A stretch of DNA of 64,000 nt, taken from contig NZ_CP027669.1 of the NCBI RefSeq assembly GCF_003008595.1, positions 1,488,001 through 1,552,000 on the forward strand, given 5' to 3'. Below the pieces are notes generated by a model, which saw nothing but the letters and a program-made list of their open reading frames with translations, ran no database searches and was not told the origin of the DNA. Shown here in pieces: positions 1 to 64,000 of the stretch (positions are counted from its first letter, which is position 1; each line of letters opens with the position of its first letter). The DNA is from Simplicispira suum. GTDB taxonomy: Bacteria; Pseudomonadota; Gammaproteobacteria; Burkholderiales; Burkholderiaceae_C. The translations under genes and the position numbers were made by a program.

Positions 1-282
1 GTTGGCCGGCTCAACTACAGTCTGCGCGACCGCAAACTCGTGGACACCGTGGTGGGCTTGGAGTACGACAGCTGCTGCTGGATCGGTCGCGTGGTGCTTG
101 AGCGCCTGCAAAACAGCCTCGTTACCTCGAACACACGTTTGCTGTTCCAGATCGAGTTCGTCGGCTTCTCACGGCTGAGCCTGGGCTCCAATCCGCTGTC
201 GAGCCTGCGCCAGAATATTCCCGGTTACCGCACTCTGGGCGACCCCCAGCCGGTTCCCAGCCGCTTCAGCAATTACGACTAA
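1..282 (+). CDS. lptD: LPS-assembly protein LptD, C-terminal end (partial)
   Basis: This is the last ~93 codons of an open frame that enters from the left edge, so the start lies outside the window. The residues contain the GLEYDSCCW signature near the C terminus of LptD, where a conserved Cys pair forms one half of the inter-domain disulfides. LptD is the outer-membrane beta-barrel that, with LptE, inserts lipopolysaccharide into the outer leaflet. The next gene is surA 10 bp downstream; SurA is a periplasmic chaperone that helps LptD fold, and the lptD-surA pairing is widely conserved. The identification rests on the signature plus synteny. Confidence 0.88.
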   Translation, partial: VGRLNYSLRDRKLVDTVVGLEYDSCCWIGRVVLERLQNSLVTSNTRLLFQIEFVGFSRLSLGSNPLSSLRQNIPGYRTLGDPQPVPSRFSNYD

Positions 283-292
283 GGCCTTGTCC

Positions 293-1666
293 ATGCATCC
301 ACGTGTTTTCGCCATCGGCCTGGCCTGCCTCGCAGGCGCGCTGGCTGCGCCCGCCACCGCGCAAGGGGTTCGGGTTCCCGGTGCCCGGCCAGCGCCTGCG
401 CTGCAACCGCCAGCAGCCCGCAGCGCTTCCGCCGAGCCACAAGCGGCCGACTTCATCGTCGCGGTTGTCAATTCCGAACCCATCACACGCAACGAGCTGG
501 CTGCGCGCGTCCAACGTGTGCGCAAGCAGTTGGCCAGCCAGAACGGTGCCATGCCGCCCGAAGACGCGCTGGCGCGCGAAGTGCTTGAACGCCTGATTTT
601 TGAGAAAGTGCAATTGCAGGCGGCGCAGCAAGCGGGAATCGGTGTGACCGATCTGGCGATCGACCAGGCCGAGGCCAGCGTGGCGCAGCAAAACGACGTG
701 TCCAGGGAAACGATGTACCGCCAGCTCAAGGCGGACGGCATCACGCCCGAGCAGTTTCGCAAAGAACTGCGCACCCAGCTGGTGCTGCAGCGCCTGCGCG
801 AGCGCGAGGCCAGCACCCATGCCAAGGTGAACGAATTCGAGATCGACCAGTACCTGCGCGATCAGCAGCCCCAGAACGGCGCGGCGGGGCTGGAACTCAA
901 CCTCGGCCACATCCTCATCGCGGTGCCTGAAGGCGCCAGCGATGCGGTGCTTGCCGAACGCGAGCAACGGGCCCGCAGCGTGGCGGAGCGGGCGCGCAAG
1001 GGGGCCGATTTCTCGGCGCTGGCCAAGGAATTTTCGGACGCGCCGGAAGCCACGCAAGGCGGCCAGATGGGGCTGCGCCCCGCAGACCGCTACCCCGAGC
1101 TGTTCGTGAACGCCTCTGGCGCACTGGCGGTGGGCGGCGTTGCCGGACCGCTGCGCTCGGGAGCGGGTTTTCACGTGCTCAAGGTGCTGGAGAAGCGCCG
1201 CAGCGACACAGCCGCCGCCACTGTGGTGCAGAGCCACGCACGCCACATTTTGCTGCGCACCGGGGCGCAGCTGAGCGAAGCGGCGGCAGCAGCGCAACTG
1301 GCCGAGTACCGCCAGCGCATTCTGGCAGGACGCGCCACTTTTGAAGACCTGGCGCGCGAGCATTCTCAGGACGGAAGCGCCGCACAAGGCGGCAATCTGG
1401 GCTGGTCCACGCCTGGGCGCTATGTGCCGGAGTTCGAAGCGGTGCTGGAAGCGCTGAAACCCGGCGAGATCAGCCAGCCGGTGGTGTCGCGCTTTGGCGT
1501 ACACCTGATCGAGTTGCTGGAGCGCCGCCAGGTCAAGCTCACGCCGCGCGAACAGCGCGACGTGGCGCGGGAAGCCCTGCGCCAGAAAAAGGCGGAGGAA
1601 GCCTACGCCACCTGGGCGCGCGAACTGCGTGGACGCGCTTACGTCGAGTATCGCGACCCGGCGTGA
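293..1666 (+). CDS. surA: Periplasmic peptidyl-prolyl isomerase / chaperone SurA
   Basis: A 457-residue protein with a Sec signal peptide (residues 1 to about 24, ending in an Ala-rich cleavage region). It has a SurA N-terminal chaperone domain (about 45-190) followed by two parvulin-type PPIase domains (about 200-310 and 315-420); both carry the Gly-Gly-x-x-G box of parvulins (GGQMGLRP and GGNLGWST). The ATG at 293 is preferred to the TTG at 287 because it gives a clean signal peptide. SurA escorts outer-membrane proteins through the periplasm. The gene sits between lptD and rsmA, as in E. coli, and its stop overlaps the rsmA start (GTGA), which suggests translational coupling. Confidence 0.95.
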
Positions 1667-2421
1667 AGCACGTTGCACGCAAACGCTTTGGCCAGCATTT
1701 CCTGGCCGATGGCGCCATCATCGAAGCCATCGTGGCGGCCATTGCGCCGCAGCCGGGCGACCCGATGGTGGAAATCGGTCCGGGTCTGGCCGCGCTGACA
1801 CAGCCGCTGGTCGAACGCCTCGGGCAGCTCACCGTCATCGAGCTGGACCGGGACCTGGCCGCCAGGCTGCGCCAGCACGAACACCTCAAGGTGATCGAGT
1901 CCGATGTACTGAAAGTCGATTTTGCGCAGATTGCGCAAGACATTGGCGCTACAAAATTAAGAGTAGTTGGCAACCTGCCCTACAACATCTCCACGCCCAT
2001 CCTGTTCCGTCTGCTGGCGCAGGTGGACGTCATTGCCGACCAGCATTTCATGCTGCAAAAGGAGGTGATCGATCGCATGGTGGCCGCCCCCGCGACGGCC
2101 GCCTACGGGCGCCTGTCCGTGGCACTGCAGTGGCGCTACGCCATGGAAAACGTGCTGTTCGTCCCGCCCGAGAGCTTTGATCCGCCGCCCCGCGTGGACA
2201 GCGCTGTGGTGCGCATGCTGCCGCGCGAGGACGCCGCAGCCATCTCACTGCCCTTGCTTGAAGAATTGGTGCAGGTGGCATTCAGCCAGCGCCGCAAGCT
2301 CTTGCGCCACACACTCGGACGCTGGCTGGAAGCACGCAGTTTCGCCGGAGCGTTCGACGTGCAGCGCCGCGCAGAAGAAGTGCCGGTAGAGCAATACGTG
2401 GCGCTGGCCCAGCAGCTCTGA
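1663..2421 (+). CDS. rsmA: 16S rRNA dimethyladenosine transferase RsmA (KsgA)
   Basis: A 252-residue SAM-dependent methyltransferase that dimethylates two adjacent adenosines near the 3' end of 16S rRNA. Motif I is visible as [11 protein letters not shown], and the Asn-Leu-Pro-Tyr catalytic motif ([10 protein letters not shown]) lies near residue 105. It begins RKRFGQHFL, the standard KsgA opening. The start is a GTG overlapping the surA stop by four bases. A short hairpin with a T run follows the stop, so the lptD-surA-rsmA unit probably ends here. Confidence 0.95.
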
Positions 2422-2428
2422 GCCGTTC

Positions 2429-2450
2429 GAGGCGGCTGAAGCCTCTTTTT
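2429..2450 (+). terminator. Rho-independent terminator after rsmA
   Basis: The stem GAGGC (2429-2433) pairs with GCCTC (2441-2445), with a 7-base loop and five T residues directly after. It sits 8 bases past the rsmA stop and separates rsmA from the convergent apbE gene. It has a T run only on the + strand. Confidence 0.65.
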
Positions 2451-3493
2451 CAGGCGGTCTGAAGCTGCGCGGCCATGCCCGGCGTGCGCCAGAGCGAACC
2501 GTCGTGGTTCATCATGAGCGCCTGCACCGATGCGCGCTTGTGCACCAGCGCTTGGGCCCGCTCGCCGCCCAGAACCATCATGGCCGTGCCCAGACCATTC
2601 ACGCTGCCCGCGTCCGTTGCCAGCAGGCTGATGCCGTGCGGGCCGCGCGTGGGACGGCCCGTGGCCGGATCAAGAATGTGGTGCTGGCGCTCGCCCTGCG
2701 CCATGAAGAAGCGTTCGTAGTCGCCCGACGATGCAACGATGGCCGGACCTTTGAGCGCCAGGACGCCCAGCATGCGCTCAGGCGCCAGTGGATCGCGCAG
2801 ACCCACGCGCCAGGGGCGCCCTTGCTGGCTGCCGGCGACCAGTACGTCGCCTCCGCCGTTGAGCAAGGCATCCACCACACCATGCGCTCGCAAAACCTGC
2901 ATACCCGCAGCCAGAATCGGCAGCTTGGCAATGCCACCCAGATCGATGGCCATGCCGGAGCGCGCCAGGCGCGCGGTACCGGCGTTCGTGTCCAGCAGAA
3001 GCCCACGGTAGCCCACCAGGCGCCGCTCGGCAGCGATCTCGGCCGGATCGGGCAAAACCTTTTGATCGCCAAACCGCCAGGCGCGCAAAGCGCCCACGGT
3101 AATGTCAAAAGCACCCTGCGTGGCAGCCGAGAGCGCCTGCGCGTCACGCAGCACCACCATCATCTCGGGCGGCACCGCAACTGCGTGCACGCCGGATGCG
3201 CGGTTGAGAGCGCTGACCACGCTGCGCTCGTCGTAGCGCGTCATCATGCGCGCCAGGCGCTCCATTTCGCTCCAGGCCGCATCCATTGCCAAATCCGCAG
3301 CGCGCGGCGCGGCGTCCGCGCCGCTGATCACCATGTCGACGCGGGTTCCCATCAGCGCCCGTGCGCTGCGCTGCAGGGGTGGTGGGGTGCTTGGAGCCAC
3401 CGCAGCCCCAGCCCATTGCGCGGCGCCGAGCAACGGCACAGCCATGACGACGCGCCGCCGCGTCATGGTCGGGCAGGGGCGGGCAGTCTGCAT
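2450..3493 (-). CDS. apbE: FAD:protein FMN transferase (ApbE/NosX-type)
   Basis: A 347-residue protein of the ApbE family. It opens with basic residues and a hydrophobic export segment (TRRRVVMAVPLLGAA), then carries the family's hallmark HHILDPATGRP motif and the late DAGSVNGLGTA stretch that supplies Mg2+/FAD ligands. ApbE enzymes move FMN from FAD onto a Thr in target proteins; NosR downstream has such a target motif. The frame stays open upstream as far as 4156, but that extension overlaps the cytochrome gene antisense-like and is not expected to be coding. The chosen ATG lies 12 bp after the cytochrome stop. A Met at 3466 is an alternative start, giving a shorter export signal with a twin-Arg look. 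Confidence 0.9.
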   Translation of the reverse strand: MQTARPCPTMTRRRVVMAVPLLGAAQWAGAAVAPSTPPPLQRSARALMGTRVDMVISGADAAPRAADLAMDAAWSEMERLARMMTRYDERSVVSALNRASGVHAVAVPPEMMVVLRDAQALSAATQGAFDITVGALRAWRFGDQKVLPDPAEIAAERRLVGYRGLLLDTNAGTARLARSGMAIDLGGIAKLPILAAGMQVLRAHGVVDALLNGGGDVLVAGSQQGRPWRVGLRDPLAPERMLGVLALKGPAIVASSGDYERFFMAQGERQHHILDPATGRPTRGPHGISLLATDAGSVNGLGTAMMVLGGERAQALVHKRASVQALMMNHDGSLWRTPGMAAQLQTA

Positions 3494-3504
3494 GGCGAGC
3501 TTCC

Positions 3505-3960
3505 TTAGACCGATTGGTCCGCCATGAAGTCGACAGCGGCTTTGACTTCCTCGTCGGTCAGCTTGGTGTTGCCACCGCGAGCAGGCATGGCGCCCTTGGC
3601 GCCGGTGAAGCCTTCGATCGCGTGCTTGTACAGGGTTTCCTTGCCTTGGGCGATGCGCGGACCCCACTCGTCCTTGTTGCCTGGCTTGGGCGCACCGGCG
3701 ATGCCGGCGGAGTGGCACAGCGCGCAGGTCTTGCCGTAAATGCTCTTGCCCAAAGCTGCGTCGGCCACAGGCACTGCGGCGGCGGGTGCAGCGGCGGCGT
3801 CCGGGGCGGGCGCTGGCGCTGCCGGCTCTGCGGCGGCTGGGGCTGCAGGGGCCGCCGCAGGGGCTGCAGGAGTGGCGGGCGCCTCGGGTTTCTTGTCGCC
3901 GCAGGCGGCCAGGAACAGGGAAACGACAGCGACGGCGAGAACGCGGGAAGCGGAATTCAT
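3505..3960 (-). CDS. Lipoprotein c-type cytochrome linked to nos cluster
   Basis: A 151-residue protein. Its signal peptide ends in a lipobox (LFLAAC, Cys about 20), followed by a ~45-residue Ala/Pro-rich linker, then a single-haem cytochrome domain with the haem site CALCH near residue 80 and a distal Met in the GAMPARGG stretch. This is the pattern of cytochrome c5-like proteins. A tethered periplasmic cytochrome next to nosZ is a plausible electron donor, comparable to the NosC cytochromes of betaproteobacterial nos clusters; that assignment is inference. It is transcribed divergently from nosZ and leads into apbE. Confidence 0.88.
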   Translation of the reverse strand: MNSASRVLAVAVVSLFLAACGDKKPEAPATPAAPAAAPAAPAAAEPAAPAPAPDAAAAPAAAVPVADAALGKSIYGKTCALCHSAGIAGAPKPGNKDEWGPRIAQGKETLYKHAIEGFTGAKGAMPARGGNTKLTDEEVKAAVDFMADQSV

Positions 3961-4142
3961 GGGGGATCCTTACAAGAAAAAACGGGGGGCAGTCCTTGTA
4001 CAGCAGGGCAGTGGCGCTGCGTGTAGGGCAATGCGCCATGCACATGATGCAGCGCAGCATCGTTGCGCAAAACTGCTCCGGAACAGCGCCTCTAATGTAA
4101 CGCCGCCTCTGAGATCCAGCACAAATCCCCCTACGCTCACTA

Positions 4143-4156
4143 TTGATCTCCATCAA
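4143..4156 (+). promoter_or_regulatory. FNR/DNR-type operator upstream of nos genes
   Basis: TTGAT, four bases, ATCAA: a perfect match to the consensus palindrome bound by FNR, ANR and the NO-responsive DNR/NNR regulators. A -10-like TACACT at 4178-4183 is placed so that the box would centre near -41.5 from a start at about 4190, the standard class II activator geometry. This argues that nosZ transcription is switched on by oxygen limitation or NO. The site lies between the divergent cytochrome and nos genes and could serve both. Confidence 0.8.
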
Positions 4157-4190
4157 AAATCAGCATTTACCCTGATCTACACTCGCATCC

Positions 4191-4544
4191 ATGAAAACCC
4201 TTAGAGCATGGACCTGGCTGCGCCGGGCACTGCTCGTCGGCTTCCTCTGCGTCATGGGCGTCTCTGCGGCGTCGCCGTATGTGCATCCCACCCGTACGCA
4301 GTGGGTCTGCGCTGGCGCTGGTGGGGTGGCATTGGTGGTGCTGACCGACGATGGCTTGCCCACCGAGACGCATTTGCTTGACTGCCCTCTGTGCCTGCCA
4401 GCCGCAGGCCCGGCCCCGTTGGTCGTCGCTTCACTCCCAAGCGCAGCGCCGGCCGATTCACAACCCTTCCCTCCTGCCCCGACCAGTGTCTGCGCGCAAT
4501 CTGGTGCGCCACCCCCTGGTCGCGGACCCCCTGTTTTTTCGTGA
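4191..4544 (+). CDS. DUF2946-like small exported protein upstream of nosZ
   Basis: A 117-residue protein with a basic N terminus and a hydrophobic segment (about 10-28) resembling a signal peptide. A Cys in the middle is followed by a CPLC motif (LDCPLCLP) and a Pro/Ala-rich tail. DUF2946 proteins have this layout (exported, Cys-x-x-Cys) and often sit beside copper-related genes, so a role in copper handling for NosZ is possible but unproven. The ATG coincides with the predicted transcription start, so the message may be leaderless; otherwise the true start is the Met at codon 22. It ends 25 bp before nosZ. Confidence 0.6.
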   Translation: MKTLRAWTWLRRALLVGFLCVMGVSAASPYVHPTRTQWVCAGAGGVALVVLTDDGLPTETHLLDCPLCLPAAGPAPLVVASLPSAAPADSQPFPPAPTSVCAQSGAPPPGRGPPVFS

Positions 4545-4569
4545 ATCAACCCTGAAAGAAAGTCCCACC

Positions 4570-6507
4570 ATGAACGACAAGAAAGCGTCCCAAAGCGAAC
4601 TCGCAGGCATTGGCCGGCGCAAGTTCCTCAACACGGCGGCTCTGGCCGGCCTGACCGTAGGCGTCGCAGCCTGCAACGACAAGCCTGCCGCCAGCGCAGC
4701 GCCCTCGGCGGCGGCTCCCGCAGCCGCACCGGCTGCCCACGCTGCATCCGAAGTAGGCAAATACGAAGTGGCTCCTGGCCAGCTCGACGAGTACTACTCT
4801 TTCTCCTCCGGCGGCCACTCAGGCGAGTGCCGGATCTACGGCCTGCCATCCGGCCGCCTGTTCAAGCGCATTCCGGTCTTCAACATGGACTGCCTGGTGG
4901 GCTGGGGCGTTACCAACGAATCGAAAAAGATTCTCGGCACCAAGCCCGATGGCAGCTTGAAGTACCACACGGGTGACACGCACCACATCCATCCTTCCTA
5001 CAAGGATGGCACCTATGACGGCCGCTACATGTTCGTCAACGACAAGATTCATGGTCGTTTGGCTCGCATTCGCATGGACACCATGGAAACCGACAAGATC
5101 GTCGAATTGCCGCTGGTCCAAGGCTTCCACGGCACCTTCCCCGACAAGCGCGACCCGGTGGACCCCGCCATCAACTACACCACGCGCGTGTTCTGCGGCG
5201 GCGAATTCGCCATCCCCCTGGACAACAACGGCAAGAACATGGATGCCACGGCCGACTACCGTTCCATTTTCAGCTGCGTGGACGCCGAGAGCATGGAAGT
5301 GCGCTGGCAGGTGCTGGTCGATGGCAACTGCGACTTGGTTGCATCTTCGTACGACGGCAAGCTCGCCTGCACCAATCAGTACAACACCGAAAACGGCGTG
5401 CATTACGAAGACATGATGTCTGCCGAAATGGATGCATGCCTCTTCTTCAACATTGCCCGCATCGAAGAGGCGGTGAAGGCCGGCAAGTTCAAGACCTACG
5501 GCGGCTCCAAGGTTCCGGTGGTCGATGGCACCAAGGCCGGCAACCCCGACCCCAAAACCTCGCTGGTCTGCTATGTGCCTGTGGGCAAGAATCCGCACGG
5601 CGTCAACGCCAGCCCGGACGGCAAATACTACGCCTGCTCGGGCAAACTCTCGCCCACTGCCACCCTCATCGAGCACGATCTCGTTCTCAAATGGTTCGAT
5701 GGTGACCTCAAGGACGCGCGCGAAGCCGTGGTGGCCGAGCCAGAAATCGGCCTGGGCCCACTGCACACCGGTTTTGACGGCCGTGGCAATGCCTACACCA
5801 CGCTGTTCCTGGACAGCCAGATCGTCAAGTGGAACGTGGAAGCCGCAATCAAGTCGTACAAAGGCGACAAGACCGCACAACCGGTGGTGGACCGACTCGA
5901 CGTGATGTACCAGCCCGGCCACGGCTTCACCTCCATGGGTGAAACCAAGGACGCCGATGGCAAGTACTTCCTGTCGGACAACAAGTTCTCCAAGGACCGT
6001 TTCCTGCCTGTGGGCCCGCTGCACCCCGAGACGGCGCAACTGATCGACATCAGCGGCGACAAGATGAAGCTGGTGGCCGACCACGCGGTGTATTCCGAAC
6101 CGCACGACTCCATCATCGTCCCGCGCAATCTGGTGCGTACGCGCCAGGTGTACGACATCGATGAGTTCCCCAACGCCGTCAAGGACGCCAAGGACTGCCG
6201 CGTCGAGCGCAAGGGCAAGAAGGTCACCGTGTACCTCACTTCTCAGGCGCCAACCTTCGGCCTGCGCGAATGGACCGTCAAGCGCGGCGACGAAGTCACC
6301 ATCATTCTGACCAACCTGGACAAGGTGGAAGACCTGACGCACGGCCTGGCGATTCCGAAGTACGACATCAACTTCATCGTGAATCCGCAGGAGACCAAGT
6401 CGGTCACCTTCATTGCAGACAAACCCGGCGTGTACTGGGCCTATTGCACCAACTTCTGCCACGCCCTGCACCTCGAAATGCGCTCGCGCATGCTGGTTGA
6501 GGCCTGA
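4570..6507 (+). CDS. nosZ: Nitrous oxide reductase NosZ (clade I, Tat-exported)
   Basis: A 645-residue multicopper enzyme that reduces N2O to N2 in the periplasm. The N terminus has a twin-arginine signal (GRRKFLNTAAL), placing it in the Tat-dependent clade I. The beta-propeller carries His-rich CuZ ligands (DTHHIHPSYKDG). The C-terminal cupredoxin domain ends with the CuA site YCTNFCHALHLEM (about 625-637), with both Cys, the His residues and the Met present. I chose the ATG at 4570 because it directly precedes the Tat signal; the frame is open further upstream without coding character. A strong terminator follows at 6563. Confidence 0.98.
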   Translation: MNDKKASQSELAGIGRRKFLNTAALAGLTVGVAACNDKPAASAAPSAAAPAAAPAAHAASEVGKYEVAPGQLDEYYSFSSGGHSGECRIYGLPSGRLFKRIPVFNMDCLVGWGVTNESKKILGTKPDGSLKYHTGDTHHIHPSYKDGTYDGRYMFVNDKIHGRLARIRMDTMETDKIVELPLVQGFHGTFPDKRDPVDPAINYTTRVFCGGEFAIPLDNNGKNMDATADYRSIFSCVDAESMEVRWQVLVDGNCDLVASSYDGKLACTNQYNTENGVHYEDMMSAEMDACLFFNIARIEEAVKAGKFKTYGGSKVPVVDGTKAGNPDPKTSLVCYVPVGKNPHGVNASPDGKYYACSGKLSPTATLIEHDLVLKWFDGDLKDAREAVVAEPEIGLGPLHTGFDGRGNAYTTLFLDSQIVKWNVEAAIKSYKGDKTAQPVVDRLDVMYQPGHGFTSMGETKDADGKYFLSDNKFSKDRFLPVGPLHPETAQLIDISGDKMKLVADHAVYSEPHDSIIVPRNLVRTRQVYDIDEFPNAVKDAKDCRVERKGKKVTVYLTSQAPTFGLREWTVKRGDEVTIILTNLDKVEDLTHGLAIPKYDINFIVNPQETKSVTFIADKPGVYWAYCTNFCHALHLEMRSRMLVEA

Positions 6508-6562
6508 TCGGCCCCTCTAGCGCCTGCTCATGGTCTCGCTGGGGATCGTGCACAGGCGCAGA

Positions 6563-6600
6563 GGGGCAGCGCAGCCCCTGGGATGCGCTGCCCCTTTTTC
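6563..6600 (+). terminator. Strong terminator between nosZ and nosR
   Basis: A perfect 11-bp stem: GGGGCAGCGCA (6563-6573) pairs with TGCGCTGCCCC (6584-6594), with a 10-base loop and a run of T directly after (6595-6599). It is 55 bp past the nosZ stop and only 16 bp before the nosR ATG, so either nosR has a promoter overlapping it, or a fraction of polymerases read through and nosZ is made in excess of the accessory proteins. Confidence 0.85.
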
Positions 6601-6615
6601 TTTTCTGGACCCCTG

Positions 6616-9249
6616 ATGCTTCTGCCGAAAACCCGTTTGATCGCCACCCTCTGGATGGCACTGGCCTTGCTGCTGAGTGCGCTTGCACCGGGGGCGCAGG
6701 CAGCGTCAGGAGCCTACGAAGCGCAATTGCCTGCTGGCCTGGCAACGGCCACCGACATGTGTGCCCTGCTGCCCTGCAAGGACGTGTTCCCCGGCGCTAC
6801 CGAATTTTCTGACCGCAAGGGCCAGCCGCCTTACGTTGAGGCCTACGACAAGGCCGGCGAGGGCCGCCAGTTGCTGGGCTACGTGATGCTCTCGACCGAC
6901 ATCACCGACACGCCGGCCTACTCGGGCAAGCCCGTGGTCACGCTGATCGGCATGGACAAGACCGGCCACTTTGTTGGCGTCAAAGTGCTCAAGCACTCCG
7001 AGCCCATCTTGCTGCTGGGCATTCCCGAATCCGCACTGCTCCAATTCAACGATCAATACCTGGGCAAGTCGGTTGCCGACAAAATCGAGATTGGCCAGTC
7101 GCGCCCCGACGAAGACATCGTGGGGCTGGACGCCATTTCCGGCGCCACCGTCACGGTGATTGCGCAAAACCAGGTGATGATGGCCTCGGGCGCGGCAGTG
7201 GCGCGCCAGGTGGGCATTCTGGCGCCCACGGTGCGCGAGGCGGCACGCTACAAGGTGCGCGGCAATGCGCTTACCTGGGACGAACTGGTAGGGCGCGGCG
7301 CCGTGCAGCATCTGCGCGTCATGCCCGAGCAACTGGGCCAGGACCGCAGCGCCGACCCCTTCATCGAGCTGTGGTTTGGCGATTTGAGCCACCCCGACAT
7401 TGGCAAGAACATCCTGGGCGATACCGACTGGGAGAACCTCAAACTCCAGCTCAAGGAGGGCGAGCACGCCATCTTCGTGATCCGCACCGCCGGGCGCGAA
7501 TCGTTCAAGGGTTCGGGTTTTGTGCGCGGTGGCCTGTACGACCGGGTGCAGGTCAAGCAGGGCGCAGATTCGTTCACTTTCCGCGACCTTGATTACCTCA
7601 ATCTCTACGGCGTGAAGGCCACGGGTGCGCCAAGCTTTACCGAATCTGCCATCTTCATCATCCGCTCCCAGGCGTTCTCCGATGCCTATCCCTGGAAATT
7701 CTCGCTGCTGGGCAATCGCATCGACCGTGCCACCGGCGCCAAGAGCTTTACCAGCTTCGACACACCCTACTGGTTGCCCGCTTCCATGCTCGAAGGCGGC
7801 CGACCCAAGGTGGTCGAGCCCGACGCGCCCTGGGTACGCATCTGGAAGTCGCGTGCCGTAGAAATTGCGCTGTTTGTCGTGCTGCTGGTGTCTGTCGGCG
7901 TCGTCTACGCCTACCGCGAACGCCTCACCCGGCTGTCCACGCACAAGAACAAGTGGCCAGTGAACGGATTCAAGTACACGGCCTGGGCGATTTCTATCGT
8001 CATTGTGGGCTTTGGCCTCATGGCGCAGCCCTCCATCACGCAGGTGCTGACCTGGTTCCATGCGCTGCTGTTCCAGTGGACCTGGTCGTTGTTTTTGTCC
8101 GATCCGTTCATTTTCCTGTTCTGGATCTTCATCATCGTCACCGTGTTCCTTTTCGGACGCGGCCTGTTTTGCGGCTGGATGTGCCCGTTCGGGTCGCTGC
8201 AGGAATCCATCTACAAGGTCGCCCGTTTTATCGGCCTGGGACGCTTTCAGACCAAGCTGCCGCAGAAGTGGCATGACCGGCTCAAGTGGGTCAAATACGC
8301 CGTCTTCTTTTTCCTGCTTACGCTATCCATGTTCTCCATGGGCCTGGCGGAAAAGCTCTCCGAGGTCGAGCCCTTCAAGACGACTTTCCTGGTCGGTGTG
8401 ATGAACCGCTCCTGGCCTTATGGCCTGTTCGTGGCGGCCATCCTGGGCGTCTCCATCTTCATCGAACGACCGTATTGCAAATACATCTGCCCGCTGGGCG
8501 CCTCGCTCGCCATGCCCAGCACCTTCCGCTGGTTTGGCCTCAAGCGCAAACAGGACTGCAACAGCTGCAAGGCCTGCGCTGTGGGCTGCGGCGCACAGGC
8601 GATTGACGCCGACGGTCGCATTGACCACCGCGAATGCCTGCACTGTCTGGACTGCATGATCCTGTATACCGACACCAAGGGCTGCCCGCCGCTGGCCAAG
8701 GAACGCAAGCGCCGCGACAAGGATGGATTGGAGATGACGCCGATTGGCGCCAACGGCTATTTCATTCCGATCTACCCCTCTACCAGTTTCACCGACCAGA
8801 TCAGCACCAAGGCCGTGAACGGCCCCGACCCACGCATGCCCACCGATCCGGCTTTGCCCGCCCACAAGATCGATGTCGGCAAGCTCGAATGGCTGTGGCT
8901 GGAATTGCGCGACCACCTCTGGCCCTGGAGCACCGAGGGTTGGCACAGCCAGCGCGCCCTGCAGATAGCGGGCTTCTCGCTCGCCGTGGCCGCAACGGTG
9001 GCCTGGGTGATGACCGCCATGGGCACGCTCTCTTCGGGCGCCATCATCGGCTGGTGGTTTGGCTGGAGCGTGTACGAAGTGCTGATCCGCCTGTCGGGCC
9101 GGCGCTACGTGAAGGACGGTCCATGGTGGCGTGACAACTACCGCGTGGCGGGCATCATGGACATGATCAGCTATGTCGGTTTCAAGAACCTGCTCATTGG
9201 CGCGGCGCTGTTCCTGGCCCTCAAGTCCTTCGGTCTCTTGATGCCATGA
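6616..9249 (+). CDS. nosR: NosR, membrane flavo-iron-sulfur regulator/electron donor
   Basis: An 877-residue inner-membrane protein needed for nos expression and for electron delivery to NosZ. After a signal segment comes a periplasmic FMN-binding domain with the flavinylation motif DAISGATVT (about 173-181), whose last Thr is the expected ApbE target. There are several transmembrane helices from about 420 onward. Two CxxxCP sites (CGWMCP and CKYICP) and two ferredoxin-type [4Fe-4S] clusters (CNSCKACAVGC and CLHCLDC) follow. The ATG at 6616 gives a normal signal peptide; an upstream in-frame start at 6583 would lie inside the terminator. The stop overlaps the nosD start. Confidence 0.96.
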   Translation: MLLPKTRLIATLWMALALLLSALAPGAQAASGAYEAQLPAGLATATDMCALLPCKDVFPGATEFSDRKGQPPYVEAYDKAGEGRQLLGYVMLSTDITDTPAYSGKPVVTLIGMDKTGHFVGVKVLKHSEPILLLGIPESALLQFNDQYLGKSVADKIEIGQSRPDEDIVGLDAISGATVTVIAQNQVMMASGAAVARQVGILAPTVREAARYKVRGNALTWDELVGRGAVQHLRVMPEQLGQDRSADPFIELWFGDLSHPDIGKNILGDTDWENLKLQLKEGEHAIFVIRTAGRESFKGSGFVRGGLYDRVQVKQGADSFTFRDLDYLNLYGVKATGAPSFTESAIFIIRSQAFSDAYPWKFSLLGNRIDRATGAKSFTSFDTPYWLPASMLEGGRPKVVEPDAPWVRIWKSRAVEIALFVVLLVSVGVVYAYRERLTRLSTHKNKWPVNGFKYTAWAISIVIVGFGLMAQPSITQVLTWFHALLFQWTWSLFLSDPFIFLFWIFIIVTVFLFGRGLFCGWMCPFGSLQESIYKVARFIGLGRFQTKLPQKWHDRLKWVKYAVFFFLLTLSMFSMGLAEKLSEVEPFKTTFLVGVMNRSWPYGLFVAAILGVSIFIERPYCKYICPLGASLAMPSTFRWFGLKRKQDCNSCKACAVGCGAQAIDADGRIDHRECLHCLDCMILYTDTKGCPPLAKERKRRDKDGLEMTPIGANGYFIPIYPSTSFTDQISTKAVNGPDPRMPTDPALPAHKIDVGKLEWLWLELRDHLWPWSTEGWHSQRALQIAGFSLAVAATVAWVMTAMGTLSSGAIIGWWFGWSVYEVLIRLSGRRYVKDGPWWRDNYRVAGIMDMISYVGFKNLLIGAALFLALKSFGLLMP

Positions 9250-10514
9250 AGCTGCGCTTGCTACCGGCCTGGTGCGCCGCCCTGCTGGTGCTGGCAGGGG
9301 CGGCACATGCTGCCACCCTGCACGTGCAGCCGGGCCAGGACCTGGCCGCCGCCGTACGATCGGCCGCGCCCGGAGACACGGTGGTGGTGGCGCGCGGCCT
9401 GTACCGCGCCAACCTGCTGATCGACAAGCCTTTGACCCTGCGCGGCCTGGACCGCCCCACCATCAGCGGGGGCAACCAGGGCGACACCATCCGCGTCACC
9501 GCGCCCGACGTGACCATCGAAGGCCTGATCGTGCGCGACTCGGGCGACCACCAGGGCGAGCAGAACGCCGGCATCTACCTCTACCCCGGCGCGCACCGGG
9601 CTGTGGTGCAGCACTGCGACCTGACCTACAACCTGTTCGGGCTGTGGATCGAGAAGGTGAACGACGTACGCATCGAAGGCAACACCATCACCGGCAAGCG
9701 CGACTACGACTCGGCGCGGCGCGGCAACGGTATCCAGCTCTACAACTCGCAGCGCGCCCAGATTCTCGACAACAACATCAGCTTCGTGCGCGACGCGCTG
9801 TATGTCGACGTGTCGCACCACGCTGTGTTCCGTGGCAACAAGCTGCACCACAGCCGCTACGGCACGCACTACATGACCTCGTACCACAACCTGTGGGAGG
9901 ACAACGAAACCTACTACAACCGCGGCGGCCTGGCGCTGATGGAAGTGCGCGAGCAGGTGGTGCGGGGCAACCGCGCCTGGGGCAATTCCGACCACGGCAT
10001 CATGCTGCGCTCAGTGCAGGATTCGGTGGTCGAGAACAACGTGGTGGCTGGCAATCAGCGCGGTTTTTTCATCTACGACGTCGAGTACGTGACGCTGCGC
10101 AACAACCTCATCGTCGACAACTTTGTCGGCGCCCACCTCTCTGCCGGCGTGAAGAACAACGTGGTCGAGCAAAACGACTTCATCGCCAACCGCGAGCAGG
10201 TGCGCTACGTGGGCACCAAGGACGAACCCTGGGGCGGCAAGGTGGGCAACTACTGGAGCAACTACGTCGGTTGGGACCGCGACGGCGACGGCCACGGCGA
10301 CGTGCCCTACGAAGCCAACGACATGGTCGACCGCCTGAGCTGGCGCTACCCCGGCATGAAGCTGCTGCTGGCCAGCCCTGCGGTGCAGGCCCTGCGCCTG
10401 GTGGGCCAGCAATTTCCGGTGCTGCGCGTACCCACCGTGGTCGACGCCCACCCCCGCATGCAACCCGAACACACTGACTGGAGCCTTTGGCGTGGCAAGT
10501 ACTTCCCCCGTTGA
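9246..10514 (+). CDS. nosD: NosD, periplasmic copper-processing protein
   Basis: A 422-residue exported protein. A signal peptide (1 to about 23) is followed by a right-handed parallel beta-helix with repeated Asn-rich turns (for example NNISFV, NNVVAGN, NNLIVDN), the fold of carbohydrate-binding/sugar-hydrolase (CASH) repeats typical of NosD. It works with the ABC transporter NosFY to mature the CuZ site of NosZ. The start overlaps the nosR stop (ATG and TGA share bases), and the end overlaps nosF by 23 bp, so translation is probably coupled. Confidence 0.95.
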   Translation: MKLRLLPAWCAALLVLAGAAHAATLHVQPGQDLAAAVRSAAPGDTVVVARGLYRANLLIDKPLTLRGLDRPTISGGNQGDTIRVTAPDVTIEGLIVRDSGDHQGEQNAGIYLYPGAHRAVVQHCDLTYNLFGLWIEKVNDVRIEGNTITGKRDYDSARRGNGIQLYNSQRAQILDNNISFVRDALYVDVSHHAVFRGNKLHHSRYGTHYMTSYHNLWEDNETYYNRGGLALMEVREQVVRGNRAWGNSDHGIMLRSVQDSVVENNVVAGNQRGFFIYDVEYVTLRNNLIVDNFVGAHLSAGVKNNVVEQNDFIANREQVRYVGTKDEPWGGKVGNYWSNYVGWDRDGDGHGDVPYEANDMVDRLSWRYPGMKLLLASPAVQALRLVGQQFPVLRVPTVVDAHPRMQPEHTDWSLWRGKYFPR

Positions 10515-11424
10515 TGCCAGCGCGGCGGTTTCGCTGCGCGGCGTGACCAAGCACTACGGCGCGGTGCGCGCGGTCGATGGCGTCGACCTCGACATCGTGC
10601 GCGGCGAAATTTTCGGCCTGATCGGCCACAACGGCGCCGGCAAGAGCACGCTGTTCAAAATGATGCTGGGCCTCGAAGCCACCACGGCGGGCTCCATCGT
10701 GCTCGGCGGTGCGCCGGTGCGCGGTCGTGGTTTTCGTGCGGCACGCCGGCACATCGGCTACCTGCCCGAGAACGTGGTGCTCTACGACAACCTGAGCGGC
10801 CTGGAGACACTGCACTTCTTTGCCCGGCTCAAACACGCGCCGCTCGAACAATGCCCCGGCCTGCTCGAACGCGTCGGGCTGGCGCACGCCGGCAAGCGAG
10901 CGGTGCGCGAGTATTCCAAGGGCATGCGCCAGCGCCTGGGATTTGCGCAGGCGCTGCTGGGCACACCCCAGGTGCTGTTTCTTGACGAACCCACCAACGG
11001 CCTGGATCCGCAGGCGATTCGCGACTTTTACGCCACGCTGCGCACGCTGCAGGCGGGCGGCGTCACCGTGGTCATTACCTCGCACATCCTGGCCGAACTG
11101 CAGGAGCGCGTGGACCGACTGGCCATCATGGCCAATGGCCTCATTCAGGCGCTGGGCAGCGTGCAGACGCTGCGTGAGCAGACGCATATGCCGCTGGTTT
11201 TTGACCTGATCCTCGACGCGGGCGATTTCGCCCCCATCGCACAGGCGCTGCAGGACGCCACCGGCGAAAGCGCTGAGGCCGTGCCCGGCGGACTGCGCCT
11301 GGCCTGCCCGCGTACGCACAAGATGGCCGTGCTGGCCGCGCTCGCCCCATTTGGTGGCCGCGTGCACGACCTGGCCCTGCGCGAACCTTCGCTCGAAGAC
11401 GTGTTCTTCGGCTTTTCCGACTAA
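10492..11424 (+). CDS. nosF: NosF, ABC transporter ATPase for Cu site assembly
   Basis: A 310-residue ABC ATPase with Walker A GHNGAGKST (about 45-53), signature YSKGMRQRL, Walker B VLFLDEPTNG and the switch His in ITSHIL. It powers the NosDFY complex that supplies sulfur/copper components to NosZ. The likely start is the GTG at 10492 inside the end of nosD. NosY follows 10 bp downstream. Confidence 0.95.
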   Translation: MASTSPVDASAAVSLRGVTKHYGAVRAVDGVDLDIVRGEIFGLIGHNGAGKSTLFKMMLGLEATTAGSIVLGGAPVRGRGFRAARRHIGYLPENVVLYDNLSGLETLHFFARLKHAPLEQCPGLLERVGLAHAGKRAVREYSKGMRQRLGFAQALLGTPQVLFLDEPTNGLDPQAIRDFYATLRTLQAGGVTVVITSHILAELQERVDRLAIMANGLIQALGSVQTLREQTHMPLVFDLILDAGDFAPIAQALQDATGESAEAVPGGLRLACPRTHKMAVLAALAPFGGRVHDLALREPSLEDVFFGFSD

Positions 11425-11434
11425 GGCGCGCCCC

Positions 11435-12247
11435 ATGGAACTGACACAAATCTTCACCATCGCGGCCAAGGAATTCCGCGACCGCATGCGCAACCGCTGG
11501 GTGCTGGCGGTGGCCCTGGTGTTCACCGTGTTTTCGCTGGTCATCGCCTATTTCGGTGGCGCGCAACAAGGCGCCGTGGGCTTTCGCTCGATTGAAGTCA
11601 CCATTGCCAGCCTGGTAAGTCTGGTCATCTACCTGATTCCGCTCATTGCCTTGCTGCTGGGCTTTGACGCCATCGTCGGCGAGCGCGAACGCGGCTCGCT
11701 TGATCTGCTGCTGTCCCTGCCCATCACCCGGCTGGAACTGCTGCTGGGCAAATACCTGGGGCTGGCTGCGGCGCTCACGCTCTCCACACTGGCGGGCTTT
11801 GGCCTGGTGGCGCTGCTGCTGTACCAGCGCCTGAGCTGGGCCGGGCTCTACCACTACGGCGGCTTCATGGCCAGTTCGGTGCTGCTGGGCCTGGCGTTTC
11901 TGAGCATGGCGGTGCTGCTGTCGGTGCTGGCGCGCGAGCGCACACGCGCCTCGGGCCTGGCCATTGCCCTGTGGTTCTTCTTTGTGCTGGTGTTCGACCT
12001 GGTGCTGCTCGGGGTGCTGGTGAGTACCGGCGGGCAGTTTGGCGGCGAGGCCCTGGCCTGGCTGCTACTGCTCAACCCGGCCGATGTGTTTCGCATCCTG
12101 AACGTTTTTTCGCTGGACGACGTGCGCACGCTGTACGGGCTGGCCAGCATCGTCCCGGCGTCGCTGGGCAGCCAGGCGCTGCTGGGCAGCGTCATGCTGG
12201 TGTGGATTGTTGTGCCGCTGCTGGTGGCGCGCTGGAGATTTCGATGA
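11435..12247 (+). CDS. nosY: NosY, ABC transporter permease
   Basis: A 270-residue, very hydrophobic protein with about six transmembrane helices and the conserved cytoplasmic GERERGSLDLLLSLP motif of ABC-2 type permeases, the contact site for NosF. The ATG at 11435 is chosen because upstream codons belong to the nosF tail read in another frame. The stop overlaps the nosL start by four bases. Confidence 0.94.
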   Translation: MELTQIFTIAAKEFRDRMRNRWVLAVALVFTVFSLVIAYFGGAQQGAVGFRSIEVTIASLVSLVIYLIPLIALLLGFDAIVGERERGSLDLLLSLPITRLELLLGKYLGLAAALTLSTLAGFGLVALLLYQRLSWAGLYHYGGFMASSVLLGLAFLSMAVLLSVLARERTRASGLAIALWFFFVLVFDLVLLGVLVSTGGQFGGEALAWLLLLNPADVFRILNVFSLDDVRTLYGLASIVPASLGSQALLGSVMLVWIVVPLLVARWRFR

Positions 12248-12780
12248 TCAGATATTCCAAGTTTTTTCGCTCGTTGCTCGCATTGGCCGTGCTGGCAAGC
12301 GCTCTGGCTTTGTCCGGCTGCGACAAAGCCGCGGAGAGCGCCAGCATCGCGCCGGTGGAAATCGACCGCAGCACGAGCTGCGATCTCGATGGCATGCTGC
12401 TGTCGGACTATCCCGGCCCCAAAGCGCAGATTCACTACGACGGCCAGGCCCAACCCGCCTTCTTCTGCGACACCACCGAGCTGCTGAACACCTTGCTCGC
12501 GGGCGAGCAGGTGCGCGCCATCCGCGCGGTCTATGTGCAGGACATGGGCGAGGCCGACTGGGACCACCCCGAAGGCCACTGGACCGATGCGCGCAGCGCC
12601 TTCTATGTGTTTGGCAGCCAACGCCACGGCTCCATGGGCCCCACCGTGGGCAGCTTTGCCAAGGAGGCCGACGCCCAGCGCTTCGCTGCCGACAACGGCG
12701 GTAAGGTGCTGCCCTTCGCCGCCATCAAGCCCGACATGGTGGACTTGAGTGGCGGGGCCAAACACGACAGCCGCATGTAG
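12244..12780 (+). CDS. nosL: NosL copper chaperone lipoprotein
   Basis: A 178-residue lipoprotein with lipobox LSGC (Cys about 24). The NosL domain contains CDLDGM followed by the PGPKAQI stretch typical of NosL, and it ends with a Met/His-containing tail. NosL binds Cu(I) and delivers it for NosZ maturation. It overlaps nosY by four bases, so it belongs to the nosRDFYL operon. A second NosL-like gene follows. Confidence 0.93.
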   Translation: MIRYSKFFRSLLALAVLASALALSGCDKAAESASIAPVEIDRSTSCDLDGMLLSDYPGPKAQIHYDGQAQPAFFCDTTELLNTLLAGEQVRAIRAVYVQDMGEADWDHPEGHWTDARSAFYVFGSQRHGSMGPTVGSFAKEADAQRFAADNGGKVLPFAAIKPDMVDLSGGAKHDSRM

Positions 12781-12814
12781 GGCCACGCCGGCACTGCCAT
12801 CCACCTTGCCACCC

Positions 12815-13426
12815 ATGAATTCGCCCGCGCTGTCTTCCCGCCGGACCTGGCTCACGCTGGGGCTTGCCGCACTGGCGTTCGGTGCCCTGCCGGGCGCCAG
12901 TGCCTGGGTGGCCCGCAAGGCCGTGCCCGAGCCTGAGAGCGACTTCTGCCTGGTGGCTCCCCCCACGCCCTACGATCCGGCCTCGGGCCTGGCGCTCGAT
13001 GCGGCCCGCGCCGTGCCCAGGGACGCACGCTGCCCGGTCTGCGGCATGTACCCCTCGCGCTCGCCCGACTGGGCAGCGCAGATCATTTTTGCCAACGGCG
13101 ATGTGCAGTTCTTCGATTCCCCCTTGAGCCTGTTCATGTACCTGGGCGATGTCGCGCGCTACAGCCCTGGGCGCAGCGCGGGAGAGATCGTGGCGCACTA
13201 CGTCACCGACATCCCCAGCCGCAGCTGGGTGGCTGCGCGCAGCGCCTTCTACGTCACAGGCTCCAGCGCCAAAGGCCCCATGCGCGCCGGCAACCTGCCC
13301 GCCTTTGCATCACCCGACGCCGTACGCCAGTTTGCCGCGCAGCGCGGCGGCAAGGTGCTGGCGTTTGCCGATGTGGACGCCGCTCTGGTGGCGCAACTGG
13401 GTGGGCAGGGCGGGCACGCGCATTGA
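12815..13426 (+). CDS. Second NosL-family protein with CPVCGM motif
   Basis: A 203-residue exported protein with a basic N terminus (SSRRTW) and hydrophobic segment to about residue 32. The NosL domain has the motif CPVCGM (about 73-78), then residues AQIIFANGDVQFFDSP resembling the family core, and a Gly/His tail (GHAH). It starts 35 bp after nosL in the same direction. The Cys-x-x-Cys-Gly-Met site differs from the single-Cys site of the first NosL, so the two may handle copper at different steps. The NosL family assignment is firm; the division of labour is inference. Confidence 0.85.
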   Translation: MNSPALSSRRTWLTLGLAALAFGALPGASAWVARKAVPEPESDFCLVAPPTPYDPASGLALDAARAVPRDARCPVCGMYPSRSPDWAAQIIFANGDVQFFDSPLSLFMYLGDVARYSPGRSAGEIVAHYVTDIPSRSWVAARSAFYVTGSSAKGPMRAGNLPAFASPDAVRQFAAQRGGKVLAFADVDAALVAQLGGQGGHAH

Positions 13427-13435
13427 TTTGCTATC

Positions 13436-13490
13436 GATAGGGTAGCTACTGATGGTTGATAGACAAGCGATACAGGCTCTTTTCGATCTG
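13436..13490. repeat. Dispersed imperfect palindrome, diverged copy (family A)
   Basis: The stretch GGTAGCTACTGATGG ... AGACAAGCGATACAGGC resembles the family A repeat seen at 15637, 18955, 36238, 40650 and 63332 (TAGCT..CAGCGCTT...AAGCGCTAGAGGC). It begins just past the end of the second nosL-like gene. Confidence 0.5.
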
Positions 13491-13668
13491 AAGCAGCCGG
13501 TGGATAGACGCGAGCCGTCCTGCTTTTGGTAGCGCCGGGCGTTGAAGGGCGCGTCGGACGAAAATTGAAAGGCGGGGTTCTTGGCAGTGCTGGCTATGGG
13601 GCAGTCGTGCCGAAGCCAGTGTTGGATCGGTCGTTCATCGGTTGAGTCCAGGTGCTGCCGAGGGTGGG
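13491..13668. other. Non-coding stretch with no recognisable gene
   Basis: Small open frames exist on both strands, but none has a ribosome site plus recognisable residues. One reverse frame resembles residual coding sequence but carries no identifiable domain. I see nothing supportable here. Confidence 0.4.
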
Positions 13669-13846
13669 CGACTGGAATGACCGCATGCCTTTGCCAAGGG
13701 CGGGTGCCGGGATGTGCGCCCGGCGGCGCAGTATCTTTCTCTTGCGTCGCCACCGGATCGCCGGCCGAGAGAAAGGCACCAAAGAGAAGGCGACCCCGCT
13801 GTCCGTGACGGTTTTTGGGGTCAGAGCCCCAATTCACCGAGCCATT
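13669..13846 (-). repeat. Dispersed repeat (family B), copy 1
   Basis: Read on the minus strand, this segment matches 61049-61210 on the plus strand: both contain GGCTCGGTGAATTGGG, then CTCTGACCCC, AAAAACCG, GACAGCGGGGTCGCC, a CTTTGGTG stretch, the block GCGCCGCCGGGCGCACATCC and the end GTCATTCCAG. The two copies differ by an indel around a Gly/Cys-rich stretch near 13755. It overlaps the 3' end of the truncated IS110 transposase. Confidence 0.75.
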
Positions 13847-14066
13847 GCACCAGGCGCTCAAGATCGGTGGTGAAGGCTGGAAATTCCTGTACTGGCTCAG
13901 CATCGCGGTCCGCAGGAACGGCGACGAAATGGCTGGTGGCGCCGATGTCGATGCCGCAGGCGTTGGGGTAGGCGATGCCCAAGCTTGCCGCCTTGGCTCG
14001 CTTGCGTATCGGCTTGGCTTTGGACGCCGGTGAGGCCTCAGGTGATTTGCCGACAGTCTTTGGCAT
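13821..14066 (-). pseudogene. Truncated IS110-family transposase (N-terminal fragment)
   Basis: An 81-residue frame preceded by a good ribosome site (AAAGGAGC). After a basic leader it reads CGIDIGATSHFVAVPAD, the first catalytic Asp motif of DEDD transposases of the IS110 family. A complete enzyme has about 350 residues, so only the N-terminal quarter remains. The fragment runs directly into the dispersed repeat at 13819-13846, whose bases supply its last codons and stop. It is probably the remnant of an insertion deleted by recombination at the repeat. Confidence 0.7.
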
Positions 14067-14334
14067 GGCGCGCTCCTTTGCGACAAGGGTTCAACGATGC
14101 ATGCCACTTGGGATAAGCGTCTTGAATGCTCAGTCTCTTAAACGGGATGGTCAAAGCAAGCCAAGCGGCTGCCATGAGCCTCACCAATGTCGAAGACGCA
14201 ACCCGACCACGCTAACGTAGGGGCCCAAAAGGCACCAATGGCTTGTCGGTCATGTGTGGCACGCACCGCGACGGTACTCCAGCGTGCACCAAGTAAGTTT
14301 CTTCGGCTCGGAGTCCGGGCGCGGCCGGTTGGAT
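14067..14334. other. Non-coding stretch beside attC-like site
   Basis: No convincing gene. The bases CGCTAACG occur at about 14211 and again at 14335, so this ~120 bp could be a degenerate cassette end. Nothing else stands out. Confidence 0.35.
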
Positions 14335-14448
14335 CGCTAACGTCGGAGTTGACCGGCACGCAGCGGCATTGCGCCGCGGGGCGTACGCTCACCAGCACGC
14401 CTCGCGGCGCAATGCCGCTGCGTGTCCGCGTCGAACGACCTGTTAGAG
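14335..14448 (-). other. attC-like integron recombination site
   Basis: CGCTAAC (14335-14341) at one end and GTTAGAG (14442-14448) at the other frame a near-perfect inverted repeat: 28 bases at 14357-14384 pair with 14397-14424 with one mismatch, leaving a 12-base loop. Between the arms and the core boxes, the outer segments pair imperfectly with unpaired bases, as in attC sites where extrahelical bases set strand choice. Its length of ~114 bp is within the range known for attC. On the minus strand it follows the two small genes at 14455-15203, as expected of a cassette. No integrase gene is in the window. Confidence 0.62.
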
Positions 14449-14454
14449 CTCATG

Positions 14455-14745
14455 TCACAGCTGGCAGAACATGAACTGCATTGCCCTGTCGTTCCGCCGA
14501 TACTCAGGGCGCGGAGAGAACTTCGTCTTGGTCCTCTGGATTGCATAGGCGTCCGCGACCTTAAGCAGCTTCCAGCCGGTAACCTCACCGCTTTCGCTCC
14601 CTCCAGACACTTGGAAGCAGCGCAAGATCTCTTCACCGCTCTTGTCTCGCCCGTATGCGTGCGGTTCGACAGTGCGGATGTAGCCAGAATATCTGAGCTC
14701 AATAGTCACCATCTGGGAGATTGCCTCTGTGATCTCTGTCTTCAA
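14455..14745 (-). CDS. Cassette-borne hypothetical protein (WYL-like)
   Basis: A 96-residue protein. The stretch RTVEPHAYGRDKSGEE followed by WKLLKVADA resembles the beta-strand part of WYL-like domains, which bind nucleotides or nucleic acids in regulators; the match is weak. Its ATG overlaps the stop of the upstream gene by four bases (ATGA), so the two are probably co-translated. Its stop lies within 7 bases of the attC-like site, a compact arrangement typical of integron cassettes. Function unknown. Confidence 0.6.
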   Translation of the reverse strand: MKTEITEAISQMVTIELRYSGYIRTVEPHAYGRDKSGEEILRCFQVSGGSESGEVTGWKLLKVADAYAIQRTKTKFSPRPEYRRNDRAMQFMFCQL

Positions 14746-15203
14746 GCTTCACCCTCCTCCATCTTCGGAGGCGCAATGTCTCCTGCGAGTCTGTTCTCGT
14801 AACGGTGCCCACAGCCAATGCAGACGCGGATGCGGTACTCCTTCGAATCGTGGACGAGGCGACGTTGCTTGTGATCGATGTCCCAACACCGCACGCAGAA
14901 CGGTGCCCCTATAGGCGCGCCATCCGCATCCGGTATGTAGTAAGCATCCCAGCGACGGACCAGCGAATCCTTCGCCTGAAAAGCCTCTTCAAGCTCCCGG
15001 ATGCGCTCGTCTTTCGCCGCAAAGGCTTCCTGGAGCTCGACAAGCTCCATCTTCACATCAGCCAACGTACTTATAAGGTCTGCGACTTTCAGCTTCAGCT
15101 CAGCGCGTTCGATCGACACATCGCTTTCGCGTATGAACTTGGCGATCTCCGTCGCTGTCTTGACGCTTCCTAAGAGGGCGCCAATTGTTGCCATATCGGG
15201 CAT
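14742..15203 (-). CDS. Cassette-borne coiled-coil/zinc-ribbon protein, unknown
   Basis: A 153-residue protein. Residues about 30-85 are charged heptad-like sequence (AELKLKVADLI ... LEEAFQAKD) predicting a coiled coil. Cys 103/106 (CVRC) and Cys 128/131 (CIGC) form two CxxC knuckles suggesting a zinc ribbon. The start has a GGGAGA ribosome site and lies 18 bases inside the GTTAGAGC boundary of the cassette. No family recognised with confidence; zinc-ribbon proteins of this shape may bind nucleic acid or act as adaptors. Confidence 0.65.
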   Translation of the reverse strand: MPDMATIGALLGSVKTATEIAKFIRESDVSIERAELKLKVADLISTLADVKMELVELQEAFAAKDERIRELEEAFQAKDSLVRRWDAYYIPDADGAPIGAPFCVRCWDIDHKQRRLVHDSKEYRIRVCIGCGHRYENRLAGDIAPPKMEEGEA

Positions 15204-15220
15204 GTGCTGTCTCCCTATGA

Positions 15221-15228
15221 GCTCTAAC
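15221..15228 (-). other. Cassette boundary core site GTTAGAGC
   Basis: On the minus strand GTTAGAGC lies directly before the 153-residue gene and is identical to the core box 14442-14449 read on the plus strand. In integrons the same core sequence marks both edges of an inserted cassette. The sequence beyond (towards 15300) shows no clear attI or attC. Confidence 0.5.
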
Positions 15229-15636
15229 GCGATGTAGACAGCAAAACCTGCGGAATAAACTGGCCGATGCGGGATATTCTGGACACGGCTTCCTCCTGGA
15301 AGTGGCTTGCAGCCTACATTTGCAGCGACCTTGCTGTGTAAACGTCCAGGTATAAAAATTCCGTGAAACCCGGCACGCTTGCGTCGGAGGAAACTATAGC
15401 TTGCGAAGAGGTGAAATCTGGGCGCTTACAGGGCAAGTTTTGGCTGCCGGAGCGCTGGGTAGCGCATCGCAGACCGCTTTGGAAAGCGATGTCCACCGTC
15501 GGCTCCGGCTCGCACGCAGAACTGCAGATCGCATCCCCAGCATCGGCACCCCGCCAATAGCCACCCATCTCCACCCAAAGATAAGACCTTTCCGCCAGAA
15601 ATAAAAAGTGAGCAGCACGACAGCAGCTCTCCTTTC
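15229..15636. other. Non-coding stretch, no supportable gene
   Basis: About 400 bp between the cassette and the cre operon. Short frames on both strands lack ribosome sites and recognisable residues. It has somewhat lower GC than its neighbours by eye. I looked for an integrase remnant and attI-like features and found none that could be defended. Confidence 0.35.
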
Positions 15637-15684
15637 AGTAGCTACCAGCGCTCGCCCATCAAGCGCCAGAGCCCGATTTCATTC
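15637..15684. repeat. Dispersed imperfect palindrome (family A)
   Basis: TAGCTACCAGCGCTCGCCCATCAAGCGCCAGAGCC: arms AGCGCT and AAGCGC around an 8-10 base loop. It sits at the 3' edge of the 101-residue gene below creD, touching its stop codon. Confidence 0.65.
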
Positions 15685-15984
15685 ATGTTCCTGCATTCCG
15701 CGCCGTCCCGGCAACCGCAGTGCCGCCATGCGCCAGACCAGTGCGCGCAATGCACGGCGCAGTGCCGGGGTGCCTGCCGGGGTGAAGGCGGCCTGCAGCA
15801 CGTCCTGCTTGGCGCAGCGCAGGGCTGCGCGGTCATTCGCCTGCAGGGCGGCCAGCAGGTGGTCGTGCAGGCGCGCAAGGCGCAGCGCCTCAGCGGGGGG
15901 CAAGGCCGTTTGCTGGGCGGTGACGGGGGCCATCAAATGCTGCGCCCAGGCGCTTTCCTGGCTGAAGGGGCGGGCGGCGCTCAT
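15679..15984 (-). CDS. Small hypothetical protein coupled to creD
   Basis: A 101-residue protein, Ala/Leu/Arg-rich and predicted helical, without signal peptide or membrane segment. Its ATG overlaps the creD stop by four bases (ATGA), so it is most likely translated with creD. I do not recognise a domain. The end touches a family A dispersed repeat. The overlap argues for a real gene, although residue composition alone would not. Confidence 0.5.
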   Translation of the reverse strand: MSAARPFSQESAWAQHLMAPVTAQQTALPPAEALRLARLHDHLLAALQANDRAALRCAKQDVLQAAFTPAGTPALRRALRALVWRMAALRLPGRRGMQEHE

Positions 15985-17378
15985 GACAGGGCTTGCGCGG
16001 GGGCCAAGGCGCGCGCCGAGGTCAGGGCGTACCAGTTCACATGGCGTGTCAGCACCATGACCAGGGCCAGCACGGCAAACAGCGCCAGCGCGCCCACCAC
16101 CAGCGCGGTCTGCTCCAGCTGCAGCAGCAGGTACAGCAGGCCGTAGAGCAGCGCCATGCCCGCGCCAAACGGCAGGCCCCGGCGCACGCTGCCGAGCATG
16201 TGGCTGGCGTAGTAGCCCAGCAGCAGCACGCAGGCGCTGGCCGCCAGTGCGTAAGAGGCGCCAAAGGGCAGGTGTTCCGACAAGCTCAGCAGCAGCAAGA
16301 AGAAGCTGCACAGCGCACTGCCCACCAGGAGGTACTGCACCGGGTGTACGCGCAGGCGCTTCATTAACTCGAACAAGCCCACTCCCACAAAGGTAAGGGC
16401 GATGAACAGCACGCCGTACTTGGTGGCGCGTTGGGCCAGTGAATACGGGTTGACCGGGTCGATGAAGGCCACGCTGAAGCTGTCGGCACAAGCGCCGCTG
16501 GGCGTGGCGGTGGCTTGCTCGTCGCCGTCGCTACTGCTGGCCTGGCACACCGGTTTGCCCTGGGCGATGTCTTGCTGCGCCGTGGTGGCCAGGGACGACA
16601 GGCGCCATTGCGCCCTGAAGCCGTCGTCCCGCACCTCCCGTTCGGAGGGCAGAAAGCGGCCGGTAAACGAAGGGTGCGGCCAGCCGCTTTCCAGCTGCAC
16701 CTCGGTGTTGCTGCCCAGGGGCACGATGGACAGGCGTTCGGTGCCCACCAGCTCCAGGTCCAGTGTTACGGCGAGGCCGTCAAGGCCGCCCAGCACGGAT
16801 TCGGGCAGCATGGCGTGCAGGCCCCGGCTGTAGATGGGGTGAAAGGTGCCGGGTTTGAGCGCCAGCGTCTGCCCGCCCAGGGTGAGCTGCGCCGTGCGGA
16901 TGCCGCGCGCGTCGCCCACGCCCAGCATCAGGATGGGCGCGCCACACTGCATGCGCGACCCTTTGACGGTGGTTTGCGGCTGCAGGCCGGTCAGCGGCGC
17001 CCACTGCGCTGCGAGGTGGGCCTTGAGCTTGTAGGTGTTCACTTTGTGCAGGCCCCTGGCACGTTCTTCCATGGCGGCGCCCGATGTCAGCTGAAGCTGC
17101 TCGGGCATGGTGGTCAGCCGGAACTCGCGGCGGCGCTCCTCCATGCGGCGCTCCTCGCCCTTGCCGGTTTCCACGTCCCAGCTCTCCACGCAGGCGCTGT
17201 GGATCAGTGGGCCGATCAGCGTTTGCGGCCCGGCCAGGCTGTTGGCCACGCTTTGGGCCGTCATGCTGCGGTAGTGCTGGCGGTCCTGCACCACGTCTTC
17301 GATCTGGCCCAGGCCGAAAAGCAGCAACAAAACCACGGCGGCCAATGCGGCCAGTTTGGTGAACCAGGGGTGTTTCAA
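15981..17378 (-). CDS. creD: Inner membrane protein CreD
   Basis: A 465-residue membrane protein: one N-terminal helix (KLAALAAVVLLLLFGLG), a long periplasmic part (about 35-320) and five or so clustered helices in the last 140 residues. This is the CreD layout. CreD is the effector of the CreBC regulon and affects envelope properties and beta-lactam tolerance in other proteobacteria. Translation most likely begins at a TTG (17378), since a stop codon lies six codons upstream in frame and GGAG precedes it by seven bases. Two cre-tag-like sites lie upstream. Confidence 0.88.
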   Translation of the reverse strand: MKHPWFTKLAALAAVVLLLLFGLGQIEDVVQDRQHYRSMTAQSVANSLAGPQTLIGPLIHSACVESWDVETGKGEERRMEERRREFRLTTMPEQLQLTSGAAMEERARGLHKVNTYKLKAHLAAQWAPLTGLQPQTTVKGSRMQCGAPILMLGVGDARGIRTAQLTLGGQTLALKPGTFHPIYSRGLHAMLPESVLGGLDGLAVTLDLELVGTERLSIVPLGSNTEVQLESGWPHPSFTGRFLPSEREVRDDGFRAQWRLSSLATTAQQDIAQGKPVCQASSSDGDEQATATPSGACADSFSVAFIDPVNPYSLAQRATKYGVLFIALTFVGVGLFELMKRLRVHPVQYLLVGSALCSFFLLLLSLSEHLPFGASYALAASACVLLLGYYASHMLGSVRRGLPFGAGMALLYGLLYLLLQLEQTALVVGALALFAVLALVMVLTRHVNWYALTSARALAPAQALS

Positions 17379-17422
17379 GAGCGTGCTCCACAGTCAATGT
17401 GCGGGCAGTCTGTGGCGGTGCC

Positions 17423-17458
17423 GTGAGGGCACGATGAAGTTTGTGAGGCCAGTGTGAA
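17423..17458 (-). promoter_or_regulatory. Two tandem CreB-binding (cre-tag) sites before creD
   Basis: On the minus strand TTCAC-ACTGGC-CTCAC (17443-17458) matches the known cre/blr tag TTCAC-N6-TTCAC with one mismatch. A second imperfect copy, TTCAT-CGTGCC-CTCAC, lies at 17423-17438, exactly 20 bp further on. They are 45-80 bp upstream of the creD start codon, in the gap after creC. Confidence 0.6.
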
Positions 17459-17481
17459 GTCCGGCCCCGCTGCGGCAAGTA

Positions 17482-18921
17482 TCAGCCTGGAAAGTGCAAC
17501 GTCACGCGAAGACCCGGCGCCGTATTGCGCACCGCCATGTGCCCGCCATGCAGCGCCACCACGCGGTGCACGATGGCCAGGCCCAGACCCGAGCCGCTGC
17601 GCTCGCCGTTCGGGCGTGCGGTGGTGAAAAAGCGCTCGCCCAGGCGCTCAAGGGCGTAGTCGGGAACGCCGGGGCCGCTGTCCTGCACGGCCACCGCGTG
17701 GCCCTGCAGTTCGACTGCCACGGTGCTGCCGGTGGGCGAGAAGTCGATTGCGTTGTCGATCAGGTTGCACAGTGCCAGGGTGATGAGTTCGGCCTCCCAC
17801 GGGCCGCTGGCGCCCTCGCCCGTGAGGGTGAGCGTTACGCCGCGCTGCGCGGCCCGCGCCTGTGTGTGGGTCAGGGCGGTGCGTGCGCAGTCGTGCAGCG
17901 CCACCGGGCTTTGTGACTGCGCATGCTGGCGCTGCTCCAGCTTGCTCAGCTCCAGCAGGCGGTCGATGAGGCGCTGCAGGCGCTCGCTTTGCTGCACCAC
18001 CTGGGCGGCAAAAACTGCGCGGTCGCCCGCCGGCAAGTCTTCCTGCAGCAGCTCGCCGGCGCCCCGGATGGCGGCCACCGGGCTTTTGAGTTCGTGGGTG
18101 AGGGCTCGCACATAGGCTTCGATGTAGCCATGCCCCTCCAGCCGGGCGCGCATGCGGTCCATGGCGCGCGCCAGGTCGCCCAGCTCGCCCGGCACCTGCG
18201 GCACGGCCAGCGCCGGGGTGGCTGCAACTGCCTGCGCACCGGCCTCCGGGCCCTGCACGCTCAGGGCGTAGTCGCGCAGGCGCCGCACGTTCCACACCAT
18301 CCACAGCGTCACCGCCACACCCACGGCGGCCGACAGCGCCAGCAGCAGCAGCCCGCCCATCAGCACCTTGTGCTCGGCCCGGTCGATAAAGCGCTGCACG
18401 GTGCGCGTGGGCTTGGCCACGGTGAGAACCCCGGCGATGCGGTCCTGTACGAAGATAGGCGCCGAGACATGCATCACGCCGCTGGTGTCGTCCCCCGGCG
18501 TGTCGCGGCTCATGCGCGCGCCGTACTCGCCGCGCAGGGTGAGCACTATGTCGCGCCACTGCGAGAAGTCCTGGCCGACGGCCTGCGATTGCGAGTCAAA
18601 GACCACGCGCCCGGCGGCATTGGTCACATAGATGCGGTAGTCGAGCGATTGCTTGGAAAACCCCCAGATGGCGGCATCGACCGGGCGGCTGGCGTAGTGC
18701 TGCACATGCCGGGCAAAGGGGCTGTCGCCTGCCTGTAAGCGCCCGGCGGCCAGGTCGTCGCTGGCCAGCTCGGCCAGGATGTGGGCCGTGTCCACCATCA
18801 TGTCTTCCATCACCTCGCGCACGCTGGGCTTGATCTCGGCCACAAAGACGCGCAGCACAAAGAACGCGGCAATGCCGTTGATGAGGAAGAAGGCGAAGAG
18901 CAGGCGGATGCCCAGGCGCAT
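17482..18921 (-). CDS. creC: Sensor histidine kinase CreC
   Basis: A 479-residue two-component kinase. It has two membrane helices (about 5-27 and 190-215) around a periplasmic sensor domain, then a HAMP-like segment and a phosphoacceptor His in ALTHELKSP (about 277-285). The ATPase core has NLIDNA, DSGPGVPD and GSGLGLAIV boxes. It phosphorylates CreB. It is separated from creB by a family A palindrome and precedes creD, the usual target. Operon order is creB-creC-creD. Confidence 0.9.
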   Translation of the reverse strand: MRLGIRLLFAFFLINGIAAFFVLRVFVAEIKPSVREVMEDMMVDTAHILAELASDDLAAGRLQAGDSPFARHVQHYASRPVDAAIWGFSKQSLDYRIYVTNAAGRVVFDSQSQAVGQDFSQWRDIVLTLRGEYGARMSRDTPGDDTSGVMHVSAPIFVQDRIAGVLTVAKPTRTVQRFIDRAEHKVLMGGLLLLALSAAVGVAVTLWMVWNVRRLRDYALSVQGPEAGAQAVAATPALAVPQVPGELGDLARAMDRMRARLEGHGYIEAYVRALTHELKSPVAAIRGAGELLQEDLPAGDRAVFAAQVVQQSERLQRLIDRLLELSKLEQRQHAQSQSPVALHDCARTALTHTQARAAQRGVTLTLTGEGASGPWEAELITLALCNLIDNAIDFSPTGSTVAVELQGHAVAVQDSGPGVPDYALERLGERFFTTARPNGERSGSGLGLAIVHRVVALHGGHMAVRNTAPGLRVTLHFPG

Positions 18922-18954
18922 AAGTCAGCAGCAGGAGAGGGAAACTATCGAAAA

Positions 18955-18999
18955 GATAGCTATCAGCGCTTACTGAATAAGCGCTGGAGGCCAATTTAA
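18955..18999. repeat. Dispersed imperfect palindrome (family A)
   Basis: GATAGCTATCAGCGCTTACTGAATAAGCGCTGGAGGCC: arms AGCGCTTA and TAAGCGCT around a short loop. It lies between creB and creC. Confidence 0.75.
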
Positions 19000-19008
19000 C
19001 CTATAAAA

Positions 19009-19704
19009 CTAAACACGGAGAGAGTAGCCCATGCCCCGGTGCGTGACGATGTAGTCCGTCGCCGGGTCCACCTCGCGCAGCTTGGCGCGCAGCGTCTTGA
19101 TGTGGGTGTCCACCGTGCGGTCGGTGCTTTCGCTGTCGTCGCCCCAGGCGGCAGACAGCAAGGCGTCGCGCGTATGGATGCGGCCCGCGCCCGCCAGCAG
19201 ACAGGACAGCAGCCGGTACTCCCGCCGCGTGAGCGGGAGCGCCTGGTTGTGCAGAAGAATGCGCTGGCCGCTGCGGTCGGCGTAAAAAGTCGCGCTTGGC
19301 GCCGGGGGCTGGGCCGGTGGGGACGTGGAGGACGGCGGCGCGGCCGCACGGCGCAGCAAGGCGCGGGCCCGCGCTGCCAGTTCGCGCGGGCTGAACGGTT
19401 TGGCCAGGTAGTCGTCGGCGCCCAGCTCCAGGCCCAGCACGCGGTCCAGTTCCTCGCCGTGGGCGCTCAGCATCAGCACGGGGGTGTGGCCGGCGGCGCG
19501 CACTTCGCGGCACAGGTCCAGGCCGCTGCCGTCGGGCAGGCCCACATCCAGCACCAGCAGGTCAAAGCCGCCTGCGCTCCAGAGGCTGCGCGCGTCCTGC
19601 AGCAGCAGGCTGTGCGTCACCTGGAGGCCTTCGCGCTCGAGCGCGTAGGCGACCGTCCGGGCAATGGCCGGGTCGTCTTCTAGCAACAGGACCTGCGCCG
19701 CCAT
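19009..19704 (-). CDS. creB: Response regulator CreB
   Basis: A 231-residue OmpR-family regulator. The receiver domain has the acidic pair EDD (8-10), phospho-acceptor Asp in VLDVGLPDG (about 53) and Lys in LAKPF (about 104). A C-terminal winged helix (about 140-230) contains the recognition region DRTVDTHIKTLRAKL. CreB binds TTCAC direct repeats, and such sites lie before creD. It is first in the creBCD unit. Confidence 0.9.
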   Translation of the reverse strand: MAAQVLLLEDDPAIARTVAYALEREGLQVTHSLLLQDARSLWSAGGFDLLVLDVGLPDGSGLDLCREVRAAGHTPVLMLSAHGEELDRVLGLELGADDYLAKPFSPRELAARARALLRRAAAPPSSTSPPAQPPAPSATFYADRSGQRILLHNQALPLTRREYRLLSCLLAGAGRIHTRDALLSAAWGDDSESTDRTVDTHIKTLRAKLREVDPATDYIVTHRGMGYSLRV

Positions 19705-19710
19705 AGGGAG

Positions 19711-20346
19711 TCAGCTGCCCACGAGCACGGGGAAAATCTTTGTCAGGCCGCCCGCCATCACTTCGACGGCCAGCGCCGCCAGAATCAGGCCCATCAGCCG
19801 CGTCATCACGTTGATGCCGGTCTTGCCAAGCACGCGCGCAATCGGGTCGGCCAGCGAAAAGCAAATCCAGGTGGCCAGCGCGATCACCAGGCCGTAGCCG
19901 ACCAGCGCACCGTGCTGCAAGAAGGTTTGCGCGTCGTTGGCGTAAATCACCACGGTGGACATCGAGGCCGGGCCGGTCAGCAGCGGGATGGTGAGCGGCA
20001 CCACGGCAATGCTGTCGCCAGCGGCGGCTTTCTCGGCCCCTTCTTCCAGCTCGTTGGTGGCTGGCTTGGCCTCGGCCGGCTGGGCGTTGAGCATGTTCAT
20101 CGCGCTGATGAGCAGCAGCAAACCGCCGCCCACCTGAAAGCTTGGCAGCGAAATGTTGAAGAACTCCAGAATCTGCAAGCCCAACAGCGCGCAGGCGGCA
20201 ATCACGCAAAACGCGCTGAACGCCGCCGTACGGATGGTGCGTTTGCGCTGGGCCTCGGAAAACCCCTGCGTGTAGTGAATGAAAAACGGGACGATGGCCA
20301 GCGGATTGACGATGGCCAGCAGGGTGACGAGGGGTTTCAGGTCCAT
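19711..20346 (-). CDS. MarC-family integral membrane protein
   Basis: A 211-residue protein with six predicted helices and the family's opening LLAIVNPLAIVPFF, plus the LTIPLLTGPAS stretch in the middle. MarC proteins were once tied to multiple antibiotic resistance but their transport role is unsettled. The ATG at 20346 matches the usual N terminus; a longer reading to 20499 would add a basic unrelated segment. It ends 6 bp before creB and may be transcribed with it. Confidence 0.88.
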   Translation of the reverse strand: MDLKPLVTLLAIVNPLAIVPFFIHYTQGFSEAQRKRTIRTAAFSAFCVIAACALLGLQILEFFNISLPSFQVGGGLLLLISAMNMLNAQPAEAKPATNELEEGAEKAAAGDSIAVVPLTIPLLTGPASMSTVVIYANDAQTFLQHGALVGYGLVIALATWICFSLADPIARVLGKTGINVMTRLMGLILAALAVEVMAGGLTKIFPVLVGS

Positions 20347-20368
20347 GCCAAGCTTTTTAGAAGTTGTT

Positions 20369-20443
20369 GAGAGTCTCACTCGGCGCCGCTGAACTTTTGC
20401 AAGCACCCGCTTGACGGGTGCCATTTTTGGCACCTGAGAGTCT
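20369..20443 (-). promoter_or_regulatory. Two mutually exclusive hairpins in the marC leader
   Basis: GCACCCG (20403-20409) pairs with CGGGTGC (20415-20421). The overlapping GGTGCC (20417-20422) can instead pair with GGCACC (20429-20434). A direct repeat GAGAGTCT flanks the block at 20369-20376 and 20436-20443. It lies 20-100 bp upstream of marC. No known riboswitch class matched by eye. Confidence 0.4.
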
Positions 20444-20629
20444 GCAAAAAATGCGGTAGTGTGCGCGTGGCGCGAGTTTGCCGCATTTCGCCCACCCACC
20501 TGTGTCCCCTACCCGCAGGAATGTCGTGCCAGAACTACTTGCGGCGTTCGATAGCACGGGCTCGGCCAGTTTGCATGGTCGCTCCATCGACTCGCGTAGA
20601 GTGATGCCAGACATCTCCAGGAGAACGTG

Positions 20630-21322
20630 ATGACCGAGCCCAGCCAACTTCTCCATTCCCCCGATGGCTTTGCCTGCCCAGCCTGGTGCGTGCAGCCCGA
20701 AGGCACGCCACGCGGCGGCATGGTGGTGCTACCCGAAATTTTTGGCGTGAATGCACACATACGCGCCATCACCACGCGGTTCGCCGGGCGTGGCTACGCC
20801 GCAGTGGCACCAGACACGTTTGCCCGCGCACAGGCCGGTGTGGAGCTGGGATACGGGGAGGGCGACGTGGCCGCCGGGCGCAAGCTCAAGGCGGCCGTCG
20901 AGCGCCTGCCCGAAGCGTTGGTTCTGGGCGACATCCAGGCCGCCATCGACCACGCAGCAGCGCTCTCGGGCGGCAAAGTGGGACTGGTGGGTTTTTGCTG
21001 GGGCGGCCTGCTGGCCTGGCGCGCCGCCTGCGAGTTGCAAGGACTGGCGGCCGTGGCTTGCTATTACGGCGGGGGCATGACGGGCGAGGCAGAAATGGCG
21101 CGCAGCCCCCGCTGCCCGGTGATTGCCCATTTCGGCGCACACGACGCCCACATTCCGCAAAAGGGCGTGCAAGCCTTCGCGCGTGCGCACCCCGAGGTGC
21201 AGGTGCAGCTGTACGACGCAGGCCACGGTTTCAACTGCGATCAGCGGGCCTCCTACGACGAGGCCGCAGCGCAGGTCGCGCGCGAGCGCACGCTGGCATT
21301 GTTTGCCCGCTGCGTCGGCTGA
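20630..21322 (+). CDS. Dienelactone hydrolase family protein
   Basis: A 230-residue alpha/beta hydrolase with the Cys nucleophile elbow GFCWGG (about 121-126), Asp in AHDAHIP and His in GHGFNC, which together form the Cys-Asp-His triad of dienelactone hydrolases. These open lactone rings in chlorocatechol and related aromatic degradation, but many homologues act on other esters. ATG at 20630 is chosen because AGGAG lies at a normal distance; a GTG one codon upstream is also possible. No aromatic-degradation genes are nearby, so the substrate is open. Confidence 0.87.
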   Translation: MTEPSQLLHSPDGFACPAWCVQPEGTPRGGMVVLPEIFGVNAHIRAITTRFAGRGYAAVAPDTFARAQAGVELGYGEGDVAAGRKLKAAVERLPEALVLGDIQAAIDHAAALSGGKVGLVGFCWGGLLAWRAACELQGLAAVACYYGGGMTGEAEMARSPRCPVIAHFGAHDAHIPQKGVQAFARAHPEVQVQLYDAGHGFNCDQRASYDEAAAQVARERTLALFARCVG

Positions 21323-21388
21323 GCCTGCGCACAGGCGGACGGCACATCGCACAACGCCGATTTGCAACTGGCGACGCGTTGTGTGACG

Positions 21389-23551
21389 ATGCGTTGCCTA
21401 CTGCAACATCATGTCAGACTTGCCCCCCAGAACTCGCCTGCCACGGCTGCGCTGATATCGCAGCTCACGCCCGCTTTGCGCATGGCAGGCATGGGCGCGT
21501 GGCTGGTGGATTTCGAGCGCGCCGAAGTCTCTTTTGATGCCTTGCTGCTGGAATTGCTGGGGGCTGAACCGACGGACCCCATCCATTTGTGCACATCCGC
21601 ATGGCAGGCACTGGTGCACCCGGACGACGCGGCGCGCCAGCGCGCGCACTGGGACCAATGCCTGCGCGGCGAGCGCGACGAATACATCATGGAGCACCGG
21701 CTGCGCCGCCGCGACGGCGGCTGGCTGTGCTGCCTGTTTCGAGCCCAGGTGCAAGGCCGCTCGCCCCAGGGCCTGGCGCGTGGCCTGGTGGGGACCTACC
21801 AGGAATGCGGATATGGGCAGCGCAACCGCGACGACCTGCAGGTCGCTGCCAGCGTGTTCACGCACGCGCGCGAAGGCATCAGCATCACCGACCCGTCCGG
21901 GAAAATCATTGACGTGAACGAGGCGTTCACGCGCATCACTGGCTACGCACGCGAAGAAATCATAGGGCGCAACCCACGCATCCTGCAGTCGGGCCGGCAA
22001 TCGCCCGAGTTTTACGCAGCCATGTGGAAAGCCATCTCCACCCGTGGCCACTGGACGGGTGAAATCTGGAACCGGCGCAAGGATGGCTCGCTGTTCCTCG
22101 AAGTGATCACCATCAGCGCGGTACGCAACGCCCAAGGCGTCTTGCAGCATTACGTGGCGGTGTTCACCGATGTCACGTCCGAGCGCGCCACCGAGCGGCA
22201 ACTCGAGAGCATCGCGCATTTCGACGTCCTCACCGAACTGCCCAACCGGGTGCTGCTGTTTGACCGGCTGCGCCAGTTCATGGTGCATTGCCAGCGCCGC
22301 TCATCGTCGCTGGCCGTGGCGTTTCTTGATCTCGATGGGTTCAAGGCGGTCAATGACCAATATGGCAGCGCAGTGGGCGACCAGTTGCTGATTGCCCTGT
22401 CCCGCCGCATGAGCGAAGCGCTGCGCGAGGGCGATACGCTGGCACGCGTCGGGGGCGACGAATTCGTGGCCGTGCTGGTGGACCTGGAAAAGAGCGAAGA
22501 CTACGAACCCATTCTGGAGCGCCTCTTGAGCGCAGCCGCGAAGCCCGTGGCACTGGGGCGCCACACGCTGCAGGTCTCGGCCAGCATTGGCGTGACGCTT
22601 TTTCCGCGCGACTTGGCCGACGCAGAGCAATTGCTGCGCCATGCCGACCATGCGATGTACCAGGCCAAGCAGGCCGGCAAGAACCGCGTTGCGGTGTTCG
22701 ACGTGGCCCACGATGCGGCCCAGGCCAGCCAGCGCCAGAACCTGGCCGATGTGCGCACCGCGTACGAGCAAAACCAGTTGGTGCTGTATTACCAGCCCAA
22801 GGTCAACCTGAAGACGGGCGAGGTGGTGGGCGCCGAAGCCTTGATCCGCTGGCAGCATCCCGAGCGTGGACTGGTTCCACCTGGCCAGTTTCTACCGATC
22901 ATTGAAAACCACGTACTCAGCAACGTGGTGGGCGAATGGGTGATTGCCACTGCACTGCGCCAGATGTCGCAATGGCACGCCGCCGGCCTGAAGATCAAGG
23001 TCAGCGTCAACGTGGGCGCGCGCCAGCTGCTCGACACCGGTTTTGCGCAAAGCCTGGAAGCCCTGCTGGCCGCCCAGCGGGATGTCGCGCCCGACTGCCT
23101 GGAACTGGAGATTCTCGAGAGCAGCGCGCTGGAAGACATGGCACAGGTCTCCGAGCTGATGCGCCGCTGCCAGGCGCTGGGTGTGCGCTTTGCTCTGGAC
23201 GACTTTGGCACGGGTTTTTCCTCGCTCACCTACATGCGGCGCCTGCCGGCCGAAGTGATCAAGATCGATCAAAGCTTTGTGCGCGACCTGCTGAGCGACG
23301 CCGACGATCTGGCCATCGTGCAAGGCGTCATTGGCCTGGCCAAGGCGTTCCGGCGCGAAGTCATCGCCGAGGGCGTGGAAACCTTGGAACACGGCAAAGT
23401 GCTGCTCGCGCTTGGGTGCGAGCTGGCACAGGGCTATGGCATTGCCCGGCCGATGCCCGCCGAGTCGCTGCCCGCCTGGACCCAGACCTGGGCTGCCGAG
23501 CGCGGCCCCAAACCGACGGCTCCGCCCGCACCGCCGCGCCCACGCGTTTGA
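21389..23551 (+). CDS. PAS-GGDEF-EAL cyclic di-GMP signalling protein
   Basis: About 720 residues, cytosolic, no membrane helix. Two PAS-type sensor domains (about 30-145 and 155-280) precede a diguanylate cyclase domain with an intact GGDEF signature (LARVGGDEF) and a phosphodiesterase domain with EAL (GAEALIRWQHPE). Catalytic-type residues ILESS, LDDFGTGFS, IKIDQSF and AEGVET are all present, so both activities are plausible. The start is uncertain: a TTG at 21362 gives nine more residues. It probably links a redox or ligand signal to biofilm or motility decisions. Confidence 0.92.
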   Translation: MRCLLQHHVRLAPQNSPATAALISQLTPALRMAGMGAWLVDFERAEVSFDALLLELLGAEPTDPIHLCTSAWQALVHPDDAARQRAHWDQCLRGERDEYIMEHRLRRRDGGWLCCLFRAQVQGRSPQGLARGLVGTYQECGYGQRNRDDLQVAASVFTHAREGISITDPSGKIIDVNEAFTRITGYAREEIIGRNPRILQSGRQSPEFYAAMWKAISTRGHWTGEIWNRRKDGSLFLEVITISAVRNAQGVLQHYVAVFTDVTSERATERQLESIAHFDVLTELPNRVLLFDRLRQFMVHCQRRSSSLAVAFLDLDGFKAVNDQYGSAVGDQLLIALSRRMSEALREGDTLARVGGDEFVAVLVDLEKSEDYEPILERLLSAAAKPVALGRHTLQVSASIGVTLFPRDLADAEQLLRHADHAMYQAKQAGKNRVAVFDVAHDAAQASQRQNLADVRTAYEQNQLVLYYQPKVNLKTGEVVGAEALIRWQHPERGLVPPGQFLPIIENHVLSNVVGEWVIATALRQMSQWHAAGLKIKVSVNVGARQLLDTGFAQSLEALLAAQRDVAPDCLELEILESSALEDMAQVSELMRRCQALGVRFALDDFGTGFSSLTYMRRLPAEVIKIDQSFVRDLLSDADDLAIVQGVIGLAKAFRREVIAEGVETLEHGKVLLALGCELAQGYGIARPMPAESLPAWTQTWAAERGPKPTAPPAPPRPRV

Positions 23552-23587
23552 GCGCGCACCGCCAAGCGCGGGGGCAGCGGACGCGTG

Positions 23588-24859
23588 TCAGGCCGCAGCC
23601 GGCGTGTGCGCCGAACGCGCAGCCACGCCTGCACCCACCATGCCGGCCGACATCACCCCCAGCACCAGGGCCAGCGCGGCTCCATAGAACACGGTGCTCG
23701 TCATGCCGCGATCGAGCAGCGCACCAAACACTGGCGCCGCCACCGAAAACCCCAGATCCAGGCCCGAATACACCGTGCCATACACCCGGCCAGTGGCGCC
23801 CGGCGGCGCGGCGCGCTTGATCAGCATGTCGCGCGACGGGCCTGCAACGCCGGTGCCGGCGCCGGCAATGGCCGCGATCCACAAGGCGGCCATGCCCGGC
23901 AAGAGGCCGGTGCCCACCAGTGCCAGAAGCACGGCTCCAGCACACATGGCGATGGCAATGGTGCGCTCCAGCCGCTCGACGCGCGAGACCAGGAACCCGC
24001 CGGCCACCATGCCGGCCGCGCCAAACAGCATGTAGCCGGTGATGACCAAGGCCGTGAGGTTCAGCGGCAGGCCGTACATGCTGCCCAGCGCCGGGCTGGC
24101 AAAACTCTGCATGGCGGCCAGCGCGCAGGTGCTGAAGAAGAAGAAGGAGAAGCACAGCCACACCGAGGGCAGCCGCAAAAACGCCATCGGATGCTCAGGC
24201 TTGGCCTGCCCGGCGCCAGAGGGCGCGGCATGCACCCAGTCGCCCTGGCTGTCGTCCACGGCGTCGCGGTTCCACCAAAGCACCGCCAGCACCAGCAGGG
24301 CCACGCCACAGGCGGCAAAGCAGGCCGTGCGCCAGGAGCCCGTGGCGCTGGCAATGCCGGCCATGAACACCGGCGCAGCAGCCCAGCCCAGGTTGCCGGT
24401 AATGCCGTGCACCGAAAACGCATGGCCCAGGCGCGCTTGCGAGACGCGCTTGTTCATGATGGTGAAGTCCACCGGGTGAAACGAGGCGTTCCCCAGTCCG
24501 GCCAGCGCCGAGGCGACGGCCAGGCCGAAGTAGCCGGGCGCCAGCGCTGCGGCCAGGGCGGCGGCGGCAAAACAGCCCACCGAGAAAAACAGGACGGGGC
24601 GCGCACCTACCTTGTCGACCAGGAACCCGGCCGACGCCTGGCCGATCGCGGAGATGACGAAAAATATCGACACCAGCAAGCCCAGCTCGGAATAGTTGAG
24701 CGAGAAGTCGCTGATCAGCCACGGAAACAGCGGCGGCAGCAGCATGTGGAAGAAGTGCGAAGTGGCGTGCGCCATGCCGATCAGGCCGATGGTGCGCGCA
24801 TCCTGGCGCAGCGGTACGGCGGCACTGGCGTGGGGTGCGGTGGTTTCCATGGCTGGCAT
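23588..24859 (-). CDS. MFS transporter (Fsr-like)
   Basis: A 423-residue, 12-helix major facilitator. The N terminus (GMAHATSHFFHMLLPPLFPWL) and the motif GFLVDKVGARP after helix 2 resemble the fosmidomycin-resistance (Fsr) branch, but the substrate cannot be read from sequence. The ATG at 24859 is preferred since AAGGA lies upstream. It is convergent with the GGDEF-EAL gene and divergent from the small DUF3149 gene; an FNR-like box lies in the shared promoter region. Confidence 0.85.
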   Translation of the reverse strand: MPAMETTAPHASAAVPLRQDARTIGLIGMAHATSHFFHMLLPPLFPWLISDFSLNYSELGLLVSIFFVISAIGQASAGFLVDKVGARPVLFFSVGCFAAAALAAALAPGYFGLAVASALAGLGNASFHPVDFTIMNKRVSQARLGHAFSVHGITGNLGWAAAPVFMAGIASATGSWRTACFAACGVALLVLAVLWWNRDAVDDSQGDWVHAAPSGAGQAKPEHPMAFLRLPSVWLCFSFFFFSTCALAAMQSFASPALGSMYGLPLNLTALVITGYMLFGAAGMVAGGFLVSRVERLERTIAIAMCAGAVLLALVGTGLLPGMAALWIAAIAGAGTGVAGPSRDMLIKRAAPPGATGRVYGTVYSGLDLGFSVAAPVFGALLDRGMTSTVFYGAALALVLGVMSAGMVGAGVAARSAHTPAAA

Positions 24860-24942
24860 ATTAGTCCTTGGCGCTTCAAAGCGAGGGCAGCGCCCCGGCG
24901 CGGCGGTGCAGTCTGGCTTGGGCTGGGATGGCGCCATCGAGC

Positions 24943-24956
24943 TTGATCCGCGTCAA
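24943..24956. promoter_or_regulatory. FNR/ANR-like box, one mismatch
   Basis: TTGAT-CCGC-GTCAA differs from the FNR palindrome at one base. It centres about 42 bp before a putative start near 24991 for the small DUF3149 gene, and 90 bp from the MFS start, so it fits activation of the DUF3149 gene better. Confidence 0.55.
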
Positions 24957-25021
24957 AGTCCGAAAGATCCTGGCAAGCACAATAACCCTAAATATTTTGT
25001 GTATTTAATGCAAAGGTTTCC

Positions 25022-25162
25022 ATGAAAGCGCTGACCGATCTTTTTTCTACCGATTACGGACTGATGAGCATCGTGGGCATTGCCATGATGGTCGTGGGCA
25101 TCATTGCTTTCGCCATCGTGATTCGCAGGAAGATGAACGAGCCGCCGCGCGACCCGCAATAG
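25022..25162 (+). CDS. DUF3149 single-helix small protein
   Basis: A 46-residue protein that reads MKALTDLFSTDYGLMS, one transmembrane helix (about 16-34, GIAMMVVGIIAFAIVI) and a basic/Pro-rich tail (RRKMNEPPRD). This is the whole of a DUF3149 protein, a small membrane family in betaproteobacteria often near respiratory or anaerobically expressed genes. AAGG lies 6 bases upstream of the ATG. Function unknown; the FNR-like box upstream suggests low-oxygen expression. Confidence 0.75.
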   Translation: MKALTDLFSTDYGLMSIVGIAMMVVGIIAFAIVIRRKMNEPPRDPQ

Positions 25163-25368
25163 AAAGGCAACGGGCACCAGGAAGCGCCGTCCCTGTAGCG
25201 CCGGATCACAGGTCCTGTGCGATGCGCCAGCGCGAAATCTGTCCATGGATTTCAAGGTTTTTTGGCCTCTACCGCTTTCCACATATACGCTTTCAGCTCT
25301 TGTTTTCATAGCAAATTAGCTGCTCGCCGTAGCAGACGGCGCCACAAAACGGCTATCGTGGCGTCAGC

Positions 25369-25989
25369 ATGCATCGCCTCACCCATTTCTACGAACCCCG
25401 CCTGGGCCACGGCCTGCCGCATGACCCGTTCAACGCCATCGTCGGGCCGCGCCCCATTGGCTGGATATCGAGCTGCGCGGCCGACGGCACCGCCAACCTC
25501 GCGCCTTACAGCTTTTTCAACGCCTTCAACTACACACCGCCCATCATTGGCTTTGCCAGCCTTGAAGAAAAGGACACGCTGCGCAACGTGCGCGCTACGG
25601 GCGAGTTTGTCTGGAACCTGGCGACCCGGCAGCTGGCCGAGGCGATGAACGCCAGCAGTGCCTCTGTGCCACCCGAGGTGGACGAGTTCGCCCTTGCCGC
25701 GCTCGATAGTCTGCCGTCGCGGCTGGTGGACGCGCCGCGCGTCGCACTCTCGCCGGTGCATTTCGAGTGCCGCGTGAGCCAGATCGTGCAACTGCAGTCG
25801 GCGCTGGGTGAGGCCGTAAACACCTGGCTGGTGCTGGGTGAAGTGGTGGCGGTGCATATCGACGCGGCCCTGCTGCCTGGCGGCGTGTACGACACCGCAG
25901 CGGCCCAGCCCATCCTGCGCGGCGGTGGACCTGCCGACTATTTCTCGATCGGCAAAGAGCAACTCTTTCGCATGAAACGGCCGCGCTAG
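25369..25989 (+). CDS. Flavin reductase-family FMN-binding protein
   Basis: A 206-residue protein of the flavin-reductase-like split-barrel family: the N-terminal IVGPRPIGWISS and ANLAPYSFFNAF segments are the FMN-binding core. Such proteins reduce free flavin or act as flavin oxidoreductases of unknown substrate. The stop is immediately followed by the ATG of the antiporter gene, so the two are probably an operon. Confidence 0.85.
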   Translation: MHRLTHFYEPRLGHGLPHDPFNAIVGPRPIGWISSCAADGTANLAPYSFFNAFNYTPPIIGFASLEEKDTLRNVRATGEFVWNLATRQLAEAMNASSASVPPEVDEFALAALDSLPSRLVDAPRVALSPVHFECRVSQIVQLQSALGEAVNTWLVLGEVVAVHIDAALLPGGVYDTAAAQPILRGGGPADYFSIGKEQLFRMKRPR

Positions 25990-27096
25990 ATGGGCCCGCA
26001 TTGGCTATCCCTTGCCCTGTTCTTGGGCGGCCTGGTGGCGCTGGTGCTGGGCGCCGATGCGCTGGTGCGCGGTGCCTCCAAGCTGGCGCTGGCGCTTGGC
26101 ATCTCGCCACTGGTGGTGGGGCTGACCGTGGTGGCGTTTGGTACCAGCGCACCCGAAATGGCCGTATCAGCCAGTTCGGTGATCGGCGGGCAAACCGGGC
26201 TGGCATTGGGCAACGTGGTTGGCAGCAACATTTTCAACCTGCTGTTCATCCTGGGCTTGAGCGCGCTGGTGGTGCCGCTGGCCGTGCACCAGCAAATCAT
26301 CCGCCAGGAAATGCCGGGGCTGATCGGCATCACGGTTCTGCTGTTGTTTCTTGCGCAAGATGGCAACTTGAGCATGGGCGATGGCGCGCTGCTGCTGGCC
26401 TGCCTGCTGATCTATACCGTGGCCCTGGTGTGGCAGTCACGCCGCCTGAACCGCGCGCTGGCGCTGAGCGCAAACACCCCTGCCGGACTGCCGCAGCCGG
26501 GCAGCACCCGCGCCTGGGACGCACGCCTGCCGGTGCAGCTGGCGCTGATCGCTGCCGGGCTGGCGCTGCTGGTGCTGGGCTCCCACTGGCTGGTGACCGC
26601 CTCGGTGGCCTTCGCCCGCTCGCTGGGCGTGAGCGAACTGGTCATCGGCCTGACGATTGTGGCTGCAGGCACGTCCATGCCCGAAGTCGCCACCTCCATC
26701 GCGGCGGCACTCAAGGGTGAACGCGACATTGCCGTGGGCAACGTGGTCGGCAGCTGCACCTTCAATCTGCTGGGCTGCCTGGGGCTGTCCGGTGTGCTCG
26801 CCGGCAGTGCGGGTTTGCCCGTGGCGCAAAGCCTGCTGGAGTTCGACCTCTGGGTCATGCTGGCCGCCACGCTGGTCTGCCTGCCGCTGTTCTTTACCGG
26901 CCACGAAATTTCGCGCCTGGAGGGCGCCCTGCTGCTGATCGGGTTTGCGCTGTACCTTGCCTATGTGTTGCTCGCAGCGCGCGGCACGCCAGGCCTGCTG
27001 GCGCCGCAGACCGTGCTGTGGGGCGTGGCGGCGCCCATGGTGGTGGCGGCGCTGCTGGCATCGATGCGGCGCTCGGGCAGGGGGCTGCCGCGCTAG
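25990..27096 (+). CDS. CaCA-family sodium/calcium antiporter (YrbG-like)
   Basis: A 368-residue membrane protein with ten or so helices and two inverted alpha repeats. The first carries VVAFGTSAPEMAVS and GNVVGSNIFN; the second carries IVAAGTSMPEVATS and GNVVGSCTFN. The Glu in each GTSxPE motif binds the cation. This duplicated pattern defines bacterial Ca2+/H+ or Na+/Ca2+ exchangers. The ATG abuts the stop of the flavin reductase gene. Confidence 0.92.
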   Translation: MGPHWLSLALFLGGLVALVLGADALVRGASKLALALGISPLVVGLTVVAFGTSAPEMAVSASSVIGGQTGLALGNVVGSNIFNLLFILGLSALVVPLAVHQQIIRQEMPGLIGITVLLLFLAQDGNLSMGDGALLLACLLIYTVALVWQSRRLNRALALSANTPAGLPQPGSTRAWDARLPVQLALIAAGLALLVLGSHWLVTASVAFARSLGVSELVIGLTIVAAGTSMPEVATSIAAALKGERDIAVGNVVGSCTFNLLGCLGLSGVLAGSAGLPVAQSLLEFDLWVMLAATLVCLPLFFTGHEISRLEGALLLIGFALYLAYVLLAARGTPGLLAPQTVLWGVAAPMVVAALLASMRRSGRGLPR

Positions 27097-27276
27097 CGAA
27101 CGCGCGCTCGCACGCCCGTGCGTGAGCGCGCTGATCCACCCGGCTCGCGCTGCCTTGCTCAGCCCGCCTCGACCATCGCTTAAGGCTTCTCAGCGCGGCG
27201 CTTCCTCCGACAAGCAAGAACTTGCAATTCCCGGTACCCTGAACACACCGATTCCCGGAGTTCCAAGGAGCTCAGC

Positions 27277-28509
27277 ATGAACCGCACTGTTTCGCCCGAC
27301 GCACCGAATTCGCTGCCCCGCCGCCGCATGCTCACCGGAAGCGCCAGCGCACTGGCAGCGGCAGGCTTGGCCGGCTGGAGCAGCGGCGCACTGGCTCAGA
27401 CCGCAGCCGCAGCGGCGCCCAAGCCGCTGCCCGCCTATGTCGACTGGAAGAACGCCAAGGCGCTCATCGTGCACAGCAACAACACCATGGAGACCAAACG
27501 CTCCGCCTACGGCACCAGCGTCATCACGCCTAGCGACCAGCTCTATGTGCGCAACAACCTGCCACCACCCAACCCGTCCATCCTCGACGACCGGGACGCG
27601 TGGACCGTCGCGATCGAAGGGGTGAAGAACCCGCGCACGCTGACGGTGGGCGAACTCAAGGGCATGGGGCTGGAGACGACCGCCATGGTGCTGCAATGCT
27701 CGGGCAACGGCCGTGGCTACTTCCCATCGAAACCCAGTGGCACGCTCTGGACCGTGGGGGCTGCGGGCTGCGTGGTCTGGAGCGGCGTGCCGGTGCGGGC
27801 TGTCGTGGAAGCCCTCGGCGGCGTTGCTGCCGGCAACCCCTACATGACCGGCACGGGTGGCGAAGTGCTCCCCGAGGGCCTGGATCCCAAGTCCATCATG
27901 GTCGAGCGCTCCGTACCGACTGCGGCCATGGAAGACGCCCTGCTGGCATGGGAACTCAATGGCGAGCCGATTCCCCTGGCCCATGGCGGACCATTGCGCT
28001 TGATTGTTCCGGGCTTCACCGGTGTGAACAGCGTCAAGTACATCAAGCGGCTCGCCTTCACGCCCAAGGAGAGCGACGCGAAAATCATGGCGAGCAGCTA
28101 CCGGCTGACCCCGCCGGGCGAAAAGGCCGGCCCCGACAAGCCGTCCATCCAGGACATGAGCGTGAAGTCGTGGATCAACAGCCCGCTGCCCGAAGACGGC
28201 ACGCTGAAGGCCGGCAAGGCACTGATTGAGGGCATCGCGTTCGGTGGCATCACCGCAGTCAAGAGCGTCGAGGTATCCATCGACGGAGGCAAGAACTGGA
28301 AGCCCGCGCGATTTATTGGCCCGGACCTTGGCAAGTACGCCTGGCGCCAATTTGTGGCAGAAGTGGAGCTTCCCGCAGGCACCCATACCCTGGCAAGCCG
28401 GGCAACCGATGTGAAGGGCCTGATCCAGCCCGAAGCCCGTGTGGAGAACGTACGCGGCTACAACAACACGAGCTGGTCAGACCACGCCATCACCGTGACT
28501 GTCGCCTGA
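27277..28509 (+). CDS. sorA: Sulfite dehydrogenase molybdoenzyme (SorA/SoxC-type)
   Basis: A 410-residue exported enzyme. Twin-arginine-type leader (PRRRMLTGSASALAAAGLAG), then a sulfite-oxidase fold with the molybdenum-ligating Cys in VLQCSGNGRGYF (about 145) and a C-terminal dimerisation domain (VKSVEVSIDGGKNW). It oxidises sulfite to sulfate in the periplasm. The next gene codes for a small cytochrome c, the arrangement of SorAB, but that gene is frameshifted and separated by a terminator. SorA versus SoxC is judged from the neighbouring single cytochrome and absence of sox genes here. Confidence 0.85.
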   Translation: MNRTVSPDAPNSLPRRRMLTGSASALAAAGLAGWSSGALAQTAAAAAPKPLPAYVDWKNAKALIVHSNNTMETKRSAYGTSVITPSDQLYVRNNLPPPNPSILDDRDAWTVAIEGVKNPRTLTVGELKGMGLETTAMVLQCSGNGRGYFPSKPSGTLWTVGAAGCVVWSGVPVRAVVEALGGVAAGNPYMTGTGGEVLPEGLDPKSIMVERSVPTAAMEDALLAWELNGEPIPLAHGGPLRLIVPGFTGVNSVKYIKRLAFTPKESDAKIMASSYRLTPPGEKAGPDKPSIQDMSVKSWINSPLPEDGTLKAGKALIEGIAFGGITAVKSVEVSIDGGKNWKPARFIGPDLGKYAWRQFVAEVELPAGTHTLASRATDVKGLIQPEARVENVRGYNNTSWSDHAITVTVA

Positions 28510-28527
28510 GGCCCTGTCGTTCAGGCA

Positions 28528-28578
28528 CCCCGCTTGTCTGCCGAGTCGAGACAGCGGGGATTTTCCTTTCGTTTTTTG
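28528..28578 (+). terminator. Terminator between sorA and cytochrome gene
   Basis: CCCCGCTTGTCT (28528-28539) pairs with AGACAGCGGGG (28549-28559), one bulged T, followed by ATTTTCC and a further T-rich run. It lies 19 bp past the sorA stop. Confidence 0.7.
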
Positions 28579-28598
28579 GCGCGCTATCGCAACGTCCC

Positions 28599-28986
28599 AT
28601 GACTCCCCTCTTTTTTCTCGCCGTTCACCGCAGCTTTCACTGTCTCGTCCGGACGACGGCGATGCCCTTGCTGGCGTTTGCTGCCGCGATCGTGCTTGCC
28701 ACACCAGCCATTGCGGCCGACGATGCTGCCCAGATGACCCTGGGAAAGCAGCTCTTCATCAGCGGCACAGCCCCCCTCGTGCGCCGTGTGCCACACGCTC
28801 CAGGACGCCGGAACCGAAGGCGCCATCGGCCCGATCCTCGATGATCTCAAGCCGACCGCTGCGCGGGTCAAGAAGGCTGTCATGGAAGGCGTCGGCGTCA
28901 TGCCTTCCTTCGCGCAAAAGCTGACGGCAGCGCAGATCGACGCCTTGGCCTTGTACGTTTCACGCGCAAGCGGTGGCAGCCACTAG
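28599..28986 (+). pseudogene. sorB: Frameshifted cytochrome c subunit (SorB-like)
   Basis: A signal peptide (MPLLAFAAAIVLATPAIAA, from the ATG at 28662, or a longer start at 28599) and mature start LGKQLFISGTAP are in one frame. The haem site CAVCH and the rest (EGAIGPILDDLKPTA ... GVMPSFAQKLTA) are in the next frame. Removing one C from the run of six at 28771-28776 restores one protein of about 107 residues with a distal Met in VMPSF. It would be the electron acceptor of SorA. The single-base change in a homopolymer could be a sequencing error, a real mutation or slippage. Confidence 0.8.
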
Positions 28987-28994
28987 GGCCCGAT

Positions 28995-30026
28995 TTATTG
29001 CCCCTGCAGCCGCAGGCCCACTCCACACAAGCCGTCTTGGGGCGCACGCGCCCACTGCTCCAGCCAGGCCCACAGCTTCTGCACGTCATCGTGCCCAGAG
29101 CGCTGCAGCCCATGGTCTGCGTCTGAAAAAATTCTGGCGCAATAAGGCGCCTTGCGGTTTTCCGTGAGTCCCCTGAAGCGCTGGTAGGCCGCCTGCGGCA
29201 CCAGCGCATCCTGTTCGCCCCACACCTGCAGCAGCGGCCAGGGCGCGGCGAGCAAGGGCTGCGCCAGTGGCCACTGCCAGAGTTCGCGCCAGTAGCGCAG
29301 GCTGCGGCCCTCGTGCACGGTGGTGTCGGGAAGCGGGCCGGCCTGGGCGCGTTCCAGCGCCTGCAGTGAGGCGCTAGCGCCCCACTGCGCCGCTTGCAGC
29401 GCCAGGGCGTCGCGGGGGTCGAGGCCGCTGGAGCCGATCACCACGAGGCCGGCCAGATGGGGAATTTCCGGCGCCAGCGCAGGCAAGAGTTCTGCGCCTT
29501 CCGAAATGCCCAGCAAGAGCTGCGGCAATGGCCGTGCACCCGCCCGATCGCGGGCATCGGCGCGCAGCGCCGCAATGGCGTGGGCGCGCCAGGCGACGAG
29601 GGCATCGGCCTGCACAAAGTCGTCAGAGCACCGATCGGCCGGCGTGCTGGCCTGCGCATCGACCCAGGGCTTGTGCAGCACCAGCACCTCGGCGTGCAGC
29701 AGTCCGGCAAAGTAGCGCTCGGCGATGGCTGCCATGCCGGCGCAGCCCGAGCCAGGAACCACGATGACGCGGTAGCGCGCCGGCGCCACGCGCGCGGGGC
29801 GCTCCAGGGCCGTGAGCATGAAGCCATCGGCTGCGGGAAGTGGCCGAGCGACGAAGGTGCTGCCGATGGGCGCTTTCCCCACCATGGGCGGCGAACGATC
29901 GCTGGGGTGGGGTGCCGGCACCGCGCAAGCCCACAGGCCGGCACAAACCAGCGCCAGCCCTGCCCTGCGACCGCGTGCAAAGGCCCGCGCGAAGCGGGCC
30001 TGGAGCGCAGCCGGCGGCAGGCCCAT
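28995..30026 (-). CDS. Exported alpha/beta hydrolase, unknown substrate
   Basis: About 343 residues: basic N terminus, hydrophobic segment (AGLALVCAGLWACA, possible lipobox WAC) and an alpha/beta-hydrolase domain with nucleophile elbow GISEGA, an Asp in GEQDALV and a late His in DADHGLQ. A TTG start at 30035 would add three residues and sits closer to a GGTGAG ribosome site. It follows the CsgG-like gene by about 10-20 bp and may be the last gene of that operon. Substrate unknown. Confidence 0.7.
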   Translation of the reverse strand: MGLPPAALQARFARAFARGRRAGLALVCAGLWACAVPAPHPSDRSPPMVGKAPIGSTFVARPLPAADGFMLTALERPARVAPARYRVIVVPGSGCAGMAAIAERYFAGLLHAEVLVLHKPWVDAQASTPADRCSDDFVQADALVAWRAHAIAALRADARDRAGARPLPQLLLGISEGAELLPALAPEIPHLAGLVVIGSSGLDPRDALALQAAQWGASASLQALERAQAGPLPDTTVHEGRSLRYWRELWQWPLAQPLLAAPWPLLQVWGEQDALVPQAAYQRFRGLTENRKAPYCARIFSDADHGLQRSGHDDVQKLWAWLEQWARAPQDGLCGVGLRLQGQ

Positions 30027-30044
30027 GCCGTGCAATTCAGGCGC

Positions 30045-30998
30045 TCACCTCAGAATAATGACCTGCTCCGGCGGGGCTTCCCGCACCGGTTCGCCGCCCT
30101 GCGGCATGGGCATGGGCTGGCCCCGGCGCACGCCGCGCGACAGGTTCGCATCGGTGTAGCCCAGTTGCCCGGCCAGCTGCTGGTACACGTCGTTCGCCAG
30201 GCTGATGGAGGTTTCCTTCATCACCTTGGAGCGGTTCGGCGGCGCAATGTCGCCCCGGTTCGACAGGATCTTGGTGTCGTTGCCCGCGCCCTGGGCCGAG
30301 AACGCTGCCTTGATCTCATAGGTCTTGGTGTCGATCAGCGAAAAGTCGGCCAGCAGCTGCAGGCCGTACTGGCGCGTGGCGCTGCTGGTGCCTTGCAGCG
30401 GCGAGAGCGCGTCGGTGAACTCGATGCTGGAGACCACGCCAAACAGCACATAGTCGGCGCCCTTGAACTCGCCTTTCTTGAGGCGGGCGATGACATCGGT
30501 GACGTCGTTCTGGCGCACCGGCTTGGCCATCTTGCCACCTTGCACCTGGTTGAGCACCTGCTCGGCCTTGGAGTTTTGCGGCGCGCCGGCGTCAAAGCCC
30601 CGGCCCTGCACCAGCTTGAAGTAAGTGCCCTGCAGAATGGCGCCCTTGATGTCGTTGGTGTAGCCGCCGAGTTCGCGCATCTCGATGTAGCTGTAGCGCC
30701 CTGCGACGTAGGTGCCGCTGGCCTGCTCCGACGCCTGCATGGACTGCTGGCCCGAGTGCGAGCCCGAACCGCTGTACGGCCCATGGCTGTAGCCGCCGCT
30801 GTGGCTGCCCTGCGCGCTCATCTGGCTGCTGCGCTGGTACTGGCCGGCCATGAAGTATTCGGACACCTGCTGGGCGTAGGCCAGGTCGGTCACCGCAATG
30901 CGCGGCGCCGCGTTTTGGGCGTGGGCGGTTGCGCCCCAGGCCAGGGCGGTGGCGGCCAGCACGGACAGGGCCGCGTTCAGGGTGGTTCTGCGTTGCAT
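30045..30998 (-). CDS. CsgG/HfaB-family envelope protein
   Basis: A 317-residue exported protein with signal peptide (1-28, ending AHAQ), the PRIAVTDLAYAQ opening typical of CsgG-like folds, and a Ser/Gly/His-rich insert (about 60-85). It lacks an evident lipobox, unlike true CsgG. No curli genes are present. With LpoB, YcfL and COG3014 genes upstream in one direction, it fits a conserved envelope-lipoprotein cluster (COG1462 member) of unknown exact role. AGGAGC precedes the ATG. Confidence 0.75.
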   Translation of the reverse strand: MQRRTTLNAALSVLAATALAWGATAHAQNAAPRIAVTDLAYAQQVSEYFMAGQYQRSSQMSAQGSHSGGYSHGPYSGSGSHSGQQSMQASEQASGTYVAGRYSYIEMRELGGYTNDIKGAILQGTYFKLVQGRGFDAGAPQNSKAEQVLNQVQGGKMAKPVRQNDVTDVIARLKKGEFKGADYVLFGVVSSIEFTDALSPLQGTSSATRQYGLQLLADFSLIDTKTYEIKAAFSAQGAGNDTKILSNRGDIAPPNRSKVMKETSISLANDVYQQLAGQLGYTDANLSRGVRRGQPMPMPQGGEPVREAPPEQVIILR

Positions 30999-31067
30999 GC
31001 TAAGGCTCCTTATGAGCTGTATTTGAATGATGAGCTGCGCTGCTTACCATCCGCAACGCATATAACT

Positions 31068-31184
31068 GGCGCGGCCCTTCGAGGGACGCCGCGCAAGGGC
31101 CGCCCCGCCGGGCTGGCGTCGTCCCCCTTCCCGGCGAAGCCGAGAGAAGGGGGAAGGCGCGCAGCGCCTAAGGGGGATGTCACC
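31068..31184. repeat. GC-rich repeat-like block with hairpin
   Basis: Between lpoB and the CsgG-like gene. It contains CCCCCTTC (31123-31130) pairing with GAAGGGGG (31146-31153) plus an inner CGGC/GCCG, and GGCGCGCAGCGCC. I associate similar blocks with dispersed repeats of Comamonadaceae, but no second copy is in this window. Confidence 0.35.
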
Positions 31185-31788
31185 TCGTACTCGTTTTGCG
31201 AATTTCCTTCTCGTCCTGCCATTCGATCGTGCCCTCTTCCACATCAAACAGCTTGAGCGTGAACTTGTAGAACACGTCCTTGGTGGAGGCGCTTTGCTTG
31301 ACGATGCTGGTCAGCTCGCCTTCCATGCTGTAGCGCGCAGCGGTCATGTTGCCGATCTTGGCGGTGCTGTTCTGCTTGTACAGGCCGCTCTGGTTCTGGC
31401 GCTGCAGTTCGTCCACGCCGGCCTGCATTTCCTTGATGGAGCGCACAAAGCGCACCTTGCCCGATTTGACCAGCGCGGTCTGGATCGAGTTCATGACGTT
31501 GGTGGTGTCGATGTACTCGCTGGTCTTGTTCTTCACCGTCGAAATCGTGACCGTCGGGCGGCCCTGGAAGATGCCGGTTTCCAGCAGGCTGCCGGTCATT
31601 TTCTCGGCAATCATCTGCAAGTCGGTCGAGCCGAACTCGTTGGTGACCAGCTCCACGCCCTTGGCGTCGCCGTAGTTGACCTGGCGGTCAAAGCGAATCA
31701 CAGGGGACGAGAGGTTCTGGCAACCGGCCAGCAGCAGCGTGGCGGCGGCCAGGCTCAGGGCAAGGTGTCGGCGGAAACTTTTGTTCAT
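31180..31788 (-). CDS. lpoB: Penicillin-binding protein activator LpoB-like lipoprotein
   Basis: A 202-residue lipoprotein with lipobox LLAGC (Cys about 19) and the LpoB-type globular domain (NVMNSIQTALVKSGKVRFV; TIEWQDEKEIRK at the end). In E. coli, LpoB spans the periplasm to activate PBP1b. GGAGA precedes the ATG at 31788. It is flanked by a YcfL-like gene upstream and a CsgG-like gene downstream, as in other proteobacteria where ycfL and lpoB (ycfM) are adjacent. Confidence 0.82.
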   Translation of the reverse strand: MNKSFRRHLALSLAAATLLLAGCQNLSSPVIRFDRQVNYGDAKGVELVTNEFGSTDLQMIAEKMTGSLLETGIFQGRPTVTISTVKNKTSEYIDTTNVMNSIQTALVKSGKVRFVRSIKEMQAGVDELQRQNQSGLYKQNSTAKIGNMTAARYSMEGELTSIVKQSASTKDVFYKFTLKLFDVEEGTIEWQDEKEIRKTSTR

Positions 31789-31816
31789 GGTGTGTTCTCC
31801 TGCATGGCGCAATGTT

Positions 31817-32209
31817 TTAGCGCGTTTCTACGTTCATCTCGATACGAAAATCCTGCGCGGCGCTGGTCGGGGCCACGCTTTTCACGGTCTGCTGGCCCAG
31901 GCCCAATACCGCCATCTGCTTCCACGATTCGCCATCGCCCACCTGGTTGCCGACGTTGTCGAGCCAGCGAAAGCGGTAGAACACGGTGCGGTCGCTGCGG
32001 CCCATGTTGGCCATGTCGGCCTGCACGACCAGGATGTCGTTCTTGCGCACGATGCGGATCTCGCGCACGGCAATGTTGTTGGCTTCACCGCGCAGGGCCA
32101 CCTTGCCAGCCACGGCGATTGGTGTGGCCGGGTCGTGCATCTGGGCCTGGACGGCGCCCGAGAGCGCCAGGAATGCCGCGCTGGCGGCGAGAAGGGTGCG
32201 TGCGAGCAT
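31817..32209 (-). CDS. YcfL-family (DUF1425) exported protein
   Basis: A 130-residue protein with signal peptide (about 1-22) and a small beta-sandwich domain with the FRWLDNVGNQVG and WKQMAVLG segments characteristic of YcfL/DUF1425. The signal ends in AQ rather than a lipobox Cys. It lies 28 bp before lpoB in the same direction, the order seen in E. coli (ycfL-lpoB). Function unknown; an accessory role to LpoB is inferred from context. Confidence 0.75.
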   Translation of the reverse strand: MLARTLLAASAAFLALSGAVQAQMHDPATPIAVAGKVALRGEANNIAVREIRIVRKNDILVVQADMANMGRSDRTVFYRFRWLDNVGNQVGDGESWKQMAVLGLGQQTVKSVAPTSAAQDFRIEMNVETR

Positions 32210-32256
32210 GGCGCGGGCTCCTTGGAGGGGTTGTGTCGTGAAAAGTCGCATGGGCT

Positions 32257-33765
32257 TTACTGCGCAGCGCTGGCGGCTGCGGGTTTGCTGCTGCGGCGTT
32301 TCTGCGTTTTCTGTGGTTTGGTGGGCGCTTGCGCAGCAGGGGCTGCGGCGGCCGGCGTGGGCGCAGCAGCCGACACGGCGGCCAGGCTGCCGATGGTGGC
32401 CACCTTGCCCATCAGCACGGTGTTGTTGTACAGGCGCATGGGCACCAGTGCGTACTGGCCGTCGATCTGCACCGGTTCGGGCAGGGGGCGGCCGTTCACG
32501 CTCAGCTGGTGCGTGCCCGGCGGCAGGTAGCCGCGCGCCACATACACCCGGCCCGGCAGCATGCGCCACATGCGGTCGTCCGCCTGTTCGGTGGCCACCG
32601 AGGCCACGGCGCCCAAAATGCCCCCGATCAAGCCACCGTTCTTTTGCAGCTGGTCCTGCAGCACGCCTTTGGCGACGGCGCGGGTGAAACCGCGCAGCAC
32701 CATGCCGGGCATCTCGTCCTTGAGGGCGCGGCGCGCCATCACGTTGACGTCAACGATTTTTTCCAGCTTGAAGTCGTAACCGGCGGCAGATATCTGCCCC
32801 AGCGCTGCGTCGGTCGAGGGCTCGATGACGGGGTAGGAAATGCTCACCGTGACCATGCCACGCCCGGTCGGTACCGGCAGCGTGAAGGCCTTGGGCTTGC
32901 GCGCCGGAGCGTCGCCCGCTTCCACCAGGAACAAGACGTCCGTCATGCGCTGGCGGCGCTTCCAGGTGAAGCTGGTGCGGCTGTCCAGGCCGCGCAGGCC
33001 TTCTTCGAGCACACCCGTTTCGGGCTTGAGCTCAATGGCCTTGCGGTAGCCGGGCGCAGCCAGGCCAGACTCACCCAGCACTTCGTACAAATAACCAGCG
33101 AGGTAGTGCGAGAGCGCGTTGGAATAACCGTTCTTGAGTGCCAGCACCTCGGGATCGTTGAGTGTTTCCACCGGGTAGCCATTGAGTTCCTTGCCGGCCG
33201 AGCTGGCGCCCTTGGCCTTGGCTTCTTCTTCGGCAGCGAGGGTTTCCTTGGCACGGAACTCGGCAATCACCGCTTCGCGCTCGTGCGTGCGCTTGATGTC
33301 GACGCGCGCATTCTCCAGATCGCCCACGGCCACGCGATTGAGCGCCAGCGTGGTGGTGAGCCAGACCTTTTCGTAGTCCTGGCCTTCGTAGACCTTGAGA
33401 CGCTCGCTGATCAGCGCCGCACCGACCGTGCCCATCAGTTTTTGCGGATCGGTCTTGGCCGACTCTTCCCAGGCCTTGACCCGAATGTCGGCCAACAGGA
33501 AGGCGTTGGTGCTGTCTTCGTAGCGGTTGTTCATGCGCAGCAGCTCGCCACGCTCCAGGTTGTAGAGCAGCTCGGTGCGTTCGGCGTCGGTGGTGGCAGA
33601 AGCTTCCAGACGCGCGAGGGCCGCTGGAATGCCGCCGTTGTTGCCGGCGGTCTGCATTTCGGTCGCCAGCTTGTCGTGGCTTTGCATGTTGGCGCAACCG
33701 GCCAGGGCCAGTGCGAGCGCCAATGGGGCGAGGATGCGCATGCGCGAGGGTTGTGAAAAAACCAT
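32257..33765 (-). CDS. COG3014-type TPR lipoprotein
   Basis: A 502-residue lipoprotein: signal with lipobox LAGC (Cys about 24), then helical, TPR-like repeats (ALARLEASATTDAERTELLY; YLYEVLGESGLAAPGYRKA) to about 260, a beta-rich middle (VPTGRGMVTVSISYP), and an Ala/Lys-rich tail. GAGG precedes the ATG at 33765; the frame extends further upstream without coding character. It is the first gene of the COG3014-YcfL-LpoB-CsgG-like unit. Confidence 0.75.
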   Translation of the reverse strand: MVFSQPSRMRILAPLALALALAGCANMQSHDKLATEMQTAGNNGGIPAALARLEASATTDAERTELLYNLERGELLRMNNRYEDSTNAFLLADIRVKAWEESAKTDPQKLMGTVGAALISERLKVYEGQDYEKVWLTTTLALNRVAVGDLENARVDIKRTHEREAVIAEFRAKETLAAEEEAKAKGASSAGKELNGYPVETLNDPEVLALKNGYSNALSHYLAGYLYEVLGESGLAAPGYRKAIELKPETGVLEEGLRGLDSRTSFTWKRRQRMTDVLFLVEAGDAPARKPKAFTLPVPTGRGMVTVSISYPVIEPSTDAALGQISAAGYDFKLEKIVDVNVMARRALKDEMPGMVLRGFTRAVAKGVLQDQLQKNGGLIGGILGAVASVATEQADDRMWRMLPGRVYVARGYLPPGTHQLSVNGRPLPEPVQIDGQYALVPMRLYNNTVLMGKVATIGSLAAVSAAAPTPAAAAPAAQAPTKPQKTQKRRSSKPAAASAAQ

Positions 33766-33932
33766 GGGTTCCTCAAGTTTCGTTGTCAGTCCAGAGGTTC
33801 TCCACGGCTGCACAGCGGGCATGGCCTTCCTCCTCCTTGGTGCGGCGCGCTGACTGCACGCTCTCCACATTTCTGCTGGTCCCGCCCAAGTCTCGGCGCC
33901 ACCAGCCGCGAGAAATGTAGCAAATGCCAGGC

Positions 33933-34736
33933 TCACCGTCCGAAGTATCCGCGTGCGCGGTGCCCTGCTGTCGGTTCCGCGGCCAATTGGCGGGAGTTAG
34001 CGTGTCGTATGTCACGCCGTTCGATGCGATAAAGCCACACCGTGCGATCGCCTGCGAGCTTGAGTGTGGCGACCGCCACGGCTTCGGGCACGGCAAACTC
34101 CAGGCTGACGAGCCAGGTTCCGTCTTCCATCTCGGTCTGTGCCTTGGCGAGGGCCCGCGCCATGCTCTCCGGGCGCTGGAACAGGTAGACCAGGGCATAA
34201 CTGGCCCAGTCGGCCTCCCAGATATCGCCCCGGCGCACGTACGCCCAGGGGCAGCGCCAGGCACACAGCCACTGCAGCAATCGGCTGCGCTCGATGCCCT
34301 CGAAGTGCGCTTCGGGATAGGCCTGGCGCAGGGCGATCAGCCCATCGCCCAGGCCGCAGCCGGCGTCCAGCAAGCGCGCTCCCACGGGCAAGGGCGCGGC
34401 GGCGCCCAGCGCGGACAAGGCGCCACGCGGCGTAGGGAACAGGGGCGCGTCGCGCCAGGCGCCCAGCGGGTACACCAGCAGCAAAAGCGCCAGCGGCGCC
34501 AGCCAGACCCAACCGGCCACAGGGGCGGCGTCCGAGAGCAGCAGCGCCAGCGGAAAGCCTGCGGCGAGCAGCGCGCGGCGCCACCAGCCCACCGCCCAGG
34601 GGCTGGCCGCAACGGGCAAGGCGCAGGCCAGCAGCAGCGCCCAGAGCGCAGGAAGATAGCGCCCCAACACCAGATAAAGCAGCCACGCCGCGCCCCAGGC
34701 CAGCAAGGCCGGCAGCGGCCAGGGCAGTGATTTCAT
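33933..34736 (-). CDS. Membrane-anchored class I methyltransferase-like protein
   Basis: A 267-residue protein with three to four hydrophobic helices in the first 95 residues and a SAM-dependent methyltransferase domain starting at LLDAGCGLGDG (about 122-132). Motif II FEGIERS follows. The substrate is unknown. It lies 28 bp after parB in the same direction. Fusion of membrane helices to a methyltransferase domain suggests a membrane or small-molecule substrate. Confidence 0.65.
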   Translation of the reverse strand: MKSLPWPLPALLAWGAAWLLYLVLGRYLPALWALLLACALPVAASPWAVGWWRRALLAAGFPLALLLSDAAPVAGWVWLAPLALLLLVYPLGAWRDAPLFPTPRGALSALGAAAPLPVGARLLDAGCGLGDGLIALRQAYPEAHFEGIERSRLLQWLCAWRCPWAYVRRGDIWEADWASYALVYLFQRPESMARALAKAQTEMEDGTWLVSLEFAVPEAVAVATLKLAGDRTVWLYRIERRDIRHANSRQLAAEPTAGHRARGYFGR

Positions 34737-34764
34737 GGCGGCGGCACTGCGCAGGAGCGTTGGC

Positions 34765-35679
34765 TCAGCGCCCGCGCAAGCGGTCTATCAGGCCGTTCAG
34801 CGCGTCGAGCGAGCCGAAAGAGATCGCCAGTTCGCCCATTTCTTCCATGCGGCCGCCGCGCTTGACGCGCTTTTTCACGCGCACCTCGACTTCGGCCATC
34901 AAGAGGTCAGAGAGCTCTTCTTCGACACGCTTCAAGTCGCGCGATTTTTCCTTTTTGGGCTTTTGCGGCACCAGGTTGAAGTCGGCGCCTATACGCCGCA
35001 CCAGCGATTCGGCCTCGCGCACCGAGAGCTTCTTTCCCGCAATCTGGTTGCCGGCCGTGATCTGCGCGGCGCGGTCCAGCGAGAGCAGCGCACGGGCGTG
35101 GCCCATGTCGATGTCGCCGGCCATCAGCATGGTCTGCACCGGTTCGGCCAGATTCAACAGGCGCAACAGGTTGCTGGCGGCGCTGCGCGAACGCCCCACC
35201 GCCTGCGCTGCCTGCTCGTGCGTCAGGCCAAACTCGCGCACCAGGCGCGAGAGGCCCTGCGCTTCTTCCAGCGGATTCAAGTCTTCGCGCTGGATGTTTT
35301 CAATCAGCGCCATGGCAGCGGCGGCCTCGTCGGGCACGTCGCGCACCAGCACGGGAATGCTGTCGAGCCCCGCCAGGCGGGCCGCGCGAAAGCGCCGCTC
35401 GCCAGCAATGATTTCGTACTGGCCGGCATTCTCGCCACTGACCAGGCGCCGCACCAGCACCGGCTGCATGATGCCCTGCGCCTTGATGGACTCGGCCAGT
35501 TCGTACAGCGCGCCTTCGTCCATGCGCGTGCGCGGCTGGTACACGCCGGGCACCAGGGCCGACAGCGGCAGGCTGCTGGGCGCGCCGTCGGTCGGCTCGG
35601 TGTTGACGCGTTCTGCCACTTTCGGTCCGAGCAGCGCTTCCAGGCCGCGGCCCAGGCCTTTGGGTTTCTTGGTCACCAT
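34765..35679 (-). CDS. parB: Chromosome partition protein ParB (Spo0J)
   Basis: A 304-residue ParB/Spo0J with the N-terminal CTPase/nuclease-like core (GERRFRAARLAG is the GERRxRA box, about 96-107), a helix-turn-helix (LTHEQAAQAVGRSRSAASNLLRL) and a C-terminal dimerisation part. It binds parS and loads condensin at the origin-proximal region. Three parS-like palindromes lie 1.6-4.3 kb away. A small hydrolase gene separates it from parA. Confidence 0.95.
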   Translation of the reverse strand: MVTKKPKGLGRGLEALLGPKVAERVNTEPTDGAPSSLPLSALVPGVYQPRTRMDEGALYELAESIKAQGIMQPVLVRRLVSGENAGQYEIIAGERRFRAARLAGLDSIPVLVRDVPDEAAAAMALIENIQREDLNPLEEAQGLSRLVREFGLTHEQAAQAVGRSRSAASNLLRLLNLAEPVQTMLMAGDIDMGHARALLSLDRAAQITAGNQIAGKKLSVREAESLVRRIGADFNLVPQKPKKEKSRDLKRVEEELSDLLMAEVEVRVKKRVKRGGRMEEMGELAISFGSLDALNGLIDRLRGR

Positions 35680-35685
35680 GGTCTC

Positions 35686-36225
35686 TCAGTCCTTCATAAG
35701 TGTGTGCAGCAGGGCCTGGCCTTCAGGCCACTCCCCCAGGCCCGATTCGGCATTGATGTGGCCGCACTCGCCACAGTCGACCATGCGCGCACCCCAGGCC
35801 TGCGCCAACTGCGCGGCGCGGCCAAAGCGGCAATACGGGTCGTTGCGGCTGGCCACCAGCACGGCCGGAAACGGCAGCACCTGGCTGGCAATGGGCGCCC
35901 AGCCTGGCAGCAGCAAAGCCAGCTCGGCCCGCTCCACGTCGCCCGGCGCCACCAGCAGCGCGCCACGCACCTTGCCCGTGTGCTGCGAATGCGCCGCCCA
36001 CCAGGCCGCCAGGATGCACCCCAGGCTGTGCGCCACCAGCACGACCGGCCCGTGGGTATCCACCACCACCTCATCGAGCCGGGCGCACCAGTCGCCGCGC
36101 AGCGGCTGCATCCAGTCGTGCTGCTCCACACGCCGGTAGCCGTGCTTCGCTTCCCACAGGGTCTGCCAATGCCCTGCATCGGAGCTTTGCCAGCCCGGCA
36201 GGATCAGAACGTTGCCGGGCGACAT
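35686..36225 (-). CDS. RBBP9/YdeN-type serine hydrolase
   Basis: A 179-residue alpha/beta hydrolase. It begins NVLILPGWQSSDAGHWQ, has the nucleophile elbow VAHSLGC (about 67-73), an Asp in SRNDPY and the His in CGHINAESGLG, the RBBP9-like pattern. It lies 6 bp before parB and after parA, so it is co-transcribed with the partition genes. The substrate is unknown and no partition role is established. Confidence 0.82.
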   Translation of the reverse strand: MSPGNVLILPGWQSSDAGHWQTLWEAKHGYRRVEQHDWMQPLRGDWCARLDEVVVDTHGPVVLVAHSLGCILAAWWAAHSQHTGKVRGALLVAPGDVERAELALLLPGWAPIASQVLPFPAVLVASRNDPYCRFGRAAQLAQAWGARMVDCGECGHINAESGLGEWPEGQALLHTLMKD

Positions 36226-36237
36226 TGCTCTTCTTTC

Positions 36238-36287
36238 AATAGCTGCTTGCGCTTATGTATCAAGCGCTAGAGGCCGATTTGACTTGT
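36238..36287. repeat. Dispersed palindrome (family A) overlapping the parA 3' end
   Basis: AATAGCTGCTTGCGCTTATG ... CAAGCGCTAGAGGCCGATTTGAC: arms GCGCTTA and CAAGCGC. The parA stop codon (36260-36262) and its last codons lie inside this repeat. Confidence 0.75.
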
Positions 36288-37078
36288 ATTTTTGACTGTT
36301 CGACCGGCGCCATGCGCTGCACGCGCTCGACCATCTCGCGGGCGAAGTCGACAAAGGCGATGCTGCCCTTGGCGTTCGGATCAAATACCACGCCGGGCAG
36401 GCCGTAGCTGGGTGCTTCGGCCAGGCGGACGTTGCGCGGGATCACGGTGTCGAACACCTTGTCGCCAAAGTGGCCGCGCAATTGCTCGCTGACCTGGCTT
36501 TGCAGCGTAATGCGCGGATCGAACATCACGCGCAAGAGGCCGATGATCTGCAGGTCCGGGTTGAGGTTGGCGTGCACCTGCTTGATGGTGTTGACCAGAT
36601 CGGTCAGGCCTTCGAGCGCAAAGTATTCGCACTGCATGGGAACGATGACGCCGTGGGCGCTGCACAGGCCGTTGAGCGTGAGCATGGAGAGCGATGGCGG
36701 GCAATCGATGAGCACAAAGTCGTAGTCGGCCTGCACCTCGGCCAGTGCCGACTTGAGGCGCTTTTCCCGCCGCTCGATGTCGACCAGCTCCACTTCGGCG
36801 CCGGCCAGCTCGCGGTTGGCTCCCAGCAATTGGTAGCCGCACTTTTCTGCCGACACCGCCGCCTCGCGCACCGAGGCCGACTCGAGCAGCACGTCGTACA
36901 CGGTGAGTTCCAGCTTGCGTTTGTCCACGCCCGAGCCCATGGTGGCATTGCCCTGCGGGTCCAGATCGACCAGCAGCACACGCTGACCAATGCGCGCCAG
37001 GCCGGCGGCGAGGTTCACCGAGGTGGTGGTCTTGCCGACCCCGCCCTTCTGGTTGGCGATGCAAAAAATGCGCGCCAT
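36260..37078 (-). CDS. parA: Chromosome partition ATPase ParA (Soj)
   Basis: A 272-residue ATPase with deviant Walker A KGGVGKTTT (10-18), Walker A' LLVDLDPQGN and Walker B VLIDCPPS. The ATG at 37078 starts MARIFCIANQK, the standard ParA opening. It works with ParB/parS in chromosome segregation. The C-terminal tail QVKSASSA is encoded inside a dispersed repeat, so the ancestral end has been replaced. RsmG lies upstream in the same direction. Confidence 0.95.
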   Translation of the reverse strand: MARIFCIANQKGGVGKTTTSVNLAAGLARIGQRVLLVDLDPQGNATMGSGVDKRKLELTVYDVLLESASVREAAVSAEKCGYQLLGANRELAGAEVELVDIERREKRLKSALAEVQADYDFVLIDCPPSLSMLTLNGLCSAHGVIVPMQCEYFALEGLTDLVNTIKQVHANLNPDLQIIGLLRVMFDPRITLQSQVSEQLRGHFGDKVFDTVIPRNVRLAEAPSYGLPGVVFDPNAKGSIAFVDFAREMVERVQRMAPVEQSKIQVKSASSA

Positions 37079-37198
37079 CAGAGATCCAGCCCGGTGCGGA
37101 TGGCACGGGCCGCATGCGGATGGGCTGACAGAGTGGCAACCGGGCCGAATTTTGCAATGCCGAACATGGCGTCCCCGCAAGTAGCTAAGGGCCTGAGT

Positions 37199-37891
37199 TT
37201 ACGTGAGCGCATCGGGCGCTCCGGCAGGGTTGGCGCCATGGCGCATCCAGACGATGCAGCGCTCGGCATCGAGACCCGGCACGCGCAGTGGTTCCACGTG
37301 AAACACCTCCACGCCGCCTGGCAGCGCGGCCAATTCCTCGGCCGGGTGCTTGCCCTTCATGGCCAGCCAGATTCCACCAGGAGCCAGCGCCGCCTGCGAC
37401 CATGCCGTAAAGTCTGTGAGCGAGGCAAAAGCCCGGCTGCTGACGATATCAAACGACCCGGCAAGCGATTCAACGCGTGCATGCACCCCGCGCAAGTTGG
37501 GCAAGCGCAAGCTGACCGCCACCTGCTGCACGAAGGCCGCCTTCTTGGCCACCGTGTCGACGCACTGCACGGCAAGTTCCGGCAAGCAGATGGCAAACAC
37601 CACGCCCGGCAAGCCGCCGCCCGAACCCACATCCAGCAAAGTCGACGCGGCCTGCCCGGCACCGGCCTGCGCGGCCAACTGGCGCTGCAACGCCGGCACC
37701 GCCGCCAGGCTGTCGAGCAAGTGGTGGGTCAGCATGTCGCCGGGTTCCCGTACCGCAGTGAGGTTGTAGACCCGGTTCCACTTTTGCAGCAACGCCAGAA
37801 AATCCAGCAACTGGCCGATCTGCCCGTCGCTCAGATTCAAACCCAAGGAACGAACGCCCGCAGCCAGGGCAGCTTGCAGAGACTGGCTCAC
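37199..37891 (-). CDS. rsmG: 16S rRNA m7G527 methyltransferase RsmG (GidB)
   Basis: A 230-residue methyltransferase with the SAM motif [12 protein letters not shown] (about 80-91) and VSSRAFASL, typical of RsmG. It methylates G527 of 16S rRNA. Its GTG start overlaps the mnmG stop by four bases. A parS-like site lies within its coding sequence at 37290-37305. Confidence 0.95.
37290..37305. promoter_or_regulatory. parS-like site 1 (inside rsmG)
   Basis: GGTTCCACGTGAAACA; the 14-mer GTTCCACGTGAAAC differs from a perfect palindrome by one base. The consensus parS is TGTTTCACGTGAAACA. Confidence 0.75.
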
Positions 37892-39864
37892 GCCTGGGCC
37901 CCGGCCTTGCCGGGCGCCGTGGTCTTGAACCCGCCCTTCTTCAAGTGCACCAGCAGCAGCGAAATGCTGGCCGGAGTAATGCCGGCAATGCGCGACGCCT
38001 GACCCAGTGTTTCGGGCCGGTGGCGCGCCAGGTTCTGGCGCGCTTCAATGCTCAGCGCCGTCACTTGCAGATAGTCGATGGATTCGGGCAAACGCAGGTG
38101 CTCAAAGTGCGCGGCGCGCTCCACCTCACCCTGTTGGCGCTCAATGTAGCCGGCGTACTTGGCAGCAATTTCTACCTGCTCCACCACCGCCTCGCTCAAG
38201 TCGCCCAGTGTTTCACGTGAAACCTCGGCCGTGGCAAAGCGCCCGCCATCCATACCCACCAAGCTTGCATAAGCCACGTTGGGCCGGCGCAGCAACTCGA
38301 ACAGGTTGTGCTCGTGTTCAATGCTTTTGCCGAGCACGCGCTCGGATTCGCTCGCCACCAGGTTGCGCGGGTTGACCCAGGTGTCCTTGAGGCGCTGCGT
38401 CTCGCGCAGTACGGCCTCGCGTTTGCGGCTGAAGGATTCCCAGCGTGCATCGTCCACCAGTCCCATCTGGCGCCCGACTTCGGTCAAGCGCATGTCGGCG
38501 TTGTCTTCGCGCAGTTGCAGGCGGAACTCGGCCCGGCTGGTGAACATGCGGTAGGGCTCGGTGACCCCCTGGGTGATCAGGTCGTCCACCAGCACACCCA
38601 GGTAGGCCTGGTCGCGTGCCGGCAGCCACGGCGACTCGCCCCGGCAGGCCAGCGCGGCGTTGGCCCCGGCAAACAGGCCCTGGGCCGCAGCCTCTTCGTA
38701 GCCCGTGGTGCCGTTGATCTGGCCAGCAAAATACAGACCGGCGATTTGCTGCGTTTCAAAGCTGCTCTTGAGCGAGCGCGGATCAAAGTAGTCGTATTCA
38801 ATGGCGTAGCCAGGGCGCAGGATGTGCGCGTTTTCCAGCCCTTGCATGCTGCGCACCAAGGCCAGCTGGATGTCAAACGGCAGGCTGGTGCTGATGCCAT
38901 TGGGGTAGAACTCGTTCGTCGTCAGCCCCTCGGGTTCCAGAAAAATCTGGTGGCTGTCCTTGTCAGCGAAACGATTGATCTTGTCTTCCACGCTGGGGCA
39001 ATAGCGCGGCCCCACGCCTTCGATCTTGCCGGTGAACATGGGGCTGCGGTCAAAGCCGCTGCGAATGATTTCGTGCGTGCGCAGGTTGGTATTGGTGATC
39101 CAGCACGGCACCTGGCGCGGATGCATGGCCGCGCCGCCATGGGCGTGCGCCATGAAGCTGAACACCGGCACGCGGCCTTCGTTCACGCCGCCCGGCATGC
39201 CGTCGCCGGGTTGCTGCTGGCATTTCGAGAAATCGATGCTGCGCCCATCGATGCGCGGCGGCGTACCGGTCTTGAGCCGCGCCTGCGGCAGTTGGAGTTC
39301 CTTGAGCCGCCCCGAGAGGCTCACCGCCGGCGGATCGCCCGCGCGGCCAGCGGCGTAGTTGGAAAGCCCGACATGGATCTTTCCGTCAAGAAACGTCCCC
39401 GCCGTCAGCACCACCGTGCGGCTGCGAAAGCGCAGGCCAATCTGCGTGACCGCCCCCACCACGCGGTCGCCCTCCACCATCAAATCGTCTACCGCCTGCT
39501 GGAACAGCCAGAGCTTGGGCTGGTTCTCGACCATGCGGCGAATGGCTGCCTTGTAGAGCACGCGGTCCGCTTGTGCACGGGTGGCGCGCACCGCAGGGCC
39601 CTTGCTGGAATTGAGAATGCGAAACTGGATGCCGGCCTCGTCCGTTGCCAGCGCCATGGCGCCGCCCAGCGCATCCACCTCTTTCACCAGGTGGCCTTTG
39701 CCGATGCCGCCGATCGATGGGTTGCAACTCATCTGCCCCAGCGTCTCGATGTTGTGCGTGAGCAGCAGCGTGCGCGCGCCCATGCGCGCCGCAGCCAGCG
39801 CGGCCTCGGTGCCGGCGTGGCCGCCGCCGACCACGATCACATCAAATTCTTGGGGATACAACAT
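37888..39864 (-). CDS. mnmG: tRNA uridine 5-carboxymethylaminomethyl modification enzyme MnmG
   Basis: A 658-residue FAD protein starting [18 protein letters not shown], with the GxGxxG FAD-binding signature (about 13-18), the [13 protein letters not shown] motif and the typical C-terminal domain. With MnmE it modifies wobble uridine in tRNAs. The ATG at 39864 fits the family's length. It heads the mnmG-rsmG-parA-hydrolase-parB cluster. A perfect parS 14-mer lies within the gene. Confidence 0.96.
38209..38224. promoter_or_regulatory. parS-like site 2 (inside mnmG)
   Basis: TGTTTCACGTGAAACC: the 14-mer GTTTCACGTGAAAC is a perfect palindrome and matches the bacterial parS consensus except the last base. 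Confidence 0.85.
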
Positions 39865-39965
39865 AAAACGCCACAGCCGCAGGGCCGCAGTCCAAGCAAG
39901 ACAAAGGGGGCGATTTTCCCACCTTTGGCGCAAAGGCACTGGGTGCAGTGTCTCTGGCCGCTTCT

Positions 39966-39981
39966 TGTTCCACGTGAAACA
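39966..39981. promoter_or_regulatory. parS-like site 3 (upstream of mnmG)
   Basis: TGTTCCACGTGAAACA: one mismatch from the consensus parS. It lies 100 bp upstream of the mnmG start in the intergenic region. Confidence 0.85.
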
Positions 39982-40049
39982 CCGCCGCATTCCAGGGCCA
40001 TGCCGAGTTCACAGGATTCGTGTTGCAGGCCTGTGCTTCAATGGCGCGC

Positions 40050-40637
40050 ATGAAAATTCTCGTCTTCGCGGGCAGTACCCGCCAACAATCGTACAACCGG
40101 CGCCTGGCACAGCAAGCTGCGGGCATGGCCCGCGCTGCCGGTGCCGAGGTCACGCTACTGGAACTGGCCGACCTCGACATCCCCATGTACAACGCCGACC
40201 TCGAAGCGCGCGGCACACCGCCCGACGTGCTGCGCCTCAAGCGGCTGATGTGGGAGCACCCAGGCTGGATCATCTGCTCGCCCGAATACAACGGCAGCTA
40301 CACCGCGCTGCTCAAGAACACCATCGACTGGGCGTCGAGCCCCGTGGCGGCAGACTCCGAATGGCAGGACGGCGTGAAGCCCTTTCGCGGCAAGGTGGTG
40401 GGCCTGCTCAGCGCGTCCAATGGGCGCCTGGGCGGCCTGCGCTCGCAAAGCCATTTGGCGCCGTTGCTGCTCCTGCTCGAATGCTGGCTGGCGCCGCGCG
40501 CCTACGCGCTGGCCGGAGCGGCCAGCGCCTTCGACGCGGACGGCGCGCTGACACAAGCAGAGCAGCGGGCGGGCGTGCAAGGCGTGGTCGATCAGGTGCT
40601 GTGGGCAACGCAGCGGCTGCACACCGAACCACGCTGA
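40050..40637 (+). CDS. NADPH-dependent FMN reductase
   Basis: A 195-residue flavodoxin-like reductase. The N-terminal FAGSTRQQSYNRRLA loop binds FMN phosphate and the middle ICSPEYNGSYTALLKN is the family signature. It reduces FMN or azo/quinone substrates using NAD(P)H. The start at 40050 (MKILVF) is the conserved one; upstream Met codons at 40041 and 40020 are possible. It stands alone between mnmG and the ykgJ-like gene. Confidence 0.88.
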   Translation: MKILVFAGSTRQQSYNRRLAQQAAGMARAAGAEVTLLELADLDIPMYNADLEARGTPPDVLRLKRLMWEHPGWIICSPEYNGSYTALLKNTIDWASSPVAADSEWQDGVKPFRGKVVGLLSASNGRLGGLRSQSHLAPLLLLLECWLAPRAYALAGAASAFDADGALTQAEQRAGVQGVVDQVLWATQRLHTEPR

Positions 40638-40649
40638 GAAATTTAAGCA

Positions 40650-40700
40650 AAATGAGCCTCTGGCGCTTGTTGCACAATCGCCAGCAGCTATCAAAATCAT
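40650..40700. repeat. Dispersed imperfect palindrome (family A), inverted orientation
   Basis: ATGAGCCTCTGGCGCTTGTTGC ... AGCAGCTATC, the reverse of the other members. It lies between the FMN reductase and the YkgJ-like gene. Confidence 0.65.
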
Positions 40701-40714
40701 AGGCGGATAAACCC

Positions 40715-40969
40715 ATGGATTGCCGCCCCGGCTGCGGCGCCTGTTGCACCGCCCCATCGATCTCCAGTGCCATCCCCGGCATGCCGCAGGGCAAGCCGGC
40801 TGGCCTGCCCTGCGTGCAACTGGGCAGCGACCAGCGCTGCCTGATTTTTGGCCATCCTGAGCGCCCTGCCGTCTGCGCCAGCCTGCAAGCCGAGCCCCCA
40901 ATGTGCGGCAGCGACCGCACGCATGCGATGGCGTTTCTCATGCGGCTGGAAGTGCTGACCTGTCCCTAG
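40715..40969 (+). CDS. YkgJ-family cysteine-cluster protein
   Basis: An 84-residue protein with CRPGCGACC at the N terminus (Cys 3, 7, 10, 11) and further Cys at about 33, 42, 54, 64 and 83. This is the Cys-rich YkgJ/zinc- or iron-chelating domain. The family probably binds a metal or Fe-S cluster; its function is unsettled. An IS110-family element was inserted just 5 bp downstream of its stop. Confidence 0.8.
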
Positions 40970-40974
40970 ACATC

Positions 40975-42468
40975 ATGGTCGCCGCCAGAAGGTAGGCGGC
41001 CGGTCTCCACCATCGTAGATTGCGTCCAAGGACGTAGCGCTACATGCTGTGACTTGCGTCGTCAGCAACACAAGGAGACCGACCATGAAAGAGCGTAGCA
41101 AGATTCATGTGGGCTTGGACGTCCACAAGGACAGCATCAGCATCGCAGCGGCCGAGTCCGGCCGAATGCCTGGGCGACTAATAGGCAAGGTCACGCACGA
41201 TGTGAACAAGCTGCTCAAAGTGCTGGCCAAGGTCGGCAACGCCGATCAATTGCACATCGTGTACGAGGCCGGGCCTACCGGCTTTGGCCTTCAGCGTGCC
41301 TTGCACAGCAGGGGCTACCTGTGCGAGATCATCGCCCCCTCGCAGATCCCGCGACGTCCAGGCGATCGAGTCAAGACCGACGGGCGTGACAGCGTTCAAT
41401 TGGCCGAGTGCTCTCGAGCTGGCCAGCTGAGCGCCGTATGGATTCCCGAACCAGAAGACGAAGCGATCCGTGACCTCTCACGGGCACGCGAAGACGCGGT
41501 CAACAGCCGCGTCCAGGCCCGCCACCAACTCAAGGGCTTTCTCCTGCGTCACGACGTGCGCTACACCGGCAAGACCTCGTGGTGCGGCGCCTACTACCGC
41601 TGGCTAGGGACGCTGAACTTTGGCGTTGGTGCCGCGCAGACAGCGTTCACTGAATACTGGCAAGCCGTCACCGCTGCAGATGATCGCGTTGAGCGCTTGA
41701 CCAAGGCGTTGGAGAGCTCAATCACTGGCTGGCGCTTTGAGCCGGTGGTTGGTGCGCTGCAGGCACTGCGCGGTGTCGCCGCGATCACGGCGATTGGCCT
41801 GGTGGCAGAGATTGGAGACCTGGGGCGCTTTGCCCATCCACGCAAGCTCATGGGCTATCTTGGACTGACTCCGTCAGAACATTCCAGTGGCGAGCGCACA
41901 AGCCGCGGCAGCATCACCAAGACGGGCAACGCGCATGCACGCCGGCTGCTTACCGAAGCTGCCTGGAACTACCGTTTCAAGGCGCGCATCGGCAAACAAG
42001 CGCAGATTCGACAACAAGCGCTGTCCGAGCCGATACGAAGAATGGCCTGGACGGCGCAGTTGCGGCTGACACAGCGCTTTGCTGCGTTGAATGCGCGTGG
42101 CTTGCAGGTCAACAAAGCCTGCATAGCAGTTGCAAGGGAGCTGGCAGGCTTCATCTGGGCCATCGGCATGCAGGCGCAGCGCGAGCATGGTCAGGCAAAC
42201 TGAAAGGACATAACACGCAACAGGATCGATCTGGCGATGCGATACGAGCAACGATAGGGCAACCCTCGGAACTCCTATAAGGGCACCGCAAGGCAGATCC
42301 CCGACCCTAGAGCGAGGCAGGCCCGCGACGAATCGATGAAGTGCTGGTAACCAATCCGCGGATATGAGTCTGATTCATCGTCGCTGCAAACGCTCGTGTC
42401 GTATCACCTGATCGATCCTGAGATCACACCCAGAACCAGACACTGCCAGTATTGACAATGGCGACCAT
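40975..42468 (+). mobile_element. IS110-family insertion sequence (single copy)
   Basis: An element of about 1.49 kb. Suggested limits are the inverted ATGGTCGCC (40975-40983) and GGCGACCAT (42460-42468). It contains one transposase gene, with about 110 bp before it and 265 bp after. IS110-family elements normally lack long terminal repeats and target duplications, so the ends are approximate. The right end falls 4 bp from a 165 bp palindromic repeat, which suggests that palindrome as target. Confidence 0.7.
41085..42203 (+). CDS. IS110-family transposase
   Basis: A 372-residue DEDD transposase. The RuvC-like N-terminal domain has the first Asp in VGLDVHKDSI (about 11), Glu in YEAGPTG, and Asp residues in KTDGRDS. 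The C-terminal domain has GVAAITAIG and the Ser in PSEHSSGERTSRGSI, the proposed nucleophile. AAGGAG lies 8 bp before the ATG. It shares only family-level similarity with the transposase of the 49-61 kb array. Confidence 0.9.
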   Translation: MKERSKIHVGLDVHKDSISIAAAESGRMPGRLIGKVTHDVNKLLKVLAKVGNADQLHIVYEAGPTGFGLQRALHSRGYLCEIIAPSQIPRRPGDRVKTDGRDSVQLAECSRAGQLSAVWIPEPEDEAIRDLSRAREDAVNSRVQARHQLKGFLLRHDVRYTGKTSWCGAYYRWLGTLNFGVGAAQTAFTEYWQAVTAADDRVERLTKALESSITGWRFEPVVGALQALRGVAAITAIGLVAEIGDLGRFAHPRKLMGYLGLTPSEHSSGERTSRGSITKTGNAHARRLLTEAAWNYRFKARIGKQAQIRQQALSEPIRRMAWTAQLRLTQRFAALNARGLQVNKACIAVARELAGFIWAIGMQAQREHGQAN

Positions 42469-42471
42469 ATG

Positions 42472-42636
42472 AGGAGCCTGTCGGACCTGGGAATCGTCGG
42501 CTGCAAATGGGCCGCAGCGGTCCATTTTCCACCGTCTTTTTGGCCCATAGCCCTACTATGGGCCTGCAAATCCAGCAAAAACTGGCCTCGCTGGGGCCCA
42601 TTTTCGCTTTCGACGCCCCAACTCCGACAGGCTCCT
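42472..42636. repeat. 165-bp near-palindromic MITE-like element
   Basis: Ends AGGAGCCTGTCGGA (42472-42485) and TCCGACAGGCTCCT (42623-42636) are a perfect 14-bp inverted repeat. ATGGGCC blocks further in also mirror each other, and the centre is GGCCCATAG-cccta-CTATGGGCC (42542-42564). The whole unit can fold as one long hairpin. It codes for nothing, overlaps the stop codon of the yeiH-like gene and abuts the IS110 element. Confidence 0.75.
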
Positions 42637-43774
42637 AGCCCAACACCACCGGCACCCAGTGGTTGATCAAGGCGCCGCCCGCCAGCAGCCAGCCAAACAG
42701 AATCAGCGCCAGCAGCAGCGGCTTGGCACCGGCCTTGCGAATGGCGCCAAAGTGCGTGGACAGGCCCAGCGCGGCCATGGCCATGGCCAGCAAACCGGTG
42801 TCGATTTCGGTGACAAGGTGGACGAAAGGCGCAGGCAGCCATTGCTGCGAGTTGAGCAGCACCACCGCCAGAAAACCGAAGGCAAACCAGGGCACCGTGA
42901 TCTTGCCTTTGCCAGCCACCGCGCCGCCTGCCCCCTTTGCAGCACGGCCACCGGCAGCGCGCGCCATCCAGCCCGAGAGCAGCAACAGGAACGGCGCCAG
43001 CATCATCACCCGCACCATCTTGGCAATCACCGCGGTGTCGGCCGCCTCAGGCCCGATGGACTGCGCCGCAGCCACCACCTGCGCCACCTCGTGAATGGTG
43101 GAGCCTGCGTACTGGCCAAACCCCTTGGCACCACCGGGAATCACGCCCCATGCCTGGTTCAGCTGAAACAGCGCCGGGTAGAGAAAGATCGACAGCGTGC
43201 CAAACACCACGACTGTTGCCACGGCCACGGTCACCTGCTCGGCCCGCGCCTTCACCACCGGCTCGGTCGCCAGCACGGCGGCGGCGCCGCAGATCGAACT
43301 GCCGGCGCCAATCAGCATCGCGCTCTCCCGCTCCAACCCCAGCCAGCGCACGCCGATCCAGCACGCCAGGCCAAAGGTGGAGCACAGCACCAGTGCATCC
43401 ACCACCACGCCCGCCCACCCCATCTGGCCGATGTCCTGCGTCGTTAGCCGCAGTCCATAGAGCACGATACCCAGGCGCAGCAGTTGCTGTTTGGACGCCT
43501 GCACCCCCGGCCCGCTGGCCGCGGCAAAGCGCGGGTAAACCGTATTGCCCACCAGCATGCCCAACACGATCGCCAGCGTCAGCGCGCTCAATCCATGGGC
43601 CGCCAGCCAGTCGATGCGGCCAAGCGCCATCGCGGCAGCCGCCAAGACCGCGCTCAGGCACAGCCCTGGCAGCAGGCGCAGGGCATGGCCTCGCAAATCG
43701 GTGCCCTGCGCCGAGCGGGCCGAAGCACTCCAGTGAGCGCCGGAAAGTAAGCGGGATTCAGTGAGATGGGCCAT
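42635..43774 (-). CDS. YeiH/UPF0324-family putative anion (sulfate) exporter
   Basis: A 379-residue membrane protein with about ten helices and the family hallmarks GAGSSICGAAAV and GQYAGSTIHEVAQV. UPF0324/YeiH proteins are proposed sulfate or other anion exporters and are often next to a LysR regulator, as here. The Met at 43774 (MAHLTES) is preferred over one 12 codons upstream. The stop codon is contributed by the palindromic element. Confidence 0.85.
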   Translation of the reverse strand: MAHLTESRLLSGAHWSASARSAQGTDLRGHALRLLPGLCLSAVLAAAAMALGRIDWLAAHGLSALTLAIVLGMLVGNTVYPRFAAASGPGVQASKQQLLRLGIVLYGLRLTTQDIGQMGWAGVVVDALVLCSTFGLACWIGVRWLGLERESAMLIGAGSSICGAAAVLATEPVVKARAEQVTVAVATVVVFGTLSIFLYPALFQLNQAWGVIPGGAKGFGQYAGSTIHEVAQVVAAAQSIGPEAADTAVIAKMVRVMMLAPFLLLLSGWMARAAGGRAAKGAGGAVAGKGKITVPWFAFGFLAVVLLNSQQWLPAPFVHLVTEIDTGLLAMAMAALGLSTHFGAIRKAGAKPLLLALILFGWLLAGGALINHWVPVVLG

Positions 43775-43831
43775 GGATGCAGTCTGATCTTCAAGCGCTG
43801 ACCCGTCCAACAGCTTGTTTGCGTATGATTG

Positions 43832-43846
43832 ACCTGATAACCAGGT
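43832..43846. promoter_or_regulatory. Candidate LysR operator (dyad)
   Basis: ACCTG-ATAAC-CAGGT, an exact inverted repeat 12 bp before the LysR gene and 58 bp before the exporter gene. Its position between divergent genes is typical for LysR-family sites; its identity as such is inferred. Confidence 0.35.
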
Positions 43847-43857
43847 AATACGCCCCT

Positions 43858-44769
43858 ATGGACCTTCTGCGCCTGAGCCTGCGCCAGCTGCAAATCTTTG
43901 TCGCCGTCGCCCAAAGCGGCAGCACCAGCGCCGCCAGCGACGCCATCGCGCTCTCGCAATCTGCCATCAGTGCAGCGGTGAACGAGCTCGAACGTATGCT
44001 CTCGCTGCAGCTCTTCGACCGCGCCGGCCGGCGCCTGCTGCTCAACGACAACGGCCGCGCCCTGCTGCCGCGCGCGCTGCGCATGCTTGAAGACGCGTCC
44101 GACATCGAGCGCATGGCGCGCGATGCCGACCAGCAGCTCCAGTCGCTGCGCATTGGCGCCAGCACCACCCTGGGCAACCATGTGCTACCTGCCCTGCTGG
44201 CCCGGTTCTTTGGCAGCAGCCCGGCCACCGCACCGCACTGGCAGTCCAGCGTGGCCATTGGCAACACCGAAGACATCTGCGCGCAGGTGGCCGACTTTGC
44301 ACTCGACATCGGCCTGGTCGAAGGCCACTGCCACCACCCGCAACTGCTGACACGCCCCTGGCTGCACGACGAACTGGTGCTGGTCGCGGCGCCCGGCGGC
44401 GCGCAAGGGCTGGACCCGCGCGAACCCACCAGCCTGGAGCAGCTGCAGAACGCCGTCTGGCTGCTGCGCGAGGCCGGATCAGGCACGCGAGAAACCGGCG
44501 ACGCCGCCATCCTGCCCCAACTGCACAGCTACCGCCGCGTGATCGAACTGGGCAGCTCGGAAGCCATCCAGCGGGCCGCCACTGCCGGCCTGGGCATTGC
44601 CTGCCTGTCGCGCTGGGTGGTGCAGGACTTTCTGCGCGAGGGGCGGCTGGTGGAGTTAATCACCCCGCTGCCGGCCATTCAACGCCAGTGCTTTTGTGTG
44701 CTGCGGCGGGGGAAGCAAAGGACGGCGGCGCTGGAGCGGTTGCTGGGGCAGCTTGGGTTGGAGGGGTGA
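43858..44769 (+). CDS. LysR-family regulator (YeiE-like)
   Basis: A 303-residue LysR protein. Winged helix at 4-65 (LSLRQLQIFVAVAQSGSTSAASDAIALSQSAISAAVNEL in pieces), then a substrate-binding domain (about 92-295) with the LRIGASTTLGNHVLP opening. It is divergent from the YeiH-type exporter, the same arrangement as yeiE/yeiH in E. coli, so it probably controls that exporter. Confidence 0.88.
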   Translation: MDLLRLSLRQLQIFVAVAQSGSTSAASDAIALSQSAISAAVNELERMLSLQLFDRAGRRLLLNDNGRALLPRALRMLEDASDIERMARDADQQLQSLRIGASTTLGNHVLPALLARFFGSSPATAPHWQSSVAIGNTEDICAQVADFALDIGLVEGHCHHPQLLTRPWLHDELVLVAAPGGAQGLDPREPTSLEQLQNAVWLLREAGSGTRETGDAAILPQLHSYRRVIELGSSEAIQRAATAGLGIACLSRWVVQDFLREGRLVELITPLPAIQRQCFCVLRRGKQRTAALERLLGQLGLEG

Positions 44770-45070
44770 CGCCTAGCTCTCCGCGAGCGGATGCCGGCGT
44801 CCGACCCAAAGCCGCCGAATCAGTCTCTCGTGCTCCATGGGCAGGTGTTTAAGTGGAGCAGCCGTCCGAGCACAAGGGTCGCGGACAGAGCCTCTCCACA
44901 GCTGTCGCTCTAACCCGTGTAATGGAAGGGTGTGGATTACGGTCGCGTTGAGCTACCGCGGTCTGCATTGATCTCATCGAGTACATCGTGCGGGTTTTGA
45001 TCATGAACTCTTGCGGGTCTCGGTTAGGCGATCCCTTCTTCGTGGCGCTCAACCCGCACCCTGCAGTCAG
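44770..45070. other. Non-coding boundary of the accessory region
   Basis: About 300 bp between the LysR gene and the stop of the giant gene. One short minus-strand frame has no recognisable residues. GC drops by eye from here on. No tRNA or direct repeat marking an island edge was seen. Confidence 0.35.
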
Positions 45071-48000
45071 CTAGCGTAATCTCTGGTTGATTCTCGCTTC
45101 AGTATCCTCCCGAGCAGCTTCCCGCTCGTAGGTATCTGTCAGCTTCATAAGCAGTTCGGAAGCCACGTACGGCGATGACATCCGGAGCTGCTGGGCCCAC
45201 TTTCTGTATTTCTCGGCCAGTTGGCGTTCCTGATCCCCGCCGGGACCTCGAGTATGAACCCCTCGTGAGTTGTACACGCCAGTATGCGCTCCGCGCATCA
45301 TATCCTCGGACTGGAGATCTTCCATCACGGTTCTCACCGCCTCACAAGGCCAGGCGCCGTCCTTGCCGATCTGCGCCGAGGCAAGCAGTTCTCCAATTAC
45401 GACATCAGCGATTCCGATGCGCGACAGCTCCGCGCAGGACTTGCGCACGGTTTCGGTCCACTTTGCCAGGCGCTCAGCATCAATGCTCCCTTGTTCGTCG
45501 CTTCCAGGGATTCTTTTCATTGCTTGTATGAGCTTGTATCCCCGTTCAGCCATTGGTCTGGCTTTTTCTGCTTCAACTCTGAATTCAGGAGGGTCCTCCG
45601 CTCGGTCACTGCGTTTGTACGTCCATACGATGGCTTGGACCAGTACTTCAGGGTGATCCTCGATGTAGCGCTCGAGGTTCGGAATTGCGGACTTGGCACG
45701 CCGGTCCCATCCGCGGTCAAGCACTTCTAGATACGCGAATTCAAGGCCGGCCTTCTGTTCGAGTGACAGTTCGGAAGTCTTGTTGATGCATTCGAAGGCC
45801 CTTTCGACGTGGTAGTGCTCAAGCAGGTATTCGCCCGCCTTGTCGTCGCCGTCCTGTGCCATGACCGTGAGAAGTTGGAAGAGCGTGTGGACCGGCAGCT
45901 TTTCGGGGTGATACTTCGCGAGTGCAAACGCTGCGCGTGGTCGCCTGGCCTTCATGAGCATGTCGACCGCCTTGGCGATCTCCGCAGGGGAGTCCCGCAT
46001 CCAGCCGGGAACGACCTCCTTCCAGTACCGCGTTTCAACCTCCTCTCCATATGAGGAGACCAGCGACCAAGTGCCTTCGCCGAAGGGCGCGAGCGCCAGG
46101 AAGCGGGCCGCGTTGTCGGGACCCATCGCTGTAATGGCAGAGCTTAAGAATGCTTCGCGTTTTTTGTCGTTGGGCATCACGCCTAAAGCGCCTTGGATCA
46201 GCCATTCCGATGCTCGGGTCGCAGACTCACTCTCGCTCCTTTTCTGGAAGGCTTGGGTCACCAGGGCGAGCAGCTCTTCCTCGTCCAGCACTCGCTCGGC
46301 CACAAGGGCGCCGATGATTCCCGATGCTCCGCTACGGATTGCCGTATCGAGCAAGCCGGCGACGCCATACTGCCCGTGGATTTCTTTCAGCGCATCGGCC
46401 CGCTGCTTCCGGATCCGCGCCTCGCGCTCTTCATAGTCAATATTTTCTAGGTCTTCGAGCTCGCCGGCAGACTCTTCGATCCAAGTGCCCTTGAAAAGCC
46501 ACGCGTGCTTGTCGAGGAGATTGCTCGGTTCAAGCGCGGCATGGATGTGCTTTGCAGCAGCCGCTACACGGGATTGCTTGCTGCTTTTCCTCGCGCGCAG
46601 AGTTGCGCGACGGGACAACGTCGAGACTCGAATTTTTTCGCGCAACGCAATCTTGTCGCTGTCGCTTGCGGTCTTCGCCCATGCCTCGACCAGCGCCCAT
46701 GCGCGATCCTGATCAGCATCCGCCAGGTCGTGGAGGCGGTCGATTAGGTCGGACAGCATCGACACCGAGTAGCGTGGCTGCGATAAGGCTAGCTCTATCA
46801 TTTTGCCCGCGAACTCTAATATCGGCCCCCACGTCGGAAACGGCTCACCGTGGCCGTATCCGTCCGGGCGCCAAGTCGGCTTGTGGCTGTAGTCCCCGAC
46901 TTGGTGGTGGTTGCCGAATTGCGCGACGCAAAGCGTCCAGGCGACATCCGGGAACCTGTTGAACAGGACTTTTACCAGCGCCAAGCGCTCGTCATTATTG
47001 GCTGCAGTCTGGGGCATCCATGATCGGAATATCGCTGCCAGCGAATGCGCCGGTTTGTTGACCCAGTTGTCGTTGATCTCTATCTGCGCGAGACGTGCGA
47101 GAATCATCACCGTACGAGGAAGCGTCTCCGGATTCCATGCGAGCCCTTCCAACGCCCAGAGCAGTCCAGTGCGGCTGGGACTGCCGAATATGCCGGACCC
47201 AGCGGGACGAAGGAGGCCGAAAACTGCGGGACTGCTCGTTTTCAGGTCGCGCTCGATGATCGAGAGAAATTCGGTCGGCGCTGCTTCAGCGTAGAGGGGC
47301 AGGTCGCGGTCGTTGGCTTCGAGGGTGCGCGTGGTGAGGGGATCGCTAAGTAGGTCGCGCACTACCAGGGCGGCCTCGACCTCCGTATCTATCCCCAAGC
47401 GTGCCTTGAAAAGGCCCACCCCGTGAACGGCTAGGAGTACGAGCGTTTCCGAAATGCCCTGACGGAACGCTGGAGAAAATTCCCGAGTCTTGCCGTGAAT
47501 GGACGCGGCCCATCGCTGGTCTTCGGCGAGATCAAGAGAGGGATCATCCTCGCCCAGCACCATCCGAGCGACGTCGAAATACCGCTTCAGGTCATCGCGG
47601 GTCACGTAGCGAGCAATGGCGTAGAGTAGGTCGATCTTCGAGACGACCCCGCGATATGTCCCGATGGACCAAAGCGGTGAGTCGTTCAGTTGGATCAGGC
47701 GTTGGAAGTCCTTTTCCAGTGCTTCGTACGCGCGGTCGCCTGCCAGCAGGGACAGTCCTGCCATGTCGGTTTCGTTGAGCGCGTGCCACGCGCCTACCAG
47801 CATGAAGGCGATTAGGTTCTCCGGGGCCTGTTGCTGTGTCGCCCAAAGTGGCATTCGTACGGCCTCGACGGTCGCGAGCCGGCGGCGCAGGACGGTAAGT
47901 GAGCGTCCCGACTCGTTTGCTAGGCTCTTGATCTCATCCCGGTTCTTGCCAATGCCTTTAAGCGCGGAATCGAATGTTTCGAAACTGACGGGTTCGAGAA

Positions 48001-49189
48001 CGATATCCGGCTCTGCGTTGACGGAGTTCCTTGGATACACCACGATGGAGTGCAATTGTTCAGCGTACGGCGCGAGTTCAAGTTCGACTTCGCGCGAGTG
48101 CACTACTGGAATGAACGGCCTCGTTCCGCCTGCAAGTTTCGGTAGGACACCAGCTTTATCGAAAACCAGGATCTGGTACCGATAAGGTTCCAGTTCGGCA
48201 CTTCCTTCGGGGCCAAAGCACTGGGCAACAAAGGCCAGCGCTTCGTTGGTGGAGTCCGCTGCGACCACGATTGGACCTTTGGGCCCCTTCGCGAGGCGGG
48301 AAGCGAGCTTGCGCTTCGCGTCCTCGATGGCCGAACTGAACAGCGAGCCGGGCAGCGGTGGAGTTGCCACGTTCGCCCAGTCTGTCCAGCACTTGTCGAG
48401 CGAGCGGACGCTCTGCGTCGGGGATCCTGTCTCGTTGGCAAACCATACTTGGCCGGGCAGAGATTGCTCCACCCACTGCTCAAGGTCGCTGGAGTCATAG
48501 GCCCGGACGTCTTTCCAGGAACCTTCTTTCTTCTTTTCAGTAACCCAAGCGTTTTTGCCAGCCCATCTGCGAGGAGTGACGAAAACGAATTCCATCGATG
48601 CCCTGTCATTTGCATCAGTTGCAGCTACGCTTTTCTTGTAATCTTTGTCCGCTTTCGTCTTAGGATCCTCGTTGGTGCCAAACTCCCAACCCGAGTGGCC
48701 AGCCGGCACCCAAGCAGTTCCCTCGTTCGCCACGATTCGACCGTCCCAGCCGGCACGCTGGGAGTCGTCGTTACCCGGGAAGTCGACTTCCGTGAGTCCG
48801 CTCCCTGTCGAATGGACCAAGGTCCTCAGGAATACCGCGAACCTGCTGCGAGCGACGATGTTGTGCGAAGCCCAACTCTCTATGTCGTTGGCTTTGATTG
48901 CCAGGAACGGGGGGACATACGCTTTCGCGTTCGTCGGGATACTCTTCTGTTTAGCCTTGAAGGCGTCGTACTGAGCCTGCATTTCGAGCAGATCTTTCCT
49001 GGGGAATCCGAATGCCTTCTCGATGCGAGTCGCCATATCTGCAGTGAGGGACGCTTTCCCGTTAAGCAGGTTGGAAAGTGCCGGACGTCCGACGCCAATA
49101 AGCTCGGCGGCTTTAGTCACGGACATATTCGCCGGGAAAACCTCTGCCTTGATGCGTTCGCCAGGATGACGGACTTCGCTGGTGTCCAT
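45071..49189 (-). CDS. Giant HigA-HTH fusion protein, candidate defence effector
   Basis: About 1,372 residues. Residues 8-75 (HPGERIKAEVF, VTKAAELIGVGRPALSNLLNGK) are a HigA-type XRE antitoxin domain. Residues 140-245 include GWDG (Asp 149), WEFG (Glu 169) and Lys 177/180, a spacing that could suit a PD-(D/E)xK nuclease, then FVFVTPRRWAGK. Residues 280-450 resemble a STAND-type NTPase region, but where a P-loop is expected the text is PIVVAADSTNEAL, without GKS/T. The remaining ~900 residues look helical and repeat-like. The ATG at 49189 is chosen because the HTH begins there; the frame continues to 49333 without coding character. No HigB-like toxin gene is adjacent. Base composition differs from its neighbours. 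Function unknown; defence is inference. Confidence 0.75.
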   Translation of the reverse strand: MDTSEVRHPGERIKAEVFPANMSVTKAAELIGVGRPALSNLLNGKASLTADMATRIEKAFGFPRKDLLEMQAQYDAFKAKQKSIPTNAKAYVPPFLAIKANDIESWASHNIVARSRFAVFLRTLVHSTGSGLTEVDFPGNDDSQRAGWDGRIVANEGTAWVPAGHSGWEFGTNEDPKTKADKDYKKSVAATDANDRASMEFVFVTPRRWAGKNAWVTEKKKEGSWKDVRAYDSSDLEQWVEQSLPGQVWFANETGSPTQSVRSLDKCWTDWANVATPPLPGSLFSSAIEDAKRKLASRLAKGPKGPIVVAADSTNEALAFVAQCFGPEGSAELEPYRYQILVFDKAGVLPKLAGGTRPFIPVVHSREVELELAPYAEQLHSIVVYPRNSVNAEPDIVLEPVSFETFDSALKGIGKNRDEIKSLANESGRSLTVLRRRLATVEAVRMPLWATQQQAPENLIAFMLVGAWHALNETDMAGLSLLAGDRAYEALEKDFQRLIQLNDSPLWSIGTYRGVVSKIDLLYAIARYVTRDDLKRYFDVARMVLGEDDPSLDLAEDQRWAASIHGKTREFSPAFRQGISETLVLLAVHGVGLFKARLGIDTEVEAALVVRDLLSDPLTTRTLEANDRDLPLYAEAAPTEFLSIIERDLKTSSPAVFGLLRPAGSGIFGSPSRTGLLWALEGLAWNPETLPRTVMILARLAQIEINDNWVNKPAHSLAAIFRSWMPQTAANNDERLALVKVLFNRFPDVAWTLCVAQFGNHHQVGDYSHKPTWRPDGYGHGEPFPTWGPILEFAGKMIELALSQPRYSVSMLSDLIDRLHDLADADQDRAWALVEAWAKTASDSDKIALREKIRVSTLSRRATLRARKSSKQSRVAAAAKHIHAALEPSNLLDKHAWLFKGTWIEESAGELEDLENIDYEEREARIRKQRADALKEIHGQYGVAGLLDTAIRSGASGIIGALVAERVLDEEELLALVTQAFQKRSESESATRASEWLIQGALGVMPNDKKREAFLSSAITAMGPDNAARFLALAPFGEGTWSLVSSYGEEVETRYWKEVVPGWMRDSPAEIAKAVDMLMKARRPRAAFALAKYHPEKLPVHTLFQLLTVMAQDGDDKAGEYLLEHYHVERAFECINKTSELSLEQKAGLEFAYLEVLDRGWDRRAKSAIPNLERYIEDHPEVLVQAIVWTYKRSDRAEDPPEFRVEAEKARPMAERGYKLIQAMKRIPGSDEQGSIDAERLAKWTETVRKSCAELSRIGIADVVIGELLASAQIGKDGAWPCEAVRTVMEDLQSEDMMRGAHTGVYNSRGVHTRGPGGDQERQLAEKYRKWAQQLRMSSPYVASELLMKLTDTYEREAAREDTEARINQRLR

Positions 49190-49235
49190 ATGCTTCCAAT
49201 CGCTAACTGTTGGCTGTGAATCGATGGCAGCGACC

Positions 49236-49269
49236 ATACTGCATGGTGTAGCGCGACACAATACAGTAT
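49236..49269 (-). promoter_or_regulatory. Dyad operator upstream of the HigA-fusion gene
   Basis: ATACTGCATGGTGT (49236-49249) and ACACAATACAGTAT (49256-49269) are inverted copies matching at 12 of 14 positions with a 6-base spacer. The dyad centres about 63 bp before the start codon. HigA antitoxins repress their own promoter through such dyads. Confidence 0.6.
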
Positions 49270-49587
49270 TCATCGAATTTGGCGTTGGTCGACCAGCGTC
49301 GGGCGAACAACTTGGCTGAATAGTCAGTCGCAAGCAGGAACCATCGGTGGTTGCGCTAATCGGCAGGCGGCCGGGCCTGCCGCCGGAGCTTGTGAGTGTC
49401 CGCTTAGGCCGCGAGGACTCGTAGCCCGTGCGGCAGGTTTCGCGGTGGACCGGTCTTCTGGGTGTCTGCTCAAGCGGGAAACCGAGCGTCGGCAGTTGGC
49501 CGACAACAGCCGTTCATCTTCTCGGATTTGAATGCGCTGCCTCAGATAGGAAAGGCCACGAACCCGCGCTGCGCCCACCGTTCCGGG
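49270..49587. other. Non-coding stretch before the IS array
   Basis: No gene supported. In particular no RelE/HigB-like small frame was found upstream of the HigA fusion. The sequence GGGATTAATGG marks the left limit of the array. Confidence 0.4.
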
Positions 49588-49679
49588 ATTAATGGAATGG
49601 ACGCCCCCACCTGATCGGCCTTGAAGTGCCAAAGTGGAGGCTCGATCAACCACTTGTTCAACAGACAGGAGCGTCCACC

Positions 49680-50723
49680 ATGCAAGTTACCACCGTTGGC
49701 ATCGATCTGGCCAAGAACATCTTTCACGTGCACGGTGTCGATCACACCGGTCGGATCGTCTTCAGCAAGCCCCTGCGCCGCGCGCAGATGGCCGAGTTTT
49801 TTGTCGGTTTGCCGCCGTGCCTGATTGGCATGGAGGCCTGCTCAGGCGCGCATTTCTGGGCGCGCAAGCTGCAAAGCCAGGGGCACGATGTGCGCCTGAT
49901 GTCACCGCAGTTCGTCAAGCCCTACGTCAAATCCAACAAGAACGACCGCGCAGACGCGCAAGCCATCTGCGAAGCTGTCAGCCGCCCCAGCATGCGCTTT
50001 GTGGCTGTCAAGAGCTGCGAACAGCAAGCGGTGCTGGCCGTGCACCGCGCACGCCAGGGCTTTGTGAAGATGCGCACGGCGCTGGCCAACCAGATTCGCG
50101 GCTTGCTCAGTGAGTTCGGCATCGTGATGGCCCAGGGCCTGCGCGTGGTGCTCGTCCAAGCTGGCGCCGTTGCCGCTGATGAGCGCATGGCGCTGCCTTC
50201 GCCCATGCGCACCCTGATCGGACATCTGCACCAGCAGCTCAAGCAGCTCGATGCGCAGGTCGCTCAACTGGAGCAGCTCATCGCCTCATCGGTGCAGGCA
50301 GACAGCGCCGAGCGACGGCTGCAGCAAGTGCCGGGCATCGGCCCCATCACCAGCAGCGCCATCGTGGCCACCGTGGGCGATGCCACGCTGTTTGCCAATG
50401 GCAAGCAACTGGCCGCCTGGCTGGGGTTGGTGCCGCGCCAGCACTCCAGTGGGGGCAAGGACAAACTGCTGGGCATCAGCAAACGCGGCGATGGTTATGT
50501 GCGCACCTTGCTCATCCATGGAGCGCGCTCGCTGATTCAGGCCAATGAGCGGCGGCGCGCCGCAGGCAAAAGCACCGATGCGTGGCTCGATCGGCTGCTG
50601 AGCCGGCGCAACGCCAATGTGGCTGCAGTTGCACTGGCCAATCGCAATGCACGCATCCTTTGGGCCATGCTGGTCAAAGCCAGCGAATACCGGCCCGAGG
50701 CCAGAATGTTGGCCGCAGTATGA
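49680..50723 (+). CDS. IS110/IS1111 transposase, copy 1
   Basis: A 347-residue DEDD transposase. Asp in VGIDLAKNIFH (about 8), Glu in IGMEACSGAH (about 48) and Asp residues in KSNKNDRADAQA (about 90-95) form the RuvC-like site. A coiled-coil (LHQQLKQLDAQVAQLEQL) leads to the C-terminal domain with VPGIGPITSSAI and the proposed nucleophilic Ser in RQHSSGGKDK. AGGAG lies 9 bp before the ATG. The family moves through circular intermediates and is guided by a small non-coding RNA in the element. The frame is intact. Confidence 0.95.
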   Translation: MQVTTVGIDLAKNIFHVHGVDHTGRIVFSKPLRRAQMAEFFVGLPPCLIGMEACSGAHFWARKLQSQGHDVRLMSPQFVKPYVKSNKNDRADAQAICEAVSRPSMRFVAVKSCEQQAVLAVHRARQGFVKMRTALANQIRGLLSEFGIVMAQGLRVVLVQAGAVAADERMALPSPMRTLIGHLHQQLKQLDAQVAQLEQLIASSVQADSAERRLQQVPGIGPITSSAIVATVGDATLFANGKQLAAWLGLVPRQHSSGGKDKLLGISKRGDGYVRTLLIHGARSLIQANERRRAAGKSTDAWLDRLLSRRNANVAAVALANRNARILWAMLVKASEYRPEARMLAAV

Positions 50724-50999
50724 AAGCGAACGAGGACAAACACGATTGAAACGGGCAGCGCACCCATTGATTGCACAGGCAACGCTCAAGGCGAGATGAT
50801 GGCAAGCACAGGTTGGACCGGCATCAGCAAAACCCGATGACCCCGACGTGCCGGCAACGAGCACGCGAAATTGATAGGGAGCTGGTGAGCGAATTCCATC
50901 AGGGACAGGGTTGAAAGTGACCCAACAAAGTCCGGATGTATGGCAGCAGTCCTGATACCTTTGAAAACAACATCATGCTCAGGCGCGGCTTGGCAAACC
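50724..50999 (+). ncRNA. Candidate bridge/seekRNA region, copy 1
   Basis: The 3' non-coding part of the element (about 276 bp before the right inverted repeat) is long and conserved in all copies. In IS1111-group elements the guide RNA is encoded downstream of the transposase. ATGTATGG at 50936-50943 is repeated at the element's right end (51010-51017), and GACCCC at 50839-50844 is the reverse complement of the GGGGTC at the right junction; both are as expected for guide segments but short. Exact ends cannot be set. Equivalent regions occur in copies 2-7 at +1,663 bp steps. Confidence 0.45.
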
Positions 51000-51021
51000 G
51001 GGGGCGTCCATGTATGGGGTC

Positions 51022-51250
51022 TGAGCACGAGTTTCGCTGCGCGAAATCGTGATCCGACCCCAATACCTGCGCCGCGCTCGTGCAGGTTGCCGGGGCCGAG
51101 CGCAGCGATGGCCCGAAAGGATGTTGGCCCCCAACTCCCCTCTGGCCGTGCCGAGGAGCACAGGCGCAAAGCGGATCAGGGCCGCGCGCTGTTTGAGCGA
51201 AGCGAGTTTGCGCGGACCCCGCTTTGCGCCGCGCACCGCAGGTTGCGGTT
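51022..51250. repeat. 229-bp spacer between IS copies (6 identical copies)
   Basis: Same sequence at 51022, 52685, 54348, 56011, 57674 and 59337. With the six preceding bases it opens with a palindrome: GGGGTC (51016-51021) to GACCCC (51056-51061) around GCACGAGTTTCGC/GCGAAATCGTG. The rest is GC-rich with no gene. It is absent beyond the array on either side. Confidence 0.85.
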
Positions 51251-52684
51251 ATTAATGGAATGGACGCCCCCACCTGATCGGCCTTGAAGTGCCAAAGTGG
51301 AGGCTCGATCAACCACTTGTTCAACAGACAGGAGCGTCCACCATGCAAGTTACCACCGTTGGCATCGATCTGGCCAAGAACATCTTTCACGTGCACGGTG
51401 TCGATCACACCGGTCGGATCGTCTTCAGCAAGCCCCTGCGCCGCGCGCAGATGGCCGAGTTTTTTGTCGGTTTGCCGCCGTGCCTGATTGGCATGGAGGC
51501 CTGCTCAGGCGCGCATTTCTGGGCGCGCAAGCTGCAAAGCCAGGGGCACGATGTGCGCCTGATGTCACCGCAGTTCGTCAAGCCCTACGTCAAATCCAAC
51601 AAGAACGACCGCGCAGACGCGCAAGCCATCTGCGAAGCTGTCAGCCGCCCCAGCATGCGCTTTGTGGCTGTCAAGAGCTGCGAACAGCAAGCGGTGCTGG
51701 CCGTGCACCGCGCACGCCAGGGCTTTGTGAAGATGCGCACGGCGCTGGCCAACCAGATTCGCGGCTTGCTCAGTGAGTTCGGCATCGTGATGGCCCAGGG
51801 CCTGCGCGTGGTGCTCGTCCAAGCTGGCGCCGTTGCCGCTGATGAGCGCATGGCGCTGCCTTCGCCCATGCGCACCCTGATCGGACATCTGCACCAGCAG
51901 CTCAAGCAGCTCGATGCGCAGGTCGCTCAACTGGAGCAGCTCATCGCCTCATCGGTGCAGGCAGACAGCGCCGAGCGACGGCTGCAGCAAGTGCCGGGCA
52001 TCGGCCCCATCACCAGCAGCGCCATCGTGGCCACCGTGGGCGATGCCACGCTGTTTGCCAATGGCAAGCAACTGGCCGCCTGGCTGGGGTTGGTGCCGCG
52101 CCAGCACTCCAGTGGGGGCAAGGACAAACTGCTGGGCATCAGCAAACGCGGCGATGGTTATGTGCGCACCTTGCTCATCCATGGAGCGCGCTCGCTGATT
52201 CAGGCCAATGAGCGGCGGCGCGCCGCAGGCAAAAGCACCGATGCGTGGCTCGATCGGCTGCTGAGCCGGCGCAACGCCAATGTGGCTGCAGTTGCACTGG
52301 CCAATCGCAATGCACGCATCCTTTGGGCCATGCTGGTCAAAGCCAGCGAATACCGGCCCGAGGCCAGAATGTTGGCCGCAGTATGAAAGCGAACGAGGAC
52401 AAACACGATTGAAACGGGCAGCGCACCCATTGATTGCACAGGCAACGCTCAAGGCGAGATGATGGCAAGCACAGGTTGGACCGGCATCAGCAAAACCCGA
52501 TGACCCCGACGTGCCGGCAACGAGCACGCGAAATTGATAGGGAGCTGGTGAGCGAATTCCATCAGGGACAGGGTTGAAAGTGACCCAACAAAGTCCGGAT
52601 GTATGGCAGCAGTCCTGATACCTTTGAAAACAACATCATGCTCAGGCGCGGCTTGGCAAACCGGGGGCGTCCATGTATGGGGTC
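51251..52684 (+). mobile_element. IS1111-group element, array copy 2
   Basis: Same length and inverted repeats as copy 1, offset by 1,663 bp. Left flank is spacer (…TTGCGGTT). Confidence 0.85.
51343..52386 (+). CDS. IS110/IS1111 transposase, copy 2
   Basis: 347 residues, same protein as copy 1. Intact start, ribosome site and catalytic motifs. Confidence 0.95.
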   Translation: MQVTTVGIDLAKNIFHVHGVDHTGRIVFSKPLRRAQMAEFFVGLPPCLIGMEACSGAHFWARKLQSQGHDVRLMSPQFVKPYVKSNKNDRADAQAICEAVSRPSMRFVAVKSCEQQAVLAVHRARQGFVKMRTALANQIRGLLSEFGIVMAQGLRVVLVQAGAVAADERMALPSPMRTLIGHLHQQLKQLDAQVAQLEQLIASSVQADSAERRLQQVPGIGPITSSAIVATVGDATLFANGKQLAAWLGLVPRQHSSGGKDKLLGISKRGDGYVRTLLIHGARSLIQANERRRAAGKSTDAWLDRLLSRRNANVAAVALANRNARILWAMLVKASEYRPEARMLAAV

Positions 52685-52913
52685 TGAGCACGAGTTTCGC
52701 TGCGCGAAATCGTGATCCGACCCCAATACCTGCGCCGCGCTCGTGCAGGTTGCCGGGGCCGAGCGCAGCGATGGCCCGAAAGGATGTTGGCCCCCAACTC
52801 CCCTCTGGCCGTGCCGAGGAGCACAGGCGCAAAGCGGATCAGGGCCGCGCGCTGTTTGAGCGAAGCGAGTTTGCGCGGACCCCGCTTTGCGCCGCGCACC
52901 GCAGGTTGCGGTT

Positions 52914-54347
52914 ATTAATGGAATGGACGCCCCCACCTGATCGGCCTTGAAGTGCCAAAGTGGAGGCTCGATCAACCACTTGTTCAACAGACAGGAGCGT
53001 CCACCATGCAAGTTACCACCGTTGGCATCGATCTGGCCAAGAACATCTTTCACGTGCACGGTGTCGATCACACCGGTCGGATCGTCTTCAGCAAGCCCCT
53101 GCGCCGCGCGCAGATGGCCGAGTTTTTTGTCGGTTTGCCGCCGTGCCTGATTGGCATGGAGGCCTGCTCAGGCGCGCATTTCTGGGCGCGCAAGCTGCAA
53201 AGCCAGGGGCACGATGTGCGCCTGATGTCACCGCAGTTCGTCAAGCCCTACGTCAAATCCAACAAGAACGACCGCGCAGACGCGCAAGCCATCTGCGAAG
53301 CTGTCAGCCGCCCCAGCATGCGCTTTGTGGCTGTCAAGAGCTGCGAACAGCAAGCGGTGCTGGCCGTGCACCGCGCACGCCAGGGCTTTGTGAAGATGCG
53401 CACGGCGCTGGCCAACCAGATTCGCGGCTTGCTCAGTGAGTTCGGCATCGTGATGGCCCAGGGCCTGCGCGTGGTGCTCGTCCAAGCTGGCGCCGTTGCC
53501 GCTGATGAGCGCATGGCGCTGCCTTCGCCCATGCGCACCCTGATCGGACATCTGCACCAGCAGCTCAAGCAGCTCGATGCGCAGGTCGCTCAACTGGAGC
53601 AGCTCATCGCCTCATCGGTGCAGGCAGACAGCGCCGAGCGACGGCTGCAGCAAGTGCCGGGCATCGGCCCCATCACCAGCAGCGCCATCGTGGCCACCGT
53701 GGGCGATGCCACGCTGTTTGCCAATGGCAAGCAACTGGCCGCCTGGCTGGGGTTGGTGCCGCGCCAGCACTCCAGTGGGGGCAAGGACAAACTGCTGGGC
53801 ATCAGCAAACGCGGCGATGGTTATGTGCGCACCTTGCTCATCCATGGAGCGCGCTCGCTGATTCAGGCCAATGAGCGGCGGCGCGCCGCAGGCAAAAGCA
53901 CCGATGCGTGGCTCGATCGGCTGCTGAGCCGGCGCAACGCCAATGTGGCTGCAGTTGCACTGGCCAATCGCAATGCACGCATCCTTTGGGCCATGCTGGT
54001 CAAAGCCAGCGAATACCGGCCCGAGGCCAGAATGTTGGCCGCAGTATGAAAGCGAACGAGGACAAACACGATTGAAACGGGCAGCGCACCCATTGATTGC
54101 ACAGGCAACGCTCAAGGCGAGATGATGGCAAGCACAGGTTGGACCGGCATCAGCAAAACCCGATGACCCCGACGTGCCGGCAACGAGCACGCGAAATTGA
54201 TAGGGAGCTGGTGAGCGAATTCCATCAGGGACAGGGTTGAAAGTGACCCAACAAAGTCCGGATGTATGGCAGCAGTCCTGATACCTTTGAAAACAACATC
54301 ATGCTCAGGCGCGGCTTGGCAAACCGGGGGCGTCCATGTATGGGGTC
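52914..54347 (+). mobile_element. IS1111-group element, array copy 3
   Basis: Same as copy 1, offset by 2 x 1,663 bp. Confidence 0.85.
53006..54049 (+). CDS. IS110/IS1111 transposase, copy 3
   Basis: 347 residues, same protein as copy 1, intact. Confidence 0.95.
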   Translation: MQVTTVGIDLAKNIFHVHGVDHTGRIVFSKPLRRAQMAEFFVGLPPCLIGMEACSGAHFWARKLQSQGHDVRLMSPQFVKPYVKSNKNDRADAQAICEAVSRPSMRFVAVKSCEQQAVLAVHRARQGFVKMRTALANQIRGLLSEFGIVMAQGLRVVLVQAGAVAADERMALPSPMRTLIGHLHQQLKQLDAQVAQLEQLIASSVQADSAERRLQQVPGIGPITSSAIVATVGDATLFANGKQLAAWLGLVPRQHSSGGKDKLLGISKRGDGYVRTLLIHGARSLIQANERRRAAGKSTDAWLDRLLSRRNANVAAVALANRNARILWAMLVKASEYRPEARMLAAV

Positions 54348-54576
54348 TGAGCACGAGTTTCGCTGCGCGAAATCGTGATCCGACCCCAATACCTGCGCCG
54401 CGCTCGTGCAGGTTGCCGGGGCCGAGCGCAGCGATGGCCCGAAAGGATGTTGGCCCCCAACTCCCCTCTGGCCGTGCCGAGGAGCACAGGCGCAAAGCGG
54501 ATCAGGGCCGCGCGCTGTTTGAGCGAAGCGAGTTTGCGCGGACCCCGCTTTGCGCCGCGCACCGCAGGTTGCGGTT

Positions 54577-56010
54577 ATTAATGGAATGGACGCCCCCACC
54601 TGATCGGCCTTGAAGTGCCAAAGTGGAGGCTCGATCAACCACTTGTTCAACAGACAGGAGCGTCCACCATGCAAGTTACCACCGTTGGCATCGATCTGGC
54701 CAAGAACATCTTTCACGTGCACGGTGTCGATCACACCGGTCGGATCGTCTTCAGCAAGCCCCTGCGCCGCGCGCAGATGGCCGAGTTTTTTGTCGGTTTG
54801 CCGCCGTGCCTGATTGGCATGGAGGCCTGCTCAGGCGCGCATTTCTGGGCGCGCAAGCTGCAAAGCCAGGGGCACGATGTGCGCCTGATGTCACCGCAGT
54901 TCGTCAAGCCCTACGTCAAATCCAACAAGAACGACCGCGCAGACGCGCAAGCCATCTGCGAAGCTGTCAGCCGCCCCAGCATGCGCTTTGTGGCTGTCAA
55001 GAGCTGCGAACAGCAAGCGGTGCTGGCCGTGCACCGCGCACGCCAGGGCTTTGTGAAGATGCGCACGGCGCTGGCCAACCAGATTCGCGGCTTGCTCAGT
55101 GAGTTCGGCATCGTGATGGCCCAGGGCCTGCGCGTGGTGCTCGTCCAAGCTGGCGCCGTTGCCGCTGATGAGCGCATGGCGCTGCCTTCGCCCATGCGCA
55201 CCCTGATCGGACATCTGCACCAGCAGCTCAAGCAGCTCGATGCGCAGGTCGCTCAACTGGAGCAGCTCATCGCCTCATCGGTGCAGGCAGACAGCGCCGA
55301 GCGACGGCTGCAGCAAGTGCCGGGCATCGGCCCCATCACCAGCAGCGCCATCGTGGCCACCGTGGGCGATGCCACGCTGTTTGCCAATGGCAAGCAACTG
55401 GCCGCCTGGCTGGGGTTGGTGCCGCGCCAGCACTCCAGTGGGGGCAAGGACAAACTGCTGGGCATCAGCAAACGCGGCGATGGTTATGTGCGCACCTTGC
55501 TCATCCATGGAGCGCGCTCGCTGATTCAGGCCAATGAGCGGCGGCGCGCCGCAGGCAAAAGCACCGATGCGTGGCTCGATCGGCTGCTGAGCCGGCGCAA
55601 CGCCAATGTGGCTGCAGTTGCACTGGCCAATCGCAATGCACGCATCCTTTGGGCCATGCTGGTCAAAGCCAGCGAATACCGGCCCGAGGCCAGAATGTTG
55701 GCCGCAGTATGAAAGCGAACGAGGACAAACACGATTGAAACGGGCAGCGCACCCATTGATTGCACAGGCAACGCTCAAGGCGAGATGATGGCAAGCACAG
55801 GTTGGACCGGCATCAGCAAAACCCGATGACCCCGACGTGCCGGCAACGAGCACGCGAAATTGATAGGGAGCTGGTGAGCGAATTCCATCAGGGACAGGGT
55901 TGAAAGTGACCCAACAAAGTCCGGATGTATGGCAGCAGTCCTGATACCTTTGAAAACAACATCATGCTCAGGCGCGGCTTGGCAAACCGGGGGCGTCCAT
56001 GTATGGGGTC
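54577..56010 (+). mobile_element. IS1111-group element, array copy 4
   Basis: Same as copy 1, offset by 3 x 1,663 bp. Confidence 0.85.
54669..55712 (+). CDS. IS110/IS1111 transposase, copy 4
   Basis: 347 residues, same protein as copy 1, intact. Confidence 0.95.
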   Translation: MQVTTVGIDLAKNIFHVHGVDHTGRIVFSKPLRRAQMAEFFVGLPPCLIGMEACSGAHFWARKLQSQGHDVRLMSPQFVKPYVKSNKNDRADAQAICEAVSRPSMRFVAVKSCEQQAVLAVHRARQGFVKMRTALANQIRGLLSEFGIVMAQGLRVVLVQAGAVAADERMALPSPMRTLIGHLHQQLKQLDAQVAQLEQLIASSVQADSAERRLQQVPGIGPITSSAIVATVGDATLFANGKQLAAWLGLVPRQHSSGGKDKLLGISKRGDGYVRTLLIHGARSLIQANERRRAAGKSTDAWLDRLLSRRNANVAAVALANRNARILWAMLVKASEYRPEARMLAAV

Positions 56011-56239
56011 TGAGCACGAGTTTCGCTGCGCGAAATCGTGATCCGACCCCAATACCTGCGCCGCGCTCGTGCAGGTTGCCGGGGCCGAGCGCAGCGATGG
56101 CCCGAAAGGATGTTGGCCCCCAACTCCCCTCTGGCCGTGCCGAGGAGCACAGGCGCAAAGCGGATCAGGGCCGCGCGCTGTTTGAGCGAAGCGAGTTTGC
56201 GCGGACCCCGCTTTGCGCCGCGCACCGCAGGTTGCGGTT

Positions 56240-57673
56240 ATTAATGGAATGGACGCCCCCACCTGATCGGCCTTGAAGTGCCAAAGTGGAGGCTCGATCA
56301 ACCACTTGTTCAACAGACAGGAGCGTCCACCATGCAAGTTACCACCGTTGGCATCGATCTGGCCAAGAACATCTTTCACGTGCACGGTGTCGATCACACC
56401 GGTCGGATCGTCTTCAGCAAGCCCCTGCGCCGCGCGCAGATGGCCGAGTTTTTTGTCGGTTTGCCGCCGTGCCTGATTGGCATGGAGGCCTGCTCAGGCG
56501 CGCATTTCTGGGCGCGCAAGCTGCAAAGCCAGGGGCACGATGTGCGCCTGATGTCACCGCAGTTCGTCAAGCCCTACGTCAAATCCAACAAGAACGACCG
56601 CGCAGACGCGCAAGCCATCTGCGAAGCTGTCAGCCGCCCCAGCATGCGCTTTGTGGCTGTCAAGAGCTGCGAACAGCAAGCGGTGCTGGCCGTGCACCGC
56701 GCACGCCAGGGCTTTGTGAAGATGCGCACGGCGCTGGCCAACCAGATTCGCGGCTTGCTCAGTGAGTTCGGCATCGTGATGGCCCAGGGCCTGCGCGTGG
56801 TGCTCGTCCAAGCTGGCGCCGTTGCCGCTGATGAGCGCATGGCGCTGCCTTCGCCCATGCGCACCCTGATCGGACATCTGCACCAGCAGCTCAAGCAGCT
56901 CGATGCGCAGGTCGCTCAACTGGAGCAGCTCATCGCCTCATCGGTGCAGGCAGACAGCGCCGAGCGACGGCTGCAGCAAGTGCCGGGCATCGGCCCCATC
57001 ACCAGCAGCGCCATCGTGGCCACCGTGGGCGATGCCACGCTGTTTGCCAATGGCAAGCAACTGGCCGCCTGGCTGGGGTTGGTGCCGCGCCAGCACTCCA
57101 GTGGGGGCAAGGACAAACTGCTGGGCATCAGCAAACGCGGCGATGGTTATGTGCGCACCTTGCTCATCCATGGAGCGCGCTCGCTGATTCAGGCCAATGA
57201 GCGGCGGCGCGCCGCAGGCAAAAGCACCGATGCGTGGCTCGATCGGCTGCTGAGCCGGCGCAACGCCAATGTGGCTGCAGTTGCACTGGCCAATCGCAAT
57301 GCACGCATCCTTTGGGCCATGCTGGTCAAAGCCAGCGAATACCGGCCCGAGGCCAGAATGTTGGCCGCAGTATGAAAGCGAACGAGGACAAACACGATTG
57401 AAACGGGCAGCGCACCCATTGATTGCACAGGCAACGCTCAAGGCGAGATGATGGCAAGCACAGGTTGGACCGGCATCAGCAAAACCCGATGACCCCGACG
57501 TGCCGGCAACGAGCACGCGAAATTGATAGGGAGCTGGTGAGCGAATTCCATCAGGGACAGGGTTGAAAGTGACCCAACAAAGTCCGGATGTATGGCAGCA
57601 GTCCTGATACCTTTGAAAACAACATCATGCTCAGGCGCGGCTTGGCAAACCGGGGGCGTCCATGTATGGGGTC
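56240..57673 (+). mobile_element. IS1111-group element, array copy 5
   Basis: Same as copy 1, offset by 4 x 1,663 bp. Confidence 0.85.
56332..57375 (+). CDS. IS110/IS1111 transposase, copy 5
   Basis: 347 residues, same protein as copy 1, intact. Confidence 0.95.
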   Translation: MQVTTVGIDLAKNIFHVHGVDHTGRIVFSKPLRRAQMAEFFVGLPPCLIGMEACSGAHFWARKLQSQGHDVRLMSPQFVKPYVKSNKNDRADAQAICEAVSRPSMRFVAVKSCEQQAVLAVHRARQGFVKMRTALANQIRGLLSEFGIVMAQGLRVVLVQAGAVAADERMALPSPMRTLIGHLHQQLKQLDAQVAQLEQLIASSVQADSAERRLQQVPGIGPITSSAIVATVGDATLFANGKQLAAWLGLVPRQHSSGGKDKLLGISKRGDGYVRTLLIHGARSLIQANERRRAAGKSTDAWLDRLLSRRNANVAAVALANRNARILWAMLVKASEYRPEARMLAAV

Positions 57674-57902
57674 TGAGCACGAGTTTCGCTGCGCGAAATC
57701 GTGATCCGACCCCAATACCTGCGCCGCGCTCGTGCAGGTTGCCGGGGCCGAGCGCAGCGATGGCCCGAAAGGATGTTGGCCCCCAACTCCCCTCTGGCCG
57801 TGCCGAGGAGCACAGGCGCAAAGCGGATCAGGGCCGCGCGCTGTTTGAGCGAAGCGAGTTTGCGCGGACCCCGCTTTGCGCCGCGCACCGCAGGTTGCGG
57901 TT

Positions 57903-59336
57903 ATTAATGGAATGGACGCCCCCACCTGATCGGCCTTGAAGTGCCAAAGTGGAGGCTCGATCAACCACTTGTTCAACAGACAGGAGCGTCCACCATGCAA
58001 GTTACCACCGTTGGCATCGATCTGGCCAAGAACATCTTTCACGTGCACGGTGTCGATCACACCGGTCGGATCGTCTTCAGCAAGCCCCTGCGCCGCGCGC
58101 AGATGGCCGAGTTTTTTGTCGGTTTGCCGCCGTGCCTGATTGGCATGGAGGCCTGCTCAGGCGCGCATTTCTGGGCGCGCAAGCTGCAAAGCCAGGGGCA
58201 CGATGTGCGCCTGATGTCACCGCAGTTCGTCAAGCCCTACGTCAAATCCAACAAGAACGACCGCGCAGACGCGCAAGCCATCTGCGAAGCTGTCAGCCGC
58301 CCCAGCATGCGCTTTGTGGCTGTCAAGAGCTGCGAACAGCAAGCGGTGCTGGCCGTGCACCGCGCACGCCAGGGCTTTGTGAAGATGCGCACGGCGCTGG
58401 CCAACCAGATTCGCGGCTTGCTCAGTGAGTTCGGCATCGTGATGGCCCAGGGCCTGCGCGTGGTGCTCGTCCAAGCTGGCGCCGTTGCCGCTGATGAGCG
58501 CATGGCGCTGCCTTCGCCCATGCGCACCCTGATCGGACATCTGCACCAGCAGCTCAAGCAGCTCGATGCGCAGGTCGCTCAACTGGAGCAGCTCATCGCC
58601 TCATCGGTGCAGGCAGACAGCGCCGAGCGACGGCTGCAGCAAGTGCCGGGCATCGGCCCCATCACCAGCAGCGCCATCGTGGCCACCGTGGGCGATGCCA
58701 CGCTGTTTGCCAATGGCAAGCAACTGGCCGCCTGGCTGGGGTTGGTGCCGCGCCAGCACTCCAGTGGGGGCAAGGACAAACTGCTGGGCATCAGCAAACG
58801 CGGCGATGGTTATGTGCGCACCTTGCTCATCCATGGAGCGCGCTCGCTGATTCAGGCCAATGAGCGGCGGCGCGCCGCAGGCAAAAGCACCGATGCGTGG
58901 CTCGATCGGCTGCTGAGCCGGCGCAACGCCAATGTGGCTGCAGTTGCACTGGCCAATCGCAATGCACGCATCCTTTGGGCCATGCTGGTCAAAGCCAGCG
59001 AATACCGGCCCGAGGCCAGAATGTTGGCCGCAGTATGAAAGCGAACGAGGACAAACACGATTGAAACGGGCAGCGCACCCATTGATTGCACAGGCAACGC
59101 TCAAGGCGAGATGATGGCAAGCACAGGTTGGACCGGCATCAGCAAAACCCGATGACCCCGACGTGCCGGCAACGAGCACGCGAAATTGATAGGGAGCTGG
59201 TGAGCGAATTCCATCAGGGACAGGGTTGAAAGTGACCCAACAAAGTCCGGATGTATGGCAGCAGTCCTGATACCTTTGAAAACAACATCATGCTCAGGCG
59301 CGGCTTGGCAAACCGGGGGCGTCCATGTATGGGGTC
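57903..59336 (+). mobile_element. IS1111-group element, array copy 6
   Basis: Same as copy 1, offset by 5 x 1,663 bp. Confidence 0.85.
57995..59038 (+). CDS. IS110/IS1111 transposase, copy 6
   Basis: 347 residues, same protein as copy 1, intact. Confidence 0.95.
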   Translation: MQVTTVGIDLAKNIFHVHGVDHTGRIVFSKPLRRAQMAEFFVGLPPCLIGMEACSGAHFWARKLQSQGHDVRLMSPQFVKPYVKSNKNDRADAQAICEAVSRPSMRFVAVKSCEQQAVLAVHRARQGFVKMRTALANQIRGLLSEFGIVMAQGLRVVLVQAGAVAADERMALPSPMRTLIGHLHQQLKQLDAQVAQLEQLIASSVQADSAERRLQQVPGIGPITSSAIVATVGDATLFANGKQLAAWLGLVPRQHSSGGKDKLLGISKRGDGYVRTLLIHGARSLIQANERRRAAGKSTDAWLDRLLSRRNANVAAVALANRNARILWAMLVKASEYRPEARMLAAV

Positions 59337-59565
59337 TGAGCACGAGTTTCGCTGCGCGAAATCGTGATCCGACCCCAATACCTGCGCCGCGCTCGTGCAG
59401 GTTGCCGGGGCCGAGCGCAGCGATGGCCCGAAAGGATGTTGGCCCCCAACTCCCCTCTGGCCGTGCCGAGGAGCACAGGCGCAAAGCGGATCAGGGCCGC
59501 GCGCTGTTTGAGCGAAGCGAGTTTGCGCGGACCCCGCTTTGCGCCGCGCACCGCAGGTTGCGGTT

Positions 59566-60999
59566 ATTAATGGAATGGACGCCCCCACCTGATCGGCCTT
59601 GAAGTGCCAAAGTGGAGGCTCGATCAACCACTTGTTCAACAGACAGGAGCGTCCACCATGCAAGTTACCACCGTTGGCATCGATCTGGCCAAGAACATCT
59701 TTCACGTGCACGGTGTCGATCACACCGGTCGGATCGTCTTCAGCAAGCCCCTGCGCCGCGCGCAGATGGCCGAGTTTTTTGTCGGTTTGCCGCCGTGCCT
59801 GATTGGCATGGAGGCCTGCTCAGGCGCGCATTTCTGGGCGCGCAAGCTGCAAAGCCAGGGGCACGATGTGCGCCTGATGTCACCGCAGTTCGTCAAGCCC
59901 TACGTCAAATCCAACAAGAACGACCGCGCAGACGCGCAAGCCATCTGCGAAGCTGTCAGCCGCCCCAGCATGCGCTTTGTGGCTGTCAAGAGCTGCGAAC
60001 AGCAAGCGGTGCTGGCCGTGCACCGCGCACGCCAGGGCTTTGTGAAGATGCGCACGGCGCTGGCCAACCAGATTCGCGGCTTGCTCAGTGAGTTCGGCAT
60101 CGTGATGGCCCAGGGCCTGCGCGTGGTGCTCGTCCAAGCTGGCGCCGTTGCCGCTGATGAGCGCATGGCGCTGCCTTCGCCCATGCGCACCCTGATCGGA
60201 CATCTGCACCAGCAGCTCAAGCAGCTCGATGCGCAGGTCGCTCAACTGGAGCAGCTCATCGCCTCATCGGTGCAGGCAGACAGCGCCGAGCGACGGCTGC
60301 AGCAAGTGCCGGGCATCGGCCCCATCACCAGCAGCGCCATCGTGGCCACCGTGGGCGATGCCACGCTGTTTGCCAATGGCAAGCAACTGGCCGCCTGGCT
60401 GGGGTTGGTGCCGCGCCAGCACTCCAGTGGGGGCAAGGACAAACTGCTGGGCATCAGCAAACGCGGCGATGGTTATGTGCGCACCTTGCTCATCCATGGA
60501 GCGCGCTCGCTGATTCAGGCCAATGAGCGGCGGCGCGCCGCAGGCAAAAGCACCGATGCGTGGCTCGATCGGCTGCTGAGCCGGCGCAACGCCAATGTGG
60601 CTGCAGTTGCACTGGCCAATCGCAATGCACGCATCCTTTGGGCCATGCTGGTCAAAGCCAGCGAATACCGGCCGGAGGCCAGAATGTTGGCCGCAGTATG
60701 AAAGCGAACGAGGACAAACACGATTGAAACGGGCAGCGCACCCATTGATTGCACAGGCAACGCTCAAGGCGAGATGATGGCAAGCACAGGTTGGACCGGC
60801 ATCAGCAAAACCCGATGACCCCGACGTGCCGGCAACGAGCACGCGAAATTGATAGGGAGCTGGTGAGCGAATTCCATCAGGGACAGGGTTGAAAGTGACC
60901 CAACAAAGTCCGGATGTATGGCAGCAGTCCTGATACCTTTGAAAACAACATCATGCTCAGGCGCGGCTTGGCAAACCGGGGGCGTCCATGTATGGGGTC
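59566..60999 (+). mobile_element. IS1111-group element, array copy 7 (last)
   Basis: Matches the other copies up to TATGGGGTC at 60999, then leaves the spacer sequence. It carries the one base difference noticed in the array (60674). Confidence 0.85.
59658..60701 (+). CDS. IS110/IS1111 transposase, copy 7
   Basis: 347 residues with the same amino acid sequence as copies 1-6; the single base change is a synonymous Pro codon (CCC to CCG). Confidence 0.95.
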   Translation: MQVTTVGIDLAKNIFHVHGVDHTGRIVFSKPLRRAQMAEFFVGLPPCLIGMEACSGAHFWARKLQSQGHDVRLMSPQFVKPYVKSNKNDRADAQAICEAVSRPSMRFVAVKSCEQQAVLAVHRARQGFVKMRTALANQIRGLLSEFGIVMAQGLRVVLVQAGAVAADERMALPSPMRTLIGHLHQQLKQLDAQVAQLEQLIASSVQADSAERRLQQVPGIGPITSSAIVATVGDATLFANGKQLAAWLGLVPRQHSSGGKDKLLGISKRGDGYVRTLLIHGARSLIQANERRRAAGKSTDAWLDRLLSRRNANVAAVALANRNARILWAMLVKASEYRPEARMLAAV

Positions 61000-61078
61000 A
61001 GACGCCCATTTCACGGCGGTGCGCAGCACCGCCCCCTTCGGGCGAGCCGTAGGCTCGGTGAATTGGGACTCTGACCCC
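60994..61078. repeat. Imperfect palindrome at the right end of the array
   Basis: GGGGTCAGA (60994-61002) and TCTGACCCC (61070-61078) with partly matching inner arms (CGCCCATTTCAC / GTGAATTGGG). Like the spacer palindrome, it begins with the GGGGTC at the right edge of the IS. Confidence 0.65.
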
Positions 61079-61210
61079 AAAAACCGACACGGACAGCGGG
61101 GTCGCCCTTTCTTTGGTGACTTTCTTTCGGCGACGCGAAAGAAAGTTACTGCGCCGCCGGGCGCACATCCCGGCACCCGCCCTTGGCAGAGGCATACCGT
61201 CATTCCAGCG
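61049..61210 (+). repeat. Dispersed repeat (family B), copy 2
   Basis: Inverted relative to 13669-13846 and matching it over most of its length (GGCTCGGTGAATTGGG, GACAGCGGGGTCGCC, GCGCCGCCGGGCGCACATCC, CCCGCCCTTGGCA, GTCATTCCAG). It shows no coding function. The remaining stretch to 61390 holds no gene. Confidence 0.75.
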
Positions 61211-61390
61211 GACCCCACATCAAACACTGTGGCCTCCACACAAAAGATGTCCCGAGGAAAGCGCAACACCTCCCAACTGAGACGGGCACCCCCGCCCGCC
61301 ACGCGAGCCCCCTCCGCCGCCCTTTACCCACACACCCAGCAAAAAAATCTCCCACGCCCTAGCATGGGCGGTTTCCACCAAGGATTTCGA

Positions 61391-61999
61391 ATGAAGCTTT
61401 ACTACTCCCCCGGTGCCTGCTCGATGTCGCCCCATATCGTGCTGCACGAGGCCGGCCTGGCGCACGAGGCCATTGCCGCGCCCACCAAGACGCACAAGCT
61501 GGCCGACGGCACCGACTACTACACCATCAACCCACTCGGCTACGTGCCCTTTCTGGTGCTGGACGATGGCCGCACCCTGCGCGAAGGCCCGGCCATCGTG
61601 CAGTACCTGGCCGACCAGGCACCCGACAAAAAGCTGGCGCCCCCCGCCGGCGGCTTTGAGCGCTACCAACTGCAGGAATGGCTGACCTTCATCGGCACCG
61701 AGCTGCACAAAAGCTTTGGCCCCTTCTTCGGCGGGCCCGCGAACGACGAATACAAGGCGTCCGTCAAAGAGCGTTTGATGTCGCGCCTGGCTTTCGTCGA
61801 CCAGCAGCTCGCCGGCAAGGACTACTTGATGGGCGCGCAGTTCACCGTGGCCGACGCCTACCTGTTCACCGTGAGCGGCTGGGCCAAGCCGGTCGGGTTC
61901 GATCTGTCGCACCTGAAGAACCTGATGGCCTACCGCGACCGCGTGGGCGCGCGGCCCGCCGTAATCGCCACGATGAAGGCCGAAGGTCTGATCAAGTAA
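61391..61999 (+). CDS. Glutathione S-transferase (beta-class, GstA-like)
   Basis: A 202-residue GST. The N-terminal thioredoxin fold starts MKLYYSPGACSMSPHI, with Cys 10 in the position typical of bacterial beta-class enzymes, and has the EGPAIVQYLAD motif (about 65). The C-terminal helical domain has FTVADAYLF. It conjugates glutathione to electrophiles or repairs oxidative damage. The frame is open upstream into repeats, but the ATG at 61391 matches family starts. Confidence 0.92.
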   Translation: MKLYYSPGACSMSPHIVLHEAGLAHEAIAAPTKTHKLADGTDYYTINPLGYVPFLVLDDGRTLREGPAIVQYLADQAPDKKLAPPAGGFERYQLQEWLTFIGTELHKSFGPFFGGPANDEYKASVKERLMSRLAFVDQQLAGKDYLMGAQFTVADAYLFTVSGWAKPVGFDLSHLKNLMAYRDRVGARPAVIATMKAEGLIK

Positions 62000-62032
62000 A
62001 CCCGCGCCTGCTGCAACGGCAGCCAGCGGCGC

Positions 62033-63256
62033 TCAAAGCGGCTTCTGCCGCCAGGCCAGCACCGCGCCCATCCACAGCGCCACGGCCGAGAACACCAGGC
62101 CGCGTGCCAGACCGCCCGCGGCATCGGCAATGGCGCCCACCACGGTGGGCCCGACGATCTGGCCAGCCGCAAACACGATGGTGAAGGCGCTGATGCCGGC
62201 CGCCCATTGCGACGGCGGCAGGTTGTGGCGCACCAGCGCGGTGGTCGAAGCGACGAGCGACAGGAACACCCCGCCAAACAGCAGGCCAGACACCAGCACC
62301 ACCGGCCAGGCCGAGGTCAGCGCCGGCAGCACCGTGGCCACGCCCAGCAGGGCGTTGAGCAGTGCCAGCGCGCCGCCGCCCTTGCTGCGCTCCAAAAGGC
62401 CCGCCCAGACGCGCGCCGACGCCACCACCGCCAGGCCGAGCAGCGTATAGAACCAGGTGATGCCGGCGGTGCCCAGGCCCTGCTCCTTCAAGAGGGCGAT
62501 CACGAACGTCATGTAGCCGATGTAGCCCACGCCAAACAAGGTGTAGCCCGCCAGCGATGGCGCCAGCGCGCGCAGCGGCACCCGCGCCTGCTTGGGCGTT
62601 GCACCTGTCGCCGCCGTCGAAGCCGCTGCACCCTGCGCATCGAGCTGGCGCAGCACGCGTGCCGGCCAGGCCAGCGCGGCCGTGCAGGCAGCGCACAGCA
62701 GGGCCAGCAGCCACCAGGCCCAGACCCAGGTATGGGGCTCGGGCGCGTGCGCCAGCACCACGGGCACCAGCAAGCTTGAGGCTGCAATGCCCCAGCCCAC
62801 ACCGCCGTAGTACACGCCCAGCAAAAGCCCGCTGCGCCGGGCGTCCAGCGCGCCCAGGCGGGCCGCCATCAGGCCTCCGGCGACAAACACCGCCGCGCTG
62901 GCCACGCCCGCCAACAGGCGCTGCAGCAGCAACGCGGGCGAGCCCAGCAGAAATCCGCACACCGCCATCAACACCGTGGCCAGCGCCGCGCCGCCCAGCA
63001 AGATGCTTCCCGGCGCGTGGCGGCGCAGCAGCAGCGGCGTCACCAGCGCGCCCACCAGGTAGCCGATGGCGTTGGCGGTATTCATGCCCCCCGCGAGCAG
63101 ATAGGTCCAGCCCAGGTCGTCGCGCATCGGCGGCAACAACAACGCGTAAGAAAAGCGGGTCAGGCCCAGCGAGATGGCTGCGCCCAGTGACAGCGAGAAG
63201 GCCAGCGCCAGGGCGGGCAGCGGCCGAGGCGCTGGCGCAGCGGAAGAAGAGGTCAT
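62033..63256 (-). CDS. YbfB/YjiJ-family MFS transporter
   Basis: A 407-residue, 12-helix major facilitator. It starts SLSLGAAISLGLTRFSYALLLPPMRDDLGW, the signature of the YbfB/YjiJ group. The ATG at 63256 is chosen because the upstream extension overlaps a dispersed repeat and is not hydrophobic. The substrate is unknown. It converges with the GST gene and diverges from the oxidoreductase gene. Confidence 0.85.
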   Translation of the reverse strand: MTSSSAAPAPRPLPALALAFSLSLGAAISLGLTRFSYALLLPPMRDDLGWTYLLAGGMNTANAIGYLVGALVTPLLLRRHAPGSILLGGAALATVLMAVCGFLLGSPALLLQRLLAGVASAAVFVAGGLMAARLGALDARRSGLLLGVYYGGVGWGIAASSLLVPVVLAHAPEPHTWVWAWWLLALLCAACTAALAWPARVLRQLDAQGAAASTAATGATPKQARVPLRALAPSLAGYTLFGVGYIGYMTFVIALLKEQGLGTAGITWFYTLLGLAVVASARVWAGLLERSKGGGALALLNALLGVATVLPALTSAWPVVLVSGLLFGGVFLSLVASTTALVRHNLPPSQWAAGISAFTIVFAAGQIVGPTVVGAIADAAGGLARGLVFSAVALWMGAVLAWRQKPL

Positions 63257-63331
63257 GAGGGCTTGATTGTGCCGCGCAGCGGATTCAGCGCCTGCATTGC
63301 ATGGGTTCTGGGCGTCGCCCAGGTTACTCCC

Positions 63332-63385
63332 GATTTGATAGCTATTAACGTATATCCAACAAACGCTAGAGGCTATTTTGACCAA
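63332..63385. repeat. Dispersed imperfect palindrome (family A)
   Basis: GATTTGATAGCTATTAACG ... CAAACGCTAGAGGCTATTTTGACC. It lies in the MFS/oxidoreductase intergenic region. Confidence 0.65.
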
Positions 63386-63524
63386 TATTTTCAATGTTCC
63401 TGCACGGCCAACGCGGCGAATTCCTGCAGCGCCGGCCGCGCCAGCGCGCTACGCTGTACCGCACGGGCCCCACGCGACCCATTGATGCCATCGACTTTTG
63501 ATCCCTTTTTCGGAAAGCACCGCC

Positions 63525-64000
63525 ATGACCTCCTTGTTTGACCCCCTCACTGCCGGCGCCCTGCATCTGGCCAACCGCATTGCCATGGCACCGCTGACAC
63601 GCAACCGCGCCCCCGGCGCCGTGCCCAATGCGCTGATGGCCGAGTACTACACCCAGCGCGCCAGCGCCGGCCTCATCGTGACCGAAGCCACGGCCATCAG
63701 CCCGCAAGGCCAGGGCTACGCCGACGTGCCCGGCCTCTACAGCACCGAGCAGCTCGACGGCTGGCGCCGCGTGACCGATTCGGTGCACAAGGCCGGTGGA
63801 CGCATCGTGGTGCAGCTCTGGCATGTGGGCCGCATCTCGCACGTCGATCTGCAGCCTGATCACGGTGCCCCGGTGGCGCCCTCGGCCATCAAGGCCAAGG
63901 CGCAGACGGTGCTGATCCGCAATGGCCAGGCCCAGCGCGTCGACACCTCCGAACCGCGGGCGCTCGACGCCGCCGAGCTGCCGGGCATCGTGCGCGACTA
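63525..64000 (+). CDS. Old Yellow Enzyme-family alkene reductase (partial)
   Basis: The first ~158 codons of a TIM-barrel flavoenzyme; the right end is cut by the window. [30 protein letters not shown] and the [10 protein letters not shown] segment are the FMN-binding landmarks of the NemA/OYE branch. These enzymes reduce activated C=C bonds or nitro-esters using NAD(P)H. GGAAAG precedes the ATG at a usual distance. Confidence 0.9.

Follow-up and report, generated by a model that had tools for sequence, protein, structure and literature searches.

The window analysed here is a stretch of 64,000 nucleotides (C1:1488001-1552000) from the 4.15-Mb genome of Simplicispira suum (G000; three contigs). 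As assembled, seven insertion sequences (ISs) lie head to tail in it upstream of a GST gene, and six identical spacers separate them. The features of the locus are the following, with IS ends placed as explained below.

49498-49589 (+): left flank, dispersed-repeat head ending CCGGGAT, which forms the left half of target site 1; limits drawn by eye from a comparison with other copies
49588-60999 (+): whole periodic region, period 1,663 bp, IS-(spacer-IS)6, from self-comparison and genome search
49590-51014 (+): IS copy 1, 1,425 bp; left sTIR ATGGACGCCCCC at 49597-49608, right sTIR GGGGGCGTCCAT at 51000-51011
49680-50723 (+): transposase gene of IS copy 1, 347 aa, DEDD_Tnp_IS110 and Transposase_20; recurs in each unit
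50815-50905 (+): candidate guide (seek/bridge) RNA core of IS copy 1, 3´ non-coding region; recurs in each unit
51015-51252 (+): spacer 1 of 6, consisting of TGGGGTC...GCAGGTTGC from the dispersed repeat and then GGTTAT at 51247-51252, where the hairpin starts; all six identical
51253-52677 (+): IS copy 2
52916-54340 (+): IS copy 3
54579-56003 (+): IS copy 4
56242-57666 (+): IS copy 5
57905-59329 (+): IS copy 6
59568-60992 (+): IS copy 7; G at 60674 is the only difference, common to the single copy L077
60993-61085 (+): right flank, remainder of the 99-bp hairpin (TGGGGTCAGA...TCTGACCCCAAAAACC) giving target site 2; missing at the locus of the congener G012
61086-61208 (+): tail of the same dispersed repeat (GACACGGACAGCGGGGTCGCC...); the GST gene comes next, as it does in G012; limits drawn by eye

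The periodicity was established by comparing the window with itself at a lag of 1,663, where identity extends up to the pair 59336/60999 with C at 59011 versus G at 60674 as the sole mismatch. The periodic region measures 11,412 bp, or 6 x 1,663 + 1,434, and a search of the genome with the unit (40 of 132 first-look candidates scored) returned six full 1,663-bp units in succession, then a seventh IS without a spacer. Both results bear out the original prediction of seven head-to-tail ISs with an exact 1,663-bp period and one base difference. Chance cannot have produced so long and exact a repeat. Tandem Repeats Finder misses the array because the longest period it handles is 500.

The outer edges of the identity include target-derived bases, two on the left (AT) and seven on the right (TGGGGTC). 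In IS1111 elements the right end lies 3 bp beyond the sTIR. Element ends were set by the convention of this group at 7 bp beyond the left and 3 bp beyond the right sTIR, the 7-bp outer-end rule being that of PMC11187229. This gives an element of 1,425 bp and a spacer of 238 bp, versus the 1,434 and 229 bp first proposed; the predicted identity of the six spacers stands, but not their length. The array starts and finishes with an IS and has the layout IS-(spacer-IS)6, that is, n+1 direct IS copies, n identical units and unique outer flanks. Its six inner junctions are identical, and inspection of the junctions revealed no RE-LE abutment at any of them. The units read towards the GST gene, the likely start of which is at 61391. 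The prediction had also placed the array next to a giant gene; a link between the two is not supported.

An assembly artefact, with a true locus of fewer copies (perhaps IS-spacer-IS) and a unit repeated by the assembler, is an unlikely explanation. Assemblers generally collapse such repeats more often than they expand them, the variant base is confined to the last copy, and three contigs with an estimated completeness of 100% suggest that long reads were used. The identity of the units at all but one base would nevertheless suit an artefact, and two long-read assemblies of a single strain have been reported to disagree on a tandem-repeat genotype (PMC9176272).

A domain search of the 347-aa transposase gave PF01548 (64.6 bits) and PF02371 (93.8 bits), and the protein matches NCBI NF033542 (IS110 RNA-guided transposase) at 367.5 bits against a cut-off of 140. 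The sTIRs are 12 bp long and perfect, and the end positions agree at six distinct sites. These sequence features support the predicted assignment of the element to the IS1111 group of the IS110 family. Seven transposase genes had likewise been foreseen; the frames are open in all seven array copies, and the single base difference falls in the third position of a proline codon and is silent. The genome search brought up eleven near-identical copies, seven in the array and four single, among the 40 scored candidates. The length is 1,425 bp in every array copy and in all single copies except L077, which is shorter by 24 bp.

Eighty relative loci kept from a contig search, the contig set of which possibly lacks records of the host genome itself, encode transposases 50-64% identical to that of the array element; the best-scoring one is 62% identical, and the best-scoring relatives are mostly from Burkholderiales. 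Outside the host, the closest transposase in the genus (26 genomes, the host's among them) is that of G008, with 62% identity, and three divergent relatives with 43-52% identical transposases occur in the host genome too. A search of solved structures gave two weak matches, ISCro4 and IS621, the alignment to ISCro4 being weak. Related DNA is present in 1,070 plasmid records; among the matches listed (10 of 1,070), a single record covers 80% of the query, at 66.8% identity.

Guide RNA candidate and target sites

The 3´ non-coding region of the element is 291 bp long and was aligned with the corresponding regions of 27 relatives (L084-L110) from the 80 loci. Covariation was assessed on a 93-column alignment of 28 sequences, with pair counts made on 27 distinct rows. 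The fold comprises an outer helix, a CCC/GGG step and an apical stem. In this structure, which was taken from folds of those same sequences, 94.1% of the paired cells can pair, compared to a mean of 86.9% with partners shuffled among sequences (0/500 shuffles reach 94.1%) and to 30-42% in slid versions of the structure. Changes on both sides are seen in 11 of 14 base pairs, and the CCC/GGG step has one weak pair, unpaired in 11 sequences. RNAalifold, unaided, gives a nearly identical fold. An Rfam search of 49200-51400 produced no meaningful match; the three that it listed reach an E-value of 2.3 at best and fall far short of the gathering scores.

Two internal loop strands of the candidate guide RNA are variable, and in the relatives they match the DNA on either side of the element. 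The register was first spotted by eye, and six offsets were then scored in 25 of the 27 relatives, L086 and L089 having been dropped because their right end is unrecognisable; L093 was retained and scores 0, its right flank starting with N. Across these 25, some of which are close kin or from one strain and not independent, the reverse complement of the 5´ loop fits the right flank in one register at 160 of 225 positions, where 5,000 shuffles average 95.6 and never exceed 121. The 3´ loop fits the last five bases of the left flank at 122 of 125 (shuffle mean 58.0, maximum 85), although these five bases might travel with the element in relatives known from a single place. Each loop has one further offset that is weakly raised, namely offset 1 for the 5´ loop (80/225, 5 of 5,000 shuffles) and offset 0 for the 3´ loop (48/125, 1 of 5,000 shuffles); its remaining four offsets lie near, or much closer to, the shuffles. 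The order of the loops in the 25 relatives is that published for IS1111 seekRNAs, where the top-strand match lies 5´ of the bottom-strand match (PMC11187229).

The element of the window was excluded from the shuffles and scored separately. For its right arm, five of the six sites match at 6-7 of 9 bases and the L075 site at 3 of 9; for its left arm, every site matches at 2-3 of 5, so that the guide accounts for GGGGTC and AT, not for the outer left bases. Taken together, covariation and, in relatives, guide-target matching support the candidate guide RNA that had been predicted for each unit.

All 11 near-identical copies are located at AT^(T)GGGGTC, in five places and at six distinct sites if both ends of the array are counted. 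The site of L075 is AT^GGGGTC, one base shorter than the AT^TGGGGTC of the other copies. At the six distinct insertion sites the target bases are present without duplication, and the array locus minus the IS aligns straight through with the orthologous locus of the congener G012. By these comparisons, insertion is site- and orientation-specific and occurs without target duplication. The genome has 22 matches to ATTGGGGTCNGANC. Six of these are the opposite arms within the six spacers, and the 16 elsewhere are uninterrupted, as against only four single IS copies outside the array; some of the 16 are opposite palindrome arms beside such single copies.

Origin of the spacer

The spacer was left unexplained in the original prediction. 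Judging from its relatives in the genome, it is native DNA and part of a dispersed intergenic repeat that begins at AT^TGGGGTC. This repeat matches the 238-bp spacer, except for the last bases, over most of its length and at 70-87% identity in several places. Spacer-like repeats without IS interruption are found at 2054451, 1354363, 3777716, 734340 and 3760607 (the last with TGGAGTC), and their plan is a head ending CCGGGAT or similar, then TGGGGTC..., ...GCAGGTTGC, and a tail with GGACACGGACAGCGGGGTCGCC or close to it. The left flank of the array is the head of such a repeat, and the DNA beyond copy 7 resumes its tail. Among 41 spacer matches in the genome, exact ones are limited to the six in the array and none lies outside it, which gives no sign of a spacer moving within a mobile unit. 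A larger mobile element as the source of the spacer was rejected on the same grounds and because related forms stand without an IS.

At the array locus, a 99-bp hairpin (GGTTATTGGGGTCAGA...TCTGACCCCAAAAACC) sits between GCAGGTTGC and the repeat tail. It has a folding energy of -67.5 kcal/mol (110 bases folded), and only 45 bases of this right flank of the array were matched elsewhere in the genome. The hairpin brings a second AT^TGGGGTC site, 238 bp further on and in the same orientation. The separation of these two target sites within the one repeat gives the spacer its length. Upstream of the same GST gene, the congener G012 has one repeat, without IS and without hairpin, at the orthologous locus. 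Five congener stretches around the GST gene were fetched, and a spacer match was absent from the other four (G003, G019, G007 and G009). A second head module is present a few hundred bases beyond three other repeats (near 734074, 3777443 and 375100), and neighbouring target sites are thus not unique to the array locus.

These observations bear on the claim that identical spacers speak against random repeated insertion. Random insertion was rejected on this ground. The claim overlooked the possibility that a tandem array of the 238-bp spacer already existed and received seven site-specific insertions, each independent of the others. Identical spacers are compatible with such a course of events as well, since the IS is site-specific and a usable site heads each spacer, and the second head modules near 734074, 3777443 and 375100 are examples of neighbouring targets. 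However, the orthologous locus of G012 has one repeat only, none of seven other repeats inspected is a head-to-tail array of the 238-bp unit, and the complete filling of such an array would be odd in a genome that has 16 free ATTGGGGTCNGANC matches and four single ISs elsewhere. We consider such serial insertion very unlikely.

A proposed history of the array

We find it probable that two guided insertions gave rise to IS-spacer-IS, which homologous recombination then expanded to IS-(spacer-IS)6. The anatomy of the array and the IS-free locus of one congener suggest that, at the outset, one copy of the dispersed intergenic repeat lay upstream of the GST gene with one AT^TGGGGTC site at its head, to which the small internal hairpin would have added a second such site, 238 bp on and in the same orientation. 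An IS1111-group element, steered by the guide RNA of its 3´ non-coding region, would then have entered both sites in the same orientation to form IS-spacer-IS; here, the sites are observed and the process is deduced from them. Finally, homologous recombination between the 1,425-bp direct repeats may have generated six spacer-IS units and seven ISs, probably when sister chromosomes underwent unequal exchange or fork repair that depended on RecA.

Seven ISs, six spacers and unique outer flanks are the product expected of unequal recombination between direct IS copies, and the array has no novel type of junction beyond those of the founding insertions. Among the 11 copies, copy 7 and L077 have G at element position 1107, where copies 1-6 and L074-L076 have C. 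This split fits a right founder that was a separate insertion, although recurrent mutation is a possible counter-reading of the common G. The near-total identity of the units implies that the amplification is recent or continually homogenised, and the recent amplification of an IS-spacer unit put forward originally is supported. Of the two routes then offered, homologous recombination fits the junctions, whereas rolling replication has no specific evidence in its favour. The seven copies, the recent origin and the dependence on RecA are all read from one assembly.

IS26 is the agent of another IS-flanked tandem amplification by homologous recombination. In Burkholderia thailandensis, direct copies of an IS2-like element bracket a duplicated unit in the same arrangement of n+1 ISs and n units, and the duplication is RecA-dependent and proceeds via 1,336 bp in common (PMC9946442); the homology available in the present array is 1,425 bp. 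Unlike in these cases, the array unit is tiny (1.66 kb), has no cargo gene and holds intergenic repeat DNA only. The likely cause of the array is ordinary homologous amplification, a known mechanism of which this is an unusually clear example.

Growth driven by the transposase, in which IS-spacer circles or composite excisions re-enter the same place, seems highly improbable. IS1111 elements do circularise and are site-specific, and in the reaction the IS ends are joined in a circle prior to insertion into the target (PMC11187229); in relatives of ISPpu9, the end-boxed RNA gene is reported in tandem and also detached from the transposase gene (PMC8450116). However, known insertion of an IS1111 element uses an abutted RE-LE and an uninterrupted target, and neither RE-LE abutments nor the use of new targets were seen. 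Repeated in place, this chemistry would, we infer, leave abutted ends, and their absence from the array argues against it, as does the failure to find the exact spacer outside the array. Unequal exchange driven by the recombinase was ruled out because RE-LE abutment is lacking.

Several points weigh against two guided insertions followed by homologous recombination. The left guide arm fits the element's own sites poorly, and the repeat is present at the GST locus in only one of the five congener stretches. Recombination between direct repeats also deletes units, and seven copies need drift, selection or a burst. One rather doubtful possibility is that RNA-guided elements with a repeated sequence as guide target plant copies in the same orientation a few hundred bases from each other and thereby create recombination-ready amplification cassettes. 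The array would then be no passing accident and would hold transposase and guide RNA at a standing, adjustable dosage, kept by selection or by the fitness of the element.

Relation to other IS1111 elements and significance

The array element shares with ISPa11, ISPpu9, ISKpn4 and ISEc11 of the IS1111 group the IS110-type domains, the sTIRs, the 7-bp and 3-bp outer ends, a guide RNA in the 3´ non-coding region and insertion into repeated palindromic DNA without target duplication (PMC11187229; PMC1525189; PMC8450116). It differs in its seven tandem near-identical copies, in its target ATTGGGGTC and in the poor fit of the left guide arm to its own sites. In the congener G009 (single contig), two identical 1,487-bp stretches, each holding another IS1111-type element with a transposase 41% identical to that of the array element, lie in the same orientation with a 389-bp spacer between them. 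Among the matches listed at E <= 1e-30, this is the only other direct pair of identical copies on one contig in 26 genomes of the genus. By eye, its flanks and the ends of its spacer resemble the attC sites of an integron cassette. Such sites are the targets of some IS1111-type elements, among them ISKpn4 (PMC11187229). Repeated targets can bring same-orientation IS copies close together, as has apparently happened in G009; the array element differs in being targeted to an intergenic palindromic repeat instead of attC, and its pair has been amplified. From its arrangement, the G009 pair would be an independent precursor, the configuration before amplification in which only the guided insertions have taken place.

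No homogeneous array was found in the 80 related loci, where flanks extend to at most 10 kb and many contigs are short; a further divergent IS1111-type transposase match lies nearby in 13 of them. Draft assemblies tend to collapse identical tandem copies. For these reasons the count of 0/80 says little about rarity, and a family DNA search of 399 genomes, with two candidates scored per genome, is unable to reveal arrays. A limited literature search, by title or abstract start, found no paper on tandem IS110/IS1111 arrays, and we do not claim that they are unreported.

The mechanism of amplification is familiar, and the interest of the locus lies in its traceable seeding by two guided insertions. 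Here an RNA-guided IS would, through its choice of targets, have set the geometry of a later amplification. The guide-target register from 25 relatives provides a simple reading of likely targets for uncharacterised IS1111 elements. For IS110/IS1111 elements generally, direct pairs are predicted at clustered targets, prone to amplify or delete.

Genes and hairpin at the array edges

Three features border the array of IS1111-type elements (window coordinates):

45071–49333, minus strand: giant ORF of 1,420 aa that opens with a HigA-like helix-turn-helix at its N-terminus, left of the array
51247–51252 and 60993–61085: 99-bp hairpin, at the right array edge
61391–61999, plus strand: likely gene for the glutathione transferase GstA, downstream of the array

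For the last of these, the longest open frame begins at 60914, within IS copy 7. The hairpin has near-perfect 16-bp inverted ends (GGTTATTGGGGTCAGA / TCTGACCCCAAAAACC) and is missing from the orthologous locus of the congener G012; of the right array flank that holds most of it, only 45 bases have a match elsewhere in the genome, at about window 13799–13843. The hairpin is possibly a small palindromic mobile element.

The helix-turn-helix of the giant ORF was identified by profile matches to TIGR02607 (59.2 bits) and PF01381, and a Pfam search of the remainder of the protein returned no family match. PADLOC gave a very weak hint of PD-Lambda-4_A (E=0.003).

Paired elements and tandem runs elsewhere

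In the congener G009, a different IS1111-type element forms an identical direct pair (L200, 898–4260) flanking a 389-bp attC-like cassette, a candidate for later amplification. A second, divergent IS1111-type transposase match lies close to the first at 13 of 80 related loci (L125, L129, L130, L133, L138, L139, L142, L143, L145, L146, L148, L155 and L159), mostly head to tail and about 300–470 bp upstream. Runs of a short tandem motif similar to CAATGCCTGCGCCGCGCC, possibly a variable-number repeat, adjoin the dispersed intergenic repeat at two host stretches (L079, C1:3777000–3778400; L080, C1:733700–735000).

The giant gene and array region between species

Among 30 genomes searched, helix-turn-helix matches aside, the sole long relative of the giant ORF is a distant one in the congener G003, with 27% identity across residues 143–1412. 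Window 44575–44764 is 82% identical to a G003 stretch (L176) that precedes the GST gene there by about 5 kb. Neither the dispersed repeat nor the IS is present there, a hint that species differ at this locus in the giant gene and the array region.
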